Source of the DNA: Acidimicrobiales bacterium
Lineage (GTDB): Bacteria > Actinomycetota > Acidimicrobiia > Acidimicrobiales > SHLQ01
Assembly: GCA_020629635.1 (NCBI GenBank)
Contig: JAHDCX010000009.1
Span: 124,001-188,000, forward strand
Reading direction: 5' to 3'
DNA: 64,000 nt
In this document: positions 1 to 64,000 of the stretch, piece after piece
How positions within the stretch are numbered: the stretch's first letter is position 1
Layout: each line of letters opens with the position of its first letter
Translations under genes and position numbers: made by a program
Notes under the pieces: model-generated
Seen by the model: the letters and a program-made list of their open reading frames with translations, nothing else
Databases searched by the model: none
Told to the model about the DNA's origin: nothing

Positions 1-120
1 GGCGCCTCGGCGCAAGAGCTCCATGACGCGACCGGCATTCCCGGTGCTGAGCTGAAGTCGATCCTGCAGTCGCAGGGGATGGACACCTCACGTCGCGCGC
101 GAGGTTGGCGACGTCGCTGA
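1..120 (+). CDS. 3' end of an unrecognised gene (partial)
   Basis: Frame 1 is open from the window edge to a TGA at 118-120 and gives 39 residues. The first part (ASAQELHDATGIPGAELKSI) has the spacing of a small helix-turn-helix, and the last residues are Arg-rich. It ends 9 bases before the convergent gene at 130. The family cannot be named because the 5' part lies outside the window. It could also be a chance open frame: 39 codons is short, although the composition looks coding. Confidence 0.35.
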   Translation, partial: GASAQELHDATGIPGAELKSILQSQGMDTSRRARGWRRR

Positions 121-129
121 CGAGCAGCC

Positions 130-1029
130 TCAGCCTTCTCGCACGACCGCCTTGCTGAATCGCAGTCGGAGGTTGGAGAGCAACATCTCCGCGCTCGCTG
201 CGGGCACGCTCACAACGGCCAACACGGCAACCTCGCCATCGCCCAACGGCGAGAGGGGGATCACGGTCGGCGCGGTACCGATGAGCTTGGCCAGTTTCTG
301 AACTGGAGAGTCGCCGGGACCGGTGGCCGGCAGGAGCATGCGGATCTGACGATGCCCTGCGACGGGTTCCGGAACGGCGGCTGACGGGTAGGTCCACGTC
401 GAGGACGAGTCGAGACCCTGCATACCGTCGACGGCCGCGACCTCGATCCACTGTCCATTGCCTCGAGCACGACCCTGGCTGGTCGTCCAGGACTGGGCGC
501 GTTCGGGGGTCGGTTGTCCAGCCGCGGTCAGGCTGAGGAAGAGATTGCCTGCGGGCACGGAGACTTCGGGGGTCGAAGGGGGCGCAGTTGCGCCCTCCGG
601 CTGGGGGGTCGGCGACGTCGCCTCCGGCGGCGCAGCGGCGGCAACCGGGGTCACCGCGTGACCGGTCTTCTCCACTCGGAAGCCATGGTGTTCGAGCGTT
701 TCGACGGTGCGTGACGCAACGGCGCCTTCATCGATTGGCCAGCTCTCCGCGGGACCCAGTCGAAACTTGGTGACGTGCCACGACCGAAGGGTGTGGTTCT
801 CGCCCGTGACCGGGTTCGGAACCCACTCGATGGCGGTGTGCGGAGGCGAAGGGTTGGCGGGGACGTTCCATCCAAGAGCCCGAAGCGCCTCGAACGCCTC
901 CCCTGGCGGGTGCAGTCCATCGAAGGACAGGACCGTGTCGGGATGACGCCCGACCGTGGCGACATGGACGATCGCGGCGCGCTCAAAGCCGGCTTCCGAG
1001 GTCGTGGTGGCACTGGCTGTGTCGGTCAT
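130..1029 (-). CDS. Unknown Ala/Pro-rich two-part protein
   Basis: A 299-residue protein of no family I recognise. The ATG at 1029 (MTDTASATTT) was chosen because translation further upstream is low-complexity and runs into the divergent ABC-F promoter region. It has three parts. Residues ~15-125 are a compact segment containing RHPDTVLSFDGLHPPGEAFE and HVTKFRLGP. Residues ~125-165 are a Pro/Ala/Thr-rich linker. Residues ~165-299 are a second globular segment ending in a hydrophobic beta-like stretch (EVAVLAVVSVPAAS). There is no signal peptide or membrane segment, so it is probably cytoplasmic. It is divergent from the ABC-F gene with 106 bases between the starts. Confidence 0.6.
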   Translation of the reverse strand: MTDTASATTTSEAGFERAAIVHVATVGRHPDTVLSFDGLHPPGEAFEALRALGWNVPANPSPPHTAIEWVPNPVTGENHTLRSWHVTKFRLGPAESWPIDEGAVASRTVETLEHHGFRVEKTGHAVTPVAAAAPPEATSPTPQPEGATAPPSTPEVSVPAGNLFLSLTAAGQPTPERAQSWTTSQGRARGNGQWIEVAAVDGMQGLDSSSTWTYPSAAVPEPVAGHRQIRMLLPATGPGDSPVQKLAKLIGTAPTVIPLSPLGDGEVAVLAVVSVPAASAEMLLSNLRLRFSKAVVREG

Positions 1030-1045
1030 GGCGGACCCTCCCGCG

Positions 1046-1067
1046 GATCTTCGATGGCTGGAAGATC
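1046..1067. promoter_or_regulatory. 7-bp inverted repeat in a divergent promoter region
   Basis: GATCTTC at 1046-1052 and GAAGATC at 1061-1067 form a perfect inverted repeat with an 8-base spacer. It lies between two divergent genes starting at 1029 and 1136. It could be an operator or a leader hairpin. Nothing in the sequence names a regulator. Confidence 0.3.
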
Positions 1068-1135
1068 GGCAGATCGGGGTGGTCTTCTGGTGAGTCGATC
1101 GGCCCAAACGCTTGTCGTCACTCCAGACTGAGTCC

Positions 1136-2779
1136 GTGGGCAGCATCGTCGTCTCCGAACTCGAATATGCGCCGCCGGCGGCCGAACCGCTGTTCTTCGA
1201 CGTTTCGTTCACGATCAAGCCGGGCGAACACGTGGCGCTCATCGGCGCGAACGGCGTCGGCAAGTCGACGATCCTACGAATCCTGAGCGGCGAGCTCGAG
1301 CCCGATGCGGGCGTCTTTCAGCTGGCGGGTTCGATGCTGCGCATGACCCAGGACGTCGGCATGTCCTCGCCCGAGCAGCCGCTTCGGGAGATGCTGATCG
1401 AGGTCGCTCCGCCGGCTCTGCGTGACGCGGGCCGCTCGTTGTTCGCCGCGGAGGCCGCGATGGCGGCCGGAGACGATGACGGCACGGGCTACGCCGAGGC
1501 GTTGACCGCCTGGGGAGACTTGTCCGGGTACGAACTCGAAGCCGCGTGGGCAGCTGCTGCGGCCAGGAGCGTGAAGACTCCCGTCGACGACTTCGCCACG
1601 CGCACGGTCGCCGAACTCTCTGGCGGCGAACGGAAACGACTCGTCCTCGAGCTGTTGCTGACGGCGGCGCCCGACATCTTGTTGCTCGACGAGCCCGACA
1701 ACTACCTCGACGTTCCGACTCGCACGTGGCTCGAGCAGCGCATCGTCGACTGTCCGAGCACGATCCTCATGGTGAGTCACGACCGGACCGTGCTCGAGCG
1801 GGTGGCCACGAAGATCGTCGTGATCGAGGGCAGCGGCTGCTGGGTGCACGGCGGTTCGTACGGCACGTATCCCGAGGCGCGCGAGGCTCGCCAGAAACGT
1901 CTCGGCGATGCCGTGCAGCGGTGGAACGACGAGGAGCGGCGCCTCTATCGGCACATGAAGATCATGAAGCAGCGCGCCGAGCTCAACGCCGGCAACGCCA
2001 AGAAGGCCGACGCCGCCGAGACCCGCTGGCAGCGGTTTGTGAAAGTCGGACCTCCGCCGCCTCCTGCCCCGGACCAGTACATCTCGGTCAATCTCCGCGG
2101 GGCAGATTCGGCACGGCGGGTGGTCGCGCTCGAGGCGGTGTCGATCGATGATCTGTTCTTCGCGTTCAGCGACGAGGTGTACTTCGGCGAACGAATTGGG
2201 CTGATCGGACCCAACGGGACCGGAAAGACCCACCTGATGCGAGCCCTCAATGGCGAACTCGAACCCGACGACGGGGTGGTGAAGTTCGGCCCGCGCACGT
2301 CGATCGGCATGTTCACCCAGGTCCATCACCGGCCCGACTTCGAAGGCCAGGAGATCGGCGACATCATCGTCGATCTCGTCGGCAACGAGGAGAAGGCCCG
2401 ACGCACACTCGGCCGCTACGGGCTCGCCGACCACCACCGTCAACGGTTCGACACGCTGTCTGGCGGACAGAAGGCGAGGCTCGAGGTGCTCTGTCTCGAG
2501 CTCGCCGGACACAACGTGTTGTTGCTCGACGAGCCGACCGACAACCTCGACATCGAGTCCTCCGAAGCGCTCGAGCTGGCGCTGGACGGATTTGTCGGCA
2601 CGGTCATCGCGGTCAGTCACGACCGGGCGTTTCTGTCGACGATGGATCGTTTCGTGATGATCAACGACGACGGCGACGTGCTCGCCATCCCCGATCATGA
2701 TCTGGCGATGCGGGCGCTCGCGGACCCCGACGGCGTGCGTTCGCTGCCGCAGGTGAAGTCGCTCGTCGACGACGGTTGA
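1136..2779 (+). CDS. ABC-F family ATPase (translation factor or resistance type)
   Basis: About 547 residues with two ABC nucleotide-binding domains in one chain and no membrane segments: the ABC-F architecture. These proteins act on the ribosome (EttA, Uup and antibiotic-protection types). Domain 1 has Walker A GANGVGKST, signature LSGGERKR and Walker B ILLLDEPDNYLD. Domain 2 has GPNGTGKT, LSGGQKAR and VLLLDEPTDNLD. The linker (~residues 245-315) is Lys/Arg-rich and helical, as expected of the P-site-tRNA interaction motif. The GTG at 1136 (VGSIVVSELEYAPP) is preferred over the TTG at 1112 because homology begins there; no strong Shine-Dalgarno is visible. It ends against the convergent LysR gene with no gap. 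Which ABC-F subfamily it belongs to cannot be told by eye. Confidence 0.9.
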   Translation: MGSIVVSELEYAPPAAEPLFFDVSFTIKPGEHVALIGANGVGKSTILRILSGELEPDAGVFQLAGSMLRMTQDVGMSSPEQPLREMLIEVAPPALRDAGRSLFAAEAAMAAGDDDGTGYAEALTAWGDLSGYELEAAWAAAAARSVKTPVDDFATRTVAELSGGERKRLVLELLLTAAPDILLLDEPDNYLDVPTRTWLEQRIVDCPSTILMVSHDRTVLERVATKIVVIEGSGCWVHGGSYGTYPEAREARQKRLGDAVQRWNDEERRLYRHMKIMKQRAELNAGNAKKADAAETRWQRFVKVGPPPPPAPDQYISVNLRGADSARRVVALEAVSIDDLFFAFSDEVYFGERIGLIGPNGTGKTHLMRALNGELEPDDGVVKFGPRTSIGMFTQVHHRPDFEGQEIGDIIVDLVGNEEKARRTLGRYGLADHHRQRFDTLSGGQKARLEVLCLELAGHNVLLLDEPTDNLDIESSEALELALDGFVGTVIAVSHDRAFLSTMDRFVMINDDGDVLAIPDHDLAMRALADPDGVRSLPQVKSLVDDG

Positions 2780-3646
2780 TCAGGCGGCAGTGCGCCCGGA
2801 CGTGAGTTCGTTGCTGATCGTGTCGACGAGGGCGGCGACGGCTTCGGGGCGTTCACCGGGGACGGTTCGTACGACTTGGTGGACGGTGGGAAGCGCGGCG
2901 ATGGGTGCCGGTGGGGACCACTCGACGACGTCGACGTCGAGGTACCGACGCGCCATGACGGCAACGCCGATCCCGGCCTTGACCGCGGCAAGCACGTCGA
3001 TCGACGAGGCCGCCGAGAAGACCGTGTGGTGCTCGATGCCTGACTGATCGAGGAGTGGCAGGGTGAACGAGTTGTAGTAGCAGTGTTCGCCGAAGTCGAC
3101 GATGGGGACGGAGGGCCCGAGATTGGGTTCGCCCGCTGCCGTCACCCAGATCAGGTCTTCGGACCAGAGGGTGATGTCGTCGGGGCGGCTGACCTCGTCG
3201 GTCACCTGAAAGACGGCCACGTCGATCGAGCCTTCTTCGATTCTGTTGACGAGACTCCCGGTGTGGTCGAGCGTGAATTCGACACACGCGCCCGGGTGGC
3301 GGTGGCGGAACGTCCCGAGAAGCGAAGCGATCTGGCGAGCGTCCACCTCGCCGTTGCAGGCGAGTTTGACGGTGCCGGTGAGATCGGAACGTTGCAACCG
3401 TGCAGCGGCGCGGTCGTGCAGCTCGACGATCGCTCGGGCATCTTCGAGCAGAACCCGGCCGTCCCTCGTGGGCCGAAGGTCGTGCCCATCTCGGATGAGC
3501 AGCGGACGGCCGACCCGTTCTTCGAGTCGTTGCACCTTGCGGCTCACCGCGGATTGGCCAAGGTGCAGGCGTTCGGCGGCGCGGGTCATTCCACCGTGAT
3601 CGAGCACGGCCATGAAGACCCGAAGCGATTCGACGTCCAGATTCAT
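2780..3646 (-). CDS. LysR-type transcriptional regulator
   Basis: A 288-residue regulator of usual LysR length. The N-terminal winged helix-turn-helix reads SLRVFMAVLDHGGMTRAAER followed by LHLGQSAVSRKVQRLEERVG. A periplasmic-binding-protein-like effector domain fills residues ~90-285. The ATG at 3646 (MNLDVESLRVF) fits the family; longer frames upstream are not LysR-like. LysR proteins usually control a divergent neighbour. Here the divergent space (3647-3908) holds only a doubtful 50-residue frame, and the next gene is a convergent phosphatase, so the target is not evident. Confidence 0.92.
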   Translation of the reverse strand: MNLDVESLRVFMAVLDHGGMTRAAERLHLGQSAVSRKVQRLEERVGRPLLIRDGHDLRPTRDGRVLLEDARAIVELHDRAAARLQRSDLTGTVKLACNGEVDARQIASLLGTFRHRHPGACVEFTLDHTGSLVNRIEEGSIDVAVFQVTDEVSRPDDITLWSEDLIWVTAAGEPNLGPSVPIVDFGEHCYYNSFTLPLLDQSGIEHHTVFSAASSIDVLAAVKAGIGVAVMARRYLDVDVVEWSPPAPIAALPTVHQVVRTVPGERPEAVAALVDTISNELTSGRTAA

Positions 3647-3742
3647 GCGGATGACTCTATCAATCAGTCCATGACAGACCGGAATACTTTTCAGCGAACA
3701 ATGTCGCTTGTGCATGCCCCGTTCCGCCCGCATGCTGGCTCC

Positions 3743-3895
3743 ATGAACACCAACCGCACCCCACACCAGACCGACTCCCACTGCCAGTCCCGCCTCCTTC
3801 GAGAGGCCATGGGTCCCGGCTATCAGAGCGCCACCTTTCGGGATCAGCGCTTCCTTCGCCGCGCGGCGTGCGTCGATGCCCGCCACACCGGTTGA
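3743..3895 (+). CDS. Possible 50-residue protein divergent from lysR
   Basis: An ATG at 3743 opens a 50-codon frame (MNTNRTPHQTDSHCQSRLLR...) ending 13 bases before the convergent phosphatase gene. It is hydrophilic and basic, with two Cys and no membrane segment. Its position, 96 bases from the divergent lysR start, is where a LysR target would lie. No good Shine-Dalgarno is visible and I know no homologous family. It may be chance. The rest of 3647-3908 shows nothing else. Confidence 0.25.
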   Translation: MNTNRTPHQTDSHCQSRLLREAMGPGYQSATFRDQRFLRRAACVDARHTG

Positions 3896-3908
3896 CGCGT
3901 CTTCGGGG

Positions 3909-4625
3909 TCAGGCGGGGCGAATGCCCTGCACGACCCGCGGGATGTCGCCGCCGAAGAGCTCGCGCAGCGCCGTGGGGCCATCAAAGCCAGACGCCTGCA
4001 ACGCAGCTTCGAGCGGACCGATCTCGCCGGGCACTGCACAGAACTCGTGGAGGTACTGCGCCAGCGACGAGACCTCGAGGTCTCGTCGACTGGGCTCGAG
4101 AATGTGTTCCAGCCGTTGCAGCTGACTCGCGAAGCCGACGTTGGGGAGCGCTCGGATCCGCGCCGCACGCACCTCTCGGTACGCGTCGATGAACGACCGG
4201 CCCTCCGTCGCCATGACGTGCGCAACCACGAGCGACGATGAACGACTCACGCCGGCCCGGCAATGCACGAGCACCCCGCCATTCGTGTCGACCGAAGCGA
4301 TGAAACGACCGAACTGATCGAGTGCCCCGGTCATGTCCTGATCGATGGTGTCGTCGAGGTCGAGGAACAGCTGCTCGAAATCGTCGGACAAGAAGGCGAC
4401 CTTCGGTCGGCGGGTCTCTGCCAGACAGCTGACGACATGGGTGATGCCCGCGGCGCGCAGTTCTGGAATGTCTGCCGGCCCCGGAATCGATCCCAACATC
4501 AGCCCGGGGCGGATCGGGCTGAAACGTCGGTCGAGCGCCTCGACGTCGAGGTCGACGCTGACCCACCCGAGCACGCGATCCACCGCTCGACCCCACCGCG
4601 TTGATTGACGTCCGACCGGAGCCAT
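3909..4625 (-). CDS. Dual-specificity protein phosphatase
   Basis: 238 residues. The phosphatase signature HCRAGVSRSS matches HCxxGxSRS: the Cys is the phosphocysteine nucleophile and the Arg binds phosphate. The preceding segment LFLDLDDTIDQDM supplies the general-acid Asp region typical of dual-specificity phosphatases. The catalytic domain spans residues ~40-170. The C-terminal ~60 residues are an additional helical segment with no family I recognise. No signal peptide, so cytoplasmic. Divergent from the large permease, 65 bases between starts. The substrate is unknown. Confidence 0.85.
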   Translation of the reverse strand: MAPVGRQSTRWGRAVDRVLGWVSVDLDVEALDRRFSPIRPGLMLGSIPGPADIPELRAAGITHVVSCLAETRRPKVAFLSDDFEQLFLDLDDTIDQDMTGALDQFGRFIASVDTNGGVLVHCRAGVSRSSSLVVAHVMATEGRSFIDAYREVRAARIRALPNVGFASQLQRLEHILEPSRRDLEVSSLAQYLHEFCAVPGEIGPLEAALQASGFDGPTALRELFGGDIPRVVQGIRPA

Positions 4626-4690
4626 CGACAGAACCTAACCTGCACCGGCGACTGCGGACCCGGTGGCGCCGGTCGAATACGATCCTCCTC

Positions 4691-7243
4691 ATGTCCCAAC
4701 CCACGGGCACGCTCGGCACGTTCGGTGGGGTGTTCACGCCGAGCATCCTGACAATCCTCGGTCTCGTTCTTTTCCTCCGTGTCCCCTACGTCGTGGGCGC
4801 GGTCGGACTCGGCCAGGCCTTGTTGATTCTGCTGTTGTCGACGCTCGTGTCGGTGCTGACGAGCATCTCACTGGCGGTGGTGGCGACGAACATGCGCGTC
4901 GGCGGAGGCGGCGAGTACTACATCATCTCGCGCACGCTCGGGATCGAGTTCGGTGGGGCCGTGGGTGTCGTTCTCTACCTTGCGATCTCCGTGTCGATCG
5001 CCTTCTACGCCATCGGTTTCGCCGAAGCGGTCGTCACCGCGTTCGATCGGGACTCGACCTTGCTCATCCAGCTCGTCGCAGCGGGACTCGTGGTGTTGAT
5101 GGCCGCAATCGCCTTCATCGGCGCAGACCTCGCCACGCGACTCCAGTACCTCGTCATGGTGCTGCTGGTCGTCGCCCTGGTCTCGTTCTTCCTCGGCTCC
5201 GTCGGCGACTTCGACGGCGGCCAGTTCACCGACAACCTTGGCCCACCCTCGGATCAGGACATCGGGTTCTGGGAGGCGTTCGCCATCTTCTTCCCGGCGG
5301 TCACCGGATTCAGTCAGGGCGTCGCGATGTCGGGCGACCTCCGAACACCGTCGAAGTCGATCACGACGGGCACCTTCGCCGCCGTGGGCTTGTCGACTGT
5401 CGTCTACCTCGCCGTCATCGTGATCCTCGCCGGAACGACCGCCGCCAGCGTGCTTGTCGAGGACACCAACACGATCATCGGCGACCTCTCACTGGCCGGG
5501 TGGACGATGCTCGTCGGCGTGTTGGCGGCGACGGTTTCGTCTGCGTTGGCGTCGACGCTCGGCAGCCCTCGCGTGCTGCAGCGCCTCGGCGAGGACCGGG
5601 TGCTTCCCCGGCTGGAGCACTTTGCCGTCGGCGCTGGCGCGGCCAACAACCCGCGCCGGGCGTTGGGCGTCTCGTTCGTGATCGCTCTGATCACGATCGC
5701 CGTCGGCGACCTCAATGCGATCGCACCGATCATCTCGATGTTCTTCCTGGCGAGCTACGGGATCATCAACTACGCGACGTACTACGAGTTCCGGGCTGGC
5801 AGCACGTCGTTCCGACCGCGGTTCCGGTGGGGTGACCACCGCGCGAGCCTCGCCGGGACGATTGCGTGCGTCGGGGCGATCATTGCGATCAATCCACTTG
5901 CCGGTGCGGTCGCCGCGCTGATCTTCGTCGGGCTGTATTCGTTCCTCCGCCGTCGCGAAGTCCCGGACCGATGGATCGACTCGGCGGGGTCGCATCACTA
6001 CACCCGAGCCCGTCAGCACCTTCGGTCGCTCTCCGCCGAGCCCGAGCCGGCCCGCGACTGGCGGCCGTGCGCCCTGGTATTCGTGCCCCGTGATCCGCAC
6101 ACCCGAGAACGCATGGTGAAGATGGCGTCGTGGCTCGAGGGCGGTTCGGGGTTTCTCACCGCGGTCCGATTGCTCGAGGGTTCGGGTCCGGTCCATCGCC
6201 GTCAAGCGGACGCCGTCGAGGACGATCTCGAGCGTGAGGTGCAAGCATTGGTGCCCGGGGCGTTCGCCAAGTCGCTTCTGGTCGCCGACCCACAGATCGG
6301 CGTGCAAACGCTCGTGCAGGCGCACGGCCTCGGTCGCGTGAAGACCAACATGGCGTTGTTCGGCGTACGGGATCTTCGTGGCACGCCCGACGAGCGGGCG
6401 AAGTACGGCCAGATGCTGCAGAACTGTGTCCGCTTCGGGGCAAATGTCGCCGTCCTGAACGTTCGCCGAGACGCGTGGGAGCGCTTCGAGGCGACACCGC
6501 GTTCGGAACGGACCATTGCGCTGTGGTGGTCCGACGATCAGGTCGGCCAGCTGATCACACTGCTCGCCTGGCTCTGCACGCGAGACCCGTCGTGGGCCGA
6601 GGCGAAGATCACCGCATATGTTCCGACTGAAGAAGAGCACGACACCGACCGCGTTCGGGAGTTGCTCGATGCCGCACGCATCTCGGCCGAAGTGCAGCCG
6701 GTCGAAGGGAACCCGGCCACGTTGTCCGAAGCCCTGAGCTCGGCGACCCTGGCCCTCGCCCCGCTGCGGGTGCGTCGGGGCGCTGCGATCGGTCCGTTCG
6801 AGACCCCGCTCGGCATGCTCGTCGAGGGCCTCCCGCTCGCCGTGATGGTGCTGGCCACCGACGAGGTGAGTCTCAACGCCGAACCGGACGAAAGCGACCT
6901 CGCCGAGCTGGCTCGCCTTTCCGACCAGCTCGACACCGCCGAGCGCAAGGCCGCCGAACTCGACGCCGAAGCGGGCCGGCTGCTCGTCGTGGCCGAGACG
7001 ATGCGCATGGACCACGAAGCGGCACCGGACGACGACGTGCTCCATGCCGCGTATGACGATGCACAGGAGAACGCAGTCTCGGCGTTCCGCGACTACGTGA
7101 ACGCGCGCACCCGTGCCCGCGACATCGAGGACGAGATCACGGCGCTCGATCCTTCGGGGGCGGCACGAGAGTTCGACGCCGACATCTGGCGCAGCTCGAC
7201 CGAACGAGCCTCCGGCGACGTGGGGTCAAGTCCCAACAACTAA
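4691..7243 (+). CDS. APC-superfamily / cation-chloride cotransporter-like permease (SLC12 type)
   Basis: 850 residues from the ATG at 4691 (MSQPTGTLGTFGGVFTPSIL). The N-terminal half (~1-450) has about 12 hydrophobic helices. The opening GTFGGVFTPSILTILGLVLF matches SLC12 cation-chloride cotransporters better than ordinary amino-acid permeases. The C-terminal half (~455-850) is a soluble cytoplasmic domain, as in SLC12 proteins, ending with a coiled-coil-like run (LARLSDQLDTAERKAAELDA). Transported ions cannot be read from the sequence. The last seven codons (VGSSPNN) lie inside a copy of the dispersed GGGGTCAAGTC repeat, so the native C-terminus has probably been rewritten by that element. 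Confidence 0.85.
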   Translation: MSQPTGTLGTFGGVFTPSILTILGLVLFLRVPYVVGAVGLGQALLILLLSTLVSVLTSISLAVVATNMRVGGGGEYYIISRTLGIEFGGAVGVVLYLAISVSIAFYAIGFAEAVVTAFDRDSTLLIQLVAAGLVVLMAAIAFIGADLATRLQYLVMVLLVVALVSFFLGSVGDFDGGQFTDNLGPPSDQDIGFWEAFAIFFPAVTGFSQGVAMSGDLRTPSKSITTGTFAAVGLSTVVYLAVIVILAGTTAASVLVEDTNTIIGDLSLAGWTMLVGVLAATVSSALASTLGSPRVLQRLGEDRVLPRLEHFAVGAGAANNPRRALGVSFVIALITIAVGDLNAIAPIISMFFLASYGIINYATYYEFRAGSTSFRPRFRWGDHRASLAGTIACVGAIIAINPLAGAVAALIFVGLYSFLRRREVPDRWIDSAGSHHYTRARQHLRSLSAEPEPARDWRPCALVFVPRDPHTRERMVKMASWLEGGSGFLTAVRLLEGSGPVHRRQADAVEDDLEREVQALVPGAFAKSLLVADPQIGVQTLVQAHGLGRVKTNMALFGVRDLRGTPDERAKYGQMLQNCVRFGANVAVLNVRRDAWERFEATPRSERTIALWWSDDQVGQLITLLAWLCTRDPSWAEAKITAYVPTEEEHDTDRVRELLDAARISAEVQPVEGNPATLSEALSSATLALAPLRVRRGAAIGPFETPLGMLVEGLPLAVMVLATDEVSLNAEPDESDLAELARLSDQLDTAERKAAELDAEAGRLLVVAETMRMDHEAAPDDDVLHAAYDDAQENAVSAFRDYVNARTRARDIEDEITALDPSGAAREFDADIWRSSTERASGDVGSSPNN

Positions 7244-7249
7244 CAAGGT
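7221..7249 (+). repeat. Dispersed repeat R1, copy a (core GGGGTCAAGTC)
   Basis: 29 bases beginning TGGGGTCAAGTCCCAACAAC. The same 29-mer with two to four changes recurs at 22096-22124 and, inverted, at 23401-23429. This copy supplies the last codons and the TAA stop of the SLC12-type gene. Confidence 0.8.
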
Positions 7250-7261
7250 CGTGGACGCCGG

Positions 7262-7849
7262 TCAGAGGTTCCCCGCGTCGAGCGCCGAAACGAGTCGAAG
7301 GATCCAGTCCGCCTTGTCCTCGGTGTACGCGACGCGGTCGCGGCGATGCCTTTCCGCCGCACGGCGCTTGATCCGCTCGTAGTCGGCACGCAGATCTGCG
7401 TCGCGTCGCAAGGCGTCTCGGAATCCGAGGTACCACCGCCATTGGAAGTTGCTTCGCTCGACGAGATGGAGGTGTGCCAGCACGACGGCCGGGTCACCTG
7501 GGATCGAGAGCGTGAAGAACAGGCCGCCGAAGTTGCCTTCGTCCGACTCGAAGACAAACCCCGTGCGTTCGATGACCGCAACTGCGTCGTCAACCGCCAC
7601 GTCAGGCCCGACACCGATACCAACGTCGATCAGCGGCTTGGCGGCCAGGCCGGGAACTGCGGTGGAACCGATGTGTTCGACAGCGGCATCAAGTCCATCG
7701 AGCGACACGTCGAGGGCCGACGCGACGACCTCAAACACGGCGGGCCAGGACGCATCCGCTTCGGCGAGGCCCACAGTTCCGCGCGGAAGGCCCAACGTGG
7801 CGCCCGACGACGCGAGCGCACGACCGATCCCGTCGATTGGTTCCCGCAC
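7262..7849 (-). CDS. GrpB-like (UPF0157) nucleotidyltransferase-fold protein
   Basis: 195 residues. The GrpB/UPF0157 signature is clear: VEHIGSTAVPGLAAKPLIDV, followed by GFVFESDEGN and VLAHLHLVE. The family has a nucleotidyltransferase-like fold, is sometimes fused to dephospho-CoA kinase, and has no settled function. A GTG at 7849 is the only good start; a ~45-residue N-terminal extension precedes the GrpB core. It is convergent with the permease gene, leaving 18 bases. Confidence 0.85.
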   Translation of the reverse strand: MREPIDGIGRALASSGATLGLPRGTVGLAEADASWPAVFEVVASALDVSLDGLDAAVEHIGSTAVPGLAAKPLIDVGIGVGPDVAVDDAVAVIERTGFVFESDEGNFGGLFFTLSIPGDPAVVLAHLHLVERSNFQWRWYLGFRDALRRDADLRADYERIKRRAAERHRRDRVAYTEDKADWILRLVSALDAGNL

Positions 7850-7954
7850 AGTGGCGATCCTAGGCGCGGCCCCTGCGCTCGGTCACGTGGAGATCGCGGG
7901 CGGTTGGGAGCGAACCCCAGAGGACACCGTGGTCGCCAGCTAACGTCATTCACG

Positions 7955-8527
7955 ATGCCCTCGTATGATCCCGCCGAGCCGACCCTGCGTCAGCCGTTCA
8001 ATCTGATGCGGTGGATCGACGAGCACCGTGACGAACTTCGCCCGCCCGTGGCCAACAAGCAGATCTGGCGAGAGGCCGACATGATCGTGATGATCGTCGG
8101 TGGCGGCAATGAGCGGAACGACTTCCACGATGACCCCCGCGAAGAGCTCTTCCACCAGCTCGTCGGCGACATGGTGCTCTGGATCTGGCCCGAGGAAGCC
8201 GCCGAGCCGTACCCGATGCCGATCCACGAGGGTGAGGTGTATCTGCTTCCGCCGCACCTCCGTCATTCCCCGCAGCGGCCCGACCCCGACTCCATCGGCA
8301 TGGTCGTCGAGTATCAGCGGGCGCCTGGAGAACTGGATGGATTCGAGTGGGCGTGCTTCAACTGTGCGCACCGGGTGCACCGAGTCGAAGTCCAGGTACA
8401 GGCAATCGACGAGGACCTTCCACCACTCTTCGATGCGTTCAACCACGACCTCCGCGCTCGCACGTGTCCGAACTGCGGGGTCATTCACCCGGGGACGTCC
8501 GCACCACTCGGCGGAGACGGTTCGTGA
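7955..8527 (+). CDS. nbaC: 3-Hydroxyanthranilate 3,4-dioxygenase
   Basis: 190 residues, normal for the bacterial enzyme. It opens the ring of 3-hydroxyanthranilate with O2 to give aminocarboxymuconate semialdehyde, which leads to quinolinate/NAD or to catabolism. The single cupin shows the Fe(II) ligands: His and Glu in FHDDPREELFHQ and the second His in LPPHLRHSPQRP. The C-terminal rubredoxin-like metal site of bacterial enzymes is present as CFNC and CPNC. The ATG at 7955 gives MPSYDPAEPTLRQPFNL, standard for the family. Its TGA overlaps the GTG of the tryptophan dioxygenase gene, so the two are translationally coupled in one pathway. Confidence 0.93.
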   Translation: MPSYDPAEPTLRQPFNLMRWIDEHRDELRPPVANKQIWREADMIVMIVGGGNERNDFHDDPREELFHQLVGDMVLWIWPEEAAEPYPMPIHEGEVYLLPPHLRHSPQRPDPDSIGMVVEYQRAPGELDGFEWACFNCAHRVHRVEVQVQAIDEDLPPLFDAFNHDLRARTCPNCGVIHPGTSAPLGGDGS

Positions 8528-9318
8528 CCGACGACCTCACTTACGGCTCCTACCTGAAGATCGACGATCTGCTCGCGCTGCAGGACTGTCGATCGGTCGA
8601 CCCCGCAACGGGGAGGCCCGAGCACGACGAGACGCTCTTCATCATCATTCATCAGGTCTACGAGCTGTGGTTCAAGCAGCTTCTCCACGAGTTCGACCAC
8701 ATCGTCGGCCGCCTCGATCTCGATCAACGCAACGCAGCTCGGCACCATCTGAAACGCGTGAACAAGATCTTGAAGACCCTCATCGCCCAGATCGACGTGC
8801 TCGAGACGATGACCCCGGTGGAGTTCGCAAACTTCCGCTCGTTCCTCGCTCAAGCGAGCGGTTTCCAGTCGGCTCAGTTCCGCGAGATCGAGTTCGTCCT
8901 CGGGGTGAAGAACCGCATCCAGCTCGACTGGTTCGACGGAAACGAGCGGATCCGCCTCCAAGAACGATTCGACTCTCCGACCTTGTGGGATGCCGTTGTC
9001 CGGGCGTGGTTCCGGAGCGGCATCGCCGTGCCGAGCGAGGTGCTCGAACGTGACGTACGAGAGCCGATCAGCGAGAGCCCAGCGCTGCAGGCGACGATCA
9101 TCGAGAGCTACGACGATGACGGGTTTGCCGCCCTGTGCGAGATGCTGACCGACCTCGACACGAGTGTGCAGGAATGGCGCTACCGGCACGTCATGATGGT
9201 GCGCCGGACCATCGGCACGAAGCCCGGAACCGGTGGATCGGACGGCGCGGCCTACCTCCAGACGACGTTGTTCCAGCCGGCATTCCCCGACCTCTGGGCG
9301 ATCCGCGCGCAGTTCTGA
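8524..9318 (+). CDS. kynA: Tryptophan 2,3-dioxygenase
   Basis: 264 residues. Heme dioxygenase converting L-tryptophan to N-formylkynurenine. Family blocks: LTYGSYLKIDDLL; DETLFIIIHQVYELWFKQ; FRSFLAQASGFQSAQFREIE; and the C-terminal WRYRHVMMVRRTIGTKPGTG, whose His is the proximal heme ligand. The chain ends FPDLWAIRAQF as in short bacterial forms. The GTG at 8524 overlaps the upstream TGA; it was chosen because VTDDLTYGSYL starts exactly at the conserved N-terminus. Kynurenine formamidase, kynurenine monooxygenase and kynureninase are not in this window. Confidence 0.95.
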   Translation: MTDDLTYGSYLKIDDLLALQDCRSVDPATGRPEHDETLFIIIHQVYELWFKQLLHEFDHIVGRLDLDQRNAARHHLKRVNKILKTLIAQIDVLETMTPVEFANFRSFLAQASGFQSAQFREIEFVLGVKNRIQLDWFDGNERIRLQERFDSPTLWDAVVRAWFRSGIAVPSEVLERDVREPISESPALQATIIESYDDDGFAALCEMLTDLDTSVQEWRYRHVMMVRRTIGTKPGTGGSDGAAYLQTTLFQPAFPDLWAIRAQF

Positions 9319-9409
9319 GTATCCAGCGAGCCGGATCCGTCACCCGGTGGTGCCAATTTGATCGATCGAATGGTCGGAACCGGCCAAGGGATCGGTCAGA
9401 CTTGGCAAC

Positions 9410-10660
9410 ATGATCGATCTCCGGAAACTCGATGATCAGGCATACCGAGACGGCGCCATCCTGAAGGGCGCCACGGCCGACGGGCTCGAAGCGCTCGCGT
9501 CTGCCGAGTCGACTCGGCGCAGCCTCCTTTCGGAGGTCGAGGAGCTGCGTGGTCGGTCGAACTCGGTATCGAAGGAGATCGGGCAGGCGTCTCCCGAGGA
9601 ACGTCCGGCAAAGATCGAGGCGGCGAACGCCCTCAAGCAGGAACTCAAGGCGAAGGAAGCCGAGCTCGAGGCAGCACAGGCCACGGTCGACGGCATGATC
9701 CTGGGCGTGCCGAACCCGGCGCACGCGTCCGTGCCCGGCGGCGGCGAGGAGGACTTCGAGACGGTGGTGACCGTCGGCGATCAGCCCGCTGCTCCGGCCA
9801 TGGACCACGCCGATTTCGGTACAGCCATGGGATGGGTCAATGGCGAGAAGGGCGCCGAGGTGTCCGGCTCTCGCTTCGCCTATCTCCAGCGCGAGGCCGT
9901 GCTGCTCGAGTTCGCGCTGATTCAGTGGACGATGGCCAAGCTTGTTGGTCGAGGCTTCATCCCCACCGTCCCGCCGGTGCTCGTGCGAGAGCAGATGATG
10001 GTGGACGCGGGCTTCTTCCCGACCGACCGCAACCAGGTCTACGAGGTCACCGCCGACGAACTTCACCTCGTCGGCACCTCCGAGGTGCCGCTCGCCGGAC
10101 TGCATCGCGGCGATCGCCTGAGCGCCGATGATCTTCCGCTTCGGTACGCCGGCTTCTCCTCGTGCTTTCGGCGCGAGGCCGGGACCTACGGGAAGGACAC
10201 TCGCGGCATCTTCAGAGTGCACCAGTTCGACAAGGTCGAGATGTTCATCTGGGCCTCGCCGGACAAGAGCTGGGAGGAGCACGAGCTCCTTCTCGAGATC
10301 GAGCGCGAGATTCTCGACGAGCTGGGTCTCCCGTATCGGGTGATCAACGTGGCCGCAGGTGACCTCGGTAATCCGGCGGCGAAAAAGTACGACTGCGAAG
10401 TCTGGCTGCCATCCGAGGGGGCATACCGCGAGCTCACCTCGTGCTCCAACTACACCGACTACTCGGCCCGTCGCCTCGGGACGAGGGTCAAGACCGACGA
10501 GGGCTCCGAGTACGTGCACACGCTCAACGGAACGGCGTGCGCGGTCGGCCGGATGCTCGTGTTCTTGATGGAGCACTACCAGAACGCTGATGGCTCGTTC
10601 ACGGTGCCTGAGGTGTTGCGTCCGTTCTGCGGATTCGATTCTGTCGCTGCCCGGTCCTGA
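9410..10660 (+). CDS. serS: Seryl-tRNA synthetase
   Basis: 416 residues, full length. Charges tRNA-Ser (and tRNA-Sec) with serine. The N-terminal antiparallel coiled coil (~30-105) that grips the tRNA long arm is followed by the class II catalytic core. Motif 2 is FRREAGTYGKDTRGIFRVHQ, and motif 3 lies in NGTACAVGRMLVFLMEHYQ. TSEVPL (~220) is the serine-binding loop. The ATG at 9410 gives MIDLRKLDDQ, the usual N-terminus. 91 bases separate it from kynA, so it probably has its own promoter. Confidence 0.96.
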   Translation: MIDLRKLDDQAYRDGAILKGATADGLEALASAESTRRSLLSEVEELRGRSNSVSKEIGQASPEERPAKIEAANALKQELKAKEAELEAAQATVDGMILGVPNPAHASVPGGGEEDFETVVTVGDQPAAPAMDHADFGTAMGWVNGEKGAEVSGSRFAYLQREAVLLEFALIQWTMAKLVGRGFIPTVPPVLVREQMMVDAGFFPTDRNQVYEVTADELHLVGTSEVPLAGLHRGDRLSADDLPLRYAGFSSCFRREAGTYGKDTRGIFRVHQFDKVEMFIWASPDKSWEEHELLLEIEREILDELGLPYRVINVAAGDLGNPAAKKYDCEVWLPSEGAYRELTSCSNYTDYSARRLGTRVKTDEGSEYVHTLNGTACAVGRMLVFLMEHYQNADGSFTVPEVLRPFCGFDSVAARS

Positions 10661-10709
10661 CACCCGAACAACGAGCGGCCACTCTGGAGTTGTGGACAAC
10701 AGCGGAGGG

Positions 10710-11312
10710 ATGACGTTCGCGGAGCTGCTCGAGCAGCCCGGGGTGGACGAGGAGTTCGTGCTGCGGTCGAGGTTCGGGATCCTCGCGTTTCATGGCGGCC
10801 CGGTCGAGCGGGTCACGTCGATGATCGCCCGGATGGCTGCCGAGCGGGCTGGCGCATCCTTCTACACCATCAACCAACCTGCGGACCGTCCTCTCCACCT
10901 GCCCTCGACGCGCTTCCGGCCCGACGACTCCGCCAACTTCGCCGGGGTCATCGATCACTGCGAGGCCGTGTGCACCGTGCACGGCTACGGCCGGGACATG
11001 GACAAACAGTGGATCCTGCTCGGCGGCCAGAACCGAGCGTTGGCCTCGGCACTCGGCGACGCCCTTCGGGAGTCGGTACGTCCCAAGTATCGGGTCGTCG
11101 ACGACCTCGACGAGATCCCCAAGGAGCTTCGGGGAGTGCACGCCAGCAACCCCGTCAACCTCCCTCCCAAACAGGGCGTCCAGATGGAGCTACCACCGGG
11201 TGTGCGATGGAACTGGAAGGCAGGTTCGTGGGCGGACGCACCGGGCCTCGAGCCCACGCTCGACGTGCTCGACGTCGTCGGTGCCCTCGCATCGGTGGCA
11301 AGCGAATACTGA
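10710..11312 (+). CDS. Phage-type poly-gamma-glutamate hydrolase (YjqB / DUF867 family)
   Basis: 200 residues. Zinc-dependent hydrolase family that degrades poly-gamma-glutamate, known from phages and bacterial homologues. Signature segments: MTFAELLEQPGVDEEFVLRS, ILAFHGGPVERVTSMIAR (zinc-binding His), FYTINQ, and VCTVHGYG (second conserved His). The ATG at 10710 has GGAGG only one base away, and an in-frame GTG at 10692 has GGAG at two bases; both are poor, so the start is uncertain by six codons. It follows serS closely on the same strand. No capsule genes are near. Its natural substrate here is unknown. Confidence 0.8.
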   Translation: MTFAELLEQPGVDEEFVLRSRFGILAFHGGPVERVTSMIARMAAERAGASFYTINQPADRPLHLPSTRFRPDDSANFAGVIDHCEAVCTVHGYGRDMDKQWILLGGQNRALASALGDALRESVRPKYRVVDDLDEIPKELRGVHASNPVNLPPKQGVQMELPPGVRWNWKAGSWADAPGLEPTLDVLDVVGALASVASEY

Positions 11313-11355
11313 CTCGCGGTTCGGTCACGTTGGTGTCTGACCCCGAGGTGACTGG

Positions 11356-11997
11356 TCAGGGGGTGCGGGTGGCGACCGCCCAGGTTCCGGTGCCGGCACG
11401 GGAGTGGGTGACGTGCCACTCTCCGGGCAGGGCGTCGTGAACGGCGGAGGCGGTGAGGTGGATCGGCGTCGACTCACCGCTGGTGTTGACCCATACGAGC
11501 GCACCGCGCGGGGCAAGGACCCGGTCGACCTCAGCCGGAAACAGGAACATGTTCACGTGGACGAGCACGTCCACCGAGGCGTCGACAACCGGAAGCCGTG
11601 ACGCGTCGCCGTGGACCCGCGGGCCGTAGGTTGCGGGCGCCTCGGCGAGCATCGCCATCGTTCGGTCGAGCGCCACGACCCGGTCGAAGTGTTCGGCGAG
11701 GATACGAGTTCCAAGCCCGGTACCCGAGCCAACCTCGACGCAGACATCGCCCGGTGCCGTCTCGACACCTCGGGCCAAGGCGTCGCGGAGCGGTTCGAGC
11801 TTCTCGGGCTTGTCGTGATTGGCGGTCCACTCGGCCGCCATGGACGAGAACAGGTCGGTCACCTGCGAGGCCATGTTCGGCGTGAACGCGGCGCCAGCGG
11901 CGAGCTCGTTGGTGATCACCCGCATTGGGTGTTCGGGCCCGGCGAACGGCCGAGCTCGTGTCGTGCCTGAAGCGTCCGACAACTCGACGAGCGGCAC
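11356..11997 (-). CDS. Class I SAM-dependent methyltransferase
   Basis: 213 residues from a GTG at 11997; an internal ATG at 11925 (MRVITNELAAGAAF) is also plausible. Motif I is VCVEVGSGTGLGTRILAEHF, followed by the acidic VVALDR and the post-I motif VHGDASRLPVVDASVDVLVH, as in UbiE/Methyltransf_11 proteins. It starts 6 bases after ctaG and so probably sits at the end of the oxidase operon. The substrate is unknown. The downstream convergent gap (11313-11355) contains GTCTGACCCC, similar to the core of the dispersed repeats. Confidence 0.75.
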   Translation of the reverse strand: MPLVELSDASGTTRARPFAGPEHPMRVITNELAAGAAFTPNMASQVTDLFSSMAAEWTANHDKPEKLEPLRDALARGVETAPGDVCVEVGSGTGLGTRILAEHFDRVVALDRTMAMLAEAPATYGPRVHGDASRLPVVDASVDVLVHVNMFLFPAEVDRVLAPRGALVWVNTSGESTPIHLTASAVHDALPGEWHVTHSRAGTGTWAVATRTP

Positions 11998-12003
11998 GTG
12001 GCG

Positions 12004-12900
12004 CTACTCGCTTCGGGAGGGTGCGGTCTTTTCGAACTCGGCTTCGACGTCTGCGTACGTCAGGTCCTCGGGAACACTGGTCCGGACGACACCGCGGTTT
12101 CGGCGCTCATCGCCACGAGACGCCTTTGCCCACTGGTTGAACCGGATGGCGATCAGACCCCAGAGGAAGAAGCCACCGATGACCTTCATGATGAACCCTG
12201 CCGCCTGCTGATCGTCGACGGCGGAGATGCCCCACAGACGTACTGGCGTGTCATAGGCCGGGTACACGACGTTGTCCGCAAAGGTGAGCCAACCGGCGGG
12301 GATCGTCGGGATGATCGACATCAGGAACAGGTACAGCATCTGGGCGGGAGGCGAGAGTCGGAGTTCGGGCAGCGGGCCGAGTACCGGTACCCACATGAGC
12401 AACGCCGAGGCAAACATCACGAGGTGGATGCCGTAGTGGAACGGACCCGAATCATGGGAGAGCTGGACGATGCCATTCCAGTGCGTGAGTGCCGCGAGGG
12501 CGTTGAAGATGATCCCGGCGACCAGCGGTTGGGCAAGCTTGCCGACCCACGTCGTCGTCTGGTCGCCACTTCCGAGAATGAGGCGAGCGAGCCACTCGGG
12601 CGTCGCCTGGAGAAAGAAGATCGGGATGAAGAACGTGATCAGCAGATGCTGGAACATGTGCACCGAGTACAGGTACTCCTCGGCGATGTCGTGCATGGGC
12701 CAATCGGCCGCAACGGCGAGCATCACCACACCCAGTGCGAACATGCGCTTCTGTTTTGTGGTGACGACGGCGGATCCGTCGGTGACGACCTTCGGACCGA
12801 TCACCCGAGTGGCGTAGAACCCGAGGCCCACGATCCCCGCGATGAGCACCCACACCTCCGGGTGCGGCTGGTATGCCCACGGGTCGATCTGTGCGAGCAT
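12004..12900 (-). CDS. ctaG: Cytochrome c oxidase assembly factor CtaG
   Basis: 298 residues, with about seven transmembrane helices. Caa3-type CtaG proteins are needed for assembly of the copper centres of aa3/caa3 oxidases. Diagnostic segments are DWPMHDIAEEYLYSVHMFQH and LITFFIPIFFLQATPEWLA, plus HWNGIVQLSHDSGPFHYG, with conserved His/Met residues able to bind copper. The C-terminal ~40 residues are a charged cytoplasmic tail. It starts 2 bases after ctaF, consistent with co-transcription with the oxidase subunits. Confidence 0.9.
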   Translation of the reverse strand: MLAQIDPWAYQPHPEVWVLIAGIVGLGFYATRVIGPKVVTDGSAVVTTKQKRMFALGVVMLAVAADWPMHDIAEEYLYSVHMFQHLLITFFIPIFFLQATPEWLARLILGSGDQTTTWVGKLAQPLVAGIIFNALAALTHWNGIVQLSHDSGPFHYGIHLVMFASALLMWVPVLGPLPELRLSPPAQMLYLFLMSIIPTIPAGWLTFADNVVYPAYDTPVRLWGISAVDDQQAAGFIMKVIGGFFLWGLIAIRFNQWAKASRGDERRNRGVVRTSVPEDLTYADVEAEFEKTAPSRSE

Positions 12901-12902
12901 CG

Positions 12903-13274
12903 CTACTCGATGTCAGGGAGTCCGGGGTCTTCGAAGCCGTCGTTCCAGAAGTTGAACTCGAACGCCGACAACATGATGAAGTACACCACGATCGCCAGGA
13001 TCAGCCCGGCGACGAACAGCTGAGAAAGCACGTTCGAGTCGAACTTGAGGTGCATGAACCACGAGCCGACGATCCAGAACTTGACCACCATGAGCGCGAT
13101 CAGCCCGAGCTTCACGAGATTTCGGGGCATGTCATCTTCGAAGATGAACATGAGGATCTCGACCGCGGTGAGGACCGCGAGAATGATCGCGATGCCAACG
13201 TAGGTGCGATCGCTCGGGTGATCGTGGTGATCATCGTGAGTGTCGTGGTCGAGGTGGGTATCGGTAGCGGCCAT
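12903..13274 (-). CDS. ctaF: Cytochrome c oxidase subunit IV (prokaryotic type)
   Basis: 123 residues, with three transmembrane helices at ~26-42, ~56-75 and ~85-105, the usual form of caa3 subunit IV (HLKFDSNVLSQLFVAGL). It accompanies subunits I-III in the oxidase. The N-terminus carries a His/Asp-rich tail (THLDHDTHDDHHDHPSD), longer than in ordinary family members. Similar tails occur on other proteins of this operon. It lies 9 bases downstream of ctaE. Confidence 0.88.
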   Translation of the reverse strand: MAATDTHLDHDTHDDHHDHPSDRTYVGIAIILAVLTAVEILMFIFEDDMPRNLVKLGLIALMVVKFWIVGSWFMHLKFDSNVLSQLFVAGLILAIVVYFIMLSAFEFNFWNDGFEDPGLPDIE

Positions 13275-13283
13275 CAGGATCTC

Positions 13284-13934
13284 CTAGCCGATCGGAATGA
13301 GGTAGATCACCGTGAAGATGATGACCCACACGATGTCGACGAAGTGCCAGTACAGGCCGACGAGCTCGACCGTTTCGCCCTTCTCCTTGCCGAGGCCGGA
13401 CTTGCGGGTCCCGAAGACCGTGCCGAGCAGGAGCAGGATGCCGACGCTCACGTGCACACCGTGGAACCCGGTGAGCGTGAAGAAGGCGGACGTCCAGGTG
13501 TTGGTGCCGAAGCCCAGGCCCTCTTCACGGAAGACCGTGAACTCGTACACCTGACCACCGATGAACACCATGCCGAGGAAGGCGGTGGTGAGCAGCCAGA
13601 TGCGGCCGTTGCGCTGGTCGTCCCGGTTGACCGCCGAGAGGGCGAGCACCATCGTCAGCGAGCTCATCAGCAGGATGAACGAGCTGAGTGACGTGAACGG
13701 GATGTCGAACACGTCCGCCGGCTCTTCCCACACCGTGTTGTCGCTGATGTTCGTGCGGTAGAGCAGGAACGTCGAGATCAGTGCGCCGAAGAGCAGGCAG
13801 TCCGACGACAAGAACAGCCACATGGCCAGCTTGTTGTTGGAGATGCCGGTGTTGGTCTCGTGATGTCCGTGGTCGTCGTGGGCGGCCACATCGTGACCGG
13901 CGACGTCATCGGGGGTGAGGACGGCGTCGCTCAT
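13284..13934 (-). CDS. ctaE: Cytochrome c oxidase subunit III
   Basis: 216 residues, with five predicted helices, the actinobacterial short form. The C-terminus has the subunit III signature HFVDIVWVIIFTVIYL, and FTLTGFHGVHVSVG is the conserved helix. Subunit III stabilises subunit I during proton pumping. The N-terminal ~30 residues are again His/Asp-rich (AGHDVAAHDDHGHHETNTG). The ATG overlaps the ctaD stop (ATGA). Confidence 0.93.
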   Translation of the reverse strand: MSDAVLTPDDVAGHDVAAHDDHGHHETNTGISNNKLAMWLFLSSDCLLFGALISTFLLYRTNISDNTVWEEPADVFDIPFTSLSSFILLMSSLTMVLALSAVNRDDQRNGRIWLLTTAFLGMVFIGGQVYEFTVFREEGLGFGTNTWTSAFFTLTGFHGVHVSVGILLLLGTVFGTRKSGLGKEKGETVELVGLYWHFVDIVWVIIFTVIYLIPIG

Positions 13935-15976
13935 CAGTTCTCGTCTCCTGCGTCGGCACTGGCTGCCACCAGTTCCTTGGCGTCGTCATCGTCGTCGCCG
14001 GTCTCGAGCGCCTCGGGATCGTCGTCGTCGTGATGATCGTCGTGGTGATCGTGGGCGGCGTTCGGGTCGTCGGGATGTTCGAAGATCCAGCCGACCATGC
14101 CCCAGATCAAGAGCGCCGCGCCCGGAATGCACAGCCACAGGCTGAAGATCAGTCCGTAGGCGATGATCGGCAGGCCGGCGGCCAGCACGATCGGGTAGTA
14201 CGAGGGCGACGGAAGGTGAACGTTCGTGTTGGAGCCGTCCTGGGCGACCTCTTCGGCCGTGGCGATCCGGACCACGTTGTGGTTCTCGTCGTAGCCGTAC
14301 TTGCGATGCCAGAACTCGTCCGGGCCCTCGACGACGATGTCCTCGTCGAAGTTGTGCTCCGGGGTGGGCGATGCGGTCATCCACTCGAGGCTGCGGGCGT
14401 CCCACGGATCGGGACCCGGGTTGGGCATACCGGCCTTCTTCCACTGCGATCGGCTGTAGAAGATGTTGTAGAAGAAGATCGCAATACCGGCGGCGATGAT
14501 GAACGAGCCGATCGAGGCAACCAGGTTCCAGAACTCGAAGCCGAAGTCCTCGTCGTAGGTGTCGATGCGGCGGCTCATGCCCTGCAACCCGAGGATGTGC
14601 ATCGGGCCGAACGTCACGTTGAAGCCGACGATCTGCAGCCAGAAGTTCCACTTGCCGATGCGCTCGTTGAGCATGTAGCCGAACATCTTCGGCCACCAGA
14701 AGTAGAAGCCCGAGAAGATGCCGAGGAGGGCGCCACCGAAGATCACGTAGTGGAAGTGCGCCACGATGTAGTAGGTGTCGGTCTGTTGGGTGTCTGCGGG
14801 GGCGATCGAGTGCGTCACACCGGAGAGCCCGCCGATGGTGAACATCGACACCACACCGACGGCGAAGAGCATCGCGGTGGTGAAGCGGAGGCGGCCGCCC
14901 CAGATCGTGGCGAGCCAGTTGAGGATCTTCACGCCGGTGGGCACGGCGATGAACATCGTCGACAGCGAGAACGCCGCGACGGAGATCGGACCGATGCCGG
15001 ACACGAACATGTGGTGGGCCCAGACGCCCCAGCCCATGAAGCCGATGGCGACGCCCGAAATCACCATGAACTTGTAGCCGAAGATCGGCTTGCGGCTGAA
15101 GGTCGGAATGACCTCGGAGATGATGCCGAAGCTCGGGAGGATGAGGATGTACACCTCGGGGTGACCGAAGATCCAGAAGAGGTGCTGCCAGAGCAACGGA
15201 TCGGCGCCCGCTTCGGTGTTGAAGAACACCGAGCCGAACAGGCGGTCGAAGGTCAGCTGGAAGAGTGCGATCGAGATGACCGGCACGGCGAACAGCAGCA
15301 GGAACTGGACGACGAGGTTCATCCAGGTGAAGATCGGCATGCGCATGAGGGTCATGCCCTTGGGGCGCATGTTCATGACCGTGGTGATCAGGTTGATCGC
15401 CGAAACCAGCGATGCGATACCGGTGATCTGCAGGCCGAGGGCATAGAAGTCGATGCCGTTGCTCGGCGAGAAGGTGACGCTCGAGTTGGGGGCGTAGTTG
15501 AACCAGCCCCCGTCGGCGCCGCCACCGAACAGCCAGGCGGTGTTGAGGAAGATGCCGCCGAAGAGGAAGATCCACAGCGACAGTGCGTTCATTCGAGGGA
15601 ACGCGACGTCTCGGGCGCCGATCTGCAGCGGCAGGAGGTAGTTCGCAAACGCCGCAGCGAGGGGCATGATCACGAGGAAGATCATCGTGACGCCGTGCAT
15701 CGTGAAGACCTGGTTGTAGACCTCGGGCGAAAGCAGCGTCCCGTTGGGTGTGGCCAGTTGGATGCGGATGAGCAGGGCTTCTGCGCCGCCGATCACGAAG
15801 AAGAACATCGCGGCGACGCCGTACATGATGCCGATCTTCTTGTGGTCGACGGTGAACAGCCAGTCCTTCCAGCTGCCGTCGGCCTGTGGACGGGTCAGAT
15901 CGCCCAAGGGCCGCTCGACGCGGGCAACCGCGTCTTCACCGGCCTCGAGTGCGAGTGGTTCTTCAATGATTGCCAC
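13934..15976 (-). CDS. ctaD: Cytochrome c oxidase subunit I (aa3 type, A1 family)
   Basis: 680 residues: the catalytic subunit reducing O2 to water while pumping protons. All ligands are present. His94 and His409 (FTMHGVTM; YYIVAHFHY) bind heme a, His407 binds heme a3, and His272, His321 and His322 (FGHPEVYIL; WAHHMF) bind CuB. Tyr276 is the cross-linked Tyr, Glu274 marks the A1 D-channel and Lys350 the K-channel. About 12 helices are followed by a C-terminal extension (~560-680) with two further helices and a His/Asp-rich end (HDHHDDHHDDDDPEAL). The GTG start overlaps the ctaC TAG by one base. Confidence 0.97.
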   Translation of the reverse strand: MAIIEEPLALEAGEDAVARVERPLGDLTRPQADGSWKDWLFTVDHKKIGIMYGVAAMFFFVIGGAEALLIRIQLATPNGTLLSPEVYNQVFTMHGVTMIFLVIMPLAAAFANYLLPLQIGARDVAFPRMNALSLWIFLFGGIFLNTAWLFGGGADGGWFNYAPNSSVTFSPSNGIDFYALGLQITGIASLVSAINLITTVMNMRPKGMTLMRMPIFTWMNLVVQFLLLFAVPVISIALFQLTFDRLFGSVFFNTEAGADPLLWQHLFWIFGHPEVYILILPSFGIISEVIPTFSRKPIFGYKFMVISGVAIGFMGWGVWAHHMFVSGIGPISVAAFSLSTMFIAVPTGVKILNWLATIWGGRLRFTTAMLFAVGVVSMFTIGGLSGVTHSIAPADTQQTDTYYIVAHFHYVIFGGALLGIFSGFYFWWPKMFGYMLNERIGKWNFWLQIVGFNVTFGPMHILGLQGMSRRIDTYDEDFGFEFWNLVASIGSFIIAAGIAIFFYNIFYSRSQWKKAGMPNPGPDPWDARSLEWMTASPTPEHNFDEDIVVEGPDEFWHRKYGYDENHNVVRIATAEEVAQDGSNTNVHLPSPSYYPIVLAAGLPIIAYGLIFSLWLCIPGAALLIWGMVGWIFEHPDDPNAAHDHHDDHHDDDDPEALETGDDDDDAKELVAASADAGDEN

Positions 15977-17283
15977 TACTCAACTCCCGTCTCTTCGATG
16001 ATGAATTCGGCCGGTTTTTCGCCTGCCCCCTTGAGGAGTCCGACGAGGTCGTCGATCTCCTCGGTGGTCAGGTTGAGGTTCGGCATTCCTCGCATGCGCG
16101 GATCGTCGTCGTTGGCCGGCTGGGCGTAGTTGGCCTTGATGTCGGCGGGGTTCATCAACCACTCGCGCAGATCGGTCTCGTTGAAGTCACCGGTATCCGG
16201 GTCGTAGACGTTGCGAATGCCGCCAGCGAAGGTCGTGCGGGTGGCGAAGTGCGTCAGGTTCGGTGCCGCTCCGGCAACGAGCTGCTCGGCGACCCGCTCT
16301 TGCGACCAGACGTCGTCGGCGATGTTCTCCATCAGGTGGCACGAGGCGCACTTTCCTCGGAAGGTGTTGATCGCCCGCTGGGTGGAGTTCTCGGCGGCGG
16401 GGGTGTCGCCAGCGACGAGGGCTTCGAGGTACGCCTGGTCGTCGGCTTCGAGCGGATAGCCCTCCATCTGGGCGTTGACCCACGCCTGGAAGTCGGCGGG
16501 TTCGAGCGCCACGACCTGCATCCGCATGCGGCTGTGCGAGAGCCCGCAGAACTCGGTGCACTGGCCGAAGAAGACGCCGGGCTCGTCGGCCTGGATCTTC
16601 CATGGTGCGCTCTGGCGCCCGGGAACCGCATCGCGCTTGCCGTTGAGCGAGGGGATCCAGTGGGAGTGGATGACGTCGCGGCTGGTGATCTCGAGTTCGA
16701 TTTCCTGGCCCACCGGGATGACCATCTGCGTGGCGGTCACGATGTCGGCATTCGGGAGCGTTTCGACCCGCTCCTGATCGACGTCGACATCGCCGAAGTG
16801 GTACTGGTACTCCCACCACCACTGTTGGCCAACGACGACGACCTGCGGCTCCCATTCGACGGCCGATCCGGCGACGTCGAGGGTGACGAGGTTGGTCTCT
16901 TCGCTGTTCAGTTCCATGTGCAGGATGATCGTGAAGCCGCCGACGATGAGGAGAATGAGGGCCGGCACAGTGTTGAACAACATCTCGAGGAGAGAGTTCT
17001 CGTCTTCTTGTTCTGGCCACTCGTCGTCGTCGGTGTAGTCGTCGCCCCTGATACGGAAACGACGCCACGCTTCGAACGAGATCGCCATGACGAACGCGAA
17101 CACGGCGTAGGTGACCCACAGCAGGATCCGCATGAAGCTCTCGATGTCGCGGGCCTCCGGGCCAGCGAGATCGGAGCGCGTGTCGAGCTCAGCGTCGCCT
17201 GCGCACGCGGCGAGCAGCAGCGTCGCAAGGACCACGAGCGCCACCCGGGTGTACCGGCGGGCAGCGGACGAGTTGAGGGTCAT
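15976..17283 (-). CDS. ctaC: Cytochrome c oxidase subunit II fused to cytochrome c (lipoprotein)
   Basis: 435 residues from the ATG at 17283, which has AAGGA six bases upstream. The signal peptide ends in a lipobox (LLLAAC, Cys27), then two membrane helices (~55-75 and ~105-130). The CuA domain carries ligands in VIHSHWIPSLNG and GQCTEFCGLSHSRMRM (Cys, Glu, Cys, His, Met). A C-terminal cytochrome c domain has CASCH for covalent heme c. CuA takes electrons from the fused cytochrome c and passes them to subunit I: a caa3-like arrangement. Acidic runs between the two helices (DDYTDDDEWPEQEDENS) are unusual. Confidence 0.95.
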   Translation of the reverse strand: MTLNSSAARRYTRVALVVLATLLLAACAGDAELDTRSDLAGPEARDIESFMRILLWVTYAVFAFVMAISFEAWRRFRIRGDDYTDDDEWPEQEDENSLLEMLFNTVPALILLIVGGFTIILHMELNSEETNLVTLDVAGSAVEWEPQVVVVGQQWWWEYQYHFGDVDVDQERVETLPNADIVTATQMVIPVGQEIELEITSRDVIHSHWIPSLNGKRDAVPGRQSAPWKIQADEPGVFFGQCTEFCGLSHSRMRMQVVALEPADFQAWVNAQMEGYPLEADDQAYLEALVAGDTPAAENSTQRAINTFRGKCASCHLMENIADDVWSQERVAEQLVAGAAPNLTHFATRTTFAGGIRNVYDPDTGDFNETDLREWLMNPADIKANYAQPANDDDPRMRGMPNLNLTTEEIDDLVGLLKGAGEKPAEFIIEETGVE

Positions 17284-17384
17284 ACCTGTTCCTTCGGCGG
17301 TCGTGGCAGGAAAAGCAGCACCTTGTGAAAGTTTTCCCGAGCGCCCGGTCGACGGCAAGTCGCGCGGGCCAGAGTTTGCGGCGG

Positions 17385-18194
17385 TCACGAGGAGGCGTCC
17401 TCGCTCTCGTCGGAGTGGTCGTCAGAGTGATCTTCGCTGTGATCGTCGTGATGATGTTCGATCTCGCGGGTTCCCTCGACCGCTCCCCAGATGCCACCGG
17501 CGAGAATGCCGACGGCGACGAGGGCGACGAGCCCGGTCATGGCGTTCTTCGAGAGGTTGGGGCGCTGCGTGATCAGGATCGCGACGCCGAGGATGACGAG
17601 CGCAACGATCGAGCCGACGACGACGGCGCCTTCCTTGGAGGCCGCGAGGAAGATCCGTGACACGGCGAGCACGATGACTCCGCCGCCGAGGAGTCCGAGG
17701 AGCGGAACCTCGAAGGGGCCCATGAGCTGGTCGCGCAGTGCTTCGTTGGCCGAGGCGTCGGCGGAGGCGCGGTCGGCCCAGGCGGTCATCGTCCATTCGA
17801 ACGCGACGATGGCGAGCACGACGAGTCCCACACCGAACAGGAGTGGGCTGATCGCGAGGCCGGTTGCGGCAGCGGCGACACCGGCGCCGGCGATGATCGG
17901 CCAGATCGATTCGCCGACTGGTCGCTGAGCGGCTGGTGCGTCGCTTCGCCCCATCGCTGCGGCGACCGCTTCGGCGTCGGCGTCACGGAACCAGGTGAGC
18001 AGGCCTCCGACGATGACGGAGGTGAAGGCAACGCCGAGAAGCACCGTGTACGACACCTGGTCACCGATGCCGCCCTTGTAGCCCGCGCTGAGCGGGCCGA
18101 CGACGTCGCCGCCACTCGTGTAGCCGCCGATGGCAGCTGCGGCGAGCGCCGCCATGGCGATGCCGAGATAGAGCTTGAGTCCTGTTGGGATCAT
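17385..18194 (-). CDS. Unknown membrane protein with His/Asp tail in the oxidase operon
   Basis: 269 residues. About six to eight hydrophobic helices (from LYLGIAMAALAAAAIGGYTS to TGLVALVAVGILAGGIWGA) with an Ala/Asp-rich cytoplasmic-type loop. No family I recognise. The last ~30 residues are a His/Asp/Ser run (EIEHHHDDHSEDHSDDHSDE) capable of binding copper or zinc. It sits between the subunit III-like gene (8 bases upstream) and ctaC (101 bases downstream), so it is expressed with both oxidase-like complexes. It may be an accessory or metal-handling subunit; that is inference from position and tail alone. Confidence 0.75.
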   Translation of the reverse strand: MIPTGLKLYLGIAMAALAAAAIGGYTSGGDVVGPLSAGYKGGIGDQVSYTVLLGVAFTSVIVGGLLTWFRDADAEAVAAAMGRSDAPAAQRPVGESIWPIIAGAGVAAAATGLAISPLLFGVGLVVLAIVAFEWTMTAWADRASADASANEALRDQLMGPFEVPLLGLLGGGVIVLAVSRIFLAASKEGAVVVGSIVALVILGVAILITQRPNLSKNAMTGLVALVAVGILAGGIWGAVEGTREIEHHHDDHSEDHSDDHSDESEDASS

Positions 18195-18201
18195 GCGAGG
18201 C

Positions 18202-18813
18202 TCACTTCGTGATCGTGATCAGGTACCAGACGGGCAGGTACACGAGGACGGTGGCGAACCAGTAGATCGCCGCCGCTTCGATGCCGTCGGCATTGGTCGA
18301 GTTGAACTGGCCCGTGACCGCTCGGACGAGCATCAGGGCGACGAACGCAATCGCGCTTCCGAGGAAGGCGATGTAGGCGCCATAGATGGTGAAGAGCAGC
18401 AGGGCCGGAAGGCTGCGATCGACTGGTAGCGCGAAGTCGCTGATGGCGAACGCCATCTGATTGATCACCGCGGCGCCCATGAGGATGGTCGCGCCGAGCG
18501 CCATGTAGCCGTGGCCGCGGTCGTCGTTGCGAAACGCCTGCACGGCCCATGCCATGGTGAAGGCACCGATCCACGTGGTGAACATCATCATCGTGCCGGG
18601 TGCGATCTGCACGGCACCCTCGGGGAACCAGAGGCCACCGCCGAGCCGGTTCTCGACGAGGAACTCGTTGTTCTGCCGGATCGAGATGTAGACGGCGAAG
18701 AGGCCGACGAAGACCATGATCGCGGCGACCGAGGCGAAGGCCGTGCCGACGAGCAGCGTCCGGCTCCGGGTGGCTTCGGCCTGCGGGAGCACGTTGAGGG
18801 TTGACTCCGCCAT
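18202..18813 (-). CDS. Cytochrome c oxidase subunit III-like protein of the degenerate complex
   Basis: 203 residues from the ATG at 18813, which overlaps the stop of the upstream subunit I-like gene (ATGA). Five hydrophobic helices match the subunit III plan: FVGLFAVYISIRQNNEF, MMMFTTWIGAFTMAWAVQAF, YMALGATILMGAAV, then two C-terminal helices. The terminal helix reads AAIYWFATVLVYLPVWYLIT where ctaE has HFVDIVWVIIF, so the conserved His and Asp are missing. Known subunit III has no metal. The pairing with a ligand-less subunit I suggests a second complex built on the oxidase scaffold. Confidence 0.75.
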   Translation of the reverse strand: MAESTLNVLPQAEATRSRTLLVGTAFASVAAIMVFVGLFAVYISIRQNNEFLVENRLGGGLWFPEGAVQIAPGTMMMFTTWIGAFTMAWAVQAFRNDDRGHGYMALGATILMGAAVINQMAFAISDFALPVDRSLPALLLFTIYGAYIAFLGSAIAFVALMLVRAVTGQFNSTNADGIEAAAIYWFATVLVYLPVWYLITITK

Positions 18814-20465
18814 CAGTTGACCTCCTCGAACTCGTCGAGCAGTGGGGCTTCGGAAGTGATCACCGGCAGCGGTTCGACGAAGTTGCCGACCGGCGGGGGC
18901 GACGGCGCCGCCCACTCGAGGGTGTGGCCCTCCCAGGGGTCATCGGGAAGGGTCTCTTTGCTCGTCACGGCGGCCATGACCGACCCGATGAGCGCCAGCG
19001 CAGCGAGTACGAGCAGCACCGCACCGATCGCGGCGATGACGTTGAAGGTCTCGACGCCCGATTCGACGGCGTCGGAGACGCTGATGTCGGGCTGGCCCAT
19101 CAGGCCGGAGATCAGGTCGGCGACGCCACCGATTGCGCCAGCGCCGAGGCCCGTGACGATCGCCAGCATGGCGAGGGGCTCACGGGCGTAGCCACCGAAG
19201 ATCTTCGGGGCCCACCACGCGAGCGCACCGGCGCCCGACACGACGACTGCGGCGAGGACCAGGGAGAGCTGTGCGGTCGTGGTCGACAACAACACGTTGT
19301 CCTCGTGGAGGCCGTCCCAGAGCGGAATGACCCGAATCTCGCCGGCGACGGCGGCGAGCAGCAGCAGGATCGCGCCCATCAGCCCACCGAGCAGTGCCGC
19401 GGAGATCTTTGGGGTCGCGCCTCGGCGGATGGTGTCGAGTACACCGCCGATGACGCCGAGAATCGGGAGGACAACGACGAGACCGAAGGCGATGTAGAGG
19501 AATTCGTCGTAGATCCGGTTGCCGTCCGTGAAGACGGGGTCTGCGCCTCGGGAGAACGAGTGTTGTGCCCATGCGCCGAAGCTGAGGGCGCCGAAGAGGC
19601 CGATCATCGAGAAGATGACGGAGCGGCTGACCTGGCGGGTCTTGGCCGCAACGGGGCCGATTTCGGCGAGCACACCCAGGACCGGGATGGCGTAGGCGTA
19701 GACCTGGGGCTGTTCCCACGCCCAGGAGACATCGCCCCAGATCCGGGAACGTTCGCCGAAGAAGATTGGGTCGCGGCCCTGGAGATCGGCGTAGACGTAG
19801 ATCAGGTTGGCGACGAGGACGGGCAGCGACAGGAGCCAGACCGAGCAGGCGACGAGCATCGACCAGGCGAACGCCGGGACGTTCAGCAGCGACATCCCCG
19901 ATGGACGCAACGCGATCACCGTCGTGGCGACGCAGATCGATGCGGCGAGGATGGCGCCGATCATCAGCACGAGCGAGGTCACCGTGAGCAGCGTGGCTTC
20001 GCTCGACGTGCCGTCTGCCGGGCCGAGGCCGCCGTCGGCCAGGAACGAGGCGAGGTGCACACAGCCGCCAATGAACCAGGCCCAGAACGCTGCCGCGGAC
20101 AAGCGGGGGAACGCGATGCCCCCGGCGCCCACCTGGAGTGGCACGACCGCGGTGGCGATGCCGAGGAAGAGCGGGATGGCAACCAGGAAGACCCCGCCGG
20201 TACGGAACAGCACCCAGCTCTGGAAGTAGGAGGCGACCGACCCGAACAGGTCGATGCCGCTGAGCGAGGCTCGTTCGAATCCGTTGAGCACGCCCAGCAC
20301 GGAGACGACGAGCAGGAACAACAGGGATGCGCCGATCCAGAGACGGCCGACCATCTTGTGGTCGTTGGACGCGACGAGGAGGTAGAGGCCATCGCCTGTT
20401 GCGTCGTCCACGGTCACGTCGAGCTCGGACTCGTGGGATTCGGCATGCGCTTCGGTGGCGGTCAT
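18813..20465 (-). CDS. Degenerate heme-copper oxidase subunit I homologue lacking metal ligands
   Basis: 550 residues. The ATG at 20465 is preferred over the GTG at 20501 because GAGGGTG lies 9 bases upstream. It is collinear with ctaD in this window: DHK (35-37), PLQVGAGGIAFPR (109-121), the helix VI region with Tyr256, WAQHSF (299-304), WWAPKIFGG, and a shared C-terminal DPWEG..LEW. The metal ligands are replaced: CtaD His94 becomes Phe87, His272 Gln252, His321 Gln301, His407 Thr397 and His409 Gln399; only His302 (CtaD His322) remains. Glu274 becomes Gln254. It therefore should not bind heme a, heme a3 or CuB in the normal way. The reading frame is intact and it is the first gene of the oxidase operon, so it looks retained rather than decayed. 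Function unknown. Confidence 0.85.
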   Translation of the reverse strand: MTATEAHAESHESELDVTVDDATGDGLYLLVASNDHKMVGRLWIGASLLFLLVVSVLGVLNGFERASLSGIDLFGSVASYFQSWVLFRTGGVFLVAIPLFLGIATAVVPLQVGAGGIAFPRLSAAAFWAWFIGGCVHLASFLADGGLGPADGTSSEATLLTVTSLVLMIGAILAASICVATTVIALRPSGMSLLNVPAFAWSMLVACSVWLLSLPVLVANLIYVYADLQGRDPIFFGERSRIWGDVSWAWEQPQVYAYAIPVLGVLAEIGPVAAKTRQVSRSVIFSMIGLFGALSFGAWAQHSFSRGADPVFTDGNRIYDEFLYIAFGLVVVLPILGVIGGVLDTIRRGATPKISAALLGGLMGAILLLLAAVAGEIRVIPLWDGLHEDNVLLSTTTAQLSLVLAAVVVSGAGALAWWAPKIFGGYAREPLAMLAIVTGLGAGAIGGVADLISGLMGQPDISVSDAVESGVETFNVIAAIGAVLLVLAALALIGSVMAAVTSKETLPDDPWEGHTLEWAAPSPPPVGNFVEPLPVITSEAPLLDEFEEVN

Positions 20466-20653
20466 GTGTGTGAATTCACCCTCGGCTGGCAATTGGGTCA
20501 CCGGTCAAACCGGACCACCCGATGGTATTCGGCGCGGCACGGCTTGAGGCGCATCAACGGGGTTTCCGCGCGCACCTGCCCGGACAGTATCGGGCGCTGG
20601 ATTCGTGTCCCAAGGCGAAGGCCCCCGACGCGCGTCACACGTCACACCCGCAT
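20466..20653 (-). promoter_or_regulatory. Leader and presumed promoter region of the oxidase operon
   Basis: A non-coding stretch of about 190 bases between the start of the degenerate subunit I gene and the ctaB hairpin. As the first gene of a nine-gene leftward run begins here, the operon promoter is expected in it. I see no convincing -35/-10 pair. GAGGGTG at 20475-20481 is the likely ribosome binding site. Confidence 0.35.
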
Positions 20654-20696
20654 CTGTGGACGCTGGGCCCCGCTCGGCGGGGTCCGCGGTCCACAG
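20654..20696 (-). terminator. Strong stem-loop just downstream of ctaB
   Basis: An almost perfect hairpin. Outer arms CTGTGGAC (20654-20661) and GTCCACAG (20689-20696) enclose a second GC-rich stem (20665-20673 with 20677-20685, one G-U pair). It begins 12 bases after the ctaB stop in the direction of transcription and has no T-tract, as is common for actinobacterial terminators. It would separate ctaB from the oxidase operon. Confidence 0.6.
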
Positions 20697-20708
20697 AAGC
20701 CGTGGAGA

Positions 20709-21647
20709 TCAGGTGATGGCGACGTCCACGGCCATGGCCACGAAGAGCACCGTCAGGTAGGTGATCGAGAAGGTGAAGAGCTTCATCGCTCGTTGTGGCG
20801 TGGGGTCACGCAACAACTGCACCGCATACAGGGTGAACAGACCGCCCGACACGATCGACGTGACCAGGTAGAACCAGCCCATCCCGGCGATCGGCGCGAA
20901 TGCGACACCAAGCGCCCAAACCGCAACCGAGTACGCAACGATCTGACGAGCGGTCGATTCGAGGCTGGCGACCGACGGCATCATCGGAACATCGGCAGCC
21001 GAGTAGTCGTCGCGGTACTTCACCGCGAGCGCCCAGAAGTGCGGGGGCGTCCACAAGAAGATGATCCCGAACAAGACGACGGGCTCCCACGCAATCGAAT
21101 TCGTGACCGCCGCCCAACCGACCAGGACCGGCATGCACCCCGCCGCGCCACCGATCACGATGTTTTGTCGAGACGTCCGCTTGAGCCAGAGCGTGTACAC
21201 GAAGATGTAGAACGCCGCGGCAGACAAGGCGAGCAACGCCGACAGCGGATTGACGAACCCGGCGAGCCAGACGCCGGCGACGACCAGCAGGGCGACCGAG
21301 AAGACCAGTGCGTTTCGGGGCTCAATCTCGCCGGTCACGAGCGGTCGACCTTCGGTCCGCTTCATGATCTTGTCGATGTCGCGGTCGACATACATGTTGA
21401 CGGCGTTGGCGCCGCCCGCGGCGAACGTTCCGCCGATCACGGTCGCGACGACGAGCCACCAGCCCGGCCAGCCACGCTCCGCGACCACCATCGTGGGCAC
21501 GGTCGTGATCAGCAGGAGCTCAATGATTCGAGGCTTGGTCAGCGCAAGGTAGGCGCCGAATGTGGAACGGGTCGTCGAGGCACCCGGCGCAACAGTCGTC
21601 ATCGCCCCCAATGGTATGGCCGGGCTCGGCACTTCTGCCAAGGTCAT
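20709..21647 (-). CDS. ctaB: Heme O synthase (protoheme IX farnesyltransferase)
   Basis: 312 residues, UbiA-family prenyltransferase with about nine helices. It adds a farnesyl group to heme b to make heme O, the precursor of heme a for CtaD. The first Asp-rich motif is NAVNMYVDRDIDKIMKRTEG and the second region is KYRDDYSAADVPMMP. LTKPRIIELLLITTVPTM is the typical first helix. The ATG at 21647 leaves only 20 bases to the divergent ctaA start; the ATG at 21602 (MTTVAPGAST) would leave more room for a promoter and still precedes the conserved core. Confidence 0.94.
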   Translation of the reverse strand: MTLAEVPSPAIPLGAMTTVAPGASTTRSTFGAYLALTKPRIIELLLITTVPTMVVAERGWPGWWLVVATVIGGTFAAGGANAVNMYVDRDIDKIMKRTEGRPLVTGEIEPRNALVFSVALLVVAGVWLAGFVNPLSALLALSAAAFYIFVYTLWLKRTSRQNIVIGGAAGCMPVLVGWAAVTNSIAWEPVVLFGIIFLWTPPHFWALAVKYRDDYSAADVPMMPSVASLESTARQIVAYSVAVWALGVAFAPIAGMGWFYLVTSIVSGGLFTLYAVQLLRDPTPQRAMKLFTFSITYLTVLFVAMAVDVAIT

Positions 21648-21667
21648 TGGCCCGTATCGTGAGTGAC

Positions 21668-22588
21668 ATGTTTTGGGGTCGCGACGCCGCCTTCTGGACC
21701 CGCGTCACGCTCGTCTGGCTGATGGCGATCACCGTCACTGGCGCGGCCGTCCGTCTGACGGGCTCGGGGCTCGGCTGCACCGACTGGCCGACATGCAGCA
21801 TCAACGAAGAACTCGACGCTCCCGGATTCCACGCGACGATCGAGTTCGGCAACCGCATCATCTCGGGCCTGGCGATCATTCCGGTCATTGCGGCCTGGGT
21901 CGCGGCACGCCGGCTGAACCGCGTCGATCTCCGTCCGTGGTTCGTCGCCATGGTCATCGGATTCCTCGGCCAAGTTCTCCTCGGCATGCTCGTCACCCGC
22001 ACCCACCTCGATCCCCGAGTTGTGCTCGGGCACTTCTTGTTGTCGATCGTGCTGATCTTCATCGGCGTGGCCCTCGACCACGGCGCCCGTACCACTGGGG
22101 TCAAGTCTCAACAAGCAACAGGTTCGGCACCTGGGTCCGACCCATGGCTCCGGACTGCTTCGACGGTGGCCGTCGCGCTCGCCAGCGCGGTCATCGTCCT
22201 CGGCACGCTCGTCACGGGATCGGGGCCGCACACGGGCAGCGACGAGTCCGGCCAGGCGGTACCACGGCTGGGCCTCGACATTCGCGAAATCACTCGCGTG
22301 CATTCGGTGACCGTCTGGATTCTCGGCGCCGTGCTTCTCGCAATCATCGTGAAGGCCCGACGGGAACATTCACCGCACGATCGTGGCGTCGTCCGGGCGA
22401 TCGCCCTCGGAGCAGCACAGGGCGGGATCGGATACCTCCAGTACTTCACCGGTGTCCCGGTGTTGCTGGTCGGGGTGCACATCGCGGGCTCGGTACTGTT
22501 CTGGACTGCGCTCACCTGGTGGTTCTTCGACGTTCGCCGCGACGTCGGACAGCCAGCCCGAGCGGTTCGGGAGGAGGTACCCGCATGA
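21668..22588 (+). CDS. ctaA: Heme A synthase
   Basis: 306 residues with about eight membrane helices in two four-helix halves. It oxidises heme O to heme A. Conserved features: [19 protein letters not shown] (with the Cys pair region), [12 protein letters not shown] (Glu/His-containing helix), [25 protein letters not shown] and [12 protein letters not shown] supplying heme-binding His residues. A 29-base copy of the R1 repeat (22096-22124) is read in frame as [10 protein letters not shown] in the loop joining the two halves. The gene remains open, so the insertion seems tolerated. It overlaps clpS (ATGA). Confidence 0.92.
22096..22124 (+). repeat. Dispersed repeat R1, copy b, inside ctaA
   Basis: 29 bases beginning TGGGGTCAAGTCTCAACAAG, four changes from the copy at 23401-23429. 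It lies in the ctaA region coding for the inter-domain loop and is translated in a different frame from copy a. The open frame shows it was accepted as coding sequence. Confidence 0.8.
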
Positions 22589-22908
22589 CTGCACCACTCG
22601 AGGTCGCCGATCCCGACATCGACGTCAACCTCGGCGTCGACGCCGACATGCCATGGGTCGTGCTCGTCTGGAACGACCCGATCAATCTCATGAGCTACGT
22701 CACGTTCGTGTTCCAGAAGCTGTTCGGCTACTCGAAGGAGAAGGCCACCGAGCTCATGCTCGACGTGCATCACAAGGGCCGCGCGGTCGTGTCGTCGGGG
22801 ACTCGAGAGAAGGCGGAGGCCGACGTCGCCCGCCTCCACGAACACGGACTCTGGGCCACCATGCAAAAGGACGGGTCGGACTCGGGCGGCGAGGCCGGAA
22901 GCTCGTGA
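22585..22908 (+). CDS. clpS: ATP-dependent Clp protease adaptor ClpS
   Basis: 107 residues. Delivers N-end-rule substrates to ClpC/ClpA-ClpP. The core is [20 protein letters not shown], with the Asn-Asp of the N-degron pocket, followed by [19 protein letters not shown], the conserved helix with His residues. The ATG at 22585 has a very strong GGGAGGAGGT upstream and overlaps the ctaA stop. The next gene is DUF2017, its usual actinobacterial companion. Confidence 0.94.
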
Positions 22909-23372
22909 TCCTCCGCAAACGCCTCTTCGTGGCCCGGAACGGCTCCGTCCACAATCGCCTCGACGAAGAGATCCGGGTGTTGCTCGGGCGACTGATCGAG
23001 GAGCTCCGAGAAATCCTGCTCGTCGATGAGGGAGACGACATCCGACGCCTCTATCCCACGGCGTATCCCGACGATCCGGACTCGGAGGAGCGATTCGGGG
23101 ACATGGTCCACGACCAACTGCTGATGCAGCGGCTCGATGCGATCGATGCCGTCTCGGGTTCGCTCGACGCCGATGTGCTCGACGTCGAAACCGCCGACGC
23201 GTGGATGTCGACCATCAATCAGATTCGTCTGGTGCTCGGGACTCGGCTCGACGTCGGCGAGGACGACCGAGACATCGACGAGGACGACCCGAACGTCCAG
23301 GCACACGTCGTGTACCAGTTGATGAGCTACCTGCTCGAGGAGCTCACGACCGCCCGCATCGAGCTCCTCTGA
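22905..23372 (+). CDS. DUF2017 family protein
   Basis: 155 residues, starting at a GTG that overlaps the clpS stop (GTGA). It is acidic, helical and cytoplasmic. Recognisable DUF2017 features are [20 protein letters not shown] near the start, [16 protein letters not shown], and [12 protein letters not shown]. The family is found next to clpS in actinobacteria and has no established biochemical function; the position suggests a role linked to Clp proteolysis. Confidence 0.85.
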
Positions 23373-23400
23373 GCTCGGCCTGAACCCGGACGCCGTACCC

Positions 23401-23429
23401 AACTTGTTACTTGTTGGGACTTGACCCCA
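23401..23429 (-). repeat. Dispersed repeat R1, copy c
   Basis: Reverse complement begins TGGGGTCAAGTCCCAACAAG and differs from copy a at two positions. It lies in the 75-base gap between the convergent DUF2017 gene and the RTX glycosidase-like gene, the only one of the three long copies outside coding sequence. Confidence 0.8.
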
Positions 23430-23447
23430 TGGGGCGGCAGGGTGCGG

Positions 23448-25112
23448 TCAGGCGGGGGCTTCGCAGTTGCGGACGGTTTCGAGACCGGCGCATCGATCGA
23501 AATCCGCGCCGGCGTCGCCACTGTCTCTTCCGCCTCCCCCGGCGAGCAGGTCGATGCCCGCACCGCCGAGCAGCACGTCATGTCCTCCGGATCCGATCAG
23601 ACGGTCGCGTCCGTTGCCGCCCGTGAGGCGATCGTTGTCGCCGTCGCCAACGAGGCGGTCATAGCCCGCGGCTCCGTCGAGGGTGTCGTGACCCGGACCT
23701 CCCCGAAGACGGTCGTGGCCGTGGCCGCCGTAGATGACATCGTGGCCTTTGTTGCCGCCGATCCGGTCGTCGCCGCGGTGGCCGAAGATGCGGTCTGATC
23801 CACCGCCGCCCCAGATGCGGTCGTCGCCGTCGAGCCCACAGATCACGTCATCGCCGGTCCCGCCGTCGATGATGTCGGGACCGTTCGTGCCGAGGATGAC
23901 GTCGTCTCCCGGGGTGGGGGTCTGACCCTTCGAAAGGTCGACGGTCACCCGAAGGCCGTCGCAGTACGCGACCGGCGCAGGAGCGACCGACGTTGTTGTT
24001 GTCGTCGTGGTGGTGGTCGTCGGGGGCGGGCTCGGCTGGCTGAAGACTTCGATCACCGCCGCCTCGCCGGCCCCGAAGGAGTCGGCGATGTTCGCTCGGT
24101 CGCACGGCGTGGTGTCGGCGTAGCCGCGACACCAATGCCAGCGGCCAGCGTCGCCGTAGAGGTAGCCCGAGACGCCGGCGTTGCGCGAGGCGATGGCCTC
24201 GGCCCGAACTTCGGTGACGCCAGGGTTGCGCCAGCGTTCGTCGAGCCAATCGAAGTTGCTGTTGAAGTACTTGGCCTCACCCTGGAAGACGGGCACGCCG
24301 TAGGCCTCGACGGCGAGCCGCATGTGTTCCTCGGCCTCCTCGATGGTTCGGTCGTGGCCGATCTCGGGTGCGGCGACGTCGATCCACGGTTCGCCGGCGT
24401 AGAAGAGCGAGCCGTTCCAGAACGGCGGCGCATGAAACGCGATGTCGAGCGGTGACCCCGCGTCTCGGACCGCACGGGCCATGATGCGCCACACCTCCTT
24501 GTTGGCCTCGGTGTTGTTGGAGCCGCCGTCTCCGCCGAACACCCACATGCTGACCGCGGGATGATCGCCAAAGGCTTCGACCATCTGGAGGCCGTAGGCG
24601 TACGCGTTGTCGACGGTGACCGTGCCGCGAACCTGGTCGGCGATCTCGTTGCCCTCGCCAGAACGCCCGCCGGGAAGATAGAGGTTGTGCCAGGCCACGA
24701 CGAGGCCGACCTTCATGCCATTGCGGTGCGCCGCGTCGAGGATGCGGTTGGCATGGGCGATGTAGCCGTCGGTCAGGACGACCTCGCCATCGATGAGCGC
24801 TCCCATCGGGCCGCCGTCGCGGTAGTCCTGCACGTAGGTGACCGGGATGTGATGGATGACGCCGGTCCATGCCCCGGTGAAGCCGTGGTCACGAAGCGCG
24901 GCGAAGTACTCGTCGGCTTCTTCCTCGCTCGCCGACGAGAGCATCTGCCAGGCGGTGTCGTAGACCGGGATCGTGGTGTCGGCCGTGGGTGCGATCCAGG
25001 CCGACGAACCGTTGCCATTCGGTTGTGCGTCGGCTTCGCCCGTGACTCCGGCGATCGCGCCCATGGTGAGCACGAGGCCAACAGACATCAACCCAAAGTG
25101 GCGAATCCCCAT
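23448..25112 (-). CDS. Secreted glycosidase-like protein with C-terminal RTX repeats
   Basis: 554 residues from the ATG at 25112 (MGIRHFGLMSVGLVLTMGAI), which opens a signal peptide ending near GEADA. Residues ~40-380 resemble TIM-barrel glycoside hydrolases of the DUF4038/apiosidase-like group: VSMWVFGGDGGSNNTEAN, IAFHAPPFWNG, and VFQGEAKYFNSNFDW with a candidate catalytic Glu. A Pro/Thr linker (PPPTTTTTTTTTT) leads to about 12 RTX-type nonapeptides (GGTGDDVICG, GGGGSDRIFG and others) that bind calcium and often accompany type I or actinobacterial export. The substrate is unknown; the family assignment is moderate, the RTX and signal peptide firm. Confidence 0.78.
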   Translation of the reverse strand: MGIRHFGLMSVGLVLTMGAIAGVTGEADAQPNGNGSSAWIAPTADTTIPVYDTAWQMLSSASEEEADEYFAALRDHGFTGAWTGVIHHIPVTYVQDYRDGGPMGALIDGEVVLTDGYIAHANRILDAAHRNGMKVGLVVAWHNLYLPGGRSGEGNEIADQVRGTVTVDNAYAYGLQMVEAFGDHPAVSMWVFGGDGGSNNTEANKEVWRIMARAVRDAGSPLDIAFHAPPFWNGSLFYAGEPWIDVAAPEIGHDRTIEEAEEHMRLAVEAYGVPVFQGEAKYFNSNFDWLDERWRNPGVTEVRAEAIASRNAGVSGYLYGDAGRWHWCRGYADTTPCDRANIADSFGAGEAAVIEVFSQPSPPPTTTTTTTTTTSVAPAPVAYCDGLRVTVDLSKGQTPTPGDDVILGTNGPDIIDGGTGDDVICGLDGDDRIWGGGGSDRIFGHRGDDRIGGNKGHDVIYGGHGHDRLRGGPGHDTLDGAAGYDRLVGDGDNDRLTGGNGRDRLIGSGGHDVLLGGAGIDLLAGGGGRDSGDAGADFDRCAGLETVRNCEAPA

Positions 25113-25182
25113 GGCGTGAGGGTAACAGTGCAGCCGAATGCGCTCGAAATGACTCCACCCGCCGCAGAGAACGGCGGTGTCG

Positions 25183-26016
25183 TCAGGCCGCTGGCCACCA
25201 GAATCCACCGGCGGTCCCCGGACCGGTGTACACGGCGATCGAGGGACCCATGCGGTAGCGCCGGACCGAGGCCACGACGGGCGATGCCTGCAGTCGAGCT
25301 TCGAGCGCCTCGGTGAACTCGATCGTGTCGGGAGCAGCGTGGGCGACCGCGACATGCCGTGGACGGTCACCGGCGGTCATTTGGGCCGTCATTGCGTCGA
25401 CGAGGGCGTCGATCGATCGGCCGGTCCCGACGAGTTCGTAACCACCGCCGTAGCCGGCCAGGACCGGCACGTCCTCGGCTCCCGACGGCAACTCGGCGGC
25501 GCGCATGCGACCGCCCTTCAGGACGTAGCGAAGATCCTGCAAGATGAAGGTCGTGCCGATCGTCGGAATGAGGGCTTCGGCCACGTCGACGGCGGCTTCG
25601 ACCCCACCTCCGGCGGCGACCGCGTCGGCGACCGCCATCGCCACGACGCCGCTGCCGTACGACGTCATCCTGGTGTCGATGAGGGTGACCGGAACGGGCG
25701 CATCGTCGATCGCCACCCGCGCCGCGTTGAGCGTCCCCGACAGGGCCTCGCCGAGATGCACCGAGATCACGTGGTCGGCGCCTGCTTCCGCGAGTTGGCT
25801 CCACAGGTCGAGGAACTGACCGGGCGAGGGTTGGCTCGTGGAGACCTCGACTCCCGAGGCCAGCCGGCCGTAGAACTCATCGACGTCGAGCTCGACCCCT
25901 TCGAGATGCGCTCGACCATCGAGCACCACCGTGATCGGAAGGACATGAATTCGGTGCCGGCCGCACTCGTCGGTCGAGAGCTGCGCGGAGGAGTCGGTGA
26001 CGACAGCGATGTTCAT
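25183..26016 (-). CDS. DegV family fatty-acid-binding protein
   Basis: 277 residues. N-terminal MNIAVVTDSSAQLS and the diagnostic VSTSQPSPGQFLDLW are DegV hallmarks, as is DTRMTSYGSGVVAMAV in the second half. DegV/FakB proteins hold a fatty acid for phosphorylation by FakA in phospholipid synthesis or uptake. The start overlaps the stop of the plsY-like gene (ATGA), and PlsY uses acyl-phosphate, the product of the Fak system, which supports a shared role. No fakA is present in the window. Confidence 0.92.
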   Translation of the reverse strand: MNIAVVTDSSAQLSTDECGRHRIHVLPITVVLDGRAHLEGVELDVDEFYGRLASGVEVSTSQPSPGQFLDLWSQLAEAGADHVISVHLGEALSGTLNAARVAIDDAPVPVTLIDTRMTSYGSGVVAMAVADAVAAGGGVEAAVDVAEALIPTIGTTFILQDLRYVLKGGRMRAAELPSGAEDVPVLAGYGGGYELVGTGRSIDALVDAMTAQMTAGDRPRHVAVAHAAPDTIEFTEALEARLQASPVVASVRRYRMGPSIAVYTGPGTAGGFWWPAA

Positions 26017-26717
26017 GTGGCCGGCCCTGAGGTCTCATCCGAATCTTTGAGTATTGGGGATCCATCGACGAGCGGATTCGCCACGAATCGTCGGGCGATG
26101 ACCGCACTCGAGATCGCTGCGGCGACAGGAAGCGCCAGCGGGGCGGGACGATCCACACCGGTCGACCACCCGCGGCGCCACGCAACCACCGATGCCCCAA
26201 CCCACACGACCGACGCCGCCGCAGTGCCCGCCCAGGTGCGTTGGGTCCACTTCGGCAGGGCGGCGGTTCCGATTGCGACGGCCGCGTCGAGTGGAAGGTA
26301 GCTCGGGAACGTGGCCACTACCTGTCCGATGGAGGTGGCCACGCCCTTTCCACCCTCGCGTCCGGGCGGATGACAATGGCCGATCACGGCCGCAGACGCG
26401 GCGAAGTTGGCGCCGGAAGGACCGGCGAGATGTCGGCCGATCACCGATGCCGCGATCCCCTTGCCGACATCGACGGCGAACACGAACGCTCCCCAGCGCG
26501 AACCGAGATTCTTTCCGGCGTTGAGGGCCCCGGGGTTGCCGGATCCGACGTGGCGAAGATCGGTGCCCGCGCCGGACCACCGGCGGGCGAGATCTGCACT
26601 CGGGATCGAACCCAGGCCGTACCCGAGCGCAAGGGTGGCGACGCCTCGAGCGGCGGACGGTCGGGGCTGAAGAGAACTCACCGGGCGGGACACGACGGTC
26701 GAAATCGCTCGAACCAT
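26013..26717 (-). CDS. plsY: Glycerol-3-phosphate acyltransferase, PlsY type
   Basis: About 234 residues. Membrane enzyme moving the acyl group from acyl-phosphate to glycerol-3-phosphate. The three PlsY motifs are visible: GSIPSADLARR, GSGNPGALNAGKNLG and GHCHPPGREGGKGVATSIG, between hydrophobic helices. The start is set at the ATG at 26717 (MVRAISTVVSR), nine bases after GGATGGA; an ATG at 26726 is possible. The first ~25 residues are not conserved. Coupled to degV. Confidence 0.85.
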   Translation of the reverse strand: MVRAISTVVSRPVSSLQPRPSAARGVATLALGYGLGSIPSADLARRWSGAGTDLRHVGSGNPGALNAGKNLGSRWGAFVFAVDVGKGIAASVIGRHLAGPSGANFAASAAVIGHCHPPGREGGKGVATSIGQVVATFPSYLPLDAAVAIGTAALPKWTQRTWAGTAAASVVWVGASVVAWRRGWSTGVDRPAPLALPVAAAISSAVIARRFVANPLVDGSPILKDSDETSGPAT

Positions 26718-26809
26718 GTCTCGCATTCCATCCGAAATCGAGCGGTGCGAGACATTCAGGAATCTGCCGGAGCTGCCGATGGGTCGATCTACCCAGAAAT
26801 CGGGGTGCC

Positions 26810-28036
26810 GTGAAGCGTCTGTCGACAATCTGCCGAGTGGCCGCGACCGCCATCGCTGCGGTCGTGATCGTCGCGTGTTCGGGCGAGGTCGGCCCACCGC
26901 AGACCGCCGACTCCAAGCTGATCGTGACCCCGACCTCGATCGTCGAAACGACGACGACCTCGACCACGACGACGGCCGCTCCAACGACGACGGTTCCGAC
27001 CACGACGACCCTCACCGCACCGGTGGAGGCCGAAAGCACAACGGGCGACGATGCTCCCGATGTGCTGGCCTTCAGAACAGACAATCTCGGGGCGCTGTAC
27101 GAGGTGGACACGTCAGGTCAGCTGCTCGCGGTCGCCGAGGGCGCCGGCGCTGGCGCAAGTGGCGAAACGGTGGCCGATGGCGAGATGGTGCGAGTGCTGA
27201 ATCGCACCGAGGTACTCGAGGACGTCTGGGTCCAGATCGGACGTCCGCTCGGTGGGTCGCCGATCGGCTGGGTACTCGCCGAAGATCTGATCGAGACCGA
27301 CCAGTGGGTCGATGTCGTCGACACCTCCAAGGCCGGGCAGCTCGTCGAGTTGCGCAATACCCGGATCCTGCGGGCTGAACCCCGCCCGACCGCGGACGCG
27401 ACCGTCGAAGCCGGAGCCGGCTTGCTTGCGGTGCACTCCGGGGAGACCGCCTTGCATGGCACGGGCGTGACGTGGGCGCGGATCATGGCGAGCGAGGACG
27501 GCTCGTTCCTGGGATGGATCGAGGAGGGCGAGCTCCTCGTGATCAACGACATCGTCGTGTGGTCCTCGACCGGTCAGCCCGTTCGGACGAGCGCGGATCC
27601 CTCGATCGACTACGGCGTCCAGATGAGTGGGCCGACGGTCGTGCAGTCGTCGTGTTCGTTCCTTCGGGTGCGGATCGACGCCGGATCGACCGCAGCAGGG
27701 ACCCACGTCTTGTTCGGCCCTCAGCCTCCGGTCGGCACGTTGTTGATCGATGACGAGCCGAGTTCGGACGTCGCCGCTCCCGCCGAGGGAGAGCAGATCG
27801 AACCGACGGGCGGAGATCCCATCGAGCTGCGTGCCACATGGAACGCGGCCTCCGGGGGCGGGGCCGTCTTCATCAGTCCCGGTGAGTCCGTGACCTTCAC
27901 CCTGCCGGCGAGTCTCTCGTCGACCTGGCACTTCGTGGCGCTCGGCCTCGAACAGGACGTGTCGTTCGTCCTCGACGACGCCGGCAACCCGAGCGCTCAA
28001 GGCGTGAGCACCGTCACGACGCCAGCGTCCTGCTAG
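26810..28036 (+). CDS. Secreted lipoprotein with SH3-like repeats
   Basis: 408 residues from a GTG at 26810. The signal peptide ends in a lipobox (VVIVACSG, Cys ~23), followed by a Thr-rich stalk (TTTTSTTTTAAPTTTVPTTT). Two segments (~95-165 and ~170-240) look like bacterial SH3 domains: GQLLAVAEGAG...DVWVQIGRP...IGWVLAEDL, then LVELRNTRILRAEPRPTADA...WARI...GWIEEGEL. The C-terminal ~150 residues form an unrecognised beta-rich domain with a Cys pair. It probably sits on the outer face of the membrane bound to the cell wall. Divergent from plsY. Confidence 0.78.
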   Translation: MKRLSTICRVAATAIAAVVIVACSGEVGPPQTADSKLIVTPTSIVETTTTSTTTTAAPTTTVPTTTTLTAPVEAESTTGDDAPDVLAFRTDNLGALYEVDTSGQLLAVAEGAGAGASGETVADGEMVRVLNRTEVLEDVWVQIGRPLGGSPIGWVLAEDLIETDQWVDVVDTSKAGQLVELRNTRILRAEPRPTADATVEAGAGLLAVHSGETALHGTGVTWARIMASEDGSFLGWIEEGELLVINDIVVWSSTGQPVRTSADPSIDYGVQMSGPTVVQSSCSFLRVRIDAGSTAAGTHVLFGPQPPVGTLLIDDEPSSDVAAPAEGEQIEPTGGDPIELRATWNAASGGGAVFISPGESVTFTLPASLSSTWHFVALGLEQDVSFVLDDAGNPSAQGVSTVTTPASC

Positions 28037-28042
28037 GTCTGC

Positions 28043-28092
28043 GCATGAGCGCCCAGCGGGCGCGAACTCGCCGCGAAGAAACAGCACCCCCA
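28043..28092 (+). repeat. Repeat R2, copy 1, beside tRNA-Glu
   Basis: About 50 bases starting GCGCATGAGCGCCC, then GGGCGCGAACTCGC and an A-rich tail, between the SH3 lipoprotein stop and the tRNA. Two better-matched copies occur at 29662-29711 and 29756-29800. It contains a GCGCCC/GGGCGC hairpin. Confidence 0.7.
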
Positions 28093-28157
28093 ACGGGATT
28101 CGAACCCGTGTTACCTGCGTGAAAGGCAGGCGTCCTAGGCCGCTGGACGATGGGGGC
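28085..28157 (-). tRNA. tRNA-Glu (anticodon UUC)
   Basis: 73 bases. The acceptor stem starts GCCCCCA and closes with TGGGGGT followed by discriminator G (the G1-U72 pair is normal for actinobacterial tRNA-Glu). D-arm TCGTCCAGCGGCCTAGGA; anticodon stem CCTGC/GCAGG around loop CTTTCAC (anticodon TTC); T-arm ACGGGTTCGAATCCCGT. No CCA is encoded. It reads leftward between two rightward genes. Confidence 0.97.
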
Positions 28158-28264
28158 GGAAGTGTCGAGGATAGCGCGGCTCGCTCGATTCGGACGACGC
28201 GCAACTGATCCGATATCCGACCGGCTCTGGTCGTGGTGGTCGGACCTGTGGCATCGTTCTCGCC

Positions 28265-29515
28265 ATGTCGGAGCTCAATGTCGCCCCGGAGTCGTGGGGC
28301 CCGTGGAAGGAAACGGCGTTCTGGGTGGGGACTCGGGCGCCGCTGACGTCGGCGACCGGTCTTTCTTCGGCGGCCTATGTCGACGATCGGTTCTTCGCCG
28401 ACGAACAGCTCGCCGTGTTCGAACGCGGCTGGGTGTGCGTCGGCATCGCGGCCGAAGCGACGGTCGGGCGGGTGCTGGTGAGATCCCTCGGAAGTCGATC
28501 GATCCTGATCACTCGAGACGGCGACGGAGTCTTGCGAGGCTTCCTGAACTCGTGCCGCCATCGGGGCACCGAGTTGTACGAGTGCGACGCCGACGTCGGG
28601 TCGACACTGCGCTGCCCGTATCACCGATGGGGTTACGGCCTCGACGGTTCGCTCAAGGCCACGCCCAGGTTCGAAGACGTGCCTCGGGACGGATTCGAGG
28701 CGTCGGCGTACGGCCTGGCGCCGGTGCGGGTGGAGGCGTGGGGCGTGCTCCTGTTTGCGTGCGCCGACCCCGAGCAGGTGACCCTGGCGGAGTGGTTGGG
28801 CGACCTTCCGGAGCGCATGGCGGGCTATGGCCTCGACGACTGGCAGCCTCGGCTCACCCAGGAGCTCGAGATCCGGGCCAACTGGAAGCTGATTTCGGAG
28901 AACTTCCAGGAGTACTACCACCTCACGTGGGTGCACCCAGAGCTGTCGAAGGTGAGCCGCGTCGACGATCACTACCGCTACCAGGGCGCGGGCATGTACT
29001 GCGGTCAGACGACGACGCCGGTCAGCGGGGACGAACGCGACGACTGGCTGAGCCTGCCGCCCGCCGACGGCTTGGACGACTCGGACGCGGTGAGCGGGCG
29101 CTTCGTGGCGATCTTCCCGAACGTGCTGTTGTCGGTCTTGCCGAACCACGTGTTCGTGATGCGGCTCGATCCCTTGGCGCCGGGTCTCACCGCCGAGACC
29201 TGCACCTGGCTGTTGCCGAAGTCCGGCGCCGACGCGAGCGACGACGCGTTCGAGCCGACCCGTTCGTTCTGGCTCGACGTCAACAGCGAGGACATCGACA
29301 TCGTCGAGCGTGGTCAGCGTGGCTTGACTCGGGGCGCCGTGCCGGCGGGCCCCCTGGCACCGAGGTTCGAGGAGCCGCTGCATCGGTTCCACAACATGCT
29401 CGCCGACCTCATGACTGGGGCGAGGGTCCAGGTCCCCGATGGCGACGACGGCACCGACGCCAGCCGATGGGGCACCGCCCCCAACCCCACCCCCGCCACC
29501 ATCGATCAGCCCTGA
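28265..29515 (+). CDS. Rieske non-heme iron oxygenase, alpha subunit
   Basis: 416 residues. The Rieske [2Fe-2S] ligands are in SCRHRGTELY (Cys-X-His) and RCPYHRWGY (Cys-X2-His). The mononuclear iron site is NFQEYYHLTWVHPEL with a distal Asp (~385, SEDIDIVERGQRG). The overall plan matches the alpha subunits of aromatic ring-hydroxylating and betaine/carnitine demethylating oxygenases. No ferredoxin, reductase or beta subunit is adjacent, so electrons must come from elsewhere. The substrate is not readable. The N-terminal ~30 residues are unusual for the family. Confidence 0.9.
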   Translation: MSELNVAPESWGPWKETAFWVGTRAPLTSATGLSSAAYVDDRFFADEQLAVFERGWVCVGIAAEATVGRVLVRSLGSRSILITRDGDGVLRGFLNSCRHRGTELYECDADVGSTLRCPYHRWGYGLDGSLKATPRFEDVPRDGFEASAYGLAPVRVEAWGVLLFACADPEQVTLAEWLGDLPERMAGYGLDDWQPRLTQELEIRANWKLISENFQEYYHLTWVHPELSKVSRVDDHYRYQGAGMYCGQTTTPVSGDERDDWLSLPPADGLDDSDAVSGRFVAIFPNVLLSVLPNHVFVMRLDPLAPGLTAETCTWLLPKSGADASDDAFEPTRSFWLDVNSEDIDIVERGQRGLTRGAVPAGPLAPRFEEPLHRFHNMLADLMTGARVQVPDGDDGTDASRWGTAPNPTPATIDQP

Positions 29516-29533
29516 AGGGGGTCGGCCCTGAGG

Positions 29534-29613
29534 GGGGTCAAGTCTTTCCAATCGACAACCAACGACGGGTCGACGACGGGAGCTCCAGTTGTCGATTGGA
29601 AAGACTTGACCCC
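29534..29613. repeat. R1 pair as a 26-bp perfect inverted repeat
   Basis: Arms 29534-29559 (starts GGGGTCAAGTCTTTCCAATC) and 29588-29613 are perfect reverse complements over 26 bases with a 28-base centre. The outer 11 bases are the R1 core; the inner part (TTTCCAAT) is shared with the copy at 40746-40764. The layout resembles a small transposable unit or REP pair. Confidence 0.85.
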
Positions 29614-29626
29614 AGTGGGGGGCGCG

Positions 29627-29797
29627 CTGAGCCGGGCGGCGCGGACAGGGGCCTCCGGCAATCTGCGCATGAGCGCCCGAAGGGCGCGAACTCGCAGCAA
29701 AAGAACAGCGCCGATCCGGCTGAGCCGGGCGGCGCGGACAGGGGCCTCGGGCAATCTGCGCATGAGCGCCCGAAGGGCGCGAACTCGCAGCGAAAGA
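29627..29797 (+). repeat. ~94-base tandem duplication carrying repeat R2
   Basis: Unit 1 (29627-29720) and unit 2 (29721 to ~29797, cut short by the methyltransferase-like gene) match almost exactly through CAATCTGCGCATGAGCGCCC and GAAGGGCGCGAACTCGCAGC. The R2 hairpin GCGCCC-GAA-GGGCGC occurs in each. Confidence 0.8.
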
Positions 29798-30928
29798 TCA
29801 GTTGCGACGGATGACGAAGGTTTCGTCGTGGAACCAGAGGCCGCCGTGTTCGTGCAGGACGGCCTCGGTCGCTTCGAGGTAGCGGCCGTCGCGGCTCGCT
29901 TCTTCGACACGTTGGTCGTCGATCTGCGCAACGTAGATGGCAGCGTTCCAGGCGGCGAACAACGTGGAGGTGCCGATGTTCGATCCGAGATCGCTCGGCA
30001 GCGTGTGCATCTCGTAGGTCAGGGTCGATTCGTCGTCGGGGAACGCCATGAGGTCGAAGTCGCGTGCGTCGGTGTCGAGCGCGCGGTGCAATTCGGCCAG
30101 GAGTTCGTGGCGATCGACGGGGAACGGAACCTCGTCGGGCCAGATCTTCTGCACGATCTCCATGGCGGGATCACCGCCCCGGGACTGAATGCCGAGTAGC
30201 ACGCCATGCGAGCGAAGACTGCGGCTGAGCGGGCACAGGATCTTGCTGACCTTGAAATCGGCGCCGGTCTTGGCCCGCCACGGTTGTGACGCGATGACGA
30301 GGTCGTAGTCGGTGCGGTGATCGCCGAGCTGCGGGATCACATTGTCGAGCGCGAAGGTCTGGTCTGAGCGGTGGATGACCAGCGCCGTCGGGGTCACGTA
30401 CAGCGGATTGCCGGTCTTCGGGCTCGGCGCAACGGCCCAGTGCTCGACCAACCAGTCGTCGAGATCGCGGAGCTGCTCGCCGAAGGTCTGGCTGTCCGTG
30501 CCGTCGAGCGCGACATGGCGCATCACCATGCGCTGCCGCTTCTCCTCGGTGTTGGGGCGCAGCCCAGGAGACTCGGCGTAGTGGAGGTTCGTGAGCACGA
30601 TGACCGACGCGGGATGTTCGATGAATCGGTCGGGAAGCTTGTCGAGCGTGAGACGGGCGTCTTCGAGACTGATCTCCTTGCCGACCACGTAGAACGGGAT
30701 CGTCGGGTACTCGCGGTGCATGGCCCGAAGGAGGTGCGCCAGCACCGTGCCGTCGCCGATGCCTGCGTCGAAGACTCGAAGCGCCGGTGGGACCGGCCGG
30801 AGCCGCCGCAACTCTTGGGCCGCTCGTTCAGCGACCTTCCACTTCTCGTTGGTCGTGGTGACGAACTGGAGGTACTTCTGCCGATTGTCGACGAAGCGGA
30901 GCGGCGAGGCGTCGGTCATCGACGTCAA
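29798..30928 (-). CDS. SAM-dependent methyltransferase-like protein
   Basis: 376 residues. Residues ~48-75 show a methyltransferase motif I (LRVFDAGIGDGTVLAHLLRA) followed by a possible acidic loop. The later segment DYDLVIASQPWRAKTGADF resembles motif IV, with SQPW in place of the NPPY/DPPY signature. No other domain is recognised. It starts 5 bases after the upstream PPC-domain gene, so it is probably the last gene of a leftward operon. Role unknown; a non-methylating Rossmann protein is possible. Confidence 0.65.
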   Translation of the reverse strand: MTSMTDASPLRFVDNRQKYLQFVTTTNEKWKVAERAAQELRRLRPVPPALRVFDAGIGDGTVLAHLLRAMHREYPTIPFYVVGKEISLEDARLTLDKLPDRFIEHPASVIVLTNLHYAESPGLRPNTEEKRQRMVMRHVALDGTDSQTFGEQLRDLDDWLVEHWAVAPSPKTGNPLYVTPTALVIHRSDQTFALDNVIPQLGDHRTDYDLVIASQPWRAKTGADFKVSKILCPLSRSLRSHGVLLGIQSRGGDPAMEIVQKIWPDEVPFPVDRHELLAELHRALDTDARDFDLMAFPDDESTLTYEMHTLPSDLGSNIGTSTLFAAWNAAIYVAQIDDQRVEEASRDGRYLEATEAVLHEHGGLWFHDETFVIRRN

Positions 30929-30933
30929 CCTAG

Positions 30934-33507
30934 TCAGTTGAGCGTCATCGAGATCTCGTAGTCGCCTTCGCCGAAGTCCCCGACGGATCGGGCTTCGATG
31001 CGATAGCTGCCCGGTGGCAGTTCGATCTCGACTCGACTCGACAGGAACGGAAGGCCAGCATCAGACGAGTCGTCGTCGTTGTAGGCGAGGATCTGATCGA
31101 GGTCGTCGACGACTTGGATCACCGGGTCGAGGAACGAGTCCTCGGTCGGGATCATCTCGACGATGAGGGTCCCACCACGCGTCTCGAAGTCGTAGACGTC
31201 GAAGGTGTTCTGGTCGAGCGACTCGCCGATGACGAGCGGTGCGGTGCCGACGTTGACGAGCTGTTGGTCCTGCACCGTCGTTTCCTCGAAGCCTGAGTCG
31301 AATCCGAAGGCGTCGTCCGCGCCATCGGCGACCGTGAGCTGTTCGGTGCTGTCGGCGACCTGCACCGTCATCTCGTAGGTACCGCCGTTGTCGAAGACCT
31401 CCCGGACCTCGAGGTAGACGACACCGGCCGACGTGGTCTCGAATCGGACTGCCGAGTTGAGGCCTTCGAAATCGTCGTTGCTCGTGATGAAGAACTCGTC
31501 GCTGTCGAGGACGTCGAGCGCGGGGTCCATGGCGTCGTCGGTCGCATTGACCGTCACGGCGACCGCCACACCTTCGGGAAGTTCGACCGCCCAGCGGTCG
31601 ATCACTCCGCGGTCGACGGCGCCAGCCTCAACCACCGTCTCGCCCACGGCAACCGACGTCGTTCGGTCGATCGTTTCGCGTTCGGGGAAGGTGAACGCAC
31701 CGTCGTCGGTACTGGTGAACGGATCGTCGACGCCACCGTCACCGATCACGCCGTCGATTGGTCCCTCGTCGAGGCCGATGTCGCCGAAGGCGTCCTCCAG
31801 CTCGGAGGTCACATCGACATCCTGCAAGTCCGACAGGTCAGCGATCCAGGAGTCGATCGAGTCGTCCTCCAGCCAACCGAGTGCCGTCACCACGTTTTTC
31901 ATCACGGTGCCGATCGGTGAGATGTACCACTCGCCGTTCGACTCGGTCACCACGATTGGCATCGTCGGGAACTCGGTCGGGAGCTCGACGGTGTTCAGCC
32001 AGTCGATCGCCCCCTGCGGCAATCCCTCGTTGAGACAACCGTCGCCAACCCAATCGCCTCCGAAGTCGTACCGGAACGGCGAACACGTCGGGTCGATGTC
32101 GAGCGCGGCGCTCAAGAGCTCGCCGGAAATGTCACCGTCGAGGGTCCAGGAGCGGCCCGGCTGATCGCCGATCAGGTCGACGCCGAAGGTGTCGCCGTCG
32201 CCGGACACGTCCAGCTCGTAGGAGCGAGGGGTGATGACGTTGACGTAGTCGATCTGGTCGACTGCGCTCGAAATGGATGTCTCGATCCGCGTCGGGCTGT
32301 AGCGCGTCACATACGTGAAGTCCGGACCCGAACCCGTCACTTCGTAGCCGCGGATCCGCACGATGGTGTCGCCGTCTTCTTCGGTGGTGTCGAGCTGGAG
32401 ATCGGTGAGCTGGATCTCGATGCCTTGCTCGGCCATCTCGGCCTTCGCCTGGGCGAGTTCGGTGGTGAGGTCGTTCATGAAGAGGGGCGCGTACCGGTGC
32501 AGGGCGTGCATCTCGTTCGGATCCAGGCGACGCATCGCCTGATCGAGGTCGAGGTCGACCATCTCGTTGATCATCGACTCGACGGCGGTTTCGGGGCTTT
32601 CGGCACCAAGGGGTCGCAGGCCCATGCCGAGGGCGGGCAGCTCACCCGGAAAGGCTTCTTCGAGCGCCGTGTAGATCGGGGAGAAATACCAGCGACCGTC
32701 ACGTTCGACCATCACGATCGCCTCGTCGCTGGCGAGGCTCGCCGTTTCGGTCTCGACGACCTCTTCGGGGTCGAGCTCGGCGACTTCGTCACGGAGCGCG
32801 TCGCCGAAGCGGAATGCACCGAGATCGACTGTCGAGGTGGACGTTCCGCCCGTCATCGTGATCAGCGCGACATCGGGGCTGTCGACAGGTCGAACGACCT
32901 CATAGGTGACGTCGGTGAACTCGAAGTCGAAACCGTCGACCTGGCCGGAGTCGAAGTCGTCGGCCAGGACGCCGATGCGTTGGAGTTCGGGCATGACGTC
33001 GAACAGCATCGGTTCGGCGATCGCGCGACGTTCTCCCGGCTCGAGTAGCTCGGCCATGGAAAGGAAGTCCTCGTTGTTGATGGCCTCGATCATCTGGTCC
33101 ATCGCCGCTTCGGGCGACTCTGCACCTCCGCTCGATCCGAGCGCCGTGAGGGCAAACCAGCCACCACCGGCAAGCAGGACGACGGCTCCGGCGATGGCGG
33201 CGATCCAGGCAAACTGGCCGCCACTTCGTGCCGGAGGCGCGGCGGGAGCGTGTGGGGGTTGCGGCGCATCCCACACGGGCGCAGTCGTCGACGAGGCGAG
33301 GGGCTGCGGAGCGACCGGTGGAATGGCGGGTGAGGCGGGGGGAGCCTCTGGCGGCGGGGTGACAACCGGGGGACGTGGGGTCTGAGCTTCGGGCGCGGGA
33401 GGGGGCAATGGCTGCCACCCCGGAAGGGGGCCGCTGTCGTGTCCCGCTGGTTGAGGTGTGCGTCCGCCGTCGAGGGGCGACGGGTCCCAGGGCTGGCCTG
33501 TCGTCAT
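30934..33507 (-). CDS. Large membrane-anchored protein with PPC-like domains
   Basis: 857 residues from the ATG at 33507 (MTTGQPWDPSPL). A cytoplasmic Pro-rich N-terminus (~1-100, PPPAPEAQTPRPPV) precedes one membrane helix (~104-125, FAWIAAIAGAVVLLAGGGWF). The rest is extracellular and acidic. Two similar segments begin AESPEAAMDQMIEAINNEDF and AESPETAVESMINEMVDLDL, each followed by a WYFSP/WYISP block: a repeated NTF2/DUF4878-like fold. The C-terminal ~250 residues contain two PPC-like beta domains (WAVELPEGVAVAVTVNATDD; FDVYDFETRGGTLIVEMIPT). The N-terminal plan resembles actinobacterial serine/threonine-kinase substrates and regulators, and the FHA-like gene lies just upstream. Function unknown. 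Confidence 0.72.
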   Translation of the reverse strand: MTTGQPWDPSPLDGGRTPQPAGHDSGPLPGWQPLPPPAPEAQTPRPPVVTPPPEAPPASPAIPPVAPQPLASSTTAPVWDAPQPPHAPAAPPARSGGQFAWIAAIAGAVVLLAGGGWFALTALGSSGGAESPEAAMDQMIEAINNEDFLSMAELLEPGERRAIAEPMLFDVMPELQRIGVLADDFDSGQVDGFDFEFTDVTYEVVRPVDSPDVALITMTGGTSTSTVDLGAFRFGDALRDEVAELDPEEVVETETASLASDEAIVMVERDGRWYFSPIYTALEEAFPGELPALGMGLRPLGAESPETAVESMINEMVDLDLDQAMRRLDPNEMHALHRYAPLFMNDLTTELAQAKAEMAEQGIEIQLTDLQLDTTEEDGDTIVRIRGYEVTGSGPDFTYVTRYSPTRIETSISSAVDQIDYVNVITPRSYELDVSGDGDTFGVDLIGDQPGRSWTLDGDISGELLSAALDIDPTCSPFRYDFGGDWVGDGCLNEGLPQGAIDWLNTVELPTEFPTMPIVVTESNGEWYISPIGTVMKNVVTALGWLEDDSIDSWIADLSDLQDVDVTSELEDAFGDIGLDEGPIDGVIGDGGVDDPFTSTDDGAFTFPERETIDRTTSVAVGETVVEAGAVDRGVIDRWAVELPEGVAVAVTVNATDDAMDPALDVLDSDEFFITSNDDFEGLNSAVRFETTSAGVVYLEVREVFDNGGTYEMTVQVADSTEQLTVADGADDAFGFDSGFEETTVQDQQLVNVGTAPLVIGESLDQNTFDVYDFETRGGTLIVEMIPTEDSFLDPVIQVVDDLDQILAYNDDDSSDAGLPFLSSRVEIELPPGSYRIEARSVGDFGEGDYEISMTLN

Positions 33508-33579
33508 GGTGTGTGATTCGGCCAACCGGAGGCGGCGCTGTAGCCAAACAGGGATGTTCGGGCCATCTGAGCCAGGTCG

Positions 33580-34266
33580 TCAGGGAAGCCGATCGAGTTC
33601 GGTGCGATTGACCATTCCGGTGCCGACGACATGTTCCACGAGCCTCTGTCTGCGATCGGTGGCCTCGAAACCCTTCTCGCCGCGCAGACCACGTACGCCC
33701 TCGCTCGCCAGGCGCGCACAGAGGTAGTCGAGTTTTCGGTCGAGCTTCTTCGTCGACCAGCCGAGCCGGTGGGCGACGGACGCATTCGCCGGAAGCTCGC
33801 CGACGGCACCCGAGGGGTCGAGAAGGGTGCTCTCCGCAAGTGCAAGCACGAGGAGGTGCTGCTCCTCATTGAGAGGGATCACGCCGAACGTCGTCGTTTC
33901 GGCGGCGTCCGGCACGCCCTCGGCCATCGGCGGCAGCAGGGGATCACGGCCTGGCAGCACCCAGCCGAGCTCGTAGGTGCCCGGACCGAACTCGAAGCCG
34001 ATCACGCCGGTCGGCTCCGCAAGCGACCCGACGGCGTCCGGCGGCAGGCGGCTCGTTCGGCCCGTGCTGCCCGTGATCGTGAGGACGGCATGTTTGGCGT
34101 TGTTGGCGATCCACCACACGCCATCCCGGTCGAAGACGGTGCCGACGGTTCGGTGCATGTAGGGGTTTGCGTCATCGACCACGATGTCACCCGTCCGCCC
34201 GAACGTCGCCGTGGTCCCCGACGACACCTCGGTGAGTTCGTCGATGAAGACGAGATGGATGGTCAT
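33580..34266 (-). CDS. FHA-like domain protein with C-terminal helical domain
   Basis: 228 residues from the ATG at 34266, overlapping the stop of the small membrane-protein gene (ATGA). Residues ~1-110 look like a forkhead-associated phosphothreonine-binding fold: TATFGRTGDIVVDDANPYMH, then WWIANNAKHAVLTITGS. Residues ~140-225 are helical (SVAHRLGWSTKKLDRKLDYL) and resemble a winged helix. The plan suggests a reader of Ser/Thr phosphorylation; no kinase is in the window. The FHA assignment is by pattern, with the usual Gly-Arg and Ser/Asn-X-X-His positions only partly matched. Confidence 0.6.
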   Translation of the reverse strand: MTIHLVFIDELTEVSSGTTATFGRTGDIVVDDANPYMHRTVGTVFDRDGVWWIANNAKHAVLTITGSTGRTSRLPPDAVGSLAEPTGVIGFEFGPGTYELGWVLPGRDPLLPPMAEGVPDAAETTTFGVIPLNEEQHLLVLALAESTLLDPSGAVGELPANASVAHRLGWSTKKLDRKLDYLCARLASEGVRGLRGEKGFEATDRRQRLVEHVVGTGMVNRTELDRLP

Positions 34267-34664
34267 CGGGTGATCTCCTTGAGCGCAAAGGCGGCGGCGC
34301 CACACGCCGTGACCGCTCCGAGTACGCCGCCCCACCCGATCCCGATCGGCTCAGAGAGAACGACCGCAAGCGCGGCGAAGACGACGAGGACGGACACGGC
34401 AAGGACCACCCCGCTCGCCATTCGGGTGCGACCGCTTGCCCCGAGCAACAAGGCCGCAGCGATCGCCACCGGTATCAGAAGCCACGCGCCCACGATGAGG
34501 GCGCGACTGATCCCATCGACAACATCGAGCGCATTGAGACTTCCGATCAGGTCGATGCTCGAACGTGCGGGCGCCGACCCGATCGCCAGCCACGGCAGAA
34601 CGAGAGAGACGGTGGTGATGAACGCCAGCGCAAGTGCGGGAACGATGGCGGGAACGGGCCGCAT
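34263..34664 (-). CDS. Small four-helix membrane protein
   Basis: 133 residues from the ATG at 34664 (MRPVPAIVPALALAFITTVS). Four hydrophobic helices at ~5-28, ~50-70, ~78-98 and ~105-125 with short loops. No recognised family. It overlaps the FHA-like gene and heads the leftward cluster ending at 29798. Divergent from the CoA-transferase, 104 bases between starts. Confidence 0.7.
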   Translation of the reverse strand: MRPVPAIVPALALAFITTVSLVLPWLAIGSAPARSSIDLIGSLNALDVVDGISRALIVGAWLLIPVAIAAALLLGASGRTRMASGVVLAVSVLVVFAALAVVLSEPIGIGWGGVLGAVTACGAAAFALKEITR

Positions 34665-34768
34665 CCAAGAACGGTAGCGAGGCCAGCCCGACACATCAGG
34701 GGTTTACGCACTTCGGGGTTGATCCGATCATGGTGTCGGCCGGGTGCATCCTCGTCGACACTTCACGC

Positions 34769-36139
34769 ATGACCAATGTCGCCAACGTCGCCGACGGCCT
34801 GCTCGAGGCGATCGGAATCGAACGTCGCCGATCGATCGAGATCGATCGACCACCGGTGTTCTTCGCATCGTCGTTCAGAGTCGAGGAGGCTGCCGCAGCG
34901 CTGGTTGCCTCGCTCCATGCAGCGATCGACCACCTGCTCGAGACACTGGGGCACGCGCCGCCCGATCACCCGACTCGCCTTCGGCGCTCACTGGTGGCTG
35001 ATGCGTTCCGGAGCGAACGTCTCTGCGTTCACACGGTAGACGCACCCTTGTGGGACAACTGGTCGGGACACGTCCGATCCGCGGACGGATTCGTCCAGTA
35101 CCACACCAACTTCGCCCACCACCGACGGGCCGTCGCCGACACGTTCGGCCTGCCAATCGACGCACCGCGCGCCGACCTCGAGGCGGCCACGGCACGCGTC
35201 ACCTCTGAAGAAATCGATCGGCGGTTGACCGACTCGGGCGGCATCGTGGCGGTGATGCGAACGCTCGACGAGTGGGACCAGCACCCACACGCGATCGAAG
35301 AACACCAACTCCTCACCGTCGCTCCACCGGTGTCATCGACATCGACCCGCCGTTGGCAGGGCCCGTCGAATCCTCGTCGTCCGCTCGACGGGCTCCGGGT
35401 CGTTGACTGCACTCGGATCATCGCCGGACCCGTGGCGAGTCGCCTGTTGGGCTCGCTCGGCGCGGACGTCGTCCGCATCGGGAGCCCGCATCTTCCGGTC
35501 GTCGATGCCGCCCTGCCCGACACGACCCTCGGGAAACGCTTTGCCCATCTGGACCTGCGCGACACCGACGACCACGATTGCTTTGGCGAACTGATCTCAT
35601 CCGCCGACGTCGTCATCGACGGGTACCGTCCAGGCGCGCTCGATGGCCAGGGGTTCGGCCGTCACGCGATCCGAGCCATCGCTCCCCACATCGTGCATGT
35701 CGACCTCTCGGCGTTCGGTACCCACGGCGCATGGGCGGGCCGCCGAGGGTTCGACTCGATCACCCAGACCGCCACCGGAATCGTCGACGCCGAAACCGCC
35801 GCATTCCGCGCAGACACCCCGAAGCCGCTCCCCTGCCAGTTCCTGGATCATGGAGCGGGCCACCTGTTGGCGCTGGGCACGATCGCCGCACTGGCTGCCG
35901 GCGGGGGCGCCGACGTGACGACCTCGCTGCTCGCAGTGCGCAACTGGCTGGTGTCCCTCGGACGCACGGAACCCGGCTCGATCGAGACGTCGTCGGACGA
36001 GAGCAACCTCGAAACGCGCACAAGCCCCTATGGCCCGGTGACCCACGTCCACCCGGTTCTGGCGACCGAACCGGGATGGGATGTCTCGTGGGATGTCGCG
36101 TCCTTGCCCGGCGCCGACACCCCCGAGTGGATCAGCTGA
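34769..36139 (+). CDS. Class III CoA-transferase (CaiB/BaiF) with rearranged domains
   Basis: 456 residues from the ATG at 34769 (MTNVANVADG); an ATG at 34730 is possible. The C-terminal part (~195-400) is the usual N-terminal CoA-transferase core: LDGLRVVDCTRIIAGPVASR, LGADVVRIGSP, and GFDSITQTATG with the expected catalytic Asp. The N-terminal part (~1-190) resembles the tail of such enzymes instead: VTSEEIDRRLTDSGGIVAVM followed by RTLDEWDQHPHA. The halves therefore appear swapped, or a second partial domain was fused in front. CoA-transferases of this class move CoA between carboxylic acids; the substrate is unknown. Confidence 0.8.
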   Translation: MTNVANVADGLLEAIGIERRRSIEIDRPPVFFASSFRVEEAAAALVASLHAAIDHLLETLGHAPPDHPTRLRRSLVADAFRSERLCVHTVDAPLWDNWSGHVRSADGFVQYHTNFAHHRRAVADTFGLPIDAPRADLEAATARVTSEEIDRRLTDSGGIVAVMRTLDEWDQHPHAIEEHQLLTVAPPVSSTSTRRWQGPSNPRRPLDGLRVVDCTRIIAGPVASRLLGSLGADVVRIGSPHLPVVDAALPDTTLGKRFAHLDLRDTDDHDCFGELISSADVVIDGYRPGALDGQGFGRHAIRAIAPHIVHVDLSAFGTHGAWAGRRGFDSITQTATGIVDAETAAFRADTPKPLPCQFLDHGAGHLLALGTIAALAAGGGADVTTSLLAVRNWLVSLGRTEPGSIETSSDESNLETRTSPYGPVTHVHPVLATEPGWDVSWDVASLPGADTPEWIS

Positions 36140-36190
36140 TCGCTGTCACATTCAGCTGATCGCTGTCACATTCAGCTGATCGCTGTCAGC
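36132..36190. repeat. Three tandem copies of a 20-base unit across a convergent gene end
   Basis: TCAGCTGATCGCTGTCACAT occurs twice exactly and a third time with a changed end. The first copy contains the CoA-transferase stop (ATC AGC TGA) and the third contains the tpx stop on the other strand, which reads the same three codons. Probably a slippage duplication of the tpx end that now supplies both stops. Confidence 0.9.
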
Positions 36191-36672
36191 GCGGCGTCGT
36201 AGTCGGGCTCCTGTGCGATCTCGGGGACCAGCTCGGAGTGGACGACATTGCCGTCACCGTCGATGACGACCACCGCTCGGGCCGCGAGACCTTCGAGCTT
36301 GCCGTCGACGAGGTGCACGCCGTAGTCGGTGAGGAACTCGGGGTTCTTGAAGGTCGATGCCGTCCGAACGTTCTCGATGCCTTCTGCGCCGCAGAATCGC
36401 TTCTGCGCGAACGGAAGATCCGCGGACACGCACAACACCGTGGTGCCCTCCATCCCGGCCGCACGCTCATTGAAGGTGCGGACGCTCGTTGCGCAGGTTG
36501 GCGTGTCCACAGACGGGAAGATGTTGAGCACGACGTTGGACCCGGCGAAGTCGCCCTTGGACACCGCGCTGAGATCGTCGGCGGTCAGCGAGAAGTCCGG
36601 AGCAGCCGCGCCCACTTCGGGGAGGTCGCCGTTGGTGTTGACGGGATTGCCGCCGAGTGCAGTCTGGGCCAT
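36172..36672 (-). CDS. tpx: Thiol peroxidase (Tpx-type peroxiredoxin)
   Basis: 166 residues, standard length. Reduces hydrogen peroxide and alkyl hydroperoxides using thioredoxin. The peroxidatic Cys is in PSVDTPTCATSVRTFNERA (with the Thr of the active-site triad), and the resolving Cys in AQKRFCGAEGI, the Tpx spacing. N-terminal TALGGNPVNTNGDLPEVG and APDFSLTADDL are typical. Cytoplasmic. Divergent from the hydratase gene. Confidence 0.95.
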   Translation of the reverse strand: MAQTALGGNPVNTNGDLPEVGAAAPDFSLTADDLSAVSKGDFAGSNVVLNIFPSVDTPTCATSVRTFNERAAGMEGTTVLCVSADLPFAQKRFCGAEGIENVRTASTFKNPEFLTDYGVHLVDGKLEGLAARAVVVIDGDGNVVHSELVPEIAQEPDYDAALTAIS

Positions 36673-36755
36673 GAAATGTCCTCGATTCGTTGAATCCGGT
36701 TTTCGGGGGAACGCCCGAGCACGCTACCAGCCCGGATCTGGGCGAGGATTGGCCG

Positions 36756-37535
36756 ATGAGTACCGAATCGATCACCCGAGCTGCCCGCCTGTTGACCGAG
36801 ACCCGCCGCGCGATCACCGTGATCGACGGACTCGGCGACGACACCCCGCACGACCTCGTCACGGCCGAGGCGATCGCGACCGAACATGCCGCCATGCTCG
36901 GGCACGACGTGATCGGCTGGAAGATCGGTGCGACGTCGGCAGCCGCCATGGAGCTGCTCGGCTCGCCCGGCGCGTTTGCCGGGCGGATCTTCGACGGCAC
37001 GAACCACGGTTCGGGCGTGATCGAGGCCGACGCCATCATCGACCCGAAACTCGAATGCGAGTTCGCCTTCGTGACCGCATACGACGTCGAGCCGGCGACC
37101 GGGTGGACCGGCGACACGGCAAAGGCGACCGCCGCTGCGGTCGCGCCGGCATTCGAGATCGTCGGGCCACGTTTTGCCGACATGTTCACCGTCGGCTGGC
37201 TCAGCCTCGTGGCCGACAGCGGTGCCAACGCCGGCATCCGGCTCGGCGAAGCCGTCCCGGTTGATCAGCTCCCCGACCTCTCTTCATTGGAGGTCTCGCT
37301 GTCTGTCGACGGCGAGCCGGCGGCCAGTGGCACCGGCGAGGCGATCATGGGCGACCCGTGGGCCGCACTGGCGTGGATGCTCGAACACCATGGCGAACGT
37401 GGGCTCACCATGCCCGCCGGTTCGATCATCATGTCGGGCACCTGCACGGGCGTGACCCCGCTGGCCGCAGGATCGTCGGCGACCGCCGACTACGGCCCGC
37501 TCGGCACCCTCTCGATCAGCCGCACCAGCGGCTGA
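36756..37535 (+). CDS. 2-Keto-4-pentenoate hydratase family protein (MhpD-like)
   Basis: 259 residues from the ATG at 36756. Fumarylacetoacetase-fold hydratase or decarboxylase of meta-cleavage pathways. Typical blocks: GHDVIGWKIGATSAAAMELL, FAGRIFDGTN, ECEFAFVTAYD (with metal-binding Glu residues) and MPAGSIIMSGTCTGVTPL. These enzymes hydrate 2-hydroxy-alkadienoates from ring cleavage. The Rieske oxygenase is 7 kb away; no ring-cleavage dioxygenase of that pathway is adjacent. Which of the hydratase or decarboxylase activities applies is open. Confidence 0.85.
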   Translation: MSTESITRAARLLTETRRAITVIDGLGDDTPHDLVTAEAIATEHAAMLGHDVIGWKIGATSAAAMELLGSPGAFAGRIFDGTNHGSGVIEADAIIDPKLECEFAFVTAYDVEPATGWTGDTAKATAAAVAPAFEIVGPRFADMFTVGWLSLVADSGANAGIRLGEAVPVDQLPDLSSLEVSLSVDGEPAASGTGEAIMGDPWAALAWMLEHHGERGLTMPAGSIIMSGTCTGVTPLAAGSSATADYGPLGTLSISRTSG

Positions 37536-37536
37536 G

Positions 37537-37586
37537 GGGTCAGACGAAGACGTCTTCGGTCCGTTGGGTCAGACGAAGACGTCTTC
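37537..37586. repeat. 21-base direct repeat at the DUF2853 3' end
   Basis: GGGTCAGACGAAGACGTCTTC at 37537-37557 and 37566-37586. The right copy encodes the end and stop of the DUF2853 gene; the left copy lies in the gap to the convergent hydratase. The inner GAAGACGTCTTC is a perfect palindrome. Confidence 0.85.
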
Positions 37587-37907
37587 CTTCTTCATCTCGC
37601 GGGTGAGGGCGTAGTACATCACGGCGCGCTGCTTGTTGCGGTTGCTGCGACCCATCTTGTCGATCACCTTGTCGATCGCCTTGTCGAGCTTCGGCGAGTC
37701 CTCACAGCCGAGCTTCTTGATGAGGAAGTTCTTGCGAATCGTGGCGATCTCGGACGGCTGGCTGGCCGCAACGGTGCGGGCATCACGGTTGTACAGCGAC
37801 GGACCGAGCGACTTGCACACAGCGCGGAGCAGATCGTCGTTCACGGGGATCTTGCAGGCCTTGCACTGGGCCTTTGCCGATTCGACGGCGTCATCAAACT
37901 TGCCCAT
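37569..37907 (-). CDS. DUF2853 family protein
   Basis: 112 residues. Matches the small helical DUF2853 family: MGKFDDAVESAKAQCKAC at the start and LDKAIDKVIDKMGRSNRNKQ with RAVMYYALTREM near the end. It is basic and cytoplasmic with four Cys, two as KAQCKACK. Function unknown in all members I know of. Divergent from the rhodanese gene by 110 bases. Confidence 0.85.
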   Translation of the reverse strand: MGKFDDAVESAKAQCKACKIPVNDDLLRAVCKSLGPSLYNRDARTVAASQPSEIATIRKNFLIKKLGCEDSPKLDKAIDKVIDKMGRSNRNKQRAVMYYALTREMKKEDVFV

Positions 37908-38017
37908 TTCGGGACTCCTTCATCGGTATGAGGTGTTCACAGCTTTGCAAACCACCTCACGGTTCATCGGGATCCCCTGTCCCGAGTTGAGGCCGTGGGC
38001 CTACCATCACGACGGAC

Positions 38018-38425
38018 ATGAGAGATCTCGACGACTTCATCGCCGACGCACGAGAAAAACTGGACCGAGTCGAACCCCACGAGTTGGACGCCCTCATCGC
38101 AGAGGGAGTGCTGGTCGTCGACCACCGCGACTTCGCGGATCGTGCACGAGAGGGCGTGATCCCCGGATCGGTCTACATCCCGCGTTCGGTGCTCGAATGG
38201 CGGCTCGCGCCAACGAGTGACTGGCGCTCCCACAACCTCGGGCCTGACGACCGCATCGTGTTGGTCTGCAACGACGGATGCTCGTCGTCGTTGGCGGCAT
38301 TCAATCTCCAGCAGCTCGGACTGCTGGCCGCCACCGATCTGATCGGCGGCTACCGCGGCTGGCTCAGCCGAGGACGGTCGACGCCAACATCACCGCCAGC
38401 ACCAGCGCTGCTACCGCCGAGCTGA
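38018..38425 (+). CDS. Rhodanese-like sulfurtransferase
   Basis: 135 residues, a single rhodanese domain. The active-site loop is VLVCNDGCSSSLAAFNLQQL: a Cys at the usual position and a second Cys four residues on. GVLVVDHRDFADRAREGVIP and HDR-type blocks match the family; IGGYRGW precedes the end. The last ~17 residues (Pro/Ser-rich) are not rhodanese-like and overlap the 3' end of a small membrane-protein gene on the other strand (38364-38513). Probably cytoplasmic sulfur transfer. Confidence 0.88.
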   Translation: MRDLDDFIADAREKLDRVEPHELDALIAEGVLVVDHRDFADRAREGVIPGSVYIPRSVLEWRLAPTSDWRSHNLGPDDRIVLVCNDGCSSSLAAFNLQQLGLLAATDLIGGYRGWLSRGRSTPTSPPAPALLPPS

Positions 38426-38513
38426 CGAACGCGATCACCGCCAACACCACATTGTTGAGGGTGATGGTGGTCGTCTGGTGTGTCGTGTCATTCGACTCGA
38501 TTTCGCCGTTCAT
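38364..38513 (-). CDS. 49-residue single-helix membrane protein
   Basis: An ATG at 38513 preceded by GGGAGGAAG at a seven-base spacing, an excellent ribosome binding site. The product is MNGEIESNDTTHQTTTITLN followed by a membrane helix (~21-45, rich in Val, Ala and Leu) and a short end. The last 62 bases overlap, antisense, the 3' end of the rhodanese gene. The good Shine-Dalgarno and clean N-in/helix/C-out plan argue it is real. No family recognised; a small regulatory or subunit-like membrane peptide is possible. Confidence 0.6.
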   Translation of the reverse strand: MNGEIESNDTTHQTTTITLNNVVLAVIAFVSSAVAALVLAVMLASTVLG

Positions 38514-38681
38514 CGGTCTTCCTCCCGCCGCGTGCTTCTTTCACGCTCTCCCATCATTGCCACACGGTCTGACAACCAGTGGTCAACGCACCATGAACAT
38601 CGATGAACGCGGTGTAAATCCGTCGTCGATCCAATGACGATCAGATGACGAATTCCTCAGGGGTATCAATCTCCGGCCGTG

Positions 38682-39269
38682 ATGGGCCCGAAGACCTACG
38701 TGATGTGGTTCGAACGGAATCGAACCACCGAGGCGAGGCGAGAGTCCATGGCGAGACCATTTCGGCATCAACCGGCGGCCACGACCGACCTCTTGGTCGT
38801 CGATGGGCTCGAACGGTGGAGCCATGTCCGTCGCACGATTCTGGCGATGCCGTACCTCGGTCCCGACCACGTGCTCCGGATCGTCGGCGACGGTCCCCGC
38901 CGCCATGCGTTGACCGCACTGGCGCAGTCGATGGGCCTTGCCCACCGGGTGCTCTTCTACGGTCGGGTGTCCGACCGTGAGCTCGACGTGCTCCTCACGC
39001 AGAGCGACGTGCTGTGCTCGCTTTCTTCGCGAGGCCGGGACCACTTCACCGTCCGACGAGCAGCAGCGCTTGGTCTCGGAGTCGTCGTGTCGCCCGCTGG
39101 CGCATGGACGCTCGACCGGAACGTGCAGGTCTCCCCCGAGGTCGTGACCGCATCGACGGTGGACGCAGCACTCGCCGCCCGAATCCGCCGTGCAGCGAAT
39201 CGGGCGGCGAAGACGTCGGTGACCACGCAGCACCAACCCGTTCTCGACGTGTACTCGAGGGCGGCCTGA
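38682..39269 (+). CDS. Glycosyltransferase family 4-like C-terminal half
   Basis: 195 residues from the ATG at 38682, or 173 from the ATG at 38748 (MARPFRHQPAATTDLLVVDG), which has a purine-rich AGGCGAGAG upstream. The content is only the second Rossmann domain of a GT-B glycosyltransferase: VLRIVGDGPRRHALTALAQS, HRVLFYGRVSDRELDVLLTQ and SDVLCSLSSRGRDHFTVRRA, with the EX7E region weakened (RDHFTVRRAAALG). The acceptor domain is absent. It may be a pseudo-enzyme, a partner subunit or a remnant. A 9-bp hairpin (38705-38728) near the start favours the later ATG. Confidence 0.6.
   Translation: MGPKTYVMWFERNRTTEARRESMARPFRHQPAATTDLLVVDGLERWSHVRRTILAMPYLGPDHVLRIVGDGPRRHALTALAQSMGLAHRVLFYGRVSDRELDVLLTQSDVLCSLSSRGRDHFTVRRAAALGLGVVVSPAGAWTLDRNVQVSPEVVTASTVDAALAARIRRAANRAAKTSVTTQHQPVLDVYSRAA
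38705..38728. other. Hairpin GTGGTTCGA / TCGAACCAC
   Basis: Perfect 9-bp inverted repeat with a 6-base loop. It lies between the two candidate starts of the glycosyltransferase half-gene, so it could be leader structure if the later ATG is used. Confidence 0.4.
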
Positions 39270-39300
39270 GCCTCTCGACCGCGGCCGCTCTCAGCGGGCG

Positions 39301-40659
39301 TCATCCCCGGTGCCAGAGGTAGCCACGTCCGATCGCCACGATCACGACGAGCGCCGGGATGAAGGTGACCGGATTGCCGCCGGTCCACAACTTGAGCGCT
39401 GCGGACATGACTGCTGCGGTGCCGATCATCGCCGGCAGCGAGTGTTCCCACGCACGGCGAGGGGCAAGGAGTGCCGACCGCTCGATCTTCGAGACAACGG
39501 CGACGATCGGAGCGAGCACGAGGATCGAAGCGCCGATGATCGGCAGCTTCCAGAGCCACCAGGCCGCCGTTCCGACCGCTGCAGTGGGCAAACCGATCGT
39601 GGCGTACATCGCTGCGGTCACGATGACCGCAGCGGTCATGTGCCAGAGGTAGACGCTCATGGCGACGCTGTTGGCGGCGACGACGGCGGCCCAGGCGGTC
39701 TTGTTGGCGGCGAGCCAGCGAGAGACAGCCGGTGCGACGGCAATGGCGGTGAAGCTGTGGGCGAAGCCGAAGACGAGCAGAGCCAGCGTGGGCGGGTTGG
39801 TGGGCGAGTTGGCGAGGTCGGGGTGGTTGACCATCGAGATGGCCCACGGGCCACCCGAGAGGACGAGGCCGAGCGCCGCAGCCCAGAAGCCGCCAGCGAT
39901 CACGGCCATCCGGCGACCGGTCGGGAGCAGCCCGTCGCGCCACGCCATACCGGCGACCTGGAAGATGAGCCAGCCGAGGACCCAGTTGACCTGCGGGAGG
40001 ATGGGCACGCCGACGATGCGCAGGATCTCGAAGAATCCAAAGGCGGCACCGATCATGGCGGCGAAGCGAGCTGGGTTCTGGCGGAAGCGGGGCAGGACGA
40101 ACGGCGCCAGGGCGGTGTCGATCGTGTAGTTGGCAAGGAACCACAGCGGGATCGCTGCGGCGTGAACACCGGCGAGTGCCAGCGGCAGGACGCCGAGGGG
40201 CACCGAGACGACGATCACCGTCAGCCAGACGCCGGCGAGCACAACCGCAGGCGGCATCATGCGGCGCAGGCGTGCGGCGATCCAGTCGGCTGACCCGGCG
40301 CCGGTGCCGTGTGTGCGCCAGTGCGAGTCGAGCGACATTGCGGAGCTGAAGCCGCCGACGACGAAGAACAGTGGCATCACCTGGAGGATCCAGGTGGCCC
40401 AGGCGAAGTTCGGTTCGTACGACAGGGCGTTGCCGCCTTCGAGTTCGCCGCCATTGTCGAGGGCGACCATGGCGATCCAGTGGCCGATGGCGACGCAGAG
40501 CATGGCGATGGCGCGGTAGAGGTCGATCGCCCGGTTGCGGTCGGCCTTGGCGCCGGCCGCCATCTCGGCAAGCGAAGGCGAAGCGCCAGCGCCGATTGCG
40601 GGAGAATCAGCAGAGGCGCCAGAAGCGCCGATTGCGGGAGAGTCAGTTGTCGTGCTCAT
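39301..40659 (-). CDS. Acyltransferase family 3 membrane protein
   Basis: 452 residues from the ATG at 40659. The first ~40 residues are a low-complexity Ala/Ser tail with an internal DNA duplication (DSPAIGASGA, DSPAIGAGA). Then about 10-11 membrane helices of the acyltransferase-3 family: RNRAIDLYRAIAMLCVAIGH (Arg and His of the active site), MPLFFVVGGFSSAMSLDSHW, and RLRRMMPPAVVLAGVW. These proteins acetylate or acylate cell-surface sugars and lipids. The substrate is unknown. Half a glycosyltransferase is the neighbour. Divergent from the sensor kinase. Confidence 0.88.
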   Translation of the reverse strand: MSTTTDSPAIGASGASADSPAIGAGASPSLAEMAAGAKADRNRAIDLYRAIAMLCVAIGHWIAMVALDNGGELEGGNALSYEPNFAWATWILQVMPLFFVVGGFSSAMSLDSHWRTHGTGAGSADWIAARLRRMMPPAVVLAGVWLTVIVVSVPLGVLPLALAGVHAAAIPLWFLANYTIDTALAPFVLPRFRQNPARFAAMIGAAFGFFEILRIVGVPILPQVNWVLGWLIFQVAGMAWRDGLLPTGRRMAVIAGGFWAAALGLVLSGGPWAISMVNHPDLANSPTNPPTLALLVFGFAHSFTAIAVAPAVSRWLAANKTAWAAVVAANSVAMSVYLWHMTAAVIVTAAMYATIGLPTAAVGTAAWWLWKLPIIGASILVLAPIVAVVSKIERSALLAPRRAWEHSLPAMIGTAAVMSAALKLWTGGNPVTFIPALVVIVAIGRGYLWHRG

Positions 40660-40696
40660 GGATTCATGGGACCACGGCGAGGGCCCGTGGGGAGCT

Positions 40697-40739
40697 GGGG
40701 GAATCCCCCAAAATCCCCTGGGGGTCCCCGTTTGGGGGG
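40697..40739. other. G/C-run inverted repeats upstream of the sensor kinase
   Basis: GGGGGAATCCCCC (40697-40709) is a small palindrome, and CCCCCAAA (40705-40712) pairs with TTTGGGGG (40731-40738). The two structures overlap and are mutually exclusive. They lie in the divergent gap between the acyltransferase and kinase genes; either promoter-region structure or part of the adjoining R1 repeat. Confidence 0.4.
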
Positions 40740-40745
40740 TTGTGT

Positions 40746-40764
40746 ATTGGAAAGACTTGACCCC
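40746..40764 (-). repeat. Repeat R1, short copy at the kinase start codon
   Basis: ATTGGAAAGACTTGACCCC, identical over 19 bases to the arms of the inverted pair at 29534-29613. It ends on the base before the ATG of the kinase and supplies GGAAAG as the only candidate ribosome binding site. Confidence 0.85.
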
Positions 40765-41850
40765 ATGTCGGAGGCGCCGCTGATCGTTGGGTTGTTGCGG
40801 TCGGTGTCGGTTTTTCGGGCGGTGGCGTTGGTGGGGGCACTTGTGGGTGTGGCGTTGTCGACCGAACATCTCGACCATCCCGGCTGGGCCGGGGTGGCGA
40901 TCGCGTCGATGGTGGCGGTGACGTTGTCGGTGACGGTGTGGCCGGGACGAGCGGCGTTCGTTCGGGCGGGGTCGCCGGTGGCGCTCGGGCTGGAGCTCGT
41001 GGCCGGAATCGCCGTGCTGGTGGCTGACGGGCTCGTCTACAGCTCGGATCGGGCGCAGTCCTTGCCGTGGTCATGGCCAGCGGCGGCGATCATCGTGGCC
41101 GGGATCGTGTACGGCAAGTGGGCGGGCCTGGCCGCGGCGTTGCTGGTCGGTTCGGCGAGTTTGGTGAGCGAGTTCGCCCTGCTTGGTCGCGACACGGGCT
41201 TCGTTGGGTCGTTGTCGAAGCTCGGTCTCTGGGTGATGGCTGGCGTGATCGCGGGCTACGTCACCGAACGCCTCCGACGTGCCGAGGCGGAGATTGGTTC
41301 GGCGCGAGCTCGCGAGGAGGTGGCGCGGACCTTGCACGACGGCGTGTTACAGACGCTGGCGGTGATCCAGCGACGGTCCGATGATCCTGAGCTGTCGGCG
41401 TTGGCCCGCGAGCAGGAGCACGATCTTCGGGGGTATCTGGCGGGCACGGATCGCCAACAGGTGCGGTCGTTGGAGGTGGAGCTGCGGGCGCTGACGGCTC
41501 GTCACGCGGTCAACGAGGGCCACGACGTGCGGATCGCGGTGGCCCCGGATCTGCCAAAGGTGGGGCCGGACCAGGTCGAGGCGATCACGGGTGCGGTGGG
41601 CGAAGCGCTCACCAACGTGGTGAAACACGCCGATGCATCCAAGGTGACCATCTACGCCGAGCCCGATGACGACGCCGACGATCGCGTCGTCGTGTCGGTG
41701 AAGGACGACGGCGTCGGGTTCGATCCCGACGAGATGGTGGAGCGGATCGGGCTGAGTCGCTCGATCCGTGGTCGCATCGAAGAACACGATGGCCGGGTGG
41801 ATGTTCGGAGTCGTCCGGGGCGGGGCACGGAGGTGCGATTGTGGCTGTGA
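40765..41850 (+). CDS. NarL-type sensor histidine kinase
   Basis: 361 residues. The N-terminal ~165 residues form about five membrane helices with no large external domain, so the sensing is probably membrane-internal. The HisKA_3 dimerisation helix has VARTLHDGVLQTLAVIQRRS (phospho-acceptor His). The HATPase domain has EALTNVVKHADASKV (N box), DDGVGFDPDE (G1) and RPGRGTEV (G2). The cognate regulator overlaps its 3' end. The start sits directly after an R1 repeat copy; later starts (TTG codons around 40786) cannot be excluded. Confidence 0.9.
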   Translation: MSEAPLIVGLLRSVSVFRAVALVGALVGVALSTEHLDHPGWAGVAIASMVAVTLSVTVWPGRAAFVRAGSPVALGLELVAGIAVLVADGLVYSSDRAQSLPWSWPAAAIIVAGIVYGKWAGLAAALLVGSASLVSEFALLGRDTGFVGSLSKLGLWVMAGVIAGYVTERLRRAEAEIGSARAREEVARTLHDGVLQTLAVIQRRSDDPELSALAREQEHDLRGYLAGTDRQQVRSLEVELRALTARHAVNEGHDVRIAVAPDLPKVGPDQVEAITGAVGEALTNVVKHADASKVTIYAEPDDDADDRVVVSVKDDGVGFDPDEMVERIGLSRSIRGRIEEHDGRVDVRSRPGRGTEVRLWL

Positions 41851-42461
41851 AAGTGGTGATCGCTGATGACCATGCGATTTGGCGTTCGGGCCTGCGGGCC
41901 GATCTCGGGGACAACTTCACCGTCGTCGGCGAAGCGGGCGACGCTGCCGAAGCGATCGAGGTGATCCGTCAGACCGATCCCGATCTGGTGCTCTCGGACC
42001 TGCACATGCCCGAGGGCGGCGGGATCGCGTTGGTGAAGGCCGTGAGCGACACCGTTCCGGTGGTCATGCTCACCGTGTCGGAGGCCGAGTCGGATCTGCT
42101 CGACGCCGTTGCGGCCGGAGCGCTTGGCTATCTCACGAAGTCGACGAGCTCTGACGAACTGCGCGAGCAACTCTGGAAGGCCTCCAAGGGCGAACCGGTC
42201 TTCTCGGCGTCGCTCGCGGCGCTGGTGTTGACCGAGTTTCGGCGCCTCCGCAAGACCGACGCCCCGGGTGAGGCGCTGTCGGAGCGCGAGCGCGAGGTCC
42301 TCCAGTACGTGGCCCGCGGCCACACCTACAAGGAGATCGGCGAGGAGCTCTTCATCTCACCGAAGACGGTGGAGAATCACGTCCGCAACATCTTGAAGAA
42401 GCTCCAGCTCAACCGGAAGCAGGAGCTGATCCGCTACGCCCTCGACCACGGCATCGAGTAG
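41841..42461 (+). CDS. NarL/FixJ family response regulator
   Basis: 206 residues from a GTG at 41841 with GGAGGT six bases upstream, inside the end of the kinase gene. Receiver domain: acidic pair VVIADD, phospho-acceptor Asp53 in LVLSDLHMPEGGG, Thr in MLTVS and Lys in GYLTKS. C-terminal LuxR helix-turn-helix LSEREREVLQYVARGHTYKE followed by IGEELFISPKTVENHVRNIL. Pairs with the overlapping HisKA_3 kinase. Targets are not evident. Confidence 0.95.
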   Translation: MAVKVVIADDHAIWRSGLRADLGDNFTVVGEAGDAAEAIEVIRQTDPDLVLSDLHMPEGGGIALVKAVSDTVPVVMLTVSEAESDLLDAVAAGALGYLTKSTSSDELREQLWKASKGEPVFSASLAALVLTEFRRLRKTDAPGEALSEREREVLQYVARGHTYKEIGEELFISPKTVENHVRNILKKLQLNRKQELIRYALDHGIE

Positions 42462-42477
42462 ATCGCAACGGGCACCC

Positions 42478-43245
42478 TCAGTGTGTGGAGGCGGTCAGCC
42501 AGGTCGTCCAGGCGTCGTAGGCGTCCGAGGCGAGTCCGGTTCGGTCGTCTCCGTAGAGATACAGCCAGACCGACACCGATGTCGTGCCTTCGCCTTGACT
42601 CTCCGCCGTGATGAACCCGGTCCCGGCGGCCGGCTGGTCGAGGAGCAGGGTGATCCGACGGCCGACGACCTCCGTCACGGTTCCGGACAGGGCGGGCATG
42701 TCGCCGTCGAGCGAAATGGCGTCACCTGGCACGGGCACGTGGTCGAGTCCGAGTCGGCCCAGCAGCCGTGTCCACGCCTCGTCGGGATCGGTGGGCCACA
42801 TCGCCATGGCGAGTGACGGCGTGGCCTCTTGCCCAGCGAAGTGCTCGAGGTGCAACCGGAGGTTGGCGAAGAACGTGCGCCAACCGGTGTCCATGGCGTT
42901 GTAGAACTCCTCGTTCCAGTCGTCGCCACTGCCGAAACCTGAGTTGACGAGGCGCACGGTGCACGTGCTGCCAGACGCCGCTTCGACGGTCCATTCGAAG
43001 GCGAGTCCGGGCCCATCTTCGGTGCCTTCGAAGCGGACCTTTCGAGGCGGTTCCCACTCAGCGACCCGGCCGTCGACCTCCATTCCGGGTCCGAACGACG
43101 CGCTGGCCGCACCGCCGGCTGCCTCTTCGATCTGGTGGGGCACGTACCACGACGAGATGCCCGGACCGGTTGCGATGGCGGCCCACACCTCCTCCGGTGT
43201 GCCGGGCACTTCGATCTCGATCACGAGTTCGTCACGGTCGGTCAT
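42478..43245 (-). CDS. Two-domain SRPBCC (AHSA1-like) protein
   Basis: 255 residues. Two SRPBCC lipid-binding-type folds. The first (~1-135) opens with VIEIEVPGTPEEVWAAIATG and ISSWYVPHQIE, as in AHSA1/START proteins; the second (~140-255) is weaker. The start overlaps the 3' end of the ArsR gene, and ArsR-SRPBCC pairs are a common actinobacterial arrangement in which the regulator controls the pair. Ligand unknown. Confidence 0.85.
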   Translation of the reverse strand: MTDRDELVIEIEVPGTPEEVWAAIATGPGISSWYVPHQIEEAAGGAASASFGPGMEVDGRVAEWEPPRKVRFEGTEDGPGLAFEWTVEAASGSTCTVRLVNSGFGSGDDWNEEFYNAMDTGWRTFFANLRLHLEHFAGQEATPSLAMAMWPTDPDEAWTRLLGRLGLDHVPVPGDAISLDGDMPALSGTVTEVVGRRITLLLDQPAAGTGFITAESQGEGTTSVSVWLYLYGDDRTGLASDAYDAWTTWLTASTH

Positions 43246-43846
43246 GGTTGGGCTCCTCGGGTTGATCGGGTGGGTTGGGGTGTGCGGCGACGATCAGTCG
43301 ATGGCGGCGACCATCCGCCGACCGGTCGTCGTGGTGGCGGGCGACGACCTCGGCGACGGCGGCCGAGAGGTCGGCGGCAAACGCGCTGCGCTGGGCGGGC
43401 GATGCGAACGTGATCTCGGTGTCGATCGCGAAGGTTGCGATCGTCTGGTCGGCGGCCTCGGCGAGGCGACACATGCGGCCGACTTCGCGAATCAGGCGGC
43501 CGCCGAGGGCAATCAGAAACTGCGCGGAGAGGTGGTCGACCCGGTCGGGTGATGCGGCACTCGGACCAAGCACCGACGGCGAGACCACGTAGGAGCGTGC
43601 GCTCGCCCGGACGACACGTTCGGTCAGACCGCGGCGGGGACGTTCTTCGACGAGCGTGACGAGACCCAGCTCCTCGAGGGCCCGGAGGTGGTAGTTGGCC
43701 TTCTGGCGCGCAATCCCGAGCTCGTTGGCCACCGTCGTCGCCGACCCCGGCTCGGCGAGTGCCGCGAGGACCTGCCCGCGGATCGGATCGAGGGCCGCGG
43801 CGGCGGACTTGGGTTCGTCGAGCACGGCAACATCGAGCACAGGCAC
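43232..43846 (-). CDS. ArsR-family winged-helix regulator
   Basis: 204 residues from a GTG at 43846. The helix-turn-helix is in DPIRGQVLAALAEPGSATTV and ANELGIARQKANYHLRALEE, the ArsR/DUF5937 type. It lacks the metal-binding CxC motif, so it is not a metal sensor. The C-terminal ~110 residues are an additional helical domain. It probably represses itself, the coupled SRPBCC gene and perhaps the divergent P450 through the palindrome at 43855-43876. Confidence 0.85.
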   Translation of the reverse strand: MPVLDVAVLDEPKSAAAALDPIRGQVLAALAEPGSATTVANELGIARQKANYHLRALEELGLVTLVEERPRRGLTERVVRASARSYVVSPSVLGPSAASPDRVDHLSAQFLIALGGRLIREVGRMCRLAEAADQTIATFAIDTEITFASPAQRSAFAADLSAAVAEVVARHHDDRSADGRRHRLIVAAHPNPPDQPEEPNHDRP

Positions 43847-43854
43847 AGTCTGTT

Positions 43855-43876
43855 ATTGACAACCGATCTTGTCAAT
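43855..43876. promoter_or_regulatory. Palindromic operator between arsR and the P450 gene
   Basis: ATTGACAA (43855-43862) and TTGTCAAT (43869-43876), perfect 8-bp arms with a 6-base spacer. It lies 9 bases upstream of the arsR GTG and 34 bases upstream of the P450 ATG. The TTGACA form and location fit an ArsR-family operator controlling both directions. Confidence 0.65.
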
Positions 43877-43909
43877 TATCGAAGGAAGGTGATCGACTAC
43901 GCTCGACCC

Positions 43910-45190
43910 ATGCCACAGCCGACGCCACCGGCCACCGACGACGACTGGATCGACAACCCGATCCTTCCCAAGTTCTGGACCCAGGAACGTGACGTGATCG
44001 ACACGAAGCTGGCCGGCTTTCGCTCCGCCCCGCCGACCTTCATGCGGGAAGATCGCGTCGAGAGCATCGGGCTCGATCCCGGCCCCGGCGCCTGGGTGAT
44101 CACCCAGTACGACCACATCCTCGAGATGTCGAAGACGCCCGACGTCTTCAGCTCGGCGCGGGGCATCACCGTGCTCGACACACCCCAGGAAGTCCTCGAG
44201 TTCTTCAGCTCGATGATCGCCATGGACGACCCCCGCCACGCCCGACTCCGCAAACTCGTGTCGAAGGGATTCACCCCTCGCATGCTCGCTCGGCTCGAAG
44301 CATCGATCACCGACGTCACCCGGGAGATCATCGCCGATGTCGCCGAACGCGGGTCGTGCGACTTCGTGGTCGACATCGCCGCCAAGCTGCCGCTGATCAT
44401 CGTCTGCGACCTGATGGGCGTTCCGCGCTCCCAGGTCGATTTCGTGTTCGAGCAGACCAACATCATCCTCGGGTCGAGCGACCCCGAATACGCACCGCCC
44501 GGCGGCGACCTGATCACGGCGCTCCTCACGGCAGGGGGATCGCTCGCCGAGCTGATGACCTCGGTCGCCGAGTCCAAGGTCGGCTCCGACTCCCAGGACG
44601 ACCTGACCTCGATCCTGGTCAACGCCCAAGTCGACGGCGAGAAGCTCGAGTTCTCCGAGATCGCAAGCTTCTTCATCCTTCTTGTGGTCGCCGGCAATGA
44701 GACGACCCGCAACTCGATCGCCTGGGGCCTGCAGTACCTGACCGAGAACCCCGACCAGCGGGCGATCTGGCAGAGCGACGTCGAGGGCGTCACCGCAACC
44801 GCGGTCGAAGAGATCGTCCGGCTCGCCAGCCCCGTCACCTACATGCGCCGCACGGCGACGCAGGACACACGGTTGGGCGACGTCGACATCGCCGAAGGCG
44901 ACAAGCTCGCGATGTTCTATCTGGCCGCCAACCGCGACCCCGACCTCTTCGCCGACCCTCTCGCCTTCAACGTGCGCCGAGACCCCAACCGCCACATCGG
45001 CTTCGGTGGTCCTGGCCCCCACTTCTGTCTGGGCGCGCACCTGGCACGCCTCGAGATCGGGGTCATGTTCCGCGAGCTCTTCGCCGCCCTGCCTGACATC
45101 GAAGCCACCAGCGACCCCGACATCCTGCAAGCGAGCTTCATCCACGGCATCAAACACCTCGATGCCAGCTGGACCCCGACCGCGCCATGA
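43910..45190 (+). CDS. Cytochrome P450
   Basis: 426 residues, complete bacterial soluble P450. The I-helix oxygen-binding motif is VVAGNETTRNS, the ExxR pair is EEIVRLASPVTYMRRTA, and the heme Cys is in GFGGPGPHFCLGAHLARLE. MIAMDDPRHARLRKLVSKGF is the C-helix heme-contact region. The overall style resembles mycobacterial steroid or fatty-acid hydroxylases (CYP124/125/142 relatives), but substrate is not readable. The ATG at 43910 follows GAAGGAAGG. The downstream methyltransferase overlaps its stop (ATGA). Confidence 0.93.
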   Translation: MPQPTPPATDDDWIDNPILPKFWTQERDVIDTKLAGFRSAPPTFMREDRVESIGLDPGPGAWVITQYDHILEMSKTPDVFSSARGITVLDTPQEVLEFFSSMIAMDDPRHARLRKLVSKGFTPRMLARLEASITDVTREIIADVAERGSCDFVVDIAAKLPLIIVCDLMGVPRSQVDFVFEQTNIILGSSDPEYAPPGGDLITALLTAGGSLAELMTSVAESKVGSDSQDDLTSILVNAQVDGEKLEFSEIASFFILLVVAGNETTRNSIAWGLQYLTENPDQRAIWQSDVEGVTATAVEEIVRLASPVTYMRRTATQDTRLGDVDIAEGDKLAMFYLAANRDPDLFADPLAFNVRRDPNRHIGFGGPGPHFCLGAHLARLEIGVMFRELFAALPDIEATSDPDILQASFIHGIKHLDASWTPTAP

Positions 45191-45876
45191 CCGCTCCCGA
45201 TGCCCTCGTCCTGGCCGAGCACGTCGAGCTCGCCGGCGCTGACGTTCTCGACATCGGCTGCGGTGCCGGTGCGCTCGTCCGGTGGATCCGCGAACGCGGC
45301 GGCAATCCGACCGGCGTCGAGTGCGGCGAGATCATGCGCCAGCGTGCCCTCGACGCCGATCCCGAACACCACGACGCCTATGTCGACGCAGTCGGCGAGG
45401 ACCTGCCGTTCGACGACGACACGTTCGACCTCGTCGTGTTCAAGTACTCGCTGCACCACGTGCCCGGCCCGCACATGGTCGACGCGTTGCGAGAAGCCCA
45501 ACGAGTCGTCCGAACCGGCGGCACGATCTGGATCGCCGAACCGATCGCCGCGGGTCCCGGCCACGATGTCGACCGACTGGTCGACGACGAAACCGCAGTC
45601 CGAGCCGAGGCGCAGGCCGCAATCCAGACCTGGCTTGCCGCCACCACTGGTGCGGTCAGCGTCGCTGCCGAGTTCGATCACCCACGCCGCGACACCTACG
45701 CCGACTTCGGCGAATACGAACAGATGATGGTCGGGATCGACCCCACCCGCCGAGCCGAAATGGATCGCCGACGCCCCGAAGTCGAGGCCAGATTCGAACA
45801 GAACGCCGAGCGCACCGACTCCGGCGCCTACGCCTTCGACGGAAGCGTGCACGTCATTCAGGCACACGTCGCCTGA
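45187..45876 (+). CDS. SAM-dependent methyltransferase (Methyltransf_11 type)
   Basis: 229 residues. Motif I ADVLDIGCGAGALVRWI, motif II GVECGE, and post-motif VGEDLPFDDDTFDLVVFKYS then LHHVPGP are classic. The start overlaps the P450 stop, so it is co-translated, and the ABC exporter follows 18 bases on. The arrangement P450, methyltransferase, exporter suggests tailoring and export of a small molecule, but no scaffold biosynthesis gene is present in the window. Confidence 0.85.
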   Translation: MTAPDALVLAEHVELAGADVLDIGCGAGALVRWIRERGGNPTGVECGEIMRQRALDADPEHHDAYVDAVGEDLPFDDDTFDLVVFKYSLHHVPGPHMVDALREAQRVVRTGGTIWIAEPIAAGPGHDVDRLVDDETAVRAEAQAAIQTWLAATTGAVSVAAEFDHPRRDTYADFGEYEQMMVGIDPTRRAEMDRRRPEVEARFEQNAERTDSGAYAFDGSVHVIQAHVA

Positions 45877-45894
45877 GTCAGCCAGAATCACCAC

Positions 45895-46806
45895 ATGCCA
45901 GCTGCGATCGACGTTCACGGCCTCACGAAGTCCTACGGCGACCACCACGCGGTCCGCGGGGTCGACCTCACCGTCGAGGAAGGCGAGATCCTGGCCTTTC
46001 TCGGCCCCAACGGGGCCGGCAAGACGACCACCATCGAGATCCTCGAAGGCTTTCGGGATCGCACATCGGGAGAGGTGCGGGTGCTGGGAGAGGACCCCGA
46101 GACAGCGCCCCTGTCGTGGCGAGAGCGGATCGGCATCGTCCTCCAAGAGTCGGAGCCGGTCCCCGAGCTGACCGCCGCCGAAGCGGTCCACATGCAGGCG
46201 GGCTACTACACCTCGCCACGCGACCCGGCCGCAACGCTCGAACTCGTCGGTCTCGCCCACTCGGCCGACCAACGCACTCGCAAGCTCTCCGGCGGGCAGA
46301 AGCGGCGTCTCGATCTCGCCCTCGCCCTCGTGGGCAACCCGTCGTTGATCTTCCTCGACGAACCGACCACGGGCTTTGATCCGTCGGCGCGCCGCGAGAG
46401 CTGGGGGATGATCGACGCCCTGCGAGAACTCGGCAGCACCGTGCTGTTGACCACCCACTACATGGACGAAGCTGAGCATCTCGCCGATCGGATCGTGGTC
46501 ATCGCCGACGGGCTCATCGTCGCCGAAGGCACCGCCGACGAGCTCGCCGCCTCCGTCGACGCCGCCACGCGCATCACGTGGGCACCCAGACCCGACGACC
46601 CGCGTCCCCCCGAACGGCTCGGGTGGACGTCCGACGGGTCCGGCGGAGCGCTCATCGAAACCAACGACGTGCTGCTGACCCTGCACAGCCTGACCAGTTG
46701 GGCCACGCAGATGTCGATCGACCTCCCGAAGCTCAACGTCGCCCGTCCGAGCCTCGAGGACGTGTACCTCAAACTCACCGGTGCCCCCGAAGGAGGTGAC
46801 GCATGA
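45895..46806 (+). CDS. ABC transporter ATP-binding protein (drug/ABC-2 type)
   Basis: 303 residues. Walker A GPNGAGKTTT, Q-loop VLQESEPVPE, signature LSGGQKRRLDLALAL, Walker B LIFLDEPTTGFDP, and H-loop TTHYMDEA. C-terminal ~70 residues are the regulatory tail typical of DrrA/CcmA-like exporters. Overlaps the permease gene (ATGA), so they form one exporter. The substrate is unknown. Confidence 0.93.
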   Translation: MPAAIDVHGLTKSYGDHHAVRGVDLTVEEGEILAFLGPNGAGKTTTIEILEGFRDRTSGEVRVLGEDPETAPLSWRERIGIVLQESEPVPELTAAEAVHMQAGYYTSPRDPAATLELVGLAHSADQRTRKLSGGQKRRLDLALALVGNPSLIFLDEPTTGFDPSARRESWGMIDALRELGSTVLLTTHYMDEAEHLADRIVVIADGLIVAEGTADELAASVDAATRITWAPRPDDPRPPERLGWTSDGSGGALIETNDVLLTLHSLTSWATQMSIDLPKLNVARPSLEDVYLKLTGAPEGGDA

Positions 46807-47567
46807 GCGCGCTCACCGGACTCATCCGTCAGGCCCGATTCGATCTCCTGATCTTCCGGCGCAACCCGGCGGCGACCTTCTTCACGGTCGTGTTGCCGCT
46901 GATCTTCCTCTTCATCTTCACGTCGATTTTCGGCAACGAAGAGATCCGCCCAGGCGTCCGGGCCGCGACGTTCTACGTGCCCGGCATCCTCGCGCTCTCC
47001 ATCATCTCGGCGACCGCCACCAACCTGGCGATCACGATGACGACTCGGCGCGAGCGTGGGGTCCTGAAACGCGTTCGGGGCACGCCGATCCCGGCGTGGA
47101 CGTTCGTGTTGTCCCAAGCGCTCGCGGGCCTCGTGCTGTGCCTGATCATGACGGCACTGATCGTGCTCATCGGGTGGATCGTCTTCGATGTCTCGCTGAA
47201 CGCGAGCGGCATTCCGAGCCTGCTCATCTCGGTCGTGCTCGGCGCACTCTCGTTCGCGGCGATCGGGCTCGCGTTGACCTCGATCATCCCCTCCGAAGAC
47301 GCTGCTCCCGCGGTTACCAACGCCGTGTTCTTGCCGCTCTACTTCGTCAGCGACGTCTTCATCGTAAGCGAGGACACGCCGGGGTTCATCCGCCTGATCG
47401 GCGACATCTTCCCGGTGAAGCATCTCTCCAATGCGCTCCAGGAGAGCTTTGATCCCTTCGCCGACGGCGCGCCCTGGCCCTGGCAGCACTGGCTCGTCAT
47501 CGCCGCATGGGGAATCGTCTGCGCCGCGATCACGATGCGCACCTTCCGCTGGACACCCAACCGCTGA
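46803..47567 (+). CDS. ABC-2 type transporter permease
   Basis: 254 residues with six membrane helices (first FFTVVLPLIFLFIFTSIFG; last WLVIAAWGIVCAAITMRTF). The ABC-2 signature region is ERGVLKRVRGTPIPAWTFVL, and ISLFPVKHLSNALQESFDPF-type C-terminal segment is present as DIFPVKHLSNALQESFDPF. It pairs with the overlapping ATPase. Confidence 0.9.
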   Translation: MSALTGLIRQARFDLLIFRRNPAATFFTVVLPLIFLFIFTSIFGNEEIRPGVRAATFYVPGILALSIISATATNLAITMTTRRERGVLKRVRGTPIPAWTFVLSQALAGLVLCLIMTALIVLIGWIVFDVSLNASGIPSLLISVVLGALSFAAIGLALTSIIPSEDAAPAVTNAVFLPLYFVSDVFIVSEDTPGFIRLIGDIFPVKHLSNALQESFDPFADGAPWPWQHWLVIAAWGIVCAAITMRTFRWTPNR

Positions 47568-47662
47568 GGGCGCAGCAGCCGCGCCTACCCATCATCGTCG
47601 TGCGCCTATCGTGATTGGCACGAACAATTGGCACTCGACACGCTCTGGCGAAAGGCGGACCT

Positions 47663-48166
47663 ATGCGGCGGATCAAGGTTCGACGTGTGCTTGTCCTTCT
47701 CGTGTTCGTGACTCTCGCCGGCTGCACGTCATCGGAGAGCCTGCCGGTCACGGAGGGCCCGTCCTGGCGTCTCGTTGGCTATGGCAACAACCTTCCGCGC
47801 AACGACCGGATGGACCCCGTTGCACAGATCCTCACCGAGCCAGCAAGCCGACCGACGCTGAGGAGTGGACGAACGGTCGAGTCAGAACTCTTCAGCGATG
47901 TCGAGCTCGGCAGCGAAGTACTTCTTGTCGTTGAAGACCACCACTTTCAGGACCATTGCGTCTACTACAGCGCAGTCGATGTCCGGCCCCCAGCCATAAC
48001 ACTGGAATCGTCACCGCTCGTCGAAGGCGCCAGCTGCAACGACATCCCAGGGGCCGACTTCACGGTGTTCGCGCTGACCAGCGCAGATCTTGCATGGACT
48101 GACGGCTTGGCGTCCGTCCCGGTGGTCCTGATTCAGGGCGAAACGGTCGACGCAGCGGTCAGGTGA
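47663..48166 (+). CDS. Small secreted lipoprotein of unknown function
   Basis: 167 residues from the ATG at 47663 (GGCGGACC upstream). The signal peptide has a lipobox (VFVTLAGCTSS, Cys ~20). The mature part is beta-rich with two Cys (DHCVYY; GASCND) that may pair. It has no recognisable family. Weaker codon bias than its neighbours (for example several CAT/AAC mixes) leaves some doubt about age, not about coding. 95 bases after the exporter, same strand. Confidence 0.7.
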   Translation: MRRIKVRRVLVLLVFVTLAGCTSSESLPVTEGPSWRLVGYGNNLPRNDRMDPVAQILTEPASRPTLRSGRTVESELFSDVELGSEVLLVVEDHHFQDHCVYYSAVDVRPPAITLESSPLVEGASCNDIPGADFTVFALTSADLAWTDGLASVPVVLIQGETVDAAVR

Positions 48167-48217
48167 GCATCGAGTCGGCGACGATGGCGCGTCCGCCGAT
48201 TTCCGCGGTGAAAACCG

Positions 48218-48895
48218 TCAGGCGGCGACGGCGCCGATCATGAAGAGGACCAGGAACAGTCCGAGGATCACGCACCCGAGAATGCCGATGACCATCGCAG
48301 CGACGGCCTGACCCCGGTTCTTCGGGTCTCGTCGGCCAGCATCGATCGCGTTCTTCTCGGCCCACCCGAGGTAGAGCCCGATCGGTGCGGTCAAACAACA
48401 GATCAGACCCACGATCGACAGGACGAGTCCGGTCGTGGCCTGGCTGTTCTCGGCATAACCGTACCCGGGTGCCGCTCCGGGCATCGCGCCCGCCGGTGCA
48501 CCCGGGAAGGACGGAGGACCGCCTGCCGGGCTCGCTCCCGTCGACCCAAACACCGGCATCGACGTTGGCGGCGGCGTCGCCTCGCCGGGCATCGTGGGCA
48601 GATCTGATGACGACCCTGGAGTCGATGGCACGTCGGGGGTTGCGCCGGGCAGCGTTGGCGTCGACGCGTCCGTGCCGCCCAGGATCGGCATGTCGGTCGG
48701 CGAGCCCGAACCCGGGCTCTCCGCCGACGGGGCCTCGCCGGACAGCGGCTCTATGGGCGGGATCGACGAGGCGGGCGGAGTCTGCTGCACGGGACGAGGA
48801 CCCTCGGTCCACTCGGTCCCATTCCAGTAGCGCTCGGTGCCGGGAGGATCGCCCTCTGCGTGGTACCAGCCTGGAGGCGCTCCGCCCGTTGACAT
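48218..48895 (-). CDS. DUF2510/DUF4190 membrane protein
   Basis: 225 residues from the ATG at 48895, with GGGAG nine bases upstream. Starts with a DUF2510 motif (PPGWYHAEGDPPGTERYWNG and TEWTEGP), then a long Pro/Gly/Ser linker (~40-150), then a DUF4190-type pair of membrane helices (TTGLVLSIVGLICCLTAPIG; GQAVAAMVIGILGCVILGLF) joined by a loop with WAEKNAIDAGRRDPKNRG. Common in actinobacterial membranes; function unknown. Confidence 0.8.
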   Translation of the reverse strand: MSTGGAPPGWYHAEGDPPGTERYWNGTEWTEGPRPVQQTPPASSIPPIEPLSGEAPSAESPGSGSPTDMPILGGTDASTPTLPGATPDVPSTPGSSSDLPTMPGEATPPPTSMPVFGSTGASPAGGPPSFPGAPAGAMPGAAPGYGYAENSQATTGLVLSIVGLICCLTAPIGLYLGWAEKNAIDAGRRDPKNRGQAVAAMVIGILGCVILGLFLVLFMIGAVAA

Positions 48896-48925
48896 GTCGC
48901 TCAACTCCCCGTGCTCGGGTGGCGC

Positions 48926-49711
48926 TCAGGCGTCGTTGCGACGGATGAACACCGGCCGGTCGGCGGTCGACCGATCTGGATCGAAACGGTAGCCCATGCC
49001 GTCGAACTCGGTGAGTGACCGTTTGGCGGTGACCCGGTTCTTGATGATCCAACCGCTCATCGCCCCCCGGGCACGCTTGGCGAAGAAGCTCACGATCTTG
49101 TAGTCGCCGTCGCCCTTTGCGTCGAGGAAGTTCGGCGTGATCACGGGCGCGGTGAGTGTGTCGGTGCGGACCGAACCGAAGTATTCGTTCGAGGCCAGGT
49201 TGACGAGCACGTTGGCTCCCGGGCTCGCCTCGACCGCGTCGTTGAGGTTCTGCGTGATCGTGTCGCCCCAGAACGAATACAGGTCGGAGCCGGCGTCGGT
49301 CTCGAGCTTGGAGCCCATCTCGAGCCGGTACGGCTGCATCAGATCGAGAGGCCGCAGCACCCCGTACAACCCGGACAGGATGCGAAGGGTCTTCTGCGCA
49401 TGAGTGAAGTCGCGTTCGCCAAAGGTGTTGGGCGCATCCATCCCGGAATAGACGTCGCCGTCGAACGCCAGCAGCGCCGGGCGAGCGTTGTCGGGGGTGA
49501 ACGGTCGCTGCCAATCCTGGAATCGGGTGAAGTTGAGCTCGGCCAACGACGGCGAGATGTGCATCATCGACGCGAGCTCGTCGGGCGACTTGCCGGACAT
49601 GACGTCAACGAGCTCCGCCGCGTGGTCGAGCATGTCGGGTTCGGAGAACTTCTTGGTGGCGAGCGGCGTCTCGTAGTCGAGCGACTTCGCCGGGGAGATC
49701 ACGATCAGCAC
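48926..49711 (-). CDS. yaaA: Peroxide stress protein YaaA (DUF328)
   Basis: 261 residues. YaaA family hallmarks: MLIVISPAKSLDYETPLATK at the start, ALLAFDGDVYSGMDA, LRILSGLYGVLRPLDLMQPY, and VNLASNEYFGSV. In E. coli YaaA lowers free iron under peroxide stress and binds DNA. Cytoplasmic. It follows the small membrane protein and ABC1 kinase on the same strand. Confidence 0.94.
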   Translation of the reverse strand: MLIVISPAKSLDYETPLATKKFSEPDMLDHAAELVDVMSGKSPDELASMMHISPSLAELNFTRFQDWQRPFTPDNARPALLAFDGDVYSGMDAPNTFGERDFTHAQKTLRILSGLYGVLRPLDLMQPYRLEMGSKLETDAGSDLYSFWGDTITQNLNDAVEASPGANVLVNLASNEYFGSVRTDTLTAPVITPNFLDAKGDGDYKIVSFFAKRARGAMSGWIIKNRVTAKRSLTEFDGMGYRFDPDRSTADRPVFIRRNDA

Positions 49712-49748
49712 AAAACAGTTCTACCGCGCGTCGGGCCGCTTGCCGGAG

Positions 49749-49904
49749 TCAGAGGAACAACAGCAGCGCGATGATGACCGAGCCGGCAATGAAACACAGC
49801 GTGGCAAAACCGGCCACACCCAACACGATCCACGGTGCTCGGCGTCCGCTTCCCTTCGGGCGTCCCGGCGTGACGTTCGGTCCCGTCGCCTCGTCGTCGT
49901 TCAC
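49749..49904 (-). CDS. 51-residue tail-anchored membrane protein
   Basis: A GTG at 49904, 12 bases after the ABC1 kinase stop, gives a 51-residue frame: a hydrophilic start (VNDDEATGPNVTPGRPKGSG), then a single hydrophobic helix (WIVLGVAGFATLCFIAGSVI and on) up to the C-terminus. No strong Shine-Dalgarno, but tight coupling to the kinase stop and the clean membrane tail argue it is real. No family recognised. Confidence 0.5.
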   Translation of the reverse strand: MNDDEATGPNVTPGRPKGSGRRAPWIVLGVAGFATLCFIAGSVIIALLLFL

Positions 49905-49915
49905 GGTCAACGATT

Positions 49916-51373
49916 CTACAAACCCTGGAAGTCCGGACGCTTGCCTGAGGTGCGTCCCCATTGTTCGATGGCCTCGCCGATCGGGGTGGACGGCTCGGCG
50001 TCCACGAATGGCCACACCTCGCTCGCGATCCGACGCCAGTTCTGGGTGGCGTTGAGCTGGCCGAACAACGCCATCACTCCGAGGTTGATTCGCTGCAGCA
50101 CCACAAAACTTGCCGGCACGTTCAGCACCTTCTTCAGTTCGCCGTGCTCGCCGCCGGTTTCGAAGATGGCCCGCACCCCTGCCGCGGAGTAGTCGTCATC
50201 GAAGGTGAACTCCTCGTCACGAAGCACGAAGTCGTAGAAGTAGCTGAAGTACTCCCCGATCAGTTCGTTCGAGAAGGGCGCGTCCTTGGCCAAGAGTCCC
50301 GCGGCTTCGATGTCGTGACGGAACTGGGCGAAGTTCGGTTCGATCACCATGTTGACGATCAGGGACTCGAACAGCTCGGTGTCCTCGTCAGTGAAGTGCT
50401 TCACCAGACCGAAGTCGAGAAAGGTGATCCGGCCGCCTTCGTGGAAGAGGTAGTTGCCCGGGTGCGGGTCTCCGTTGAACGCAGCGAGACGGTAGATCGA
50501 GCCGAAGGTGAACCGGAACAACGTCTCGGCGATCAGGTTGCGCTCTGACTGCCGCCACTCGAGTACTTCGTCGAACTTTGCCCCGACGACGAGTTCGGAA
50601 GTCATGACCCGCCGGGTCGAAAGCTCGGGAAGGACCGGCGGCACGTGGATGTAGGGGTGCCCGTCAAAGTGGTCGGCGAAGTACTGCTGGTTGCGGGCCT
50701 CGAGCTCGTAGTCGAGTTCTTCGGACAGCCGCTCACGGAGTTCCTCGGTGATCGTCGACGTGTCGATCCCAGGGAACAGGACCCGGAGACCGGCGAAGAG
50801 CGCATCGTTGGTGCGCAGGTCGGCTTCGATCGCGTCGCCGACGCCGGGGTACTGCACCTTCACGGCGACCGCCTGGCCATCGTGGGTCATCGCCCGGTGC
50901 ACCTGGCCAATCGACGCAGACGCGATCGGTACGGGGTCCCACTCGGCGAAGACGACGTCGGGCGCCGCGCCGAGTTCTTCGACGATCACCTGAGCGGCGA
51001 GCTCGGGCGCCATCGGCGGGGCATCCGACTGGAGCTGCGCCAACGTCATCCGCACGTTCTCCGGCAGGCCGAGGTCGAGGTAGCTCGCCATCTGGCCGAC
51101 CTTCATCATGGCGCCCTTGAGATTGCCGAGTGAGGCGACGACGTCCTCGGTGGTCTTCATCTCGAACTCGGCGTCGAGCTCATCGCGACGTTCGGCCGAG
51201 GCGAACGTCTTGCGAGCCTGCGTCGCCGCCCAACGACCTCCGGTGCGGGCACCCATCCCGGCGACCGTCGCATTGCGCCCGATGGCCGACACCTCGCCCA
51301 GACGGGAACGGGCGGCGTAGGCGATGCCGACGACGGCGCCGACGATCGCGATGCGGCGGAACCAGCGACTCAC
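49916..51373 (-). CDS. ABC1/UbiB family atypical kinase
   Basis: 485 residues. Atypical kinase family of UbiB/COQ8. The KxGQ motif is MMKVGQMAS, the Ala-rich nucleotide loop is SASIGQVHRA, VAVKVQYPGV carries the conserved Lys, and the catalytic and metal motifs are FNGDPHPGNYLF and ITFLDFGL. An N-terminal hydrophobic stretch (IAIVGAVVGIAYAA) may anchor it. The GTG at 51373 overlaps the engB stop. In other bacteria UbiB supports quinone biosynthesis; actinobacterial members are uncharacterised. Confidence 0.9.
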   Translation of the reverse strand: MSRWFRRIAIVGAVVGIAYAARSRLGEVSAIGRNATVAGMGARTGGRWAATQARKTFASAERRDELDAEFEMKTTEDVVASLGNLKGAMMKVGQMASYLDLGLPENVRMTLAQLQSDAPPMAPELAAQVIVEELGAAPDVVFAEWDPVPIASASIGQVHRAMTHDGQAVAVKVQYPGVGDAIEADLRTNDALFAGLRVLFPGIDTSTITEELRERLSEELDYELEARNQQYFADHFDGHPYIHVPPVLPELSTRRVMTSELVVGAKFDEVLEWRQSERNLIAETLFRFTFGSIYRLAAFNGDPHPGNYLFHEGGRITFLDFGLVKHFTDEDTELFESLIVNMVIEPNFAQFRHDIEAAGLLAKDAPFSNELIGEYFSYFYDFVLRDEEFTFDDDYSAAGVRAIFETGGEHGELKKVLNVPASFVVLQRINLGVMALFGQLNATQNWRRIASEVWPFVDAEPSTPIGEAIEQWGRTSGKRPDFQGL

Positions 51374-51966
51374 GACGCCCCCAATAGGCGGCGGATGTCT
51401 CCGCGCAGCTCGCCAACGCCGGTGCCCTTCGCCGCAGACACCCATCGAACCTCGTCCTGACGGACACCGGAGTGCACGGCGAGGTCACGTTTGCGGGCGC
51501 CGAGCTTGGACGGCTTCACCTTGTCGTGTTTGGTCGCCACGATGTTGATCGGCACCTCGATGTGGTGAAACCAGTCGATCGACTGCTTGTCGAGATCGGT
51601 CGGCCCGACAAGGCCGTCGATCAACAACATGACGGCGACCAGCGACTCGCGTTCGAGCAGGTAGTTCTCGATCATGCGCGCCCACCGTTCGCGGGCGTGT
51701 TCGGGAGCCTTGGCAAACCCATAGCCCGGTAGGTCGACGACCCAGAGTCCCGAGTCCTCGGGCGCCAACTCGAACGCGTTCAGCAACTGCGTGGCGCCAG
51801 GCGTCTTGGAGGTCTTGGCCAGGTTCTTGCGATGAGCGACGGCGTTGAGGAGCGAACTCTTGCCGACGTTCGACCGACCGGCGAAGGCCACCTCCGCCAC
51901 CGACTCGGGAAGCTGGGTGTGCTTCGACGCAGACTGGAGGAAGCGGAGTTGCAGCGGCCCGGACAC
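51370..51966 (-). CDS. engB: Ribosome biogenesis GTPase EngB (YihA/YsxC)
   Basis: 198 residues. Small GTPase needed for large-subunit assembly. G1 FAGRSNVGKSSLLNA, G3 VVDLPGYGFA and G4 ATKHDK are clear; FLQSASKHTQLPES is the family N-terminus. The GTG at 51966 fits the conserved start. Divergent from the YbaK gene with 34 bases between starts. Coupled to the ABC1 kinase (GTGA overlap). Confidence 0.94.
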   Translation of the reverse strand: MSGPLQLRFLQSASKHTQLPESVAEVAFAGRSNVGKSSLLNAVAHRKNLAKTSKTPGATQLLNAFELAPEDSGLWVVDLPGYGFAKAPEHARERWARMIENYLLERESLVAVMLLIDGLVGPTDLDKQSIDWFHHIEVPINIVATKHDKVKPSKLGARKRDLAVHSGVRQDEVRWVSAAKGTGVGELRGDIRRLLGAS

Positions 51967-52000
51967 CGCTCCGAGTGTACGAGTGGGCGAGGATGGGGAG

Positions 52001-52489
52001 ATGACCAATGCCGATCCCATCGCCCATCTCGACCAACTCGGCCTGGCGTACGAGGTCGTCGAATGCGATCCCGAACTGGCCGACACGGCGGCATTCTGCG
52101 ACGCGTATGGCTACGCACCCGAGGACTCGGCGAACGCCATCGTCGTGGCGGGCAAAGCGGAGCCGCCCGTGTTCGCGATGTGTCTCGTGCTCGCGCACAC
52201 CAAGCTGGACGTGAACAAGGTGGTCCGCAAGCGACTGGGCACTCGCAAGGCGTCGTTTGCCTCGGGCGATCAGACCATCGAGCTCACCGGCATGATGATC
52301 GGTGGCGTCACCCCGTTCGGCACCACGACGGAGCTGCCGCTCTGGATCGACAGCCGGGTGATGGAACGCGAGCACCTCATCATTGGCGGCGGCAGCCGAG
52401 ACAAAAAGCTGCTCGTTCCGCCGGCAACGCTCGCCGACCATCCGACCGCCGAAGTCGTCGACGATCTCGCCAAGATCATCGAGGTCTGA
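52001..52489 (+). CDS. YbaK/EbsC-type aminoacyl-tRNA deacylase
   Basis: 162 residues. Matches the YbaK/ProX editing-domain family, which hydrolyses mischarged tRNAs such as Cys-tRNA-Pro: VLAHTKLDVNKVVRKRLGTR with the conserved Lys, LTGMMIGGVTPFG, and IIGGGSRDKKLLVPP. The ATG at 52001 has GGGGAG adjacent. Exact substrate uncertain. Confidence 0.88.
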   Translation: MTNADPIAHLDQLGLAYEVVECDPELADTAAFCDAYGYAPEDSANAIVVAGKAEPPVFAMCLVLAHTKLDVNKVVRKRLGTRKASFASGDQTIELTGMMIGGVTPFGTTTELPLWIDSRVMEREHLIIGGGSRDKKLLVPPATLADHPTAEVVDDLAKIIEV

Positions 52490-52579
52490 CAACCAGACGC
52501 CAGACAGGAGCCCACGCCGGCGCCTACCATCGGTGAGGACGCGACGGGCGTCCACCATTCATGACGATTGGTGCGGGAA

Positions 52580-55500
52580 ATGACGGCACGGGGGAAGACG
52601 TACAGCGACGTTCGACTGCGGTCGCTCGTCCCCGCGCTCGCCGTCGAGCTCGCAGCAACATCGGGCAACATCCATCGCACGATCACCGGCTCGATGTTGT
52701 CGGCCGACATCTCTGGCTTCACCGCCCTCTCCGAGCGGTTGGCGGGCAAGGGAAAGGCCGGAGCCGAGGAGATCACCGCACTCATCAACGAGTGCTTCAC
52801 CGCATTGATCGCCGCAGCGCAGCACCACGGCGGCGAGATCATCAAGTTCGGTGGCGACGCGATCCTGGTCCTGTTCCGCTCCGATGACCACGCCCTTCGT
52901 GCCGGCGCGGCGGCGATCGACATGCAGACGGCCCTTGCCGGGCTCGGCGCAGCGAAACGCGCTCGCTTGTCAATGACCGTCGGCGCGGCGACCGGCCCGT
53001 TCGATGCGTACCTGGTGGGGACCGAGCATCGAGAGCTGCTGCTGCTCGGCCCCAATGCCTCCAAGGTCATCCACCTCGAAGGCACCGCCGCGAAGGGTCA
53101 GACCCTCGTCGACGACACCGTTGCTGAAGCGCTCCGAGGGCACGCCGACATCGAACCCGCAGACGATGGCTGGACGGCGGCTGGGCAAACCGATCTCGAG
53201 CCGGTCACGCCTCCCTCGATCGCCAACGCCGACCTCGCGGCCCTGATCCCGGTTGCCGTCGCGTCGCACTTCGCCGGGTTCGCCGACCTGGGCGGCGAGC
53301 ACCGGCTTGTCACCACCGGCTTCTTGTCAGTCGGCGGGCTCGACCAGTCCTCGATCGACGACCCGGCGGCAGCCGCCGAGTCGCTCGGCGAACTCGTTGA
53401 CGCCGTCGCCCGAATCACACGCGAGCACGGTGTCACCGTGCTCCACAGCGACGTCGCTCCCGACGGCGCAAAGTTCGTGTTGTGCGCAGGAGCTCCCGTC
53501 ACGTTGGGCAACACCGCGGACGCGATGTTGAGCACCGGCTTGGCGATCGGACGGCTGCAGACCCCCTTCGAACTGCGCGTCGGCGTGCAGTTCGGCCGGG
53601 TGTTTGCCGGCTTCCTTGGTGCTCCCGATCGCCGCACCTACACCCTCATGGGCGACCCGGTGAACACTGCGGCCCGCATGCTCGGCCAGGCTCGGCCAGG
53701 CGAAGTCGTCGCCGTCGACGACGTCCTCGCCGCCACTCGCATGGTGTTCGACGGCGACGCCCTGCCCCCATTCGCCGCCAAGGGCAAGAGCGAACCGATC
53801 AACGCCACCGTGGTGTATGCCTCCACCGAGTGGGCGCAGCGCCCGCGTACCGACGCACCACATGTGGGCCGTACCGCCGAACGCGAGGCGCTCCTTGCTG
53901 TCCTGCATGGCGACGTTCCCCTCATCGAAGTCGTTGCCCCAGCGGGGACCGGCAAGAGTCGACTGCTCGACGAGCTCCGCTTCGAAGCGTCACGACATCT
54001 CCACCCCGTCGTCTCGGCGCGGTGCACGCCGTACTCGGCTGCCACGCCCTATGCCCTGCTCCAGTCGATCGTTCGCCTCGCCGCCGACATCGATCACGCC
54101 GCCGACCCGGAGATCGCCGGCGAACTGCTCGCCAAGGCCGTCCGACACCACGACCCGGATCTCCTGGCGATGCTGCCGGTCCTGGCCATCCCCGCCGGCG
54201 CCGACGTGGCAGAGACGCCCGAGGCCTCCGCCATCGACCCGAAGTTCCTGCGCGAACGGATCCACGAAGAAACGGCACGGTTCCTTCAGGCCGCCCTCCC
54301 AAGCGGCACGATGCTGATCGTCGAAGACATGCACTGGGTCGACGATGCGTCGAGCGATTTCCTCGAGTTCAGTGCCGACCACCGGCTGGCACAGCATTGG
54401 TCGGTCGTCCTGTCGTCTCGCCCGAACGGGAACTGGACCCTCGACCCCACCAACCGGTCGACGATCACCCTCGAACCGCTCAGCGACGCCGAAGTCCGCA
54501 CACTCATCCTCGAGTCGGTCGAAACCGAACTCACGGACCGCACGGTCGAGACGATCATGGCCCGGTCAGCGGGCAATCCGCTCTTTGCGATCGAGCTGGC
54601 CAAACTCGTCGGCGGCGATGGTTCGGCCGATGCGCTCCCCGATACGGTCGAGCAGCTCATCGCCACCCGACTCGACGTGCTCGATCCCGAAGCACGACGC
54701 ACCCTGCGGGTTGCGTCGGTGTTCGGGCAACAGTTCACCGCGACAGACCTGAGCGCCGTGTTCGACGGAGCGGCCATCCATCTCGAGTCACTCACCGAGT
54801 ATCTCGAACGAGACGGCGAACAACTCGAGTTCGTCCACTCGCTGTTCCGCGAGGTCGCCTACGAAGGGCTGCCGTTCGCCCAGCGACGCCGTTTCCACGA
54901 ACGAGTGGGCACCCACCTCGAAACAACCTCAGCCGACCGCGACGGCATCGCTGGCCTTCTTGCGGAGCACTTCTTTCTTGCGCGTAATCATCAGCGAGCG
55001 TGGCAGTACGGAACGATCGCTGGTCGTGCCGCGCGGACCCAAGCGGCCAACGCCGAAGCAGCGATCGCCCTTGGCCGAGCCGTGAAGGCCGGTCGGGCCC
55101 TCCGGTCGCTCGACAAAGAGCTCCTCGCCCAAGCCGCGCTCGAACTCGCCGAGGTGGAAGTTCTCCTCGGTGACTTCGATGCCGCCCGGGGCGGATACGA
55201 CCTTGCTCGCAAGTCGACCGAGCGCCCTCATGTGCAGGCCGAAGCGTTGGGTGGAATCGGCGAGATCGGCGAACGGCAGGGTCGCTTCGACCAGGCCAAG
55301 CGGTGGTACTCGCGGGCCCATCAGACGCTGGAGGAGGCGGGCTCGACGCCCGACGTTCTCCGAGCGCGCAGCAAGGTGCACTTCCTTCGCGCCGGCACGC
55401 TCCACCGCCAAGGTGACCCCCAAGGCTGCATCATCGAGGGCCGCAAGGCGCTGGGCGACGCCGAGGACGCCAATGACGTTGCAGGCATGGCCGCTGCGCT

Positions 55501-56311
55501 CCAACGGCTTCACCTGGCAACGGTCTACATGGGGCGACCCGACCGGATCGAATACGGTCCCCGTGCGCTCGAGCTGTTCGAGAGCATCGGACAACACGAC
55601 CGGGTGTCGAGCACGCACAACAATCTCGGTATCGAGCACTACTTTGCGGGACGGTGGTCAGAAGCTGCCGCCAGTTACGAGTTGGCGACCGAAGCCGGCG
55701 TCCGGGCGGGCTCGATGGTCGACAGCATGCTCGGCCAGCTCAACTCGGGGGAGATCCTCTCCGAACAGGGCCACTGGGATGAGGCGCTCGACCGGCTCCA
55801 CCGCGCTCGACGGAACTGGGAGGCCGGTCGCTATCCGATCGGGCTCTGTGCGGCGAAGCTGTATCTCGGCACGACGTACGACCGCATGGGAGACACCGAG
55901 AATGCCCGGCGAAACCTCACCGAGGCACTGGACGACATTGTCTCGTACGGCTTCAGCGAACTCGAAGAGGACGCGCGGCTCCGGCTGCTCTTCTTCGAAG
56001 TCGACCAGGACCTCCACGACGCCGATTCGATCGTCGCCAAGTGGAGCGAAGACGAGTCGACGTCCGCCCACCGACCGCGACTTCTTCGGATCACCGCAAC
56101 GGCGCTGATCCGTGGGGGCCGCCCGTCCGAAGCGGCAGAACTCCTCGCTGCGGAGTTGCCCACACTCACCGGCATCGAGCGGGCGCTCGCGTTGCGGCTC
56201 CTCGCCCATGCGTCACGCGACGACGCCGATCCTGACTGGCAGCAAGAATCCCAGCAGATCCTCGATGCCTTCGGCGTGGTCCGCCTCGAGCCGCTGCCCA
56301 CCATCATCTAG
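52580..56311 (+). CDS. Soluble-adenylyl-cyclase-like protein: two cyclase domains, NTPase and TPR-type tail
   Basis: 1243 residues from the ATG at 52580; TTG 52568 and GTG 52571 are alternatives. Cyclase domain 1 (~35-200) has the metal Asp residues (LSADISGFT; KFGGDAILVLF) and the purine-contact Lys. Domain 2 (~245-415) lacks the metal Asp pair but keeps the transition-state Asn and Arg (GDPVNTAARMLGQA). Together they would form one active site, as in mammalian sAC. A signalling NTPase follows (Walker A VVAPAGTGKSR, Walker B MLIVEDMHWVDD), then ~500 residues of TPR-like helical repeats. Expected product cAMP. The activating signal is unknown. Confidence 0.9.
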   Translation: MTARGKTYSDVRLRSLVPALAVELAATSGNIHRTITGSMLSADISGFTALSERLAGKGKAGAEEITALINECFTALIAAAQHHGGEIIKFGGDAILVLFRSDDHALRAGAAAIDMQTALAGLGAAKRARLSMTVGAATGPFDAYLVGTEHRELLLLGPNASKVIHLEGTAAKGQTLVDDTVAEALRGHADIEPADDGWTAAGQTDLEPVTPPSIANADLAALIPVAVASHFAGFADLGGEHRLVTTGFLSVGGLDQSSIDDPAAAAESLGELVDAVARITREHGVTVLHSDVAPDGAKFVLCAGAPVTLGNTADAMLSTGLAIGRLQTPFELRVGVQFGRVFAGFLGAPDRRTYTLMGDPVNTAARMLGQARPGEVVAVDDVLAATRMVFDGDALPPFAAKGKSEPINATVVYASTEWAQRPRTDAPHVGRTAEREALLAVLHGDVPLIEVVAPAGTGKSRLLDELRFEASRHLHPVVSARCTPYSAATPYALLQSIVRLAADIDHAADPEIAGELLAKAVRHHDPDLLAMLPVLAIPAGADVAETPEASAIDPKFLRERIHEETARFLQAALPSGTMLIVEDMHWVDDASSDFLEFSADHRLAQHWSVVLSSRPNGNWTLDPTNRSTITLEPLSDAEVRTLILESVETELTDRTVETIMARSAGNPLFAIELAKLVGGDGSADALPDTVEQLIATRLDVLDPEARRTLRVASVFGQQFTATDLSAVFDGAAIHLESLTEYLERDGEQLEFVHSLFREVAYEGLPFAQRRRFHERVGTHLETTSADRDGIAGLLAEHFFLARNHQRAWQYGTIAGRAARTQAANAEAAIALGRAVKAGRALRSLDKELLAQAALELAEVEVLLGDFDAARGGYDLARKSTERPHVQAEALGGIGEIGERQGRFDQAKRWYSRAHQTLEEAGSTPDVLRARSKVHFLRAGTLHRQGDPQGCIIEGRKALGDAEDANDVAGMAAALQRLHLATVYMGRPDRIEYGPRALELFESIGQHDRVSSTHNNLGIEHYFAGRWSEAAASYELATEAGVRAGSMVDSMLGQLNSGEILSEQGHWDEALDRLHRARRNWEAGRYPIGLCAAKLYLGTTYDRMGDTENARRNLTEALDDIVSYGFSELEEDARLRLLFFEVDQDLHDADSIVAKWSEDESTSAHRPRLLRITATALIRGGRPSEAAELLAAELPTLTGIERALALRLLAHASRDDADPDWQQESQQILDAFGVVRLEPLPTII

Positions 56312-56333
56312 GCGGGCAACGGCTCGAGCGGAA

Positions 56334-56960
56334 TCAGGTCTCGCAGGCGACGAGGGTGTCGCTTCCGCTGTTTCCACGACAGCGGTCGGTTCCTGCACCG
56401 CCGTCGATCGTGTCGTCGTCATTCCCGCCCCGGAGGTCGTCGTTCCCTCCTGACCCGAAGATCTCGTCGTCTCCCCGGTTGCCGAGTGCGAGGTCGGCAC
56501 CTGCGCCGCCGACGAGGAGATCATCCCCGGGCTCTCCGCGGAGTTGATCGTCTCCAGATCCGCCGAACAGTTCGTCAGCGCCGTCGCCTCCCCACAGTCG
56601 GTCGTCATTTCGGTTGCCGTACAGCAGGTCGTCGCCGTCGTCTCCGTACAGCTGATCGTTACCCCGACGACCGCGGAGGACATCATCACCGTTGCCGCCG
56701 CGAATGACGTCGGTGCCGCGCCCGCCAGAGATGACGTCGTCGCCGTTGCCTCCGACGATCGTGTCATTTCCGCGCCCGCCGAAGATCACGTCGTCACCGT
56801 TGCCGCCCTGGATCTCGTCGCGGCCGGCGCCGCCGAAGATGATGTCGTCGCCGCCGTTGCCGAAGATGCGGTCATTGCCGCCACGACCGCAGATCACGTC
56901 GTCGCCATTGGTTCCGGCGAGCACGTCTCGTCGGTTCGTCCCGGTGATCGTGCACGTGGC
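56334..56960 (-). repeat. RTX calcium-binding repeat tract
   Basis: The C-terminal ~205 codons of the giant protein repeat a GGxGxDxhx nonapeptide (GGNGDDVIFG, GGRGNDTIVG, GGNGDDVISG and others). Parallel beta-roll with calcium. The RTX tail of the glycosidase-like protein at 23448-23920 is built the same way. Confidence 0.92.
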
Positions 56961-59900
56961 CGTGGTGAGCGTCTCGGACACTGATGCTCCGGTCGAGTCG
57001 GTGATGGTGACGGTGATCTCGTAGACGCCGGCGGTCGGGTAGACGAGCGCGCCCTCGAGGACGCCGGGATCGTCGTCAGACGGAGCGGTCACCGAGCAGG
57101 AGCCGTCGCCGGGACACGACGTTCCGTCGCCCCAGTCGATGCTGACCGAGTACGGCGCGGTGCCCCCGGTGAACTCACCCTCGACCGCGACTTCTTCGCC
57201 CACGAGCGCGACGCCCTCGACAGCGATCTCCTCGATCACCAGCGCTGGTCCCGGATCATCATCGACGACGGTGTAGGTCGCCGTCTCCGTGGTCTGCTGT
57301 CCGCCAGCGTCCACGCCGGTCACCTCGACCGTGTACGAACCGACCGTGCCGGGCAGCGGATCGCCGTCGGCGATCGGTGTGCCGTTGACCGTTGCGGTGC
57401 ACGATGCGAGGTTCTGGTCGCTGCACGAGAAGGCGATGTCGGGGACGGCGCCGACGGTGAACTCGGCGCCGTCGTTCGGCGTCGAGATCGTGACCGACGG
57501 CGGGTTGTCCACCGGGTCGGCGATCACGGTGTAGGTCGCCGAGGCGCTCGCCTGGTTGCCGAGGGCATCTGTCGCCGTCACGGAGACGGAGTGCGACCCG
57601 AGTCCGTCGGGCAGCGCGTCGCCGTTGCTGATCGATTGACCGTCGGCGGTCGCCACACAGGTCTGCAGGCTCGTGTCGAGGCAGGTGAAGCCCACGCCCG
57701 GCACTTCGCTGACCGTGTAGGTCGCCCCGTTTGCTGGGGGCGCCAGAGTGACCGTCGGATTGAGGGTGTCGATCCGGACCTCACCGACCTCCTTCTGGCC
57801 GTCGGCTCGCGTCACCTCCCAGCGGTTCACGCCTTCGTCGGTGATCGTGAAGGACCCGCCGGCGGGAACCGGCGCGGGATCGCCACCGGGCAACACCACA
57901 TACGTGGCGTCGAGGTCGCCCGAGTCGACGGTGACCGTCACCGAACCGGTGTACCAGCCCGACCCACCGTCGAGGTTCGCGTTGCTGACGGTGACGTCGA
58001 GGTCGGGGGCCGGCGGAGGCGGCTCGGAGACGACGTCGTCTTCGAAGTTGCGTGCCTTGTTGGTGGCGTACCCAACGTTGCCGTTGGCATCCACCGCCTG
58101 CAGAAGGAACTCGACCTCGGTCGTGCCCGCCGCCACCTGGATCGAACCGGACCACTCGTCGGTCCCCGGATCGTTCTGCAGGTCGAGGCCCTTCCAGTCG
58201 ACCGTGCCGGTGCCCGGGTTCTCGCCGACGAGCATGTACACCCGGCGCACGGCGGCAGCGTCGGTCACCGACGTCGACACGGTGAGGGTGCCGCCGGTCA
58301 GGATGGACTCGACGGCCCCGATCGTCGGGTCGACGAAGTCGGACTCGTTCGGCGTGTCGTAGTACACGACGACGTCGAGCTCGGAGTCGAGCCGCTGAAC
58401 CGAACCGAAGCTGTCGAACTGTCCGGTCGCCAACACCAGTGTCTGGCGTTCGCCACCGACGGTCGTCGACGAGTTGATCGTCACCGGCTTGGCCGGGAAG
58501 ACCTGATCACCGATCGGTGGTTCGGGTGAATCCTCCGATTCGTTGAACGTCACTGCGGCGATCACCGGGTCGACCGGTGACTGATACGTCGACACCATGT
58601 CGAGCACCAGCGCACCGTGGGCGACCTGGGCCAGATTCGTCGTGTCGGCGTCGTCGACCACAGAGATCTCGAAGCTCTCGCTCGGCTGGATCGGGCGAGC
58701 CGGAGCGACGATCGTCTGCGGATCGCCGTTGGCGTCCGGGTTGCTCCAGATCGTGCCGCGATCGGTCGTTGCCGGTGTGTTGGCCGGGGTCGCGTTGACC
58801 GTGAAGGTCTCGATGCCGGTGGCATCGGGAACCGTCGTCGTCTCGGGAGCCGGCGGCGCGGGCACCGGCGTGGCGCCGACCCGGTAGAACGGCAGACCGT
58901 AGAACGTCGACTCCATCAGCGCCTTCTCGTCATAGACCGAGAAGGTCGACAGGTCGGCGGCGTAGGTGTTCTTGGCAAACGTGAGCGCCTGACCGATCGT
59001 CGTCTGCAGACCGTCGGGCAAGAGCACCGGGCGCACGGCGTTCTCGGCAAAGAGCGCCATGAGCCGCTCGGTGTAGGCGACCGCTTCGGTGTCGCCGTAA
59101 CCGAAGCCGGTGTTGCCGATGAAGATCGCCTGATCCGCAGCGAATGTCTGCGCCCAGTCACCGTTGGTGTTGTCTGGCCCATCACCGATCTGCTGATCGG
59201 AGACGTTGAGACCACCGTGACAACCCATCGAGAAGATGATCGACCCGATCAACGACCCTGGCGACGCCGCGATGGTGTCGGCCAACAGGTTGTTGGTGAA
59301 GTTCGGGACTTGATCGCCGTCTGCGGGGAGTGCCCGGTAGTGATCGAAGTGCGCGTTGAGCGAGATCAGGTCGGCGCCTCCGGCGCCACCGATCAGCTTG
59401 GCTTGGGCGTCGTTGCGGTCCCACTTGGCACCCCCAGCGTCGAGACCGTCGGCGAGTTCGTCATCGACGGTCAGGCCGGCTGCCGCGAGATCGGCGGCGA
59501 TCTCTTCGGAGGAGTCGACGAGGAAGTCGTAGCCGAGCACGGCCGCGGTGTTCGCCTCGAGCGAGCCGTTGAATGTCTCGAAGTGGGCGAGCTGTCCGGC
59601 GATTTCGGTCGGCGTCTCGACGAGGCGGCCGAGCGCAAGATCCGACACGTACAGGTAGCGGTTGCCGAGGTCCTGTGCTGCAGCTTCGCCGTACGGCTCG
59701 TCCGACAAGTACTGGCGGTCCCAGAAGGAGGCCGTCAGCGCGTTAATCGCGTTGGCGTTGCCGCCCACGATGTTGTCGCCGATGAACTCGTGGCGGAAGT
59801 CGTACTCGTTGGCGATCTCGGTGGCGTCGAGCAGTCGGGCCATCGGCACGATCGGGTCTCCGCCGACGATCACGACGTTCTCGAGCGATCCACGAAGCGG

Positions 59901-62900
59901 GTCGATGACCTGGTCGACGATCGCCGCGACGACGGCGTTGGCCGACTCGGGCGAGCACGAACCGTCGGTGTCCCACGCGGCGTAGGCCGCCTGCACCGCA
60001 CCGATGCCGTCCACCGGGACCACGATCGGGTCGATGCCCAGCGCTGGATTGTCGACGGTGAGGTAGTCGACGAAGTCGGCCATGGCGGTGTTCAGCTCAT
60101 CGAGGCCGGCTTGTCCGTGGAAGTGGCGGATGCGTTGCTCGTTGACGATGAAGACGGTGTTGGCCGTTGACCCGGCGAGGCTCGGTGCCGTGCCGACCGC
60201 TCCGGTGATGGCGCCTTCGGCAGCACACGGCGGCCGGGCGTCGCCGGTGATGCGTTGCACCTGGAGGGCGGCCGGTTCGATCGACGTCGCACCGTTGGCG
60301 CCGAACACCTGAATCACGTAGGTGCCTGCGGGCAGCGGATCGGTCAGCAACTGCTCGACCTCGGTTCCCGGTGCGTTCGACAGGCCGATGAACTCGAGCG
60401 TTCCGTCTTCCTGATCGAGTCGACGGAAGTCGTCGAGTGGCTCGGAGTTGGCGCCGGTCTGGTCCGGGTCGAGGATCGGCTCGATCGGCGCATTGTCCGA
60501 CGTGTCGGTCAGTGCTGCGTTGACGTTGCCGTCAGCGGGGCGACCGTAGACGGCGAAGTCGAAGTCCGCAGCGAGGCCCGAGAGCTGGATTGCCAGCTGA
60601 TCGTTGTCGGACACGGTGATGTCGAAGACGTCGTTGTCGGACTCCGACGAGATGTACGTGAGGTAGATCGTGTCGGGGCTCAGCGCCGTCGTGGCTGGGA
60701 AGTCGTTGGGTTCGAGACCTTCGGCGACCTCGACCGCCGAGATGGCGCTGATCGACTGCGGCGTACCGAGTACTCGGCCCGTGGCGTCGAGTGTCGTCGA
60801 CCCGAGCGACACGGTCGGCACGACGTCGAAGGTGAGCGTGTATTCGAGGTCGGGAGCGATCGCTCCGAACGTCCACGTCAGGGTGTTGCCGTCGATCACG
60901 GGTTCGGCCTCGACGGGGCGAGGACCGACGAGCAGACCCGAGGTCGGCGCGTAGCTGGCAGTGGCCGGCAGCTGGACTACGACCTCCACGGTCCGGTTGA
61001 GCACGGTGTTGGTCACCTCGAAGGTCGACGCGAACGTCACCGGCGGGACGGTTCCCGTTGGCAGCTCGGACGATTCGACTTCGGTGAAGTCGAGGTCGCT
61101 GAACGGAATCTCCCCGGGATCGACCAGCGTCACGAGCACGTCGCCAAGAGTGAAGCCCTCGAGCAGGCCGGCGTCGCCGAGCTCGTTGAGCAGGGTGGCG
61201 AGTTGCACGGCATCCAGCTCGGCAGTCCCGATCAGGTCCGCGAGGGTGAGGTCGGCGAGCAGGCCTTGGGCGGCCAGATCGCCGAGGTCGCTGGCACCGG
61301 GGTTGATCGAGAACCCGGTCGTGTCCGTGCTGTGGATCAGGTCGAAGATCGTTCCGAGCTGGCCGAAGGTGATGCTGGCGTCAGCGCCGTCTTCGAGGAA
61401 GGTGCCGAGGGTGACATCTCCGTAGACGGTGAGATCGGCGAACGTGTAGTTGTCGACGAAGGCACGGAGGAGCGGTTCGACCGCTGCGCCGTCGATCGGG
61501 GAGCCCGGCGCCGTCTGGAAGGCGTTGATCAGATCGGCGAAGTTCACGTTGTACAACGCAGCTTCGAGATCGCCGAGCGTGTCGTCGGCGAGCTGGGGCA
61601 GATCGTTGGGCAGATCGCCGAGCGTCAGGTCGTCGAGATCGGTGAGGTCGCCCAGCGTCAGGCCGGCGCCGGCGAGCGCATCTTCGATCGACTCGTTCGT
61701 GAAGAACTCGAGATCGCCCAGGCCGATGCCGGCTCGGGCGTCGCCGAGCTCGCCGAGGGTGAGCTGGTTCGGGTCGAGCGCACCCACACGGATGGCGTCA
61801 CCGATCGTGTCGATCTCGCAATCGACGAGGTCGCAGTCGACGTTGCCGACCGCGGCGAGCGGCACCGCCGCGAGTGGCACCGCAGCCAGGGGACTGCTGA
61901 GCACATCGACAGCAGCCAACGGAAGGTTCTCGATCGCGGTGCCGTCGAGCGTGACGGCCGCCAGCGGAACTGCGGCCAAGGGCACGGCAGCGAGCGGCAC
62001 GGCAGCCAGCGGCGTGGTGCCGATGTCGAGCGCAGCGACGTCGACGGCTGCCAAGGGCACCGCCGCCAGTGGACTACCGACGATGTCGACGGCGGCGAGG
62101 GGCACCGAAGCCAGCGTGGAGCCTCCGGCGACCGCAGCCAACGGAGTGCCGGTGATGTCGACCGCAGCCAGGGGCAACCCGCCCACCGGGACGGCGGCGA
62201 GGGGGACCGCGGCGAGCGGCACGGCGGCCAACGGCACGGCAGCGAGCGGCACGGCAGCGAGCGGCACGGCGGCAAGCGGCACGGCAGCCAAGGGCACGCC
62301 GTTCACCCCGAGGTCGGCGATGGTCGTCGAAGCGAGGAAGCTGGCCTCGCTGACGCCGTTGGAGCAGTCGTAGCCGGCGTTGATGTCTTCGAGGATCTGA
62401 CACCAATCCCCCGAGCCGGGTTCGAGCGCGGACGGCGGAATGTCGGCGAGCGCCACGTCGGCGTAGGCGACCGCAGCAAGTGTCACGGCGGCCAGTGGCA
62501 AGCTGCCCACATCGACGGCAGCCAACGGCGTCGCGGCGAGCGGCACGTTCTGCAGCTCGAGCGCAGCGAGTGGCACCGCAGCCAACGGTGTGGCGGCAAG
62601 CGGAGTTCCGTTCAGATCGACGGCGGCCAGCGGCACGGCGGCCAATGGCACGGCAGCGAGCGGAGTGCTGTCGAGTCCGACCGCGGCGAGCGGCACCGCG
62701 GCGAGCGGCACCGCAGCGAGCGGTGATGCTTCGAGGTCGACGGCCGCCAACGGGACTGCGGCGAGCGGTGTGGCCTGGAAGTCGACGGCCGCGAGCGGTA
62801 CCGCAGCGAGCGGGAGGGCGGCGAGCGGCACGCCACTCACGGAAGCTTCCATGAGGGTGATCGCACCGATCGTTCCGCATCCGCCACTGACGTAGGGCGT

Positions 62901-64000
62901 GAGGATGGTGCACCAGTCGGGGCCGGGGATCTCGTCGAGCGTGAGCTCGCCGAGCACGACCGCGGCGAGCGGGATGGCGGCCAGGGGCGTGCCGTTCACG
63001 TCCACCGCAGCGAGCGGCGTGGAGGCCAGGGAGCCCGCCCCTCCGGCGAAGCCGGCGTTGGGGTCGGCTGCCACGTCGCCGAAGGTGATGTCGTTGATCG
63101 GCACGTCGGCGAGCGCCGAGCCGGTGCTCTCGAACAACGCCGGCCAGCCGCCGTCTTCGTCGAGTCCGATCTCGATGATCGGGATCGACGAGATGGTCGA
63201 CGTCGGGTCGAGCGCCAGCGCTGCGAGCGGGGTCGCAGCGAGCGGCACGGCGGCGAGCGGCGTCGCGTCGAGGTCGGTGGCCGCGAGTGGTGCGGCAGCG
63301 ACGGTGCTGTCGTTCTCGGCGGCGTCTTCGAGCAGTTGCTGGCTGAAGGCCCCGACCGCAATACCGGACGGCGCGACGGTCACCGACGCTGGCGATCCTG
63401 CGTCGAGGCCGATGGAGAAGGTCAGTTGCGGATCGTCGAGCACGGGCGGCGCGACGATCGGCGTGGCTTCGTAGGCGTACACGGCACCCGCGTTCTCGCC
63501 CTGGGGGTTGTCGTCGAGTCGAGCACCGACGAGCACGTTCGTGCCAGCAACGGCCACGGCAAACCCGGCCTGATCCGCCGCAGCGTCGTCGGTGTGGTCG
63601 AACTGGTCGGTCTGCACCCACGTACCGCCGTCGAGGCCGAACGCCACGGCAGAACCGTCGCGGAACGCCACGCCGGACTCCTCGTAACCCGTGCCGCCGA
63701 CAACGATGACGTCACCGTCGATATCAACGGAGAAGCCCCAACCGCTCAGGCCCGAGCCGGCGTTGATCGATGGGGTGTCGACGACGGTCGCCGTCGGGCC
63801 ACTGATGTCCATGATGACGAACGATCCGTCGACGCCACCACCGGGCTGGAAGTCCGGCGTGCCGACGACGAGCGTGTCGCCGTCGAGGGCAACCGAGTCG
63901 CCGAAGCGTCCGGCGCTGCCCGGCCCGAGCGGTGAGTCGATCGTCTCGATGAAGCTCAGGTTCTGGGCGTCGTAGAGATAGACGCGGCCGTCACCACCGT
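56334..64000 (-). CDS. Giant RTX exoprotein with PLAAV pentads and caspase-like segment (5' end outside window)
   Basis: At least 2554 residues; the frame stays open past the in-window ATG at 63812 to the edge, so the 5' end is missing. Order from the N-side: FG-GAP/beta-propeller-like repeats (VYLYDAQN; FGDSVALDGDTLVVGTPDF; GFSVDIDGDVIVVGGTGY); over 40 PLAAV-type pentads (61850-63290) with three Cys-pair inserts; LTLGDL-type repeats; a DUF11/PPC-like region; a peptidase C25/caspase-like segment (~58870-60260) with candidate dyad His in LNAHFDHY and Cys in FSMGCHGG; Ig/PKD-like domains; and about 14 RTX nonapeptides at the end (56334-56960), ending CET. Secreted, calcium-binding, surface or exported. 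Function unknown; protease activity is inference. Confidence 0.85.
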   Translation of the reverse strand, partial: GGDGRVYLYDAQNLSFIETIDSPLGPGSAGRFGDSVALDGDTLVVGTPDFQPGGGVDGSFVIMDISGPTATVVDTPSINAGSGLSGWGFSVDIDGDVIVVGGTGYEESGVAFRDGSAVAFGLDGGTWVQTDQFDHTDDAAADQAGFAVAVAGTNVLVGARLDDNPQGENAGAVYAYEATPIVAPPVLDDPQLTFSIGLDAGSPASVTVAPSGIAVGAFSQQLLEDAAENDSTVAAAPLAATDLDATPLAAVPLAATPLAALALDPTSTISSIPIIEIGLDEDGGWPALFESTGSALADVPINDITFGDVAADPNAGFAGGAGSLASTPLAAVDVNGTPLAAIPLAAVVLGELTLDEIPGPDWCTILTPYVSGGCGTIGAITLMEASVSGVPLAALPLAAVPLAAVDFQATPLAAVPLAAVDLEASPLAAVPLAAVPLAAVGLDSTPLAAVPLAAVPLAAVDLNGTPLAATPLAAVPLAALELQNVPLAATPLAAVDVGSLPLAAVTLAAVAYADVALADIPPSALEPGSGDWCQILEDINAGYDCSNGVSEASFLASTTIADLGVNGVPLAAVPLAAVPLAAVPLAAVPLAAVPLAAVPLAAVPVGGLPLAAVDITGTPLAAVAGGSTLASVPLAAVDIVGSPLAAVPLAAVDVAALDIGTTPLAAVPLAAVPLAAVPLAAVTLDGTAIENLPLAAVDVLSSPLAAVPLAAVPLAAVGNVDCDLVDCEIDTIGDAIRVGALDPNQLTLGELGDARAGIGLGDLEFFTNESIEDALAGAGLTLGDLTDLDDLTLGDLPNDLPQLADDTLGDLEAALYNVNFADLINAFQTAPGSPIDGAAVEPLLRAFVDNYTFADLTVYGDVTLGTFLEDGADASITFGQLGTIFDLIHSTDTTGFSINPGASDLGDLAAQGLLADLTLADLIGTAELDAVQLATLLNELGDAGLLEGFTLGDVLVTLVDPGEIPFSDLDFTEVESSELPTGTVPPVTFASTFEVTNTVLNRTVEVVVQLPATASYAPTSGLLVGPRPVEAEPVIDGNTLTWTFGAIAPDLEYTLTFDVVPTVSLGSTTLDATGRVLGTPQSISAISAVEVAEGLEPNDFPATTALSPDTIYLTYISSESDNDVFDITVSDNDQLAIQLSGLAADFDFAVYGRPADGNVNAALTDTSDNAPIEPILDPDQTGANSEPLDDFRRLDQEDGTLEFIGLSNAPGTEVEQLLTDPLPAGTYVIQVFGANGATSIEPAALQVQRITGDARPPCAAEGAITGAVGTAPSLAGSTANTVFIVNEQRIRHFHGQAGLDELNTAMADFVDYLTVDNPALGIDPIVVPVDGIGAVQAAYAAWDTDGSCSPESANAVVAAIVDQVIDPLRGSLENVVIVGGDPIVPMARLLDATEIANEYDFRHEFIGDNIVGGNANAINALTASFWDRQYLSDEPYGEAAAQDLGNRYLYVSDLALGRLVETPTEIAGQLAHFETFNGSLEANTAAVLGYDFLVDSSEEIAADLAAAGLTVDDELADGLDAGGAKWDRNDAQAKLIGGAGGADLISLNAHFDHYRALPADGDQVPNFTNNLLADTIAASPGSLIGSIIFSMGCHGGLNVSDQQIGDGPDNTNGDWAQTFAADQAIFIGNTGFGYGDTEAVAYTERLMALFAENAVRPVLLPDGLQTTIGQALTFAKNTYAADLSTFSVYDEKALMESTFYGLPFYRVGATPVPAPPAPETTTVPDATGIETFTVNATPANTPATTDRGTIWSNPDANGDPQTIVAPARPIQPSESFEISVVDDADTTNLAQVAHGALVLDMVSTYQSPVDPVIAAVTFNESEDSPEPPIGDQVFPAKPVTINSSTTVGGERQTLVLATGQFDSFGSVQRLDSELDVVVYYDTPNESDFVDPTIGAVESILTGGTLTVSTSVTDAAAVRRVYMLVGENPGTGTVDWKGLDLQNDPGTDEWSGSIQVAAGTTEVEFLLQAVDANGNVGYATNKARNFEDDVVSEPPPPAPDLDVTVSNANLDGGSGWYTGSVTVTVDSGDLDATYVVLPGGDPAPVPAGGSFTITDEGVNRWEVTRADGQKEVGEVRIDTLNPTVTLAPPANGATYTVSEVPGVGFTCLDTSLQTCVATADGQSISNGDALPDGLGSHSVSVTATDALGNQASASATYTVIADPVDNPPSVTISTPNDGAEFTVGAVPDIAFSCSDQNLASCTATVNGTPIADGDPLPGTVGSYTVEVTGVDAGGQQTTETATYTVVDDDPGPALVIEEIAVEGVALVGEEVAVEGEFTGGTAPYSVSIDWGDGTSCPGDGSCSVTAPSDDDPGVLEGALVYPTAGVYEITVTITDSTGASVSETLTTATCTITGTNRRDVLAGTNGDDVICGRGGNDRIFGNGGDDIIFGGAGRDEIQGGNGDDVIFGGRGNDTIVGGNGDDVISGGRGTDVIRGGNGDDVLRGRRGNDQLYGDDGDDLLYGNRNDDRLWGGDGADELFGGSGDDQLRGEPGDDLLVGGAGADLALGNRGDDEIFGSGGNDDLRGGNDDDTIDGGAGTDRCRGNSGSDTLVACET
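61850..63290 (-). repeat. PLAAV pentapeptide-like repeat tract
   Basis: About 44 PLAA[V/T/L/I] units in phase, often as runs (seven consecutive PLAAV at ~62173-62300), separated by variant pentads such as DLEAS, DLNGT and DVLSS that keep the five-residue period with Leu/Val at the centre. The period and central hydrophobic residue match pentapeptide-repeat right-handed quadrilateral helices, although the usual A(D/N)LXX is not followed closely. Confidence 0.85.

What the first reader, a model, noticed from the sequence alone, without database searches (positions are those of the whole stretch)
18202..20465. A second heme-copper oxidase-like complex whose subunit I has lost the metal ligands
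The 550-residue protein at 18813-20465 aligns end to end with ctaD from the same operon, yet five of six ligand His are replaced: CtaD 94, 272, 321, 407 and 409 become Phe87, Gln252, Gln301, Thr397 and Gln399. The D-channel Glu274 becomes Gln254, while the cross-link Tyr276 is kept as Tyr256. The frame is intact, the helices and C-terminus are conserved, and it is paired (ATGA overlap) with a subunit III-like protein that also lost its conserved His/Asp. It is the first gene of the operon of the working aa3 oxidase. This looks like a retained non-catalytic scaffold: a possible regulator, assembly partner, supercomplex subunit or repurposed proton or quinone device. I know of no characterised example.
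Basis: partly seen in the sequence, partly recalled or inferred. Interest (0 to 1): 0.88.

Follow-up and report, generated by a model that had tools for sequence, protein, structure and literature searches.

The report
Metal-less twin of cytochrome oxidase
Two thirds of the sampled genomes of this bacterial order (Acidimicrobiales) carry, at the front of the operon for their working respiratory oxidase, a second oxidase core that has kept the fold but lost its oxygen-reducing metal site in every case examined, so it is probably a built-in structural or assembly partner of the oxidase and not an enzyme.

Summary
The 550-residue protein is a COX1-fold protein. It lacks five of six metal ligands (F87, Q252, Q301, Q399, S401; only H302 is kept), both heme-propionate Arg and the proton-channel Glu and Lys. 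It is not a stray pseudogene. Its neighbours are a subunit III-like protein and a fusion of subunit IV (CtaF) with the membrane part of a cupredoxin protein. The module I*-III*-X sits between ctaB and ctaC-ctaD. By its X gene it occurs in 264 of 397 genomes of the order. The full-length X was not found outside the order. All 69 I* homologues in the tree lack the CuB site. Frames are open and dN/dS is 0.10-0.26. Basal lineages keep the bis-His low-spin heme site and usually a type-1 copper motif in X; the window's lineage lost both. Most likely it is a cofactor-less partner of the caa3 oxidase, comparable to CydB beside CydA. An assembly role is the main rival. Physical association is inferred, not shown. 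I found no description of it in the papers searched. A complete genome, Aquihabitans sp. G128, carries the operon.

The parts
18813..20465 (-). I*: COX1-fold protein without metal ligands (550 aa; an in-frame upstream GTG at 20501 would give 562 aa)
18202..18813 (-). III*: COX3-like protein (203 aa from its ATG), start ATG shares one base with the I* stop (TGATG), GGAGG just upstream
17385..18194 (-). X: seven-helix protein, N-half CtaF/subunit IV-like, C-half like the membrane part of an anchored cupredoxin protein, ending in a His/Asp/Glu-rich tail instead of the cupredoxin domain (269 aa)
15976..17388 (-). ctaC: subunit II with CuA domain and a C-terminal cytochrome c motif (CASCH); overlaps X by GTGA
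13934..15976 (-). ctaD: catalytic subunit I with all six ligands and a C-terminal PF12270 (subunit IV-like) extension
13284..13934 (-). ctaE: subunit III
12903..13274 (-). prokaryotic subunit IV (PF03626)
12004..12900 (-). caa3_CtaG assembly factor
20709..21647 (-). ctaB (heme O synthase), 243 bp upstream of I*; same place in nearly all relatives
21668..22588 (+). ctaA (heme A synthase), divergent; start approximate

Best explanation
I*, III* and X form one membrane module derived from an actinobacterial-type oxidase core (CtaD, CtaE, CtaF plus an anchored cupredoxin) that lost oxygen reduction. Its genes lie in tandem with the caa3 oxidase genes, so it is probably made together with the oxidase. 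In the window's lineage it most likely sits as a cofactor-free partner beside or near the catalytic core and stabilises, docks or regulates it, as heme-less CydB does beside CydA. Shown: homology, loss of ligands, open frames, purifying selection, order-wide linkage, and heme and copper motifs in basal relatives. Inferred: that the three proteins form a complex, that they touch the caa3 oxidase, that the ancestor was an electron relay (type-1 copper to low-spin heme), and that the present role is structural.
For: Same gene order <ctaA ctaB> I* III* X ctaC ctaD ctaE IV ctaG in loci from more than 25 family-level groups. X found in 264 of 397 order genomes and 127 of 203 genera; full-length X matches only in the order. 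No I* of 69 keeps CuB: 59 of the 67 rows scored have none of the three His, and the three rows set by hand have none. I* and CtaD separate in one change on the tree. dN/dS of I* in three close pairs 0.10-0.26, CtaD 0.03-0.11. Conservation is kept best on the cytoplasmic side and lost most on the periplasmic side where subunit II and heme propionates sit: ratio to CtaD 0.71 in cytoplasmic loops, 0.50 in periplasmic loops. I*, III* and X distances correlate beyond CtaD, partial r 0.25-0.36. The window oxidase is the only ligand-bearing COX1 in the genome. CydB precedent: PMC6853902.
Against: No biochemical or structural evidence of contact. The rate correlations are not specific: I* correlates about as well with ctaC and ctaE (0.33, 0.32) as with III*. 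Related caa3 operons outside the order work without the module (L094-L096, L108; L139-L158), and a third of the order lacks it, so it is not needed by a caa3 oxidase as such. Side assignment comes from the standard COX1 topology laid on a model. The fast evolution (mean distance 1.4 against 0.46 for CtaD) would also fit a loosely constrained assembly factor.
Confidence: 0.5

Rival explanations
1. The module is an assembly factor: I*-III*-X is a folding mould or copper and heme delivery platform for the caa3 oxidase, present only during biogenesis.
For: It lies between the assembly genes ctaA/ctaB and the structural genes. X carries a cupredoxin domain in basal lineages and a His-rich tail in the window lineage (12 of 47 have at least 4 His in the last 45 residues). 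L080 and L085 have a TlpA-like thioredoxin gene between X and ctaC. Fast evolution fits.
Against: A twelve-helix COX1 fold plus subunit III and IV homologues is costly for a chaperone. The passages read in a review of oxidase assembly proteins name no factor of this make-up (PMC9145763). CtaG is also present.
Confidence: 0.25
2. The module is an electron-transfer branch: cupredoxin (or another donor) to a low-spin heme in I*, feeding electrons to or from the caa3 oxidase; the window copy is a late decayed form.
For: 14 I*, nearly all basal, keep H94 and H409 together with a type-1 copper motif in X.
Against: The window protein and most of the family have neither site. Propionate Arg are lost even in L080, L084 and L085. 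Co-loss of the two sites is not significant once kinship is allowed for.
Confidence: 0.12
3. The module is an adaptor that docks the caa3 oxidase to complex III or another partner in a supercomplex.
For: Best sequence and fold matches are subunits I of actinobacterial III2-IV2 supercomplexes. Conserved motifs (DHK, PLQVGA..FPR, LR.xGM, TLEW..SPPP) are on the cytoplasmic side.
Against: The window genome's complex III is a split cytochrome b type with Rieske and a separate cytochrome c; its co-occurrence with I* was not checked. The matches to supercomplex subunits reflect homology only.
Confidence: 0.1
4. A decaying duplicate without function, kept by chance.
For: Fast sequence change and repeated loss of cofactor sites.
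Against: Open frames across the order, dN/dS well below 1 in close pairs, fixed gene order.
Confidence: 0.03

Closest known systems
CtaD / COX1, A-type heme-copper oxidase subunit I (PF00115, TIGR02891)
   Same: Fold, length, twelve helices, N-terminal DHK and C-terminal LEW.xSPPP.NF motifs, operon
   Different: CuB, heme a3 and heme a ligands, propionate Arg, D-channel Glu and K-channel Lys lost; 188 bits against the CtaD equivalog cut-off of 670.75
Actinobacterial bcc-aa3 oxidase core (CtaD, CtaE, CtaF; PDB 7q21, 6hwh)
   Same: Best sequence and fold matches of I*; III* and the N-half of X correspond to CtaE and CtaF
   Different: No subunit II of its own, no cofactor sites, lies inside a caa3 operon with a cytochrome c-fused CtaC
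CydB of cytochrome bd oxidase (PMC6853902)
   Same: A heme-free homologue of the catalytic subunit encoded with it; comparison of role only
   Different: Unrelated family; CydB is shown to be in the complex, I* is not
Membrane-anchored cupredoxin gene after ctaG in other Actinomycetota (L139-L158)
   Same: Homologous to the C-half of X; type-1 copper motif kept in basal X
   Different: There a separate gene beside a complete oxidase; here fused to a CtaF-like half, copper domain lost in the window
cbb3 variants with a replaced CuB residue (Nitrospina, Sinorhizobium; PMC3578206)
   Same: Departure from the conserved CuB ligands
   Different: One residue changed in an oxidase treated there as functional; here the site is gone

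Membership tests
Heme-copper oxidase subunit I (A-type) | COX1 fold and twelve helices | tested here: met
   PF00115 E 3e-36; AF2 pTM 0.92, Foldseek TM about 0.82
Heme-copper oxidase subunit I (A-type) | Six conserved His ligands (two hemes, CuB) | tested here: not met
   One of six kept in the window; CuB site in none of 69 homologues
Heme-copper oxidase subunit I (A-type) | D- and K-channel residues | tested here: not met
   E274>Q254, K350>V338; Lys not among the residues listed for the 47 scored I*
CtaD equivalog TIGR02891 | Score over curated cut-off | tested here: not met
   188 against 670.75 bits; note that the operon's own CtaD passes narrowly with 687.8
COX3 (PF00510) for III* | Score over gathering cut-off | tested here: not met
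   21.9 against 23.8 bits, though aligned over residues 19-197 of 204
CtaF / Cyt_c_ox_IV (PF12270) for the N-half of X | Match to family model | tested here: inconclusive
   No hit for the window protein; 6 of 44 homologues match, best E 2e-4; X profile finds short CtaF-sized genes; Foldseek top hits are CtaF chains but weak, E 0.2-0.3
Cupredoxin for X | Type-1 copper motif | tested here: not met
   Absent in the window; present in basal X such as L080, L084, L085
Stoichiometric subunit of caa3 oxidase | Present in the purified complex | not testable with these tools
   Only operon linkage, selection and rate correlation available

The most novel reading that the evidence does not exclude
An order-wide hetero-oligomeric caa3 oxidase in which each catalytic core carries a cofactor-free homologous core (I*-III*-X), with basal lineages still holding a CuB-less form that moves electrons from a type-1 copper to a low-spin heme: a new architecture within the heme-copper oxidase superfamily.
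Probability: 0.3. Interest if true: 0.9.

Novelty: new variant of a known kind. Interest (0 to 1): 0.78.

Why it matters
Heme-copper oxidases are recognised by their six His; one published classifier discarded sequences without them (PMC3084760), so such surveys would filter this family out. A graded series from heme- and copper-bearing to fully cofactor-free forms, all beside a working oxidase, would let one test how a respiratory enzyme turns into a structural subunit. It also bears on annotation: such genes could be counted as extra terminal oxidases in metagenomes. A complete, named genome carries the operon, which makes direct tests possible.

Tried and rejected
Misalignment as the cause of ligand loss: rejected with several alignments, an AF2 model and homologues that keep some of the His. 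Local pseudogene: rejected. Recent duplicate of the neighbouring ctaD: rejected by the trees, in which all I* lie apart from all CtaD. Co-loss of heme and copper sites as a formal correlation: not significant by independent pairs, only 5-6 informative pairs. Rate correlation as proof of a complex: not specific. Fold search with X: no hit below E 0.001. A first ligand table used a CtaD numbering shifted by one and was redone. Papers searched for ligand-less subunit I, Acidimicrobiia oxidases and CtaD paralogues: nothing on this family seen in the open-access library; subscription papers and preprints were not searchable.

Full report
What is there. The protein at 18813-20465 (minus) is a 550-residue COX1-fold protein, here called I*. 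Pfam COX1 covers residues 39-484, BLASTP to the operon's own CtaD gives 26% identity over 540 columns, and an AlphaFold2 model built from 50 homologues has pLDDT 88.6 and pTM 0.92 with best PDB matches to subunit I of actinobacterial bcc-aa3 oxidases. The genome has only two COX1 homologues, this one and CtaD.

Ligands. In a joint alignment the window protein has F87, Q252, Q301, H302, Q399 and S401 at the places of CtaD His94, 272, 321, 322, 407 and 409; E274 is Q254, Y276 is kept, K350 is V338, and the propionate Arg469/470 are D460/I461. The I*/III* junction reads TGATG, a one-base overlap.

The module. I* is followed by III* (COX3-like, below the Pfam cut-off) and X. A profile of X shows two halves: the N-half finds CtaF-sized genes and the C-terminal extension of CtaD, and the C-half finds the membrane part of anchored cupredoxin proteins that follow ctaG in other Actinomycetota. 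Six of 44 X homologues match PF12270 and three match Cupredoxin_1. The window's X ends in a His/Asp/Glu-rich tail instead of the copper domain. So I*-III*-X looks like CtaD-CtaE-CtaF plus a cupredoxin anchor; the CtaF part is a weak match and is marked as such.

Distribution. The gene order ctaB, I*, III*, X, ctaC, ctaD, ctaE, IV, ctaG recurs across the order with few exceptions, for example about 4.7 kb between X and ctaC in L084 and ctaB 3.5 kb away in L079. X was found in 264 of 397 order genomes and 127 of 203 genera. In a phylum sample full-length X matches were confined to the order. Related caa3 operons in the class and phylum lack the module. A complete genome, Aquihabitans sp. G128, carries it; its ctaD reads in two overlapping frames there, which may be a sequencing error.

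Evolution. On a tree of 69 I* and 12 CtaD the two groups part in one change (an earlier tree, agrees). The root was set at the midpoint only. No I* keeps the CuB site. Fourteen rows (L080, L084, L085, L174, L177, L178, L180, L182, L183, L187-L190, L192) keep H94 and H409, the low-spin heme pair, and a type-1 copper motif in X; thirteen of them lie towards CtaD on the tree and L174 at the base of the window's half. Five others keep the His pair only, two the copper motif only, and 48, the window among them, neither. The states of L184, L185 and L191 were set by hand, because the script had picked up ctaD fragments there. The picture is CuB lost first, then the other sites, but with few independent events the link between heme and copper loss is not significant.

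Selection. In three close pairs dN/dS of I* is 0.10, 0.16 and 0.26, against 0.03-0.11 for CtaD. Two more distant pairs gave 0.57 and 0.60 for I*, with CtaD raised as well (0.17 and 0.29), in the same call. Conservation relative to CtaD is kept best on the cytoplasmic side (0.71) and least in periplasmic loops (0.50), which fits loss of the face that meets CuA and the hemes while another face is still under constraint. Distances of I*, III* and X correlate beyond CtaD, but so do those with ctaC and ctaE.

Mechanism. I think it most likely that I*-III*-X is a cofactor-free partner of the caa3 oxidase, as CydB is for CydA (PMC6853902). Homology, loss, selection and linkage are shown; complex formation and role are inferred. 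An assembly platform is the main rival, helped by the cupredoxin history of X and by a TlpA-like gene between X and ctaC in L080 and L085. A proton device is unlikely for lack of channel residues. Confidence in the partner model is 0.5.

Novelty. No description was found in the open-access library. A classifier of the superfamily discarded sequences lacking the six His (PMC3084760), and a single CuB-centre replacement in Nitrospina was called unprecedented (PMC3578206). I rate it a new variant of a known kind: a pseudo-enzyme paralogue tied to a respiratory complex, but in a superfamily where I know of none.

Noticed in passing
12903-18194 (C-termini of X and CtaD, N-termini of CtaE and IV): His/Asp-rich tails on four proteins of the operon (5-6 His within 45 residues); possibly metal-binding.
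   Followed up: partly
L080 9160-9750 and L085 9237-9737 (operon direction as): A TlpA/thioredoxin-like gene (WCxPC) sits between X and ctaC in these two heme-keeping lineages.
   Followed up: no
L139-L158, after ctaG: Membrane-anchored cupredoxin gene at the end of caa3 operons in other Actinomycetota, some with two cupredoxin domains (L151, L152).
   Followed up: partly
L167 (Aquihabitans sp. G128), 5859-7854: ctaD reads in two overlapping frames, a frameshift or sequencing error in a complete genome.
   Followed up: no
L168 (G000:C4:160000-177000): Complex III genes: split cytochrome b (two ORFs), Rieske protein, and a separate cytochrome c.
   Followed up: partly
window 13934-15976: CtaD carries a C-terminal PF12270 (subunit IV-like) extension, so the live oxidase has its own CtaF-like part.
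   Followed up: no
window 23448-25370, minus: Putative secreted protein with many GGxGxD-type repeats at its C-terminal end, seen by eye only.
   Followed up: no
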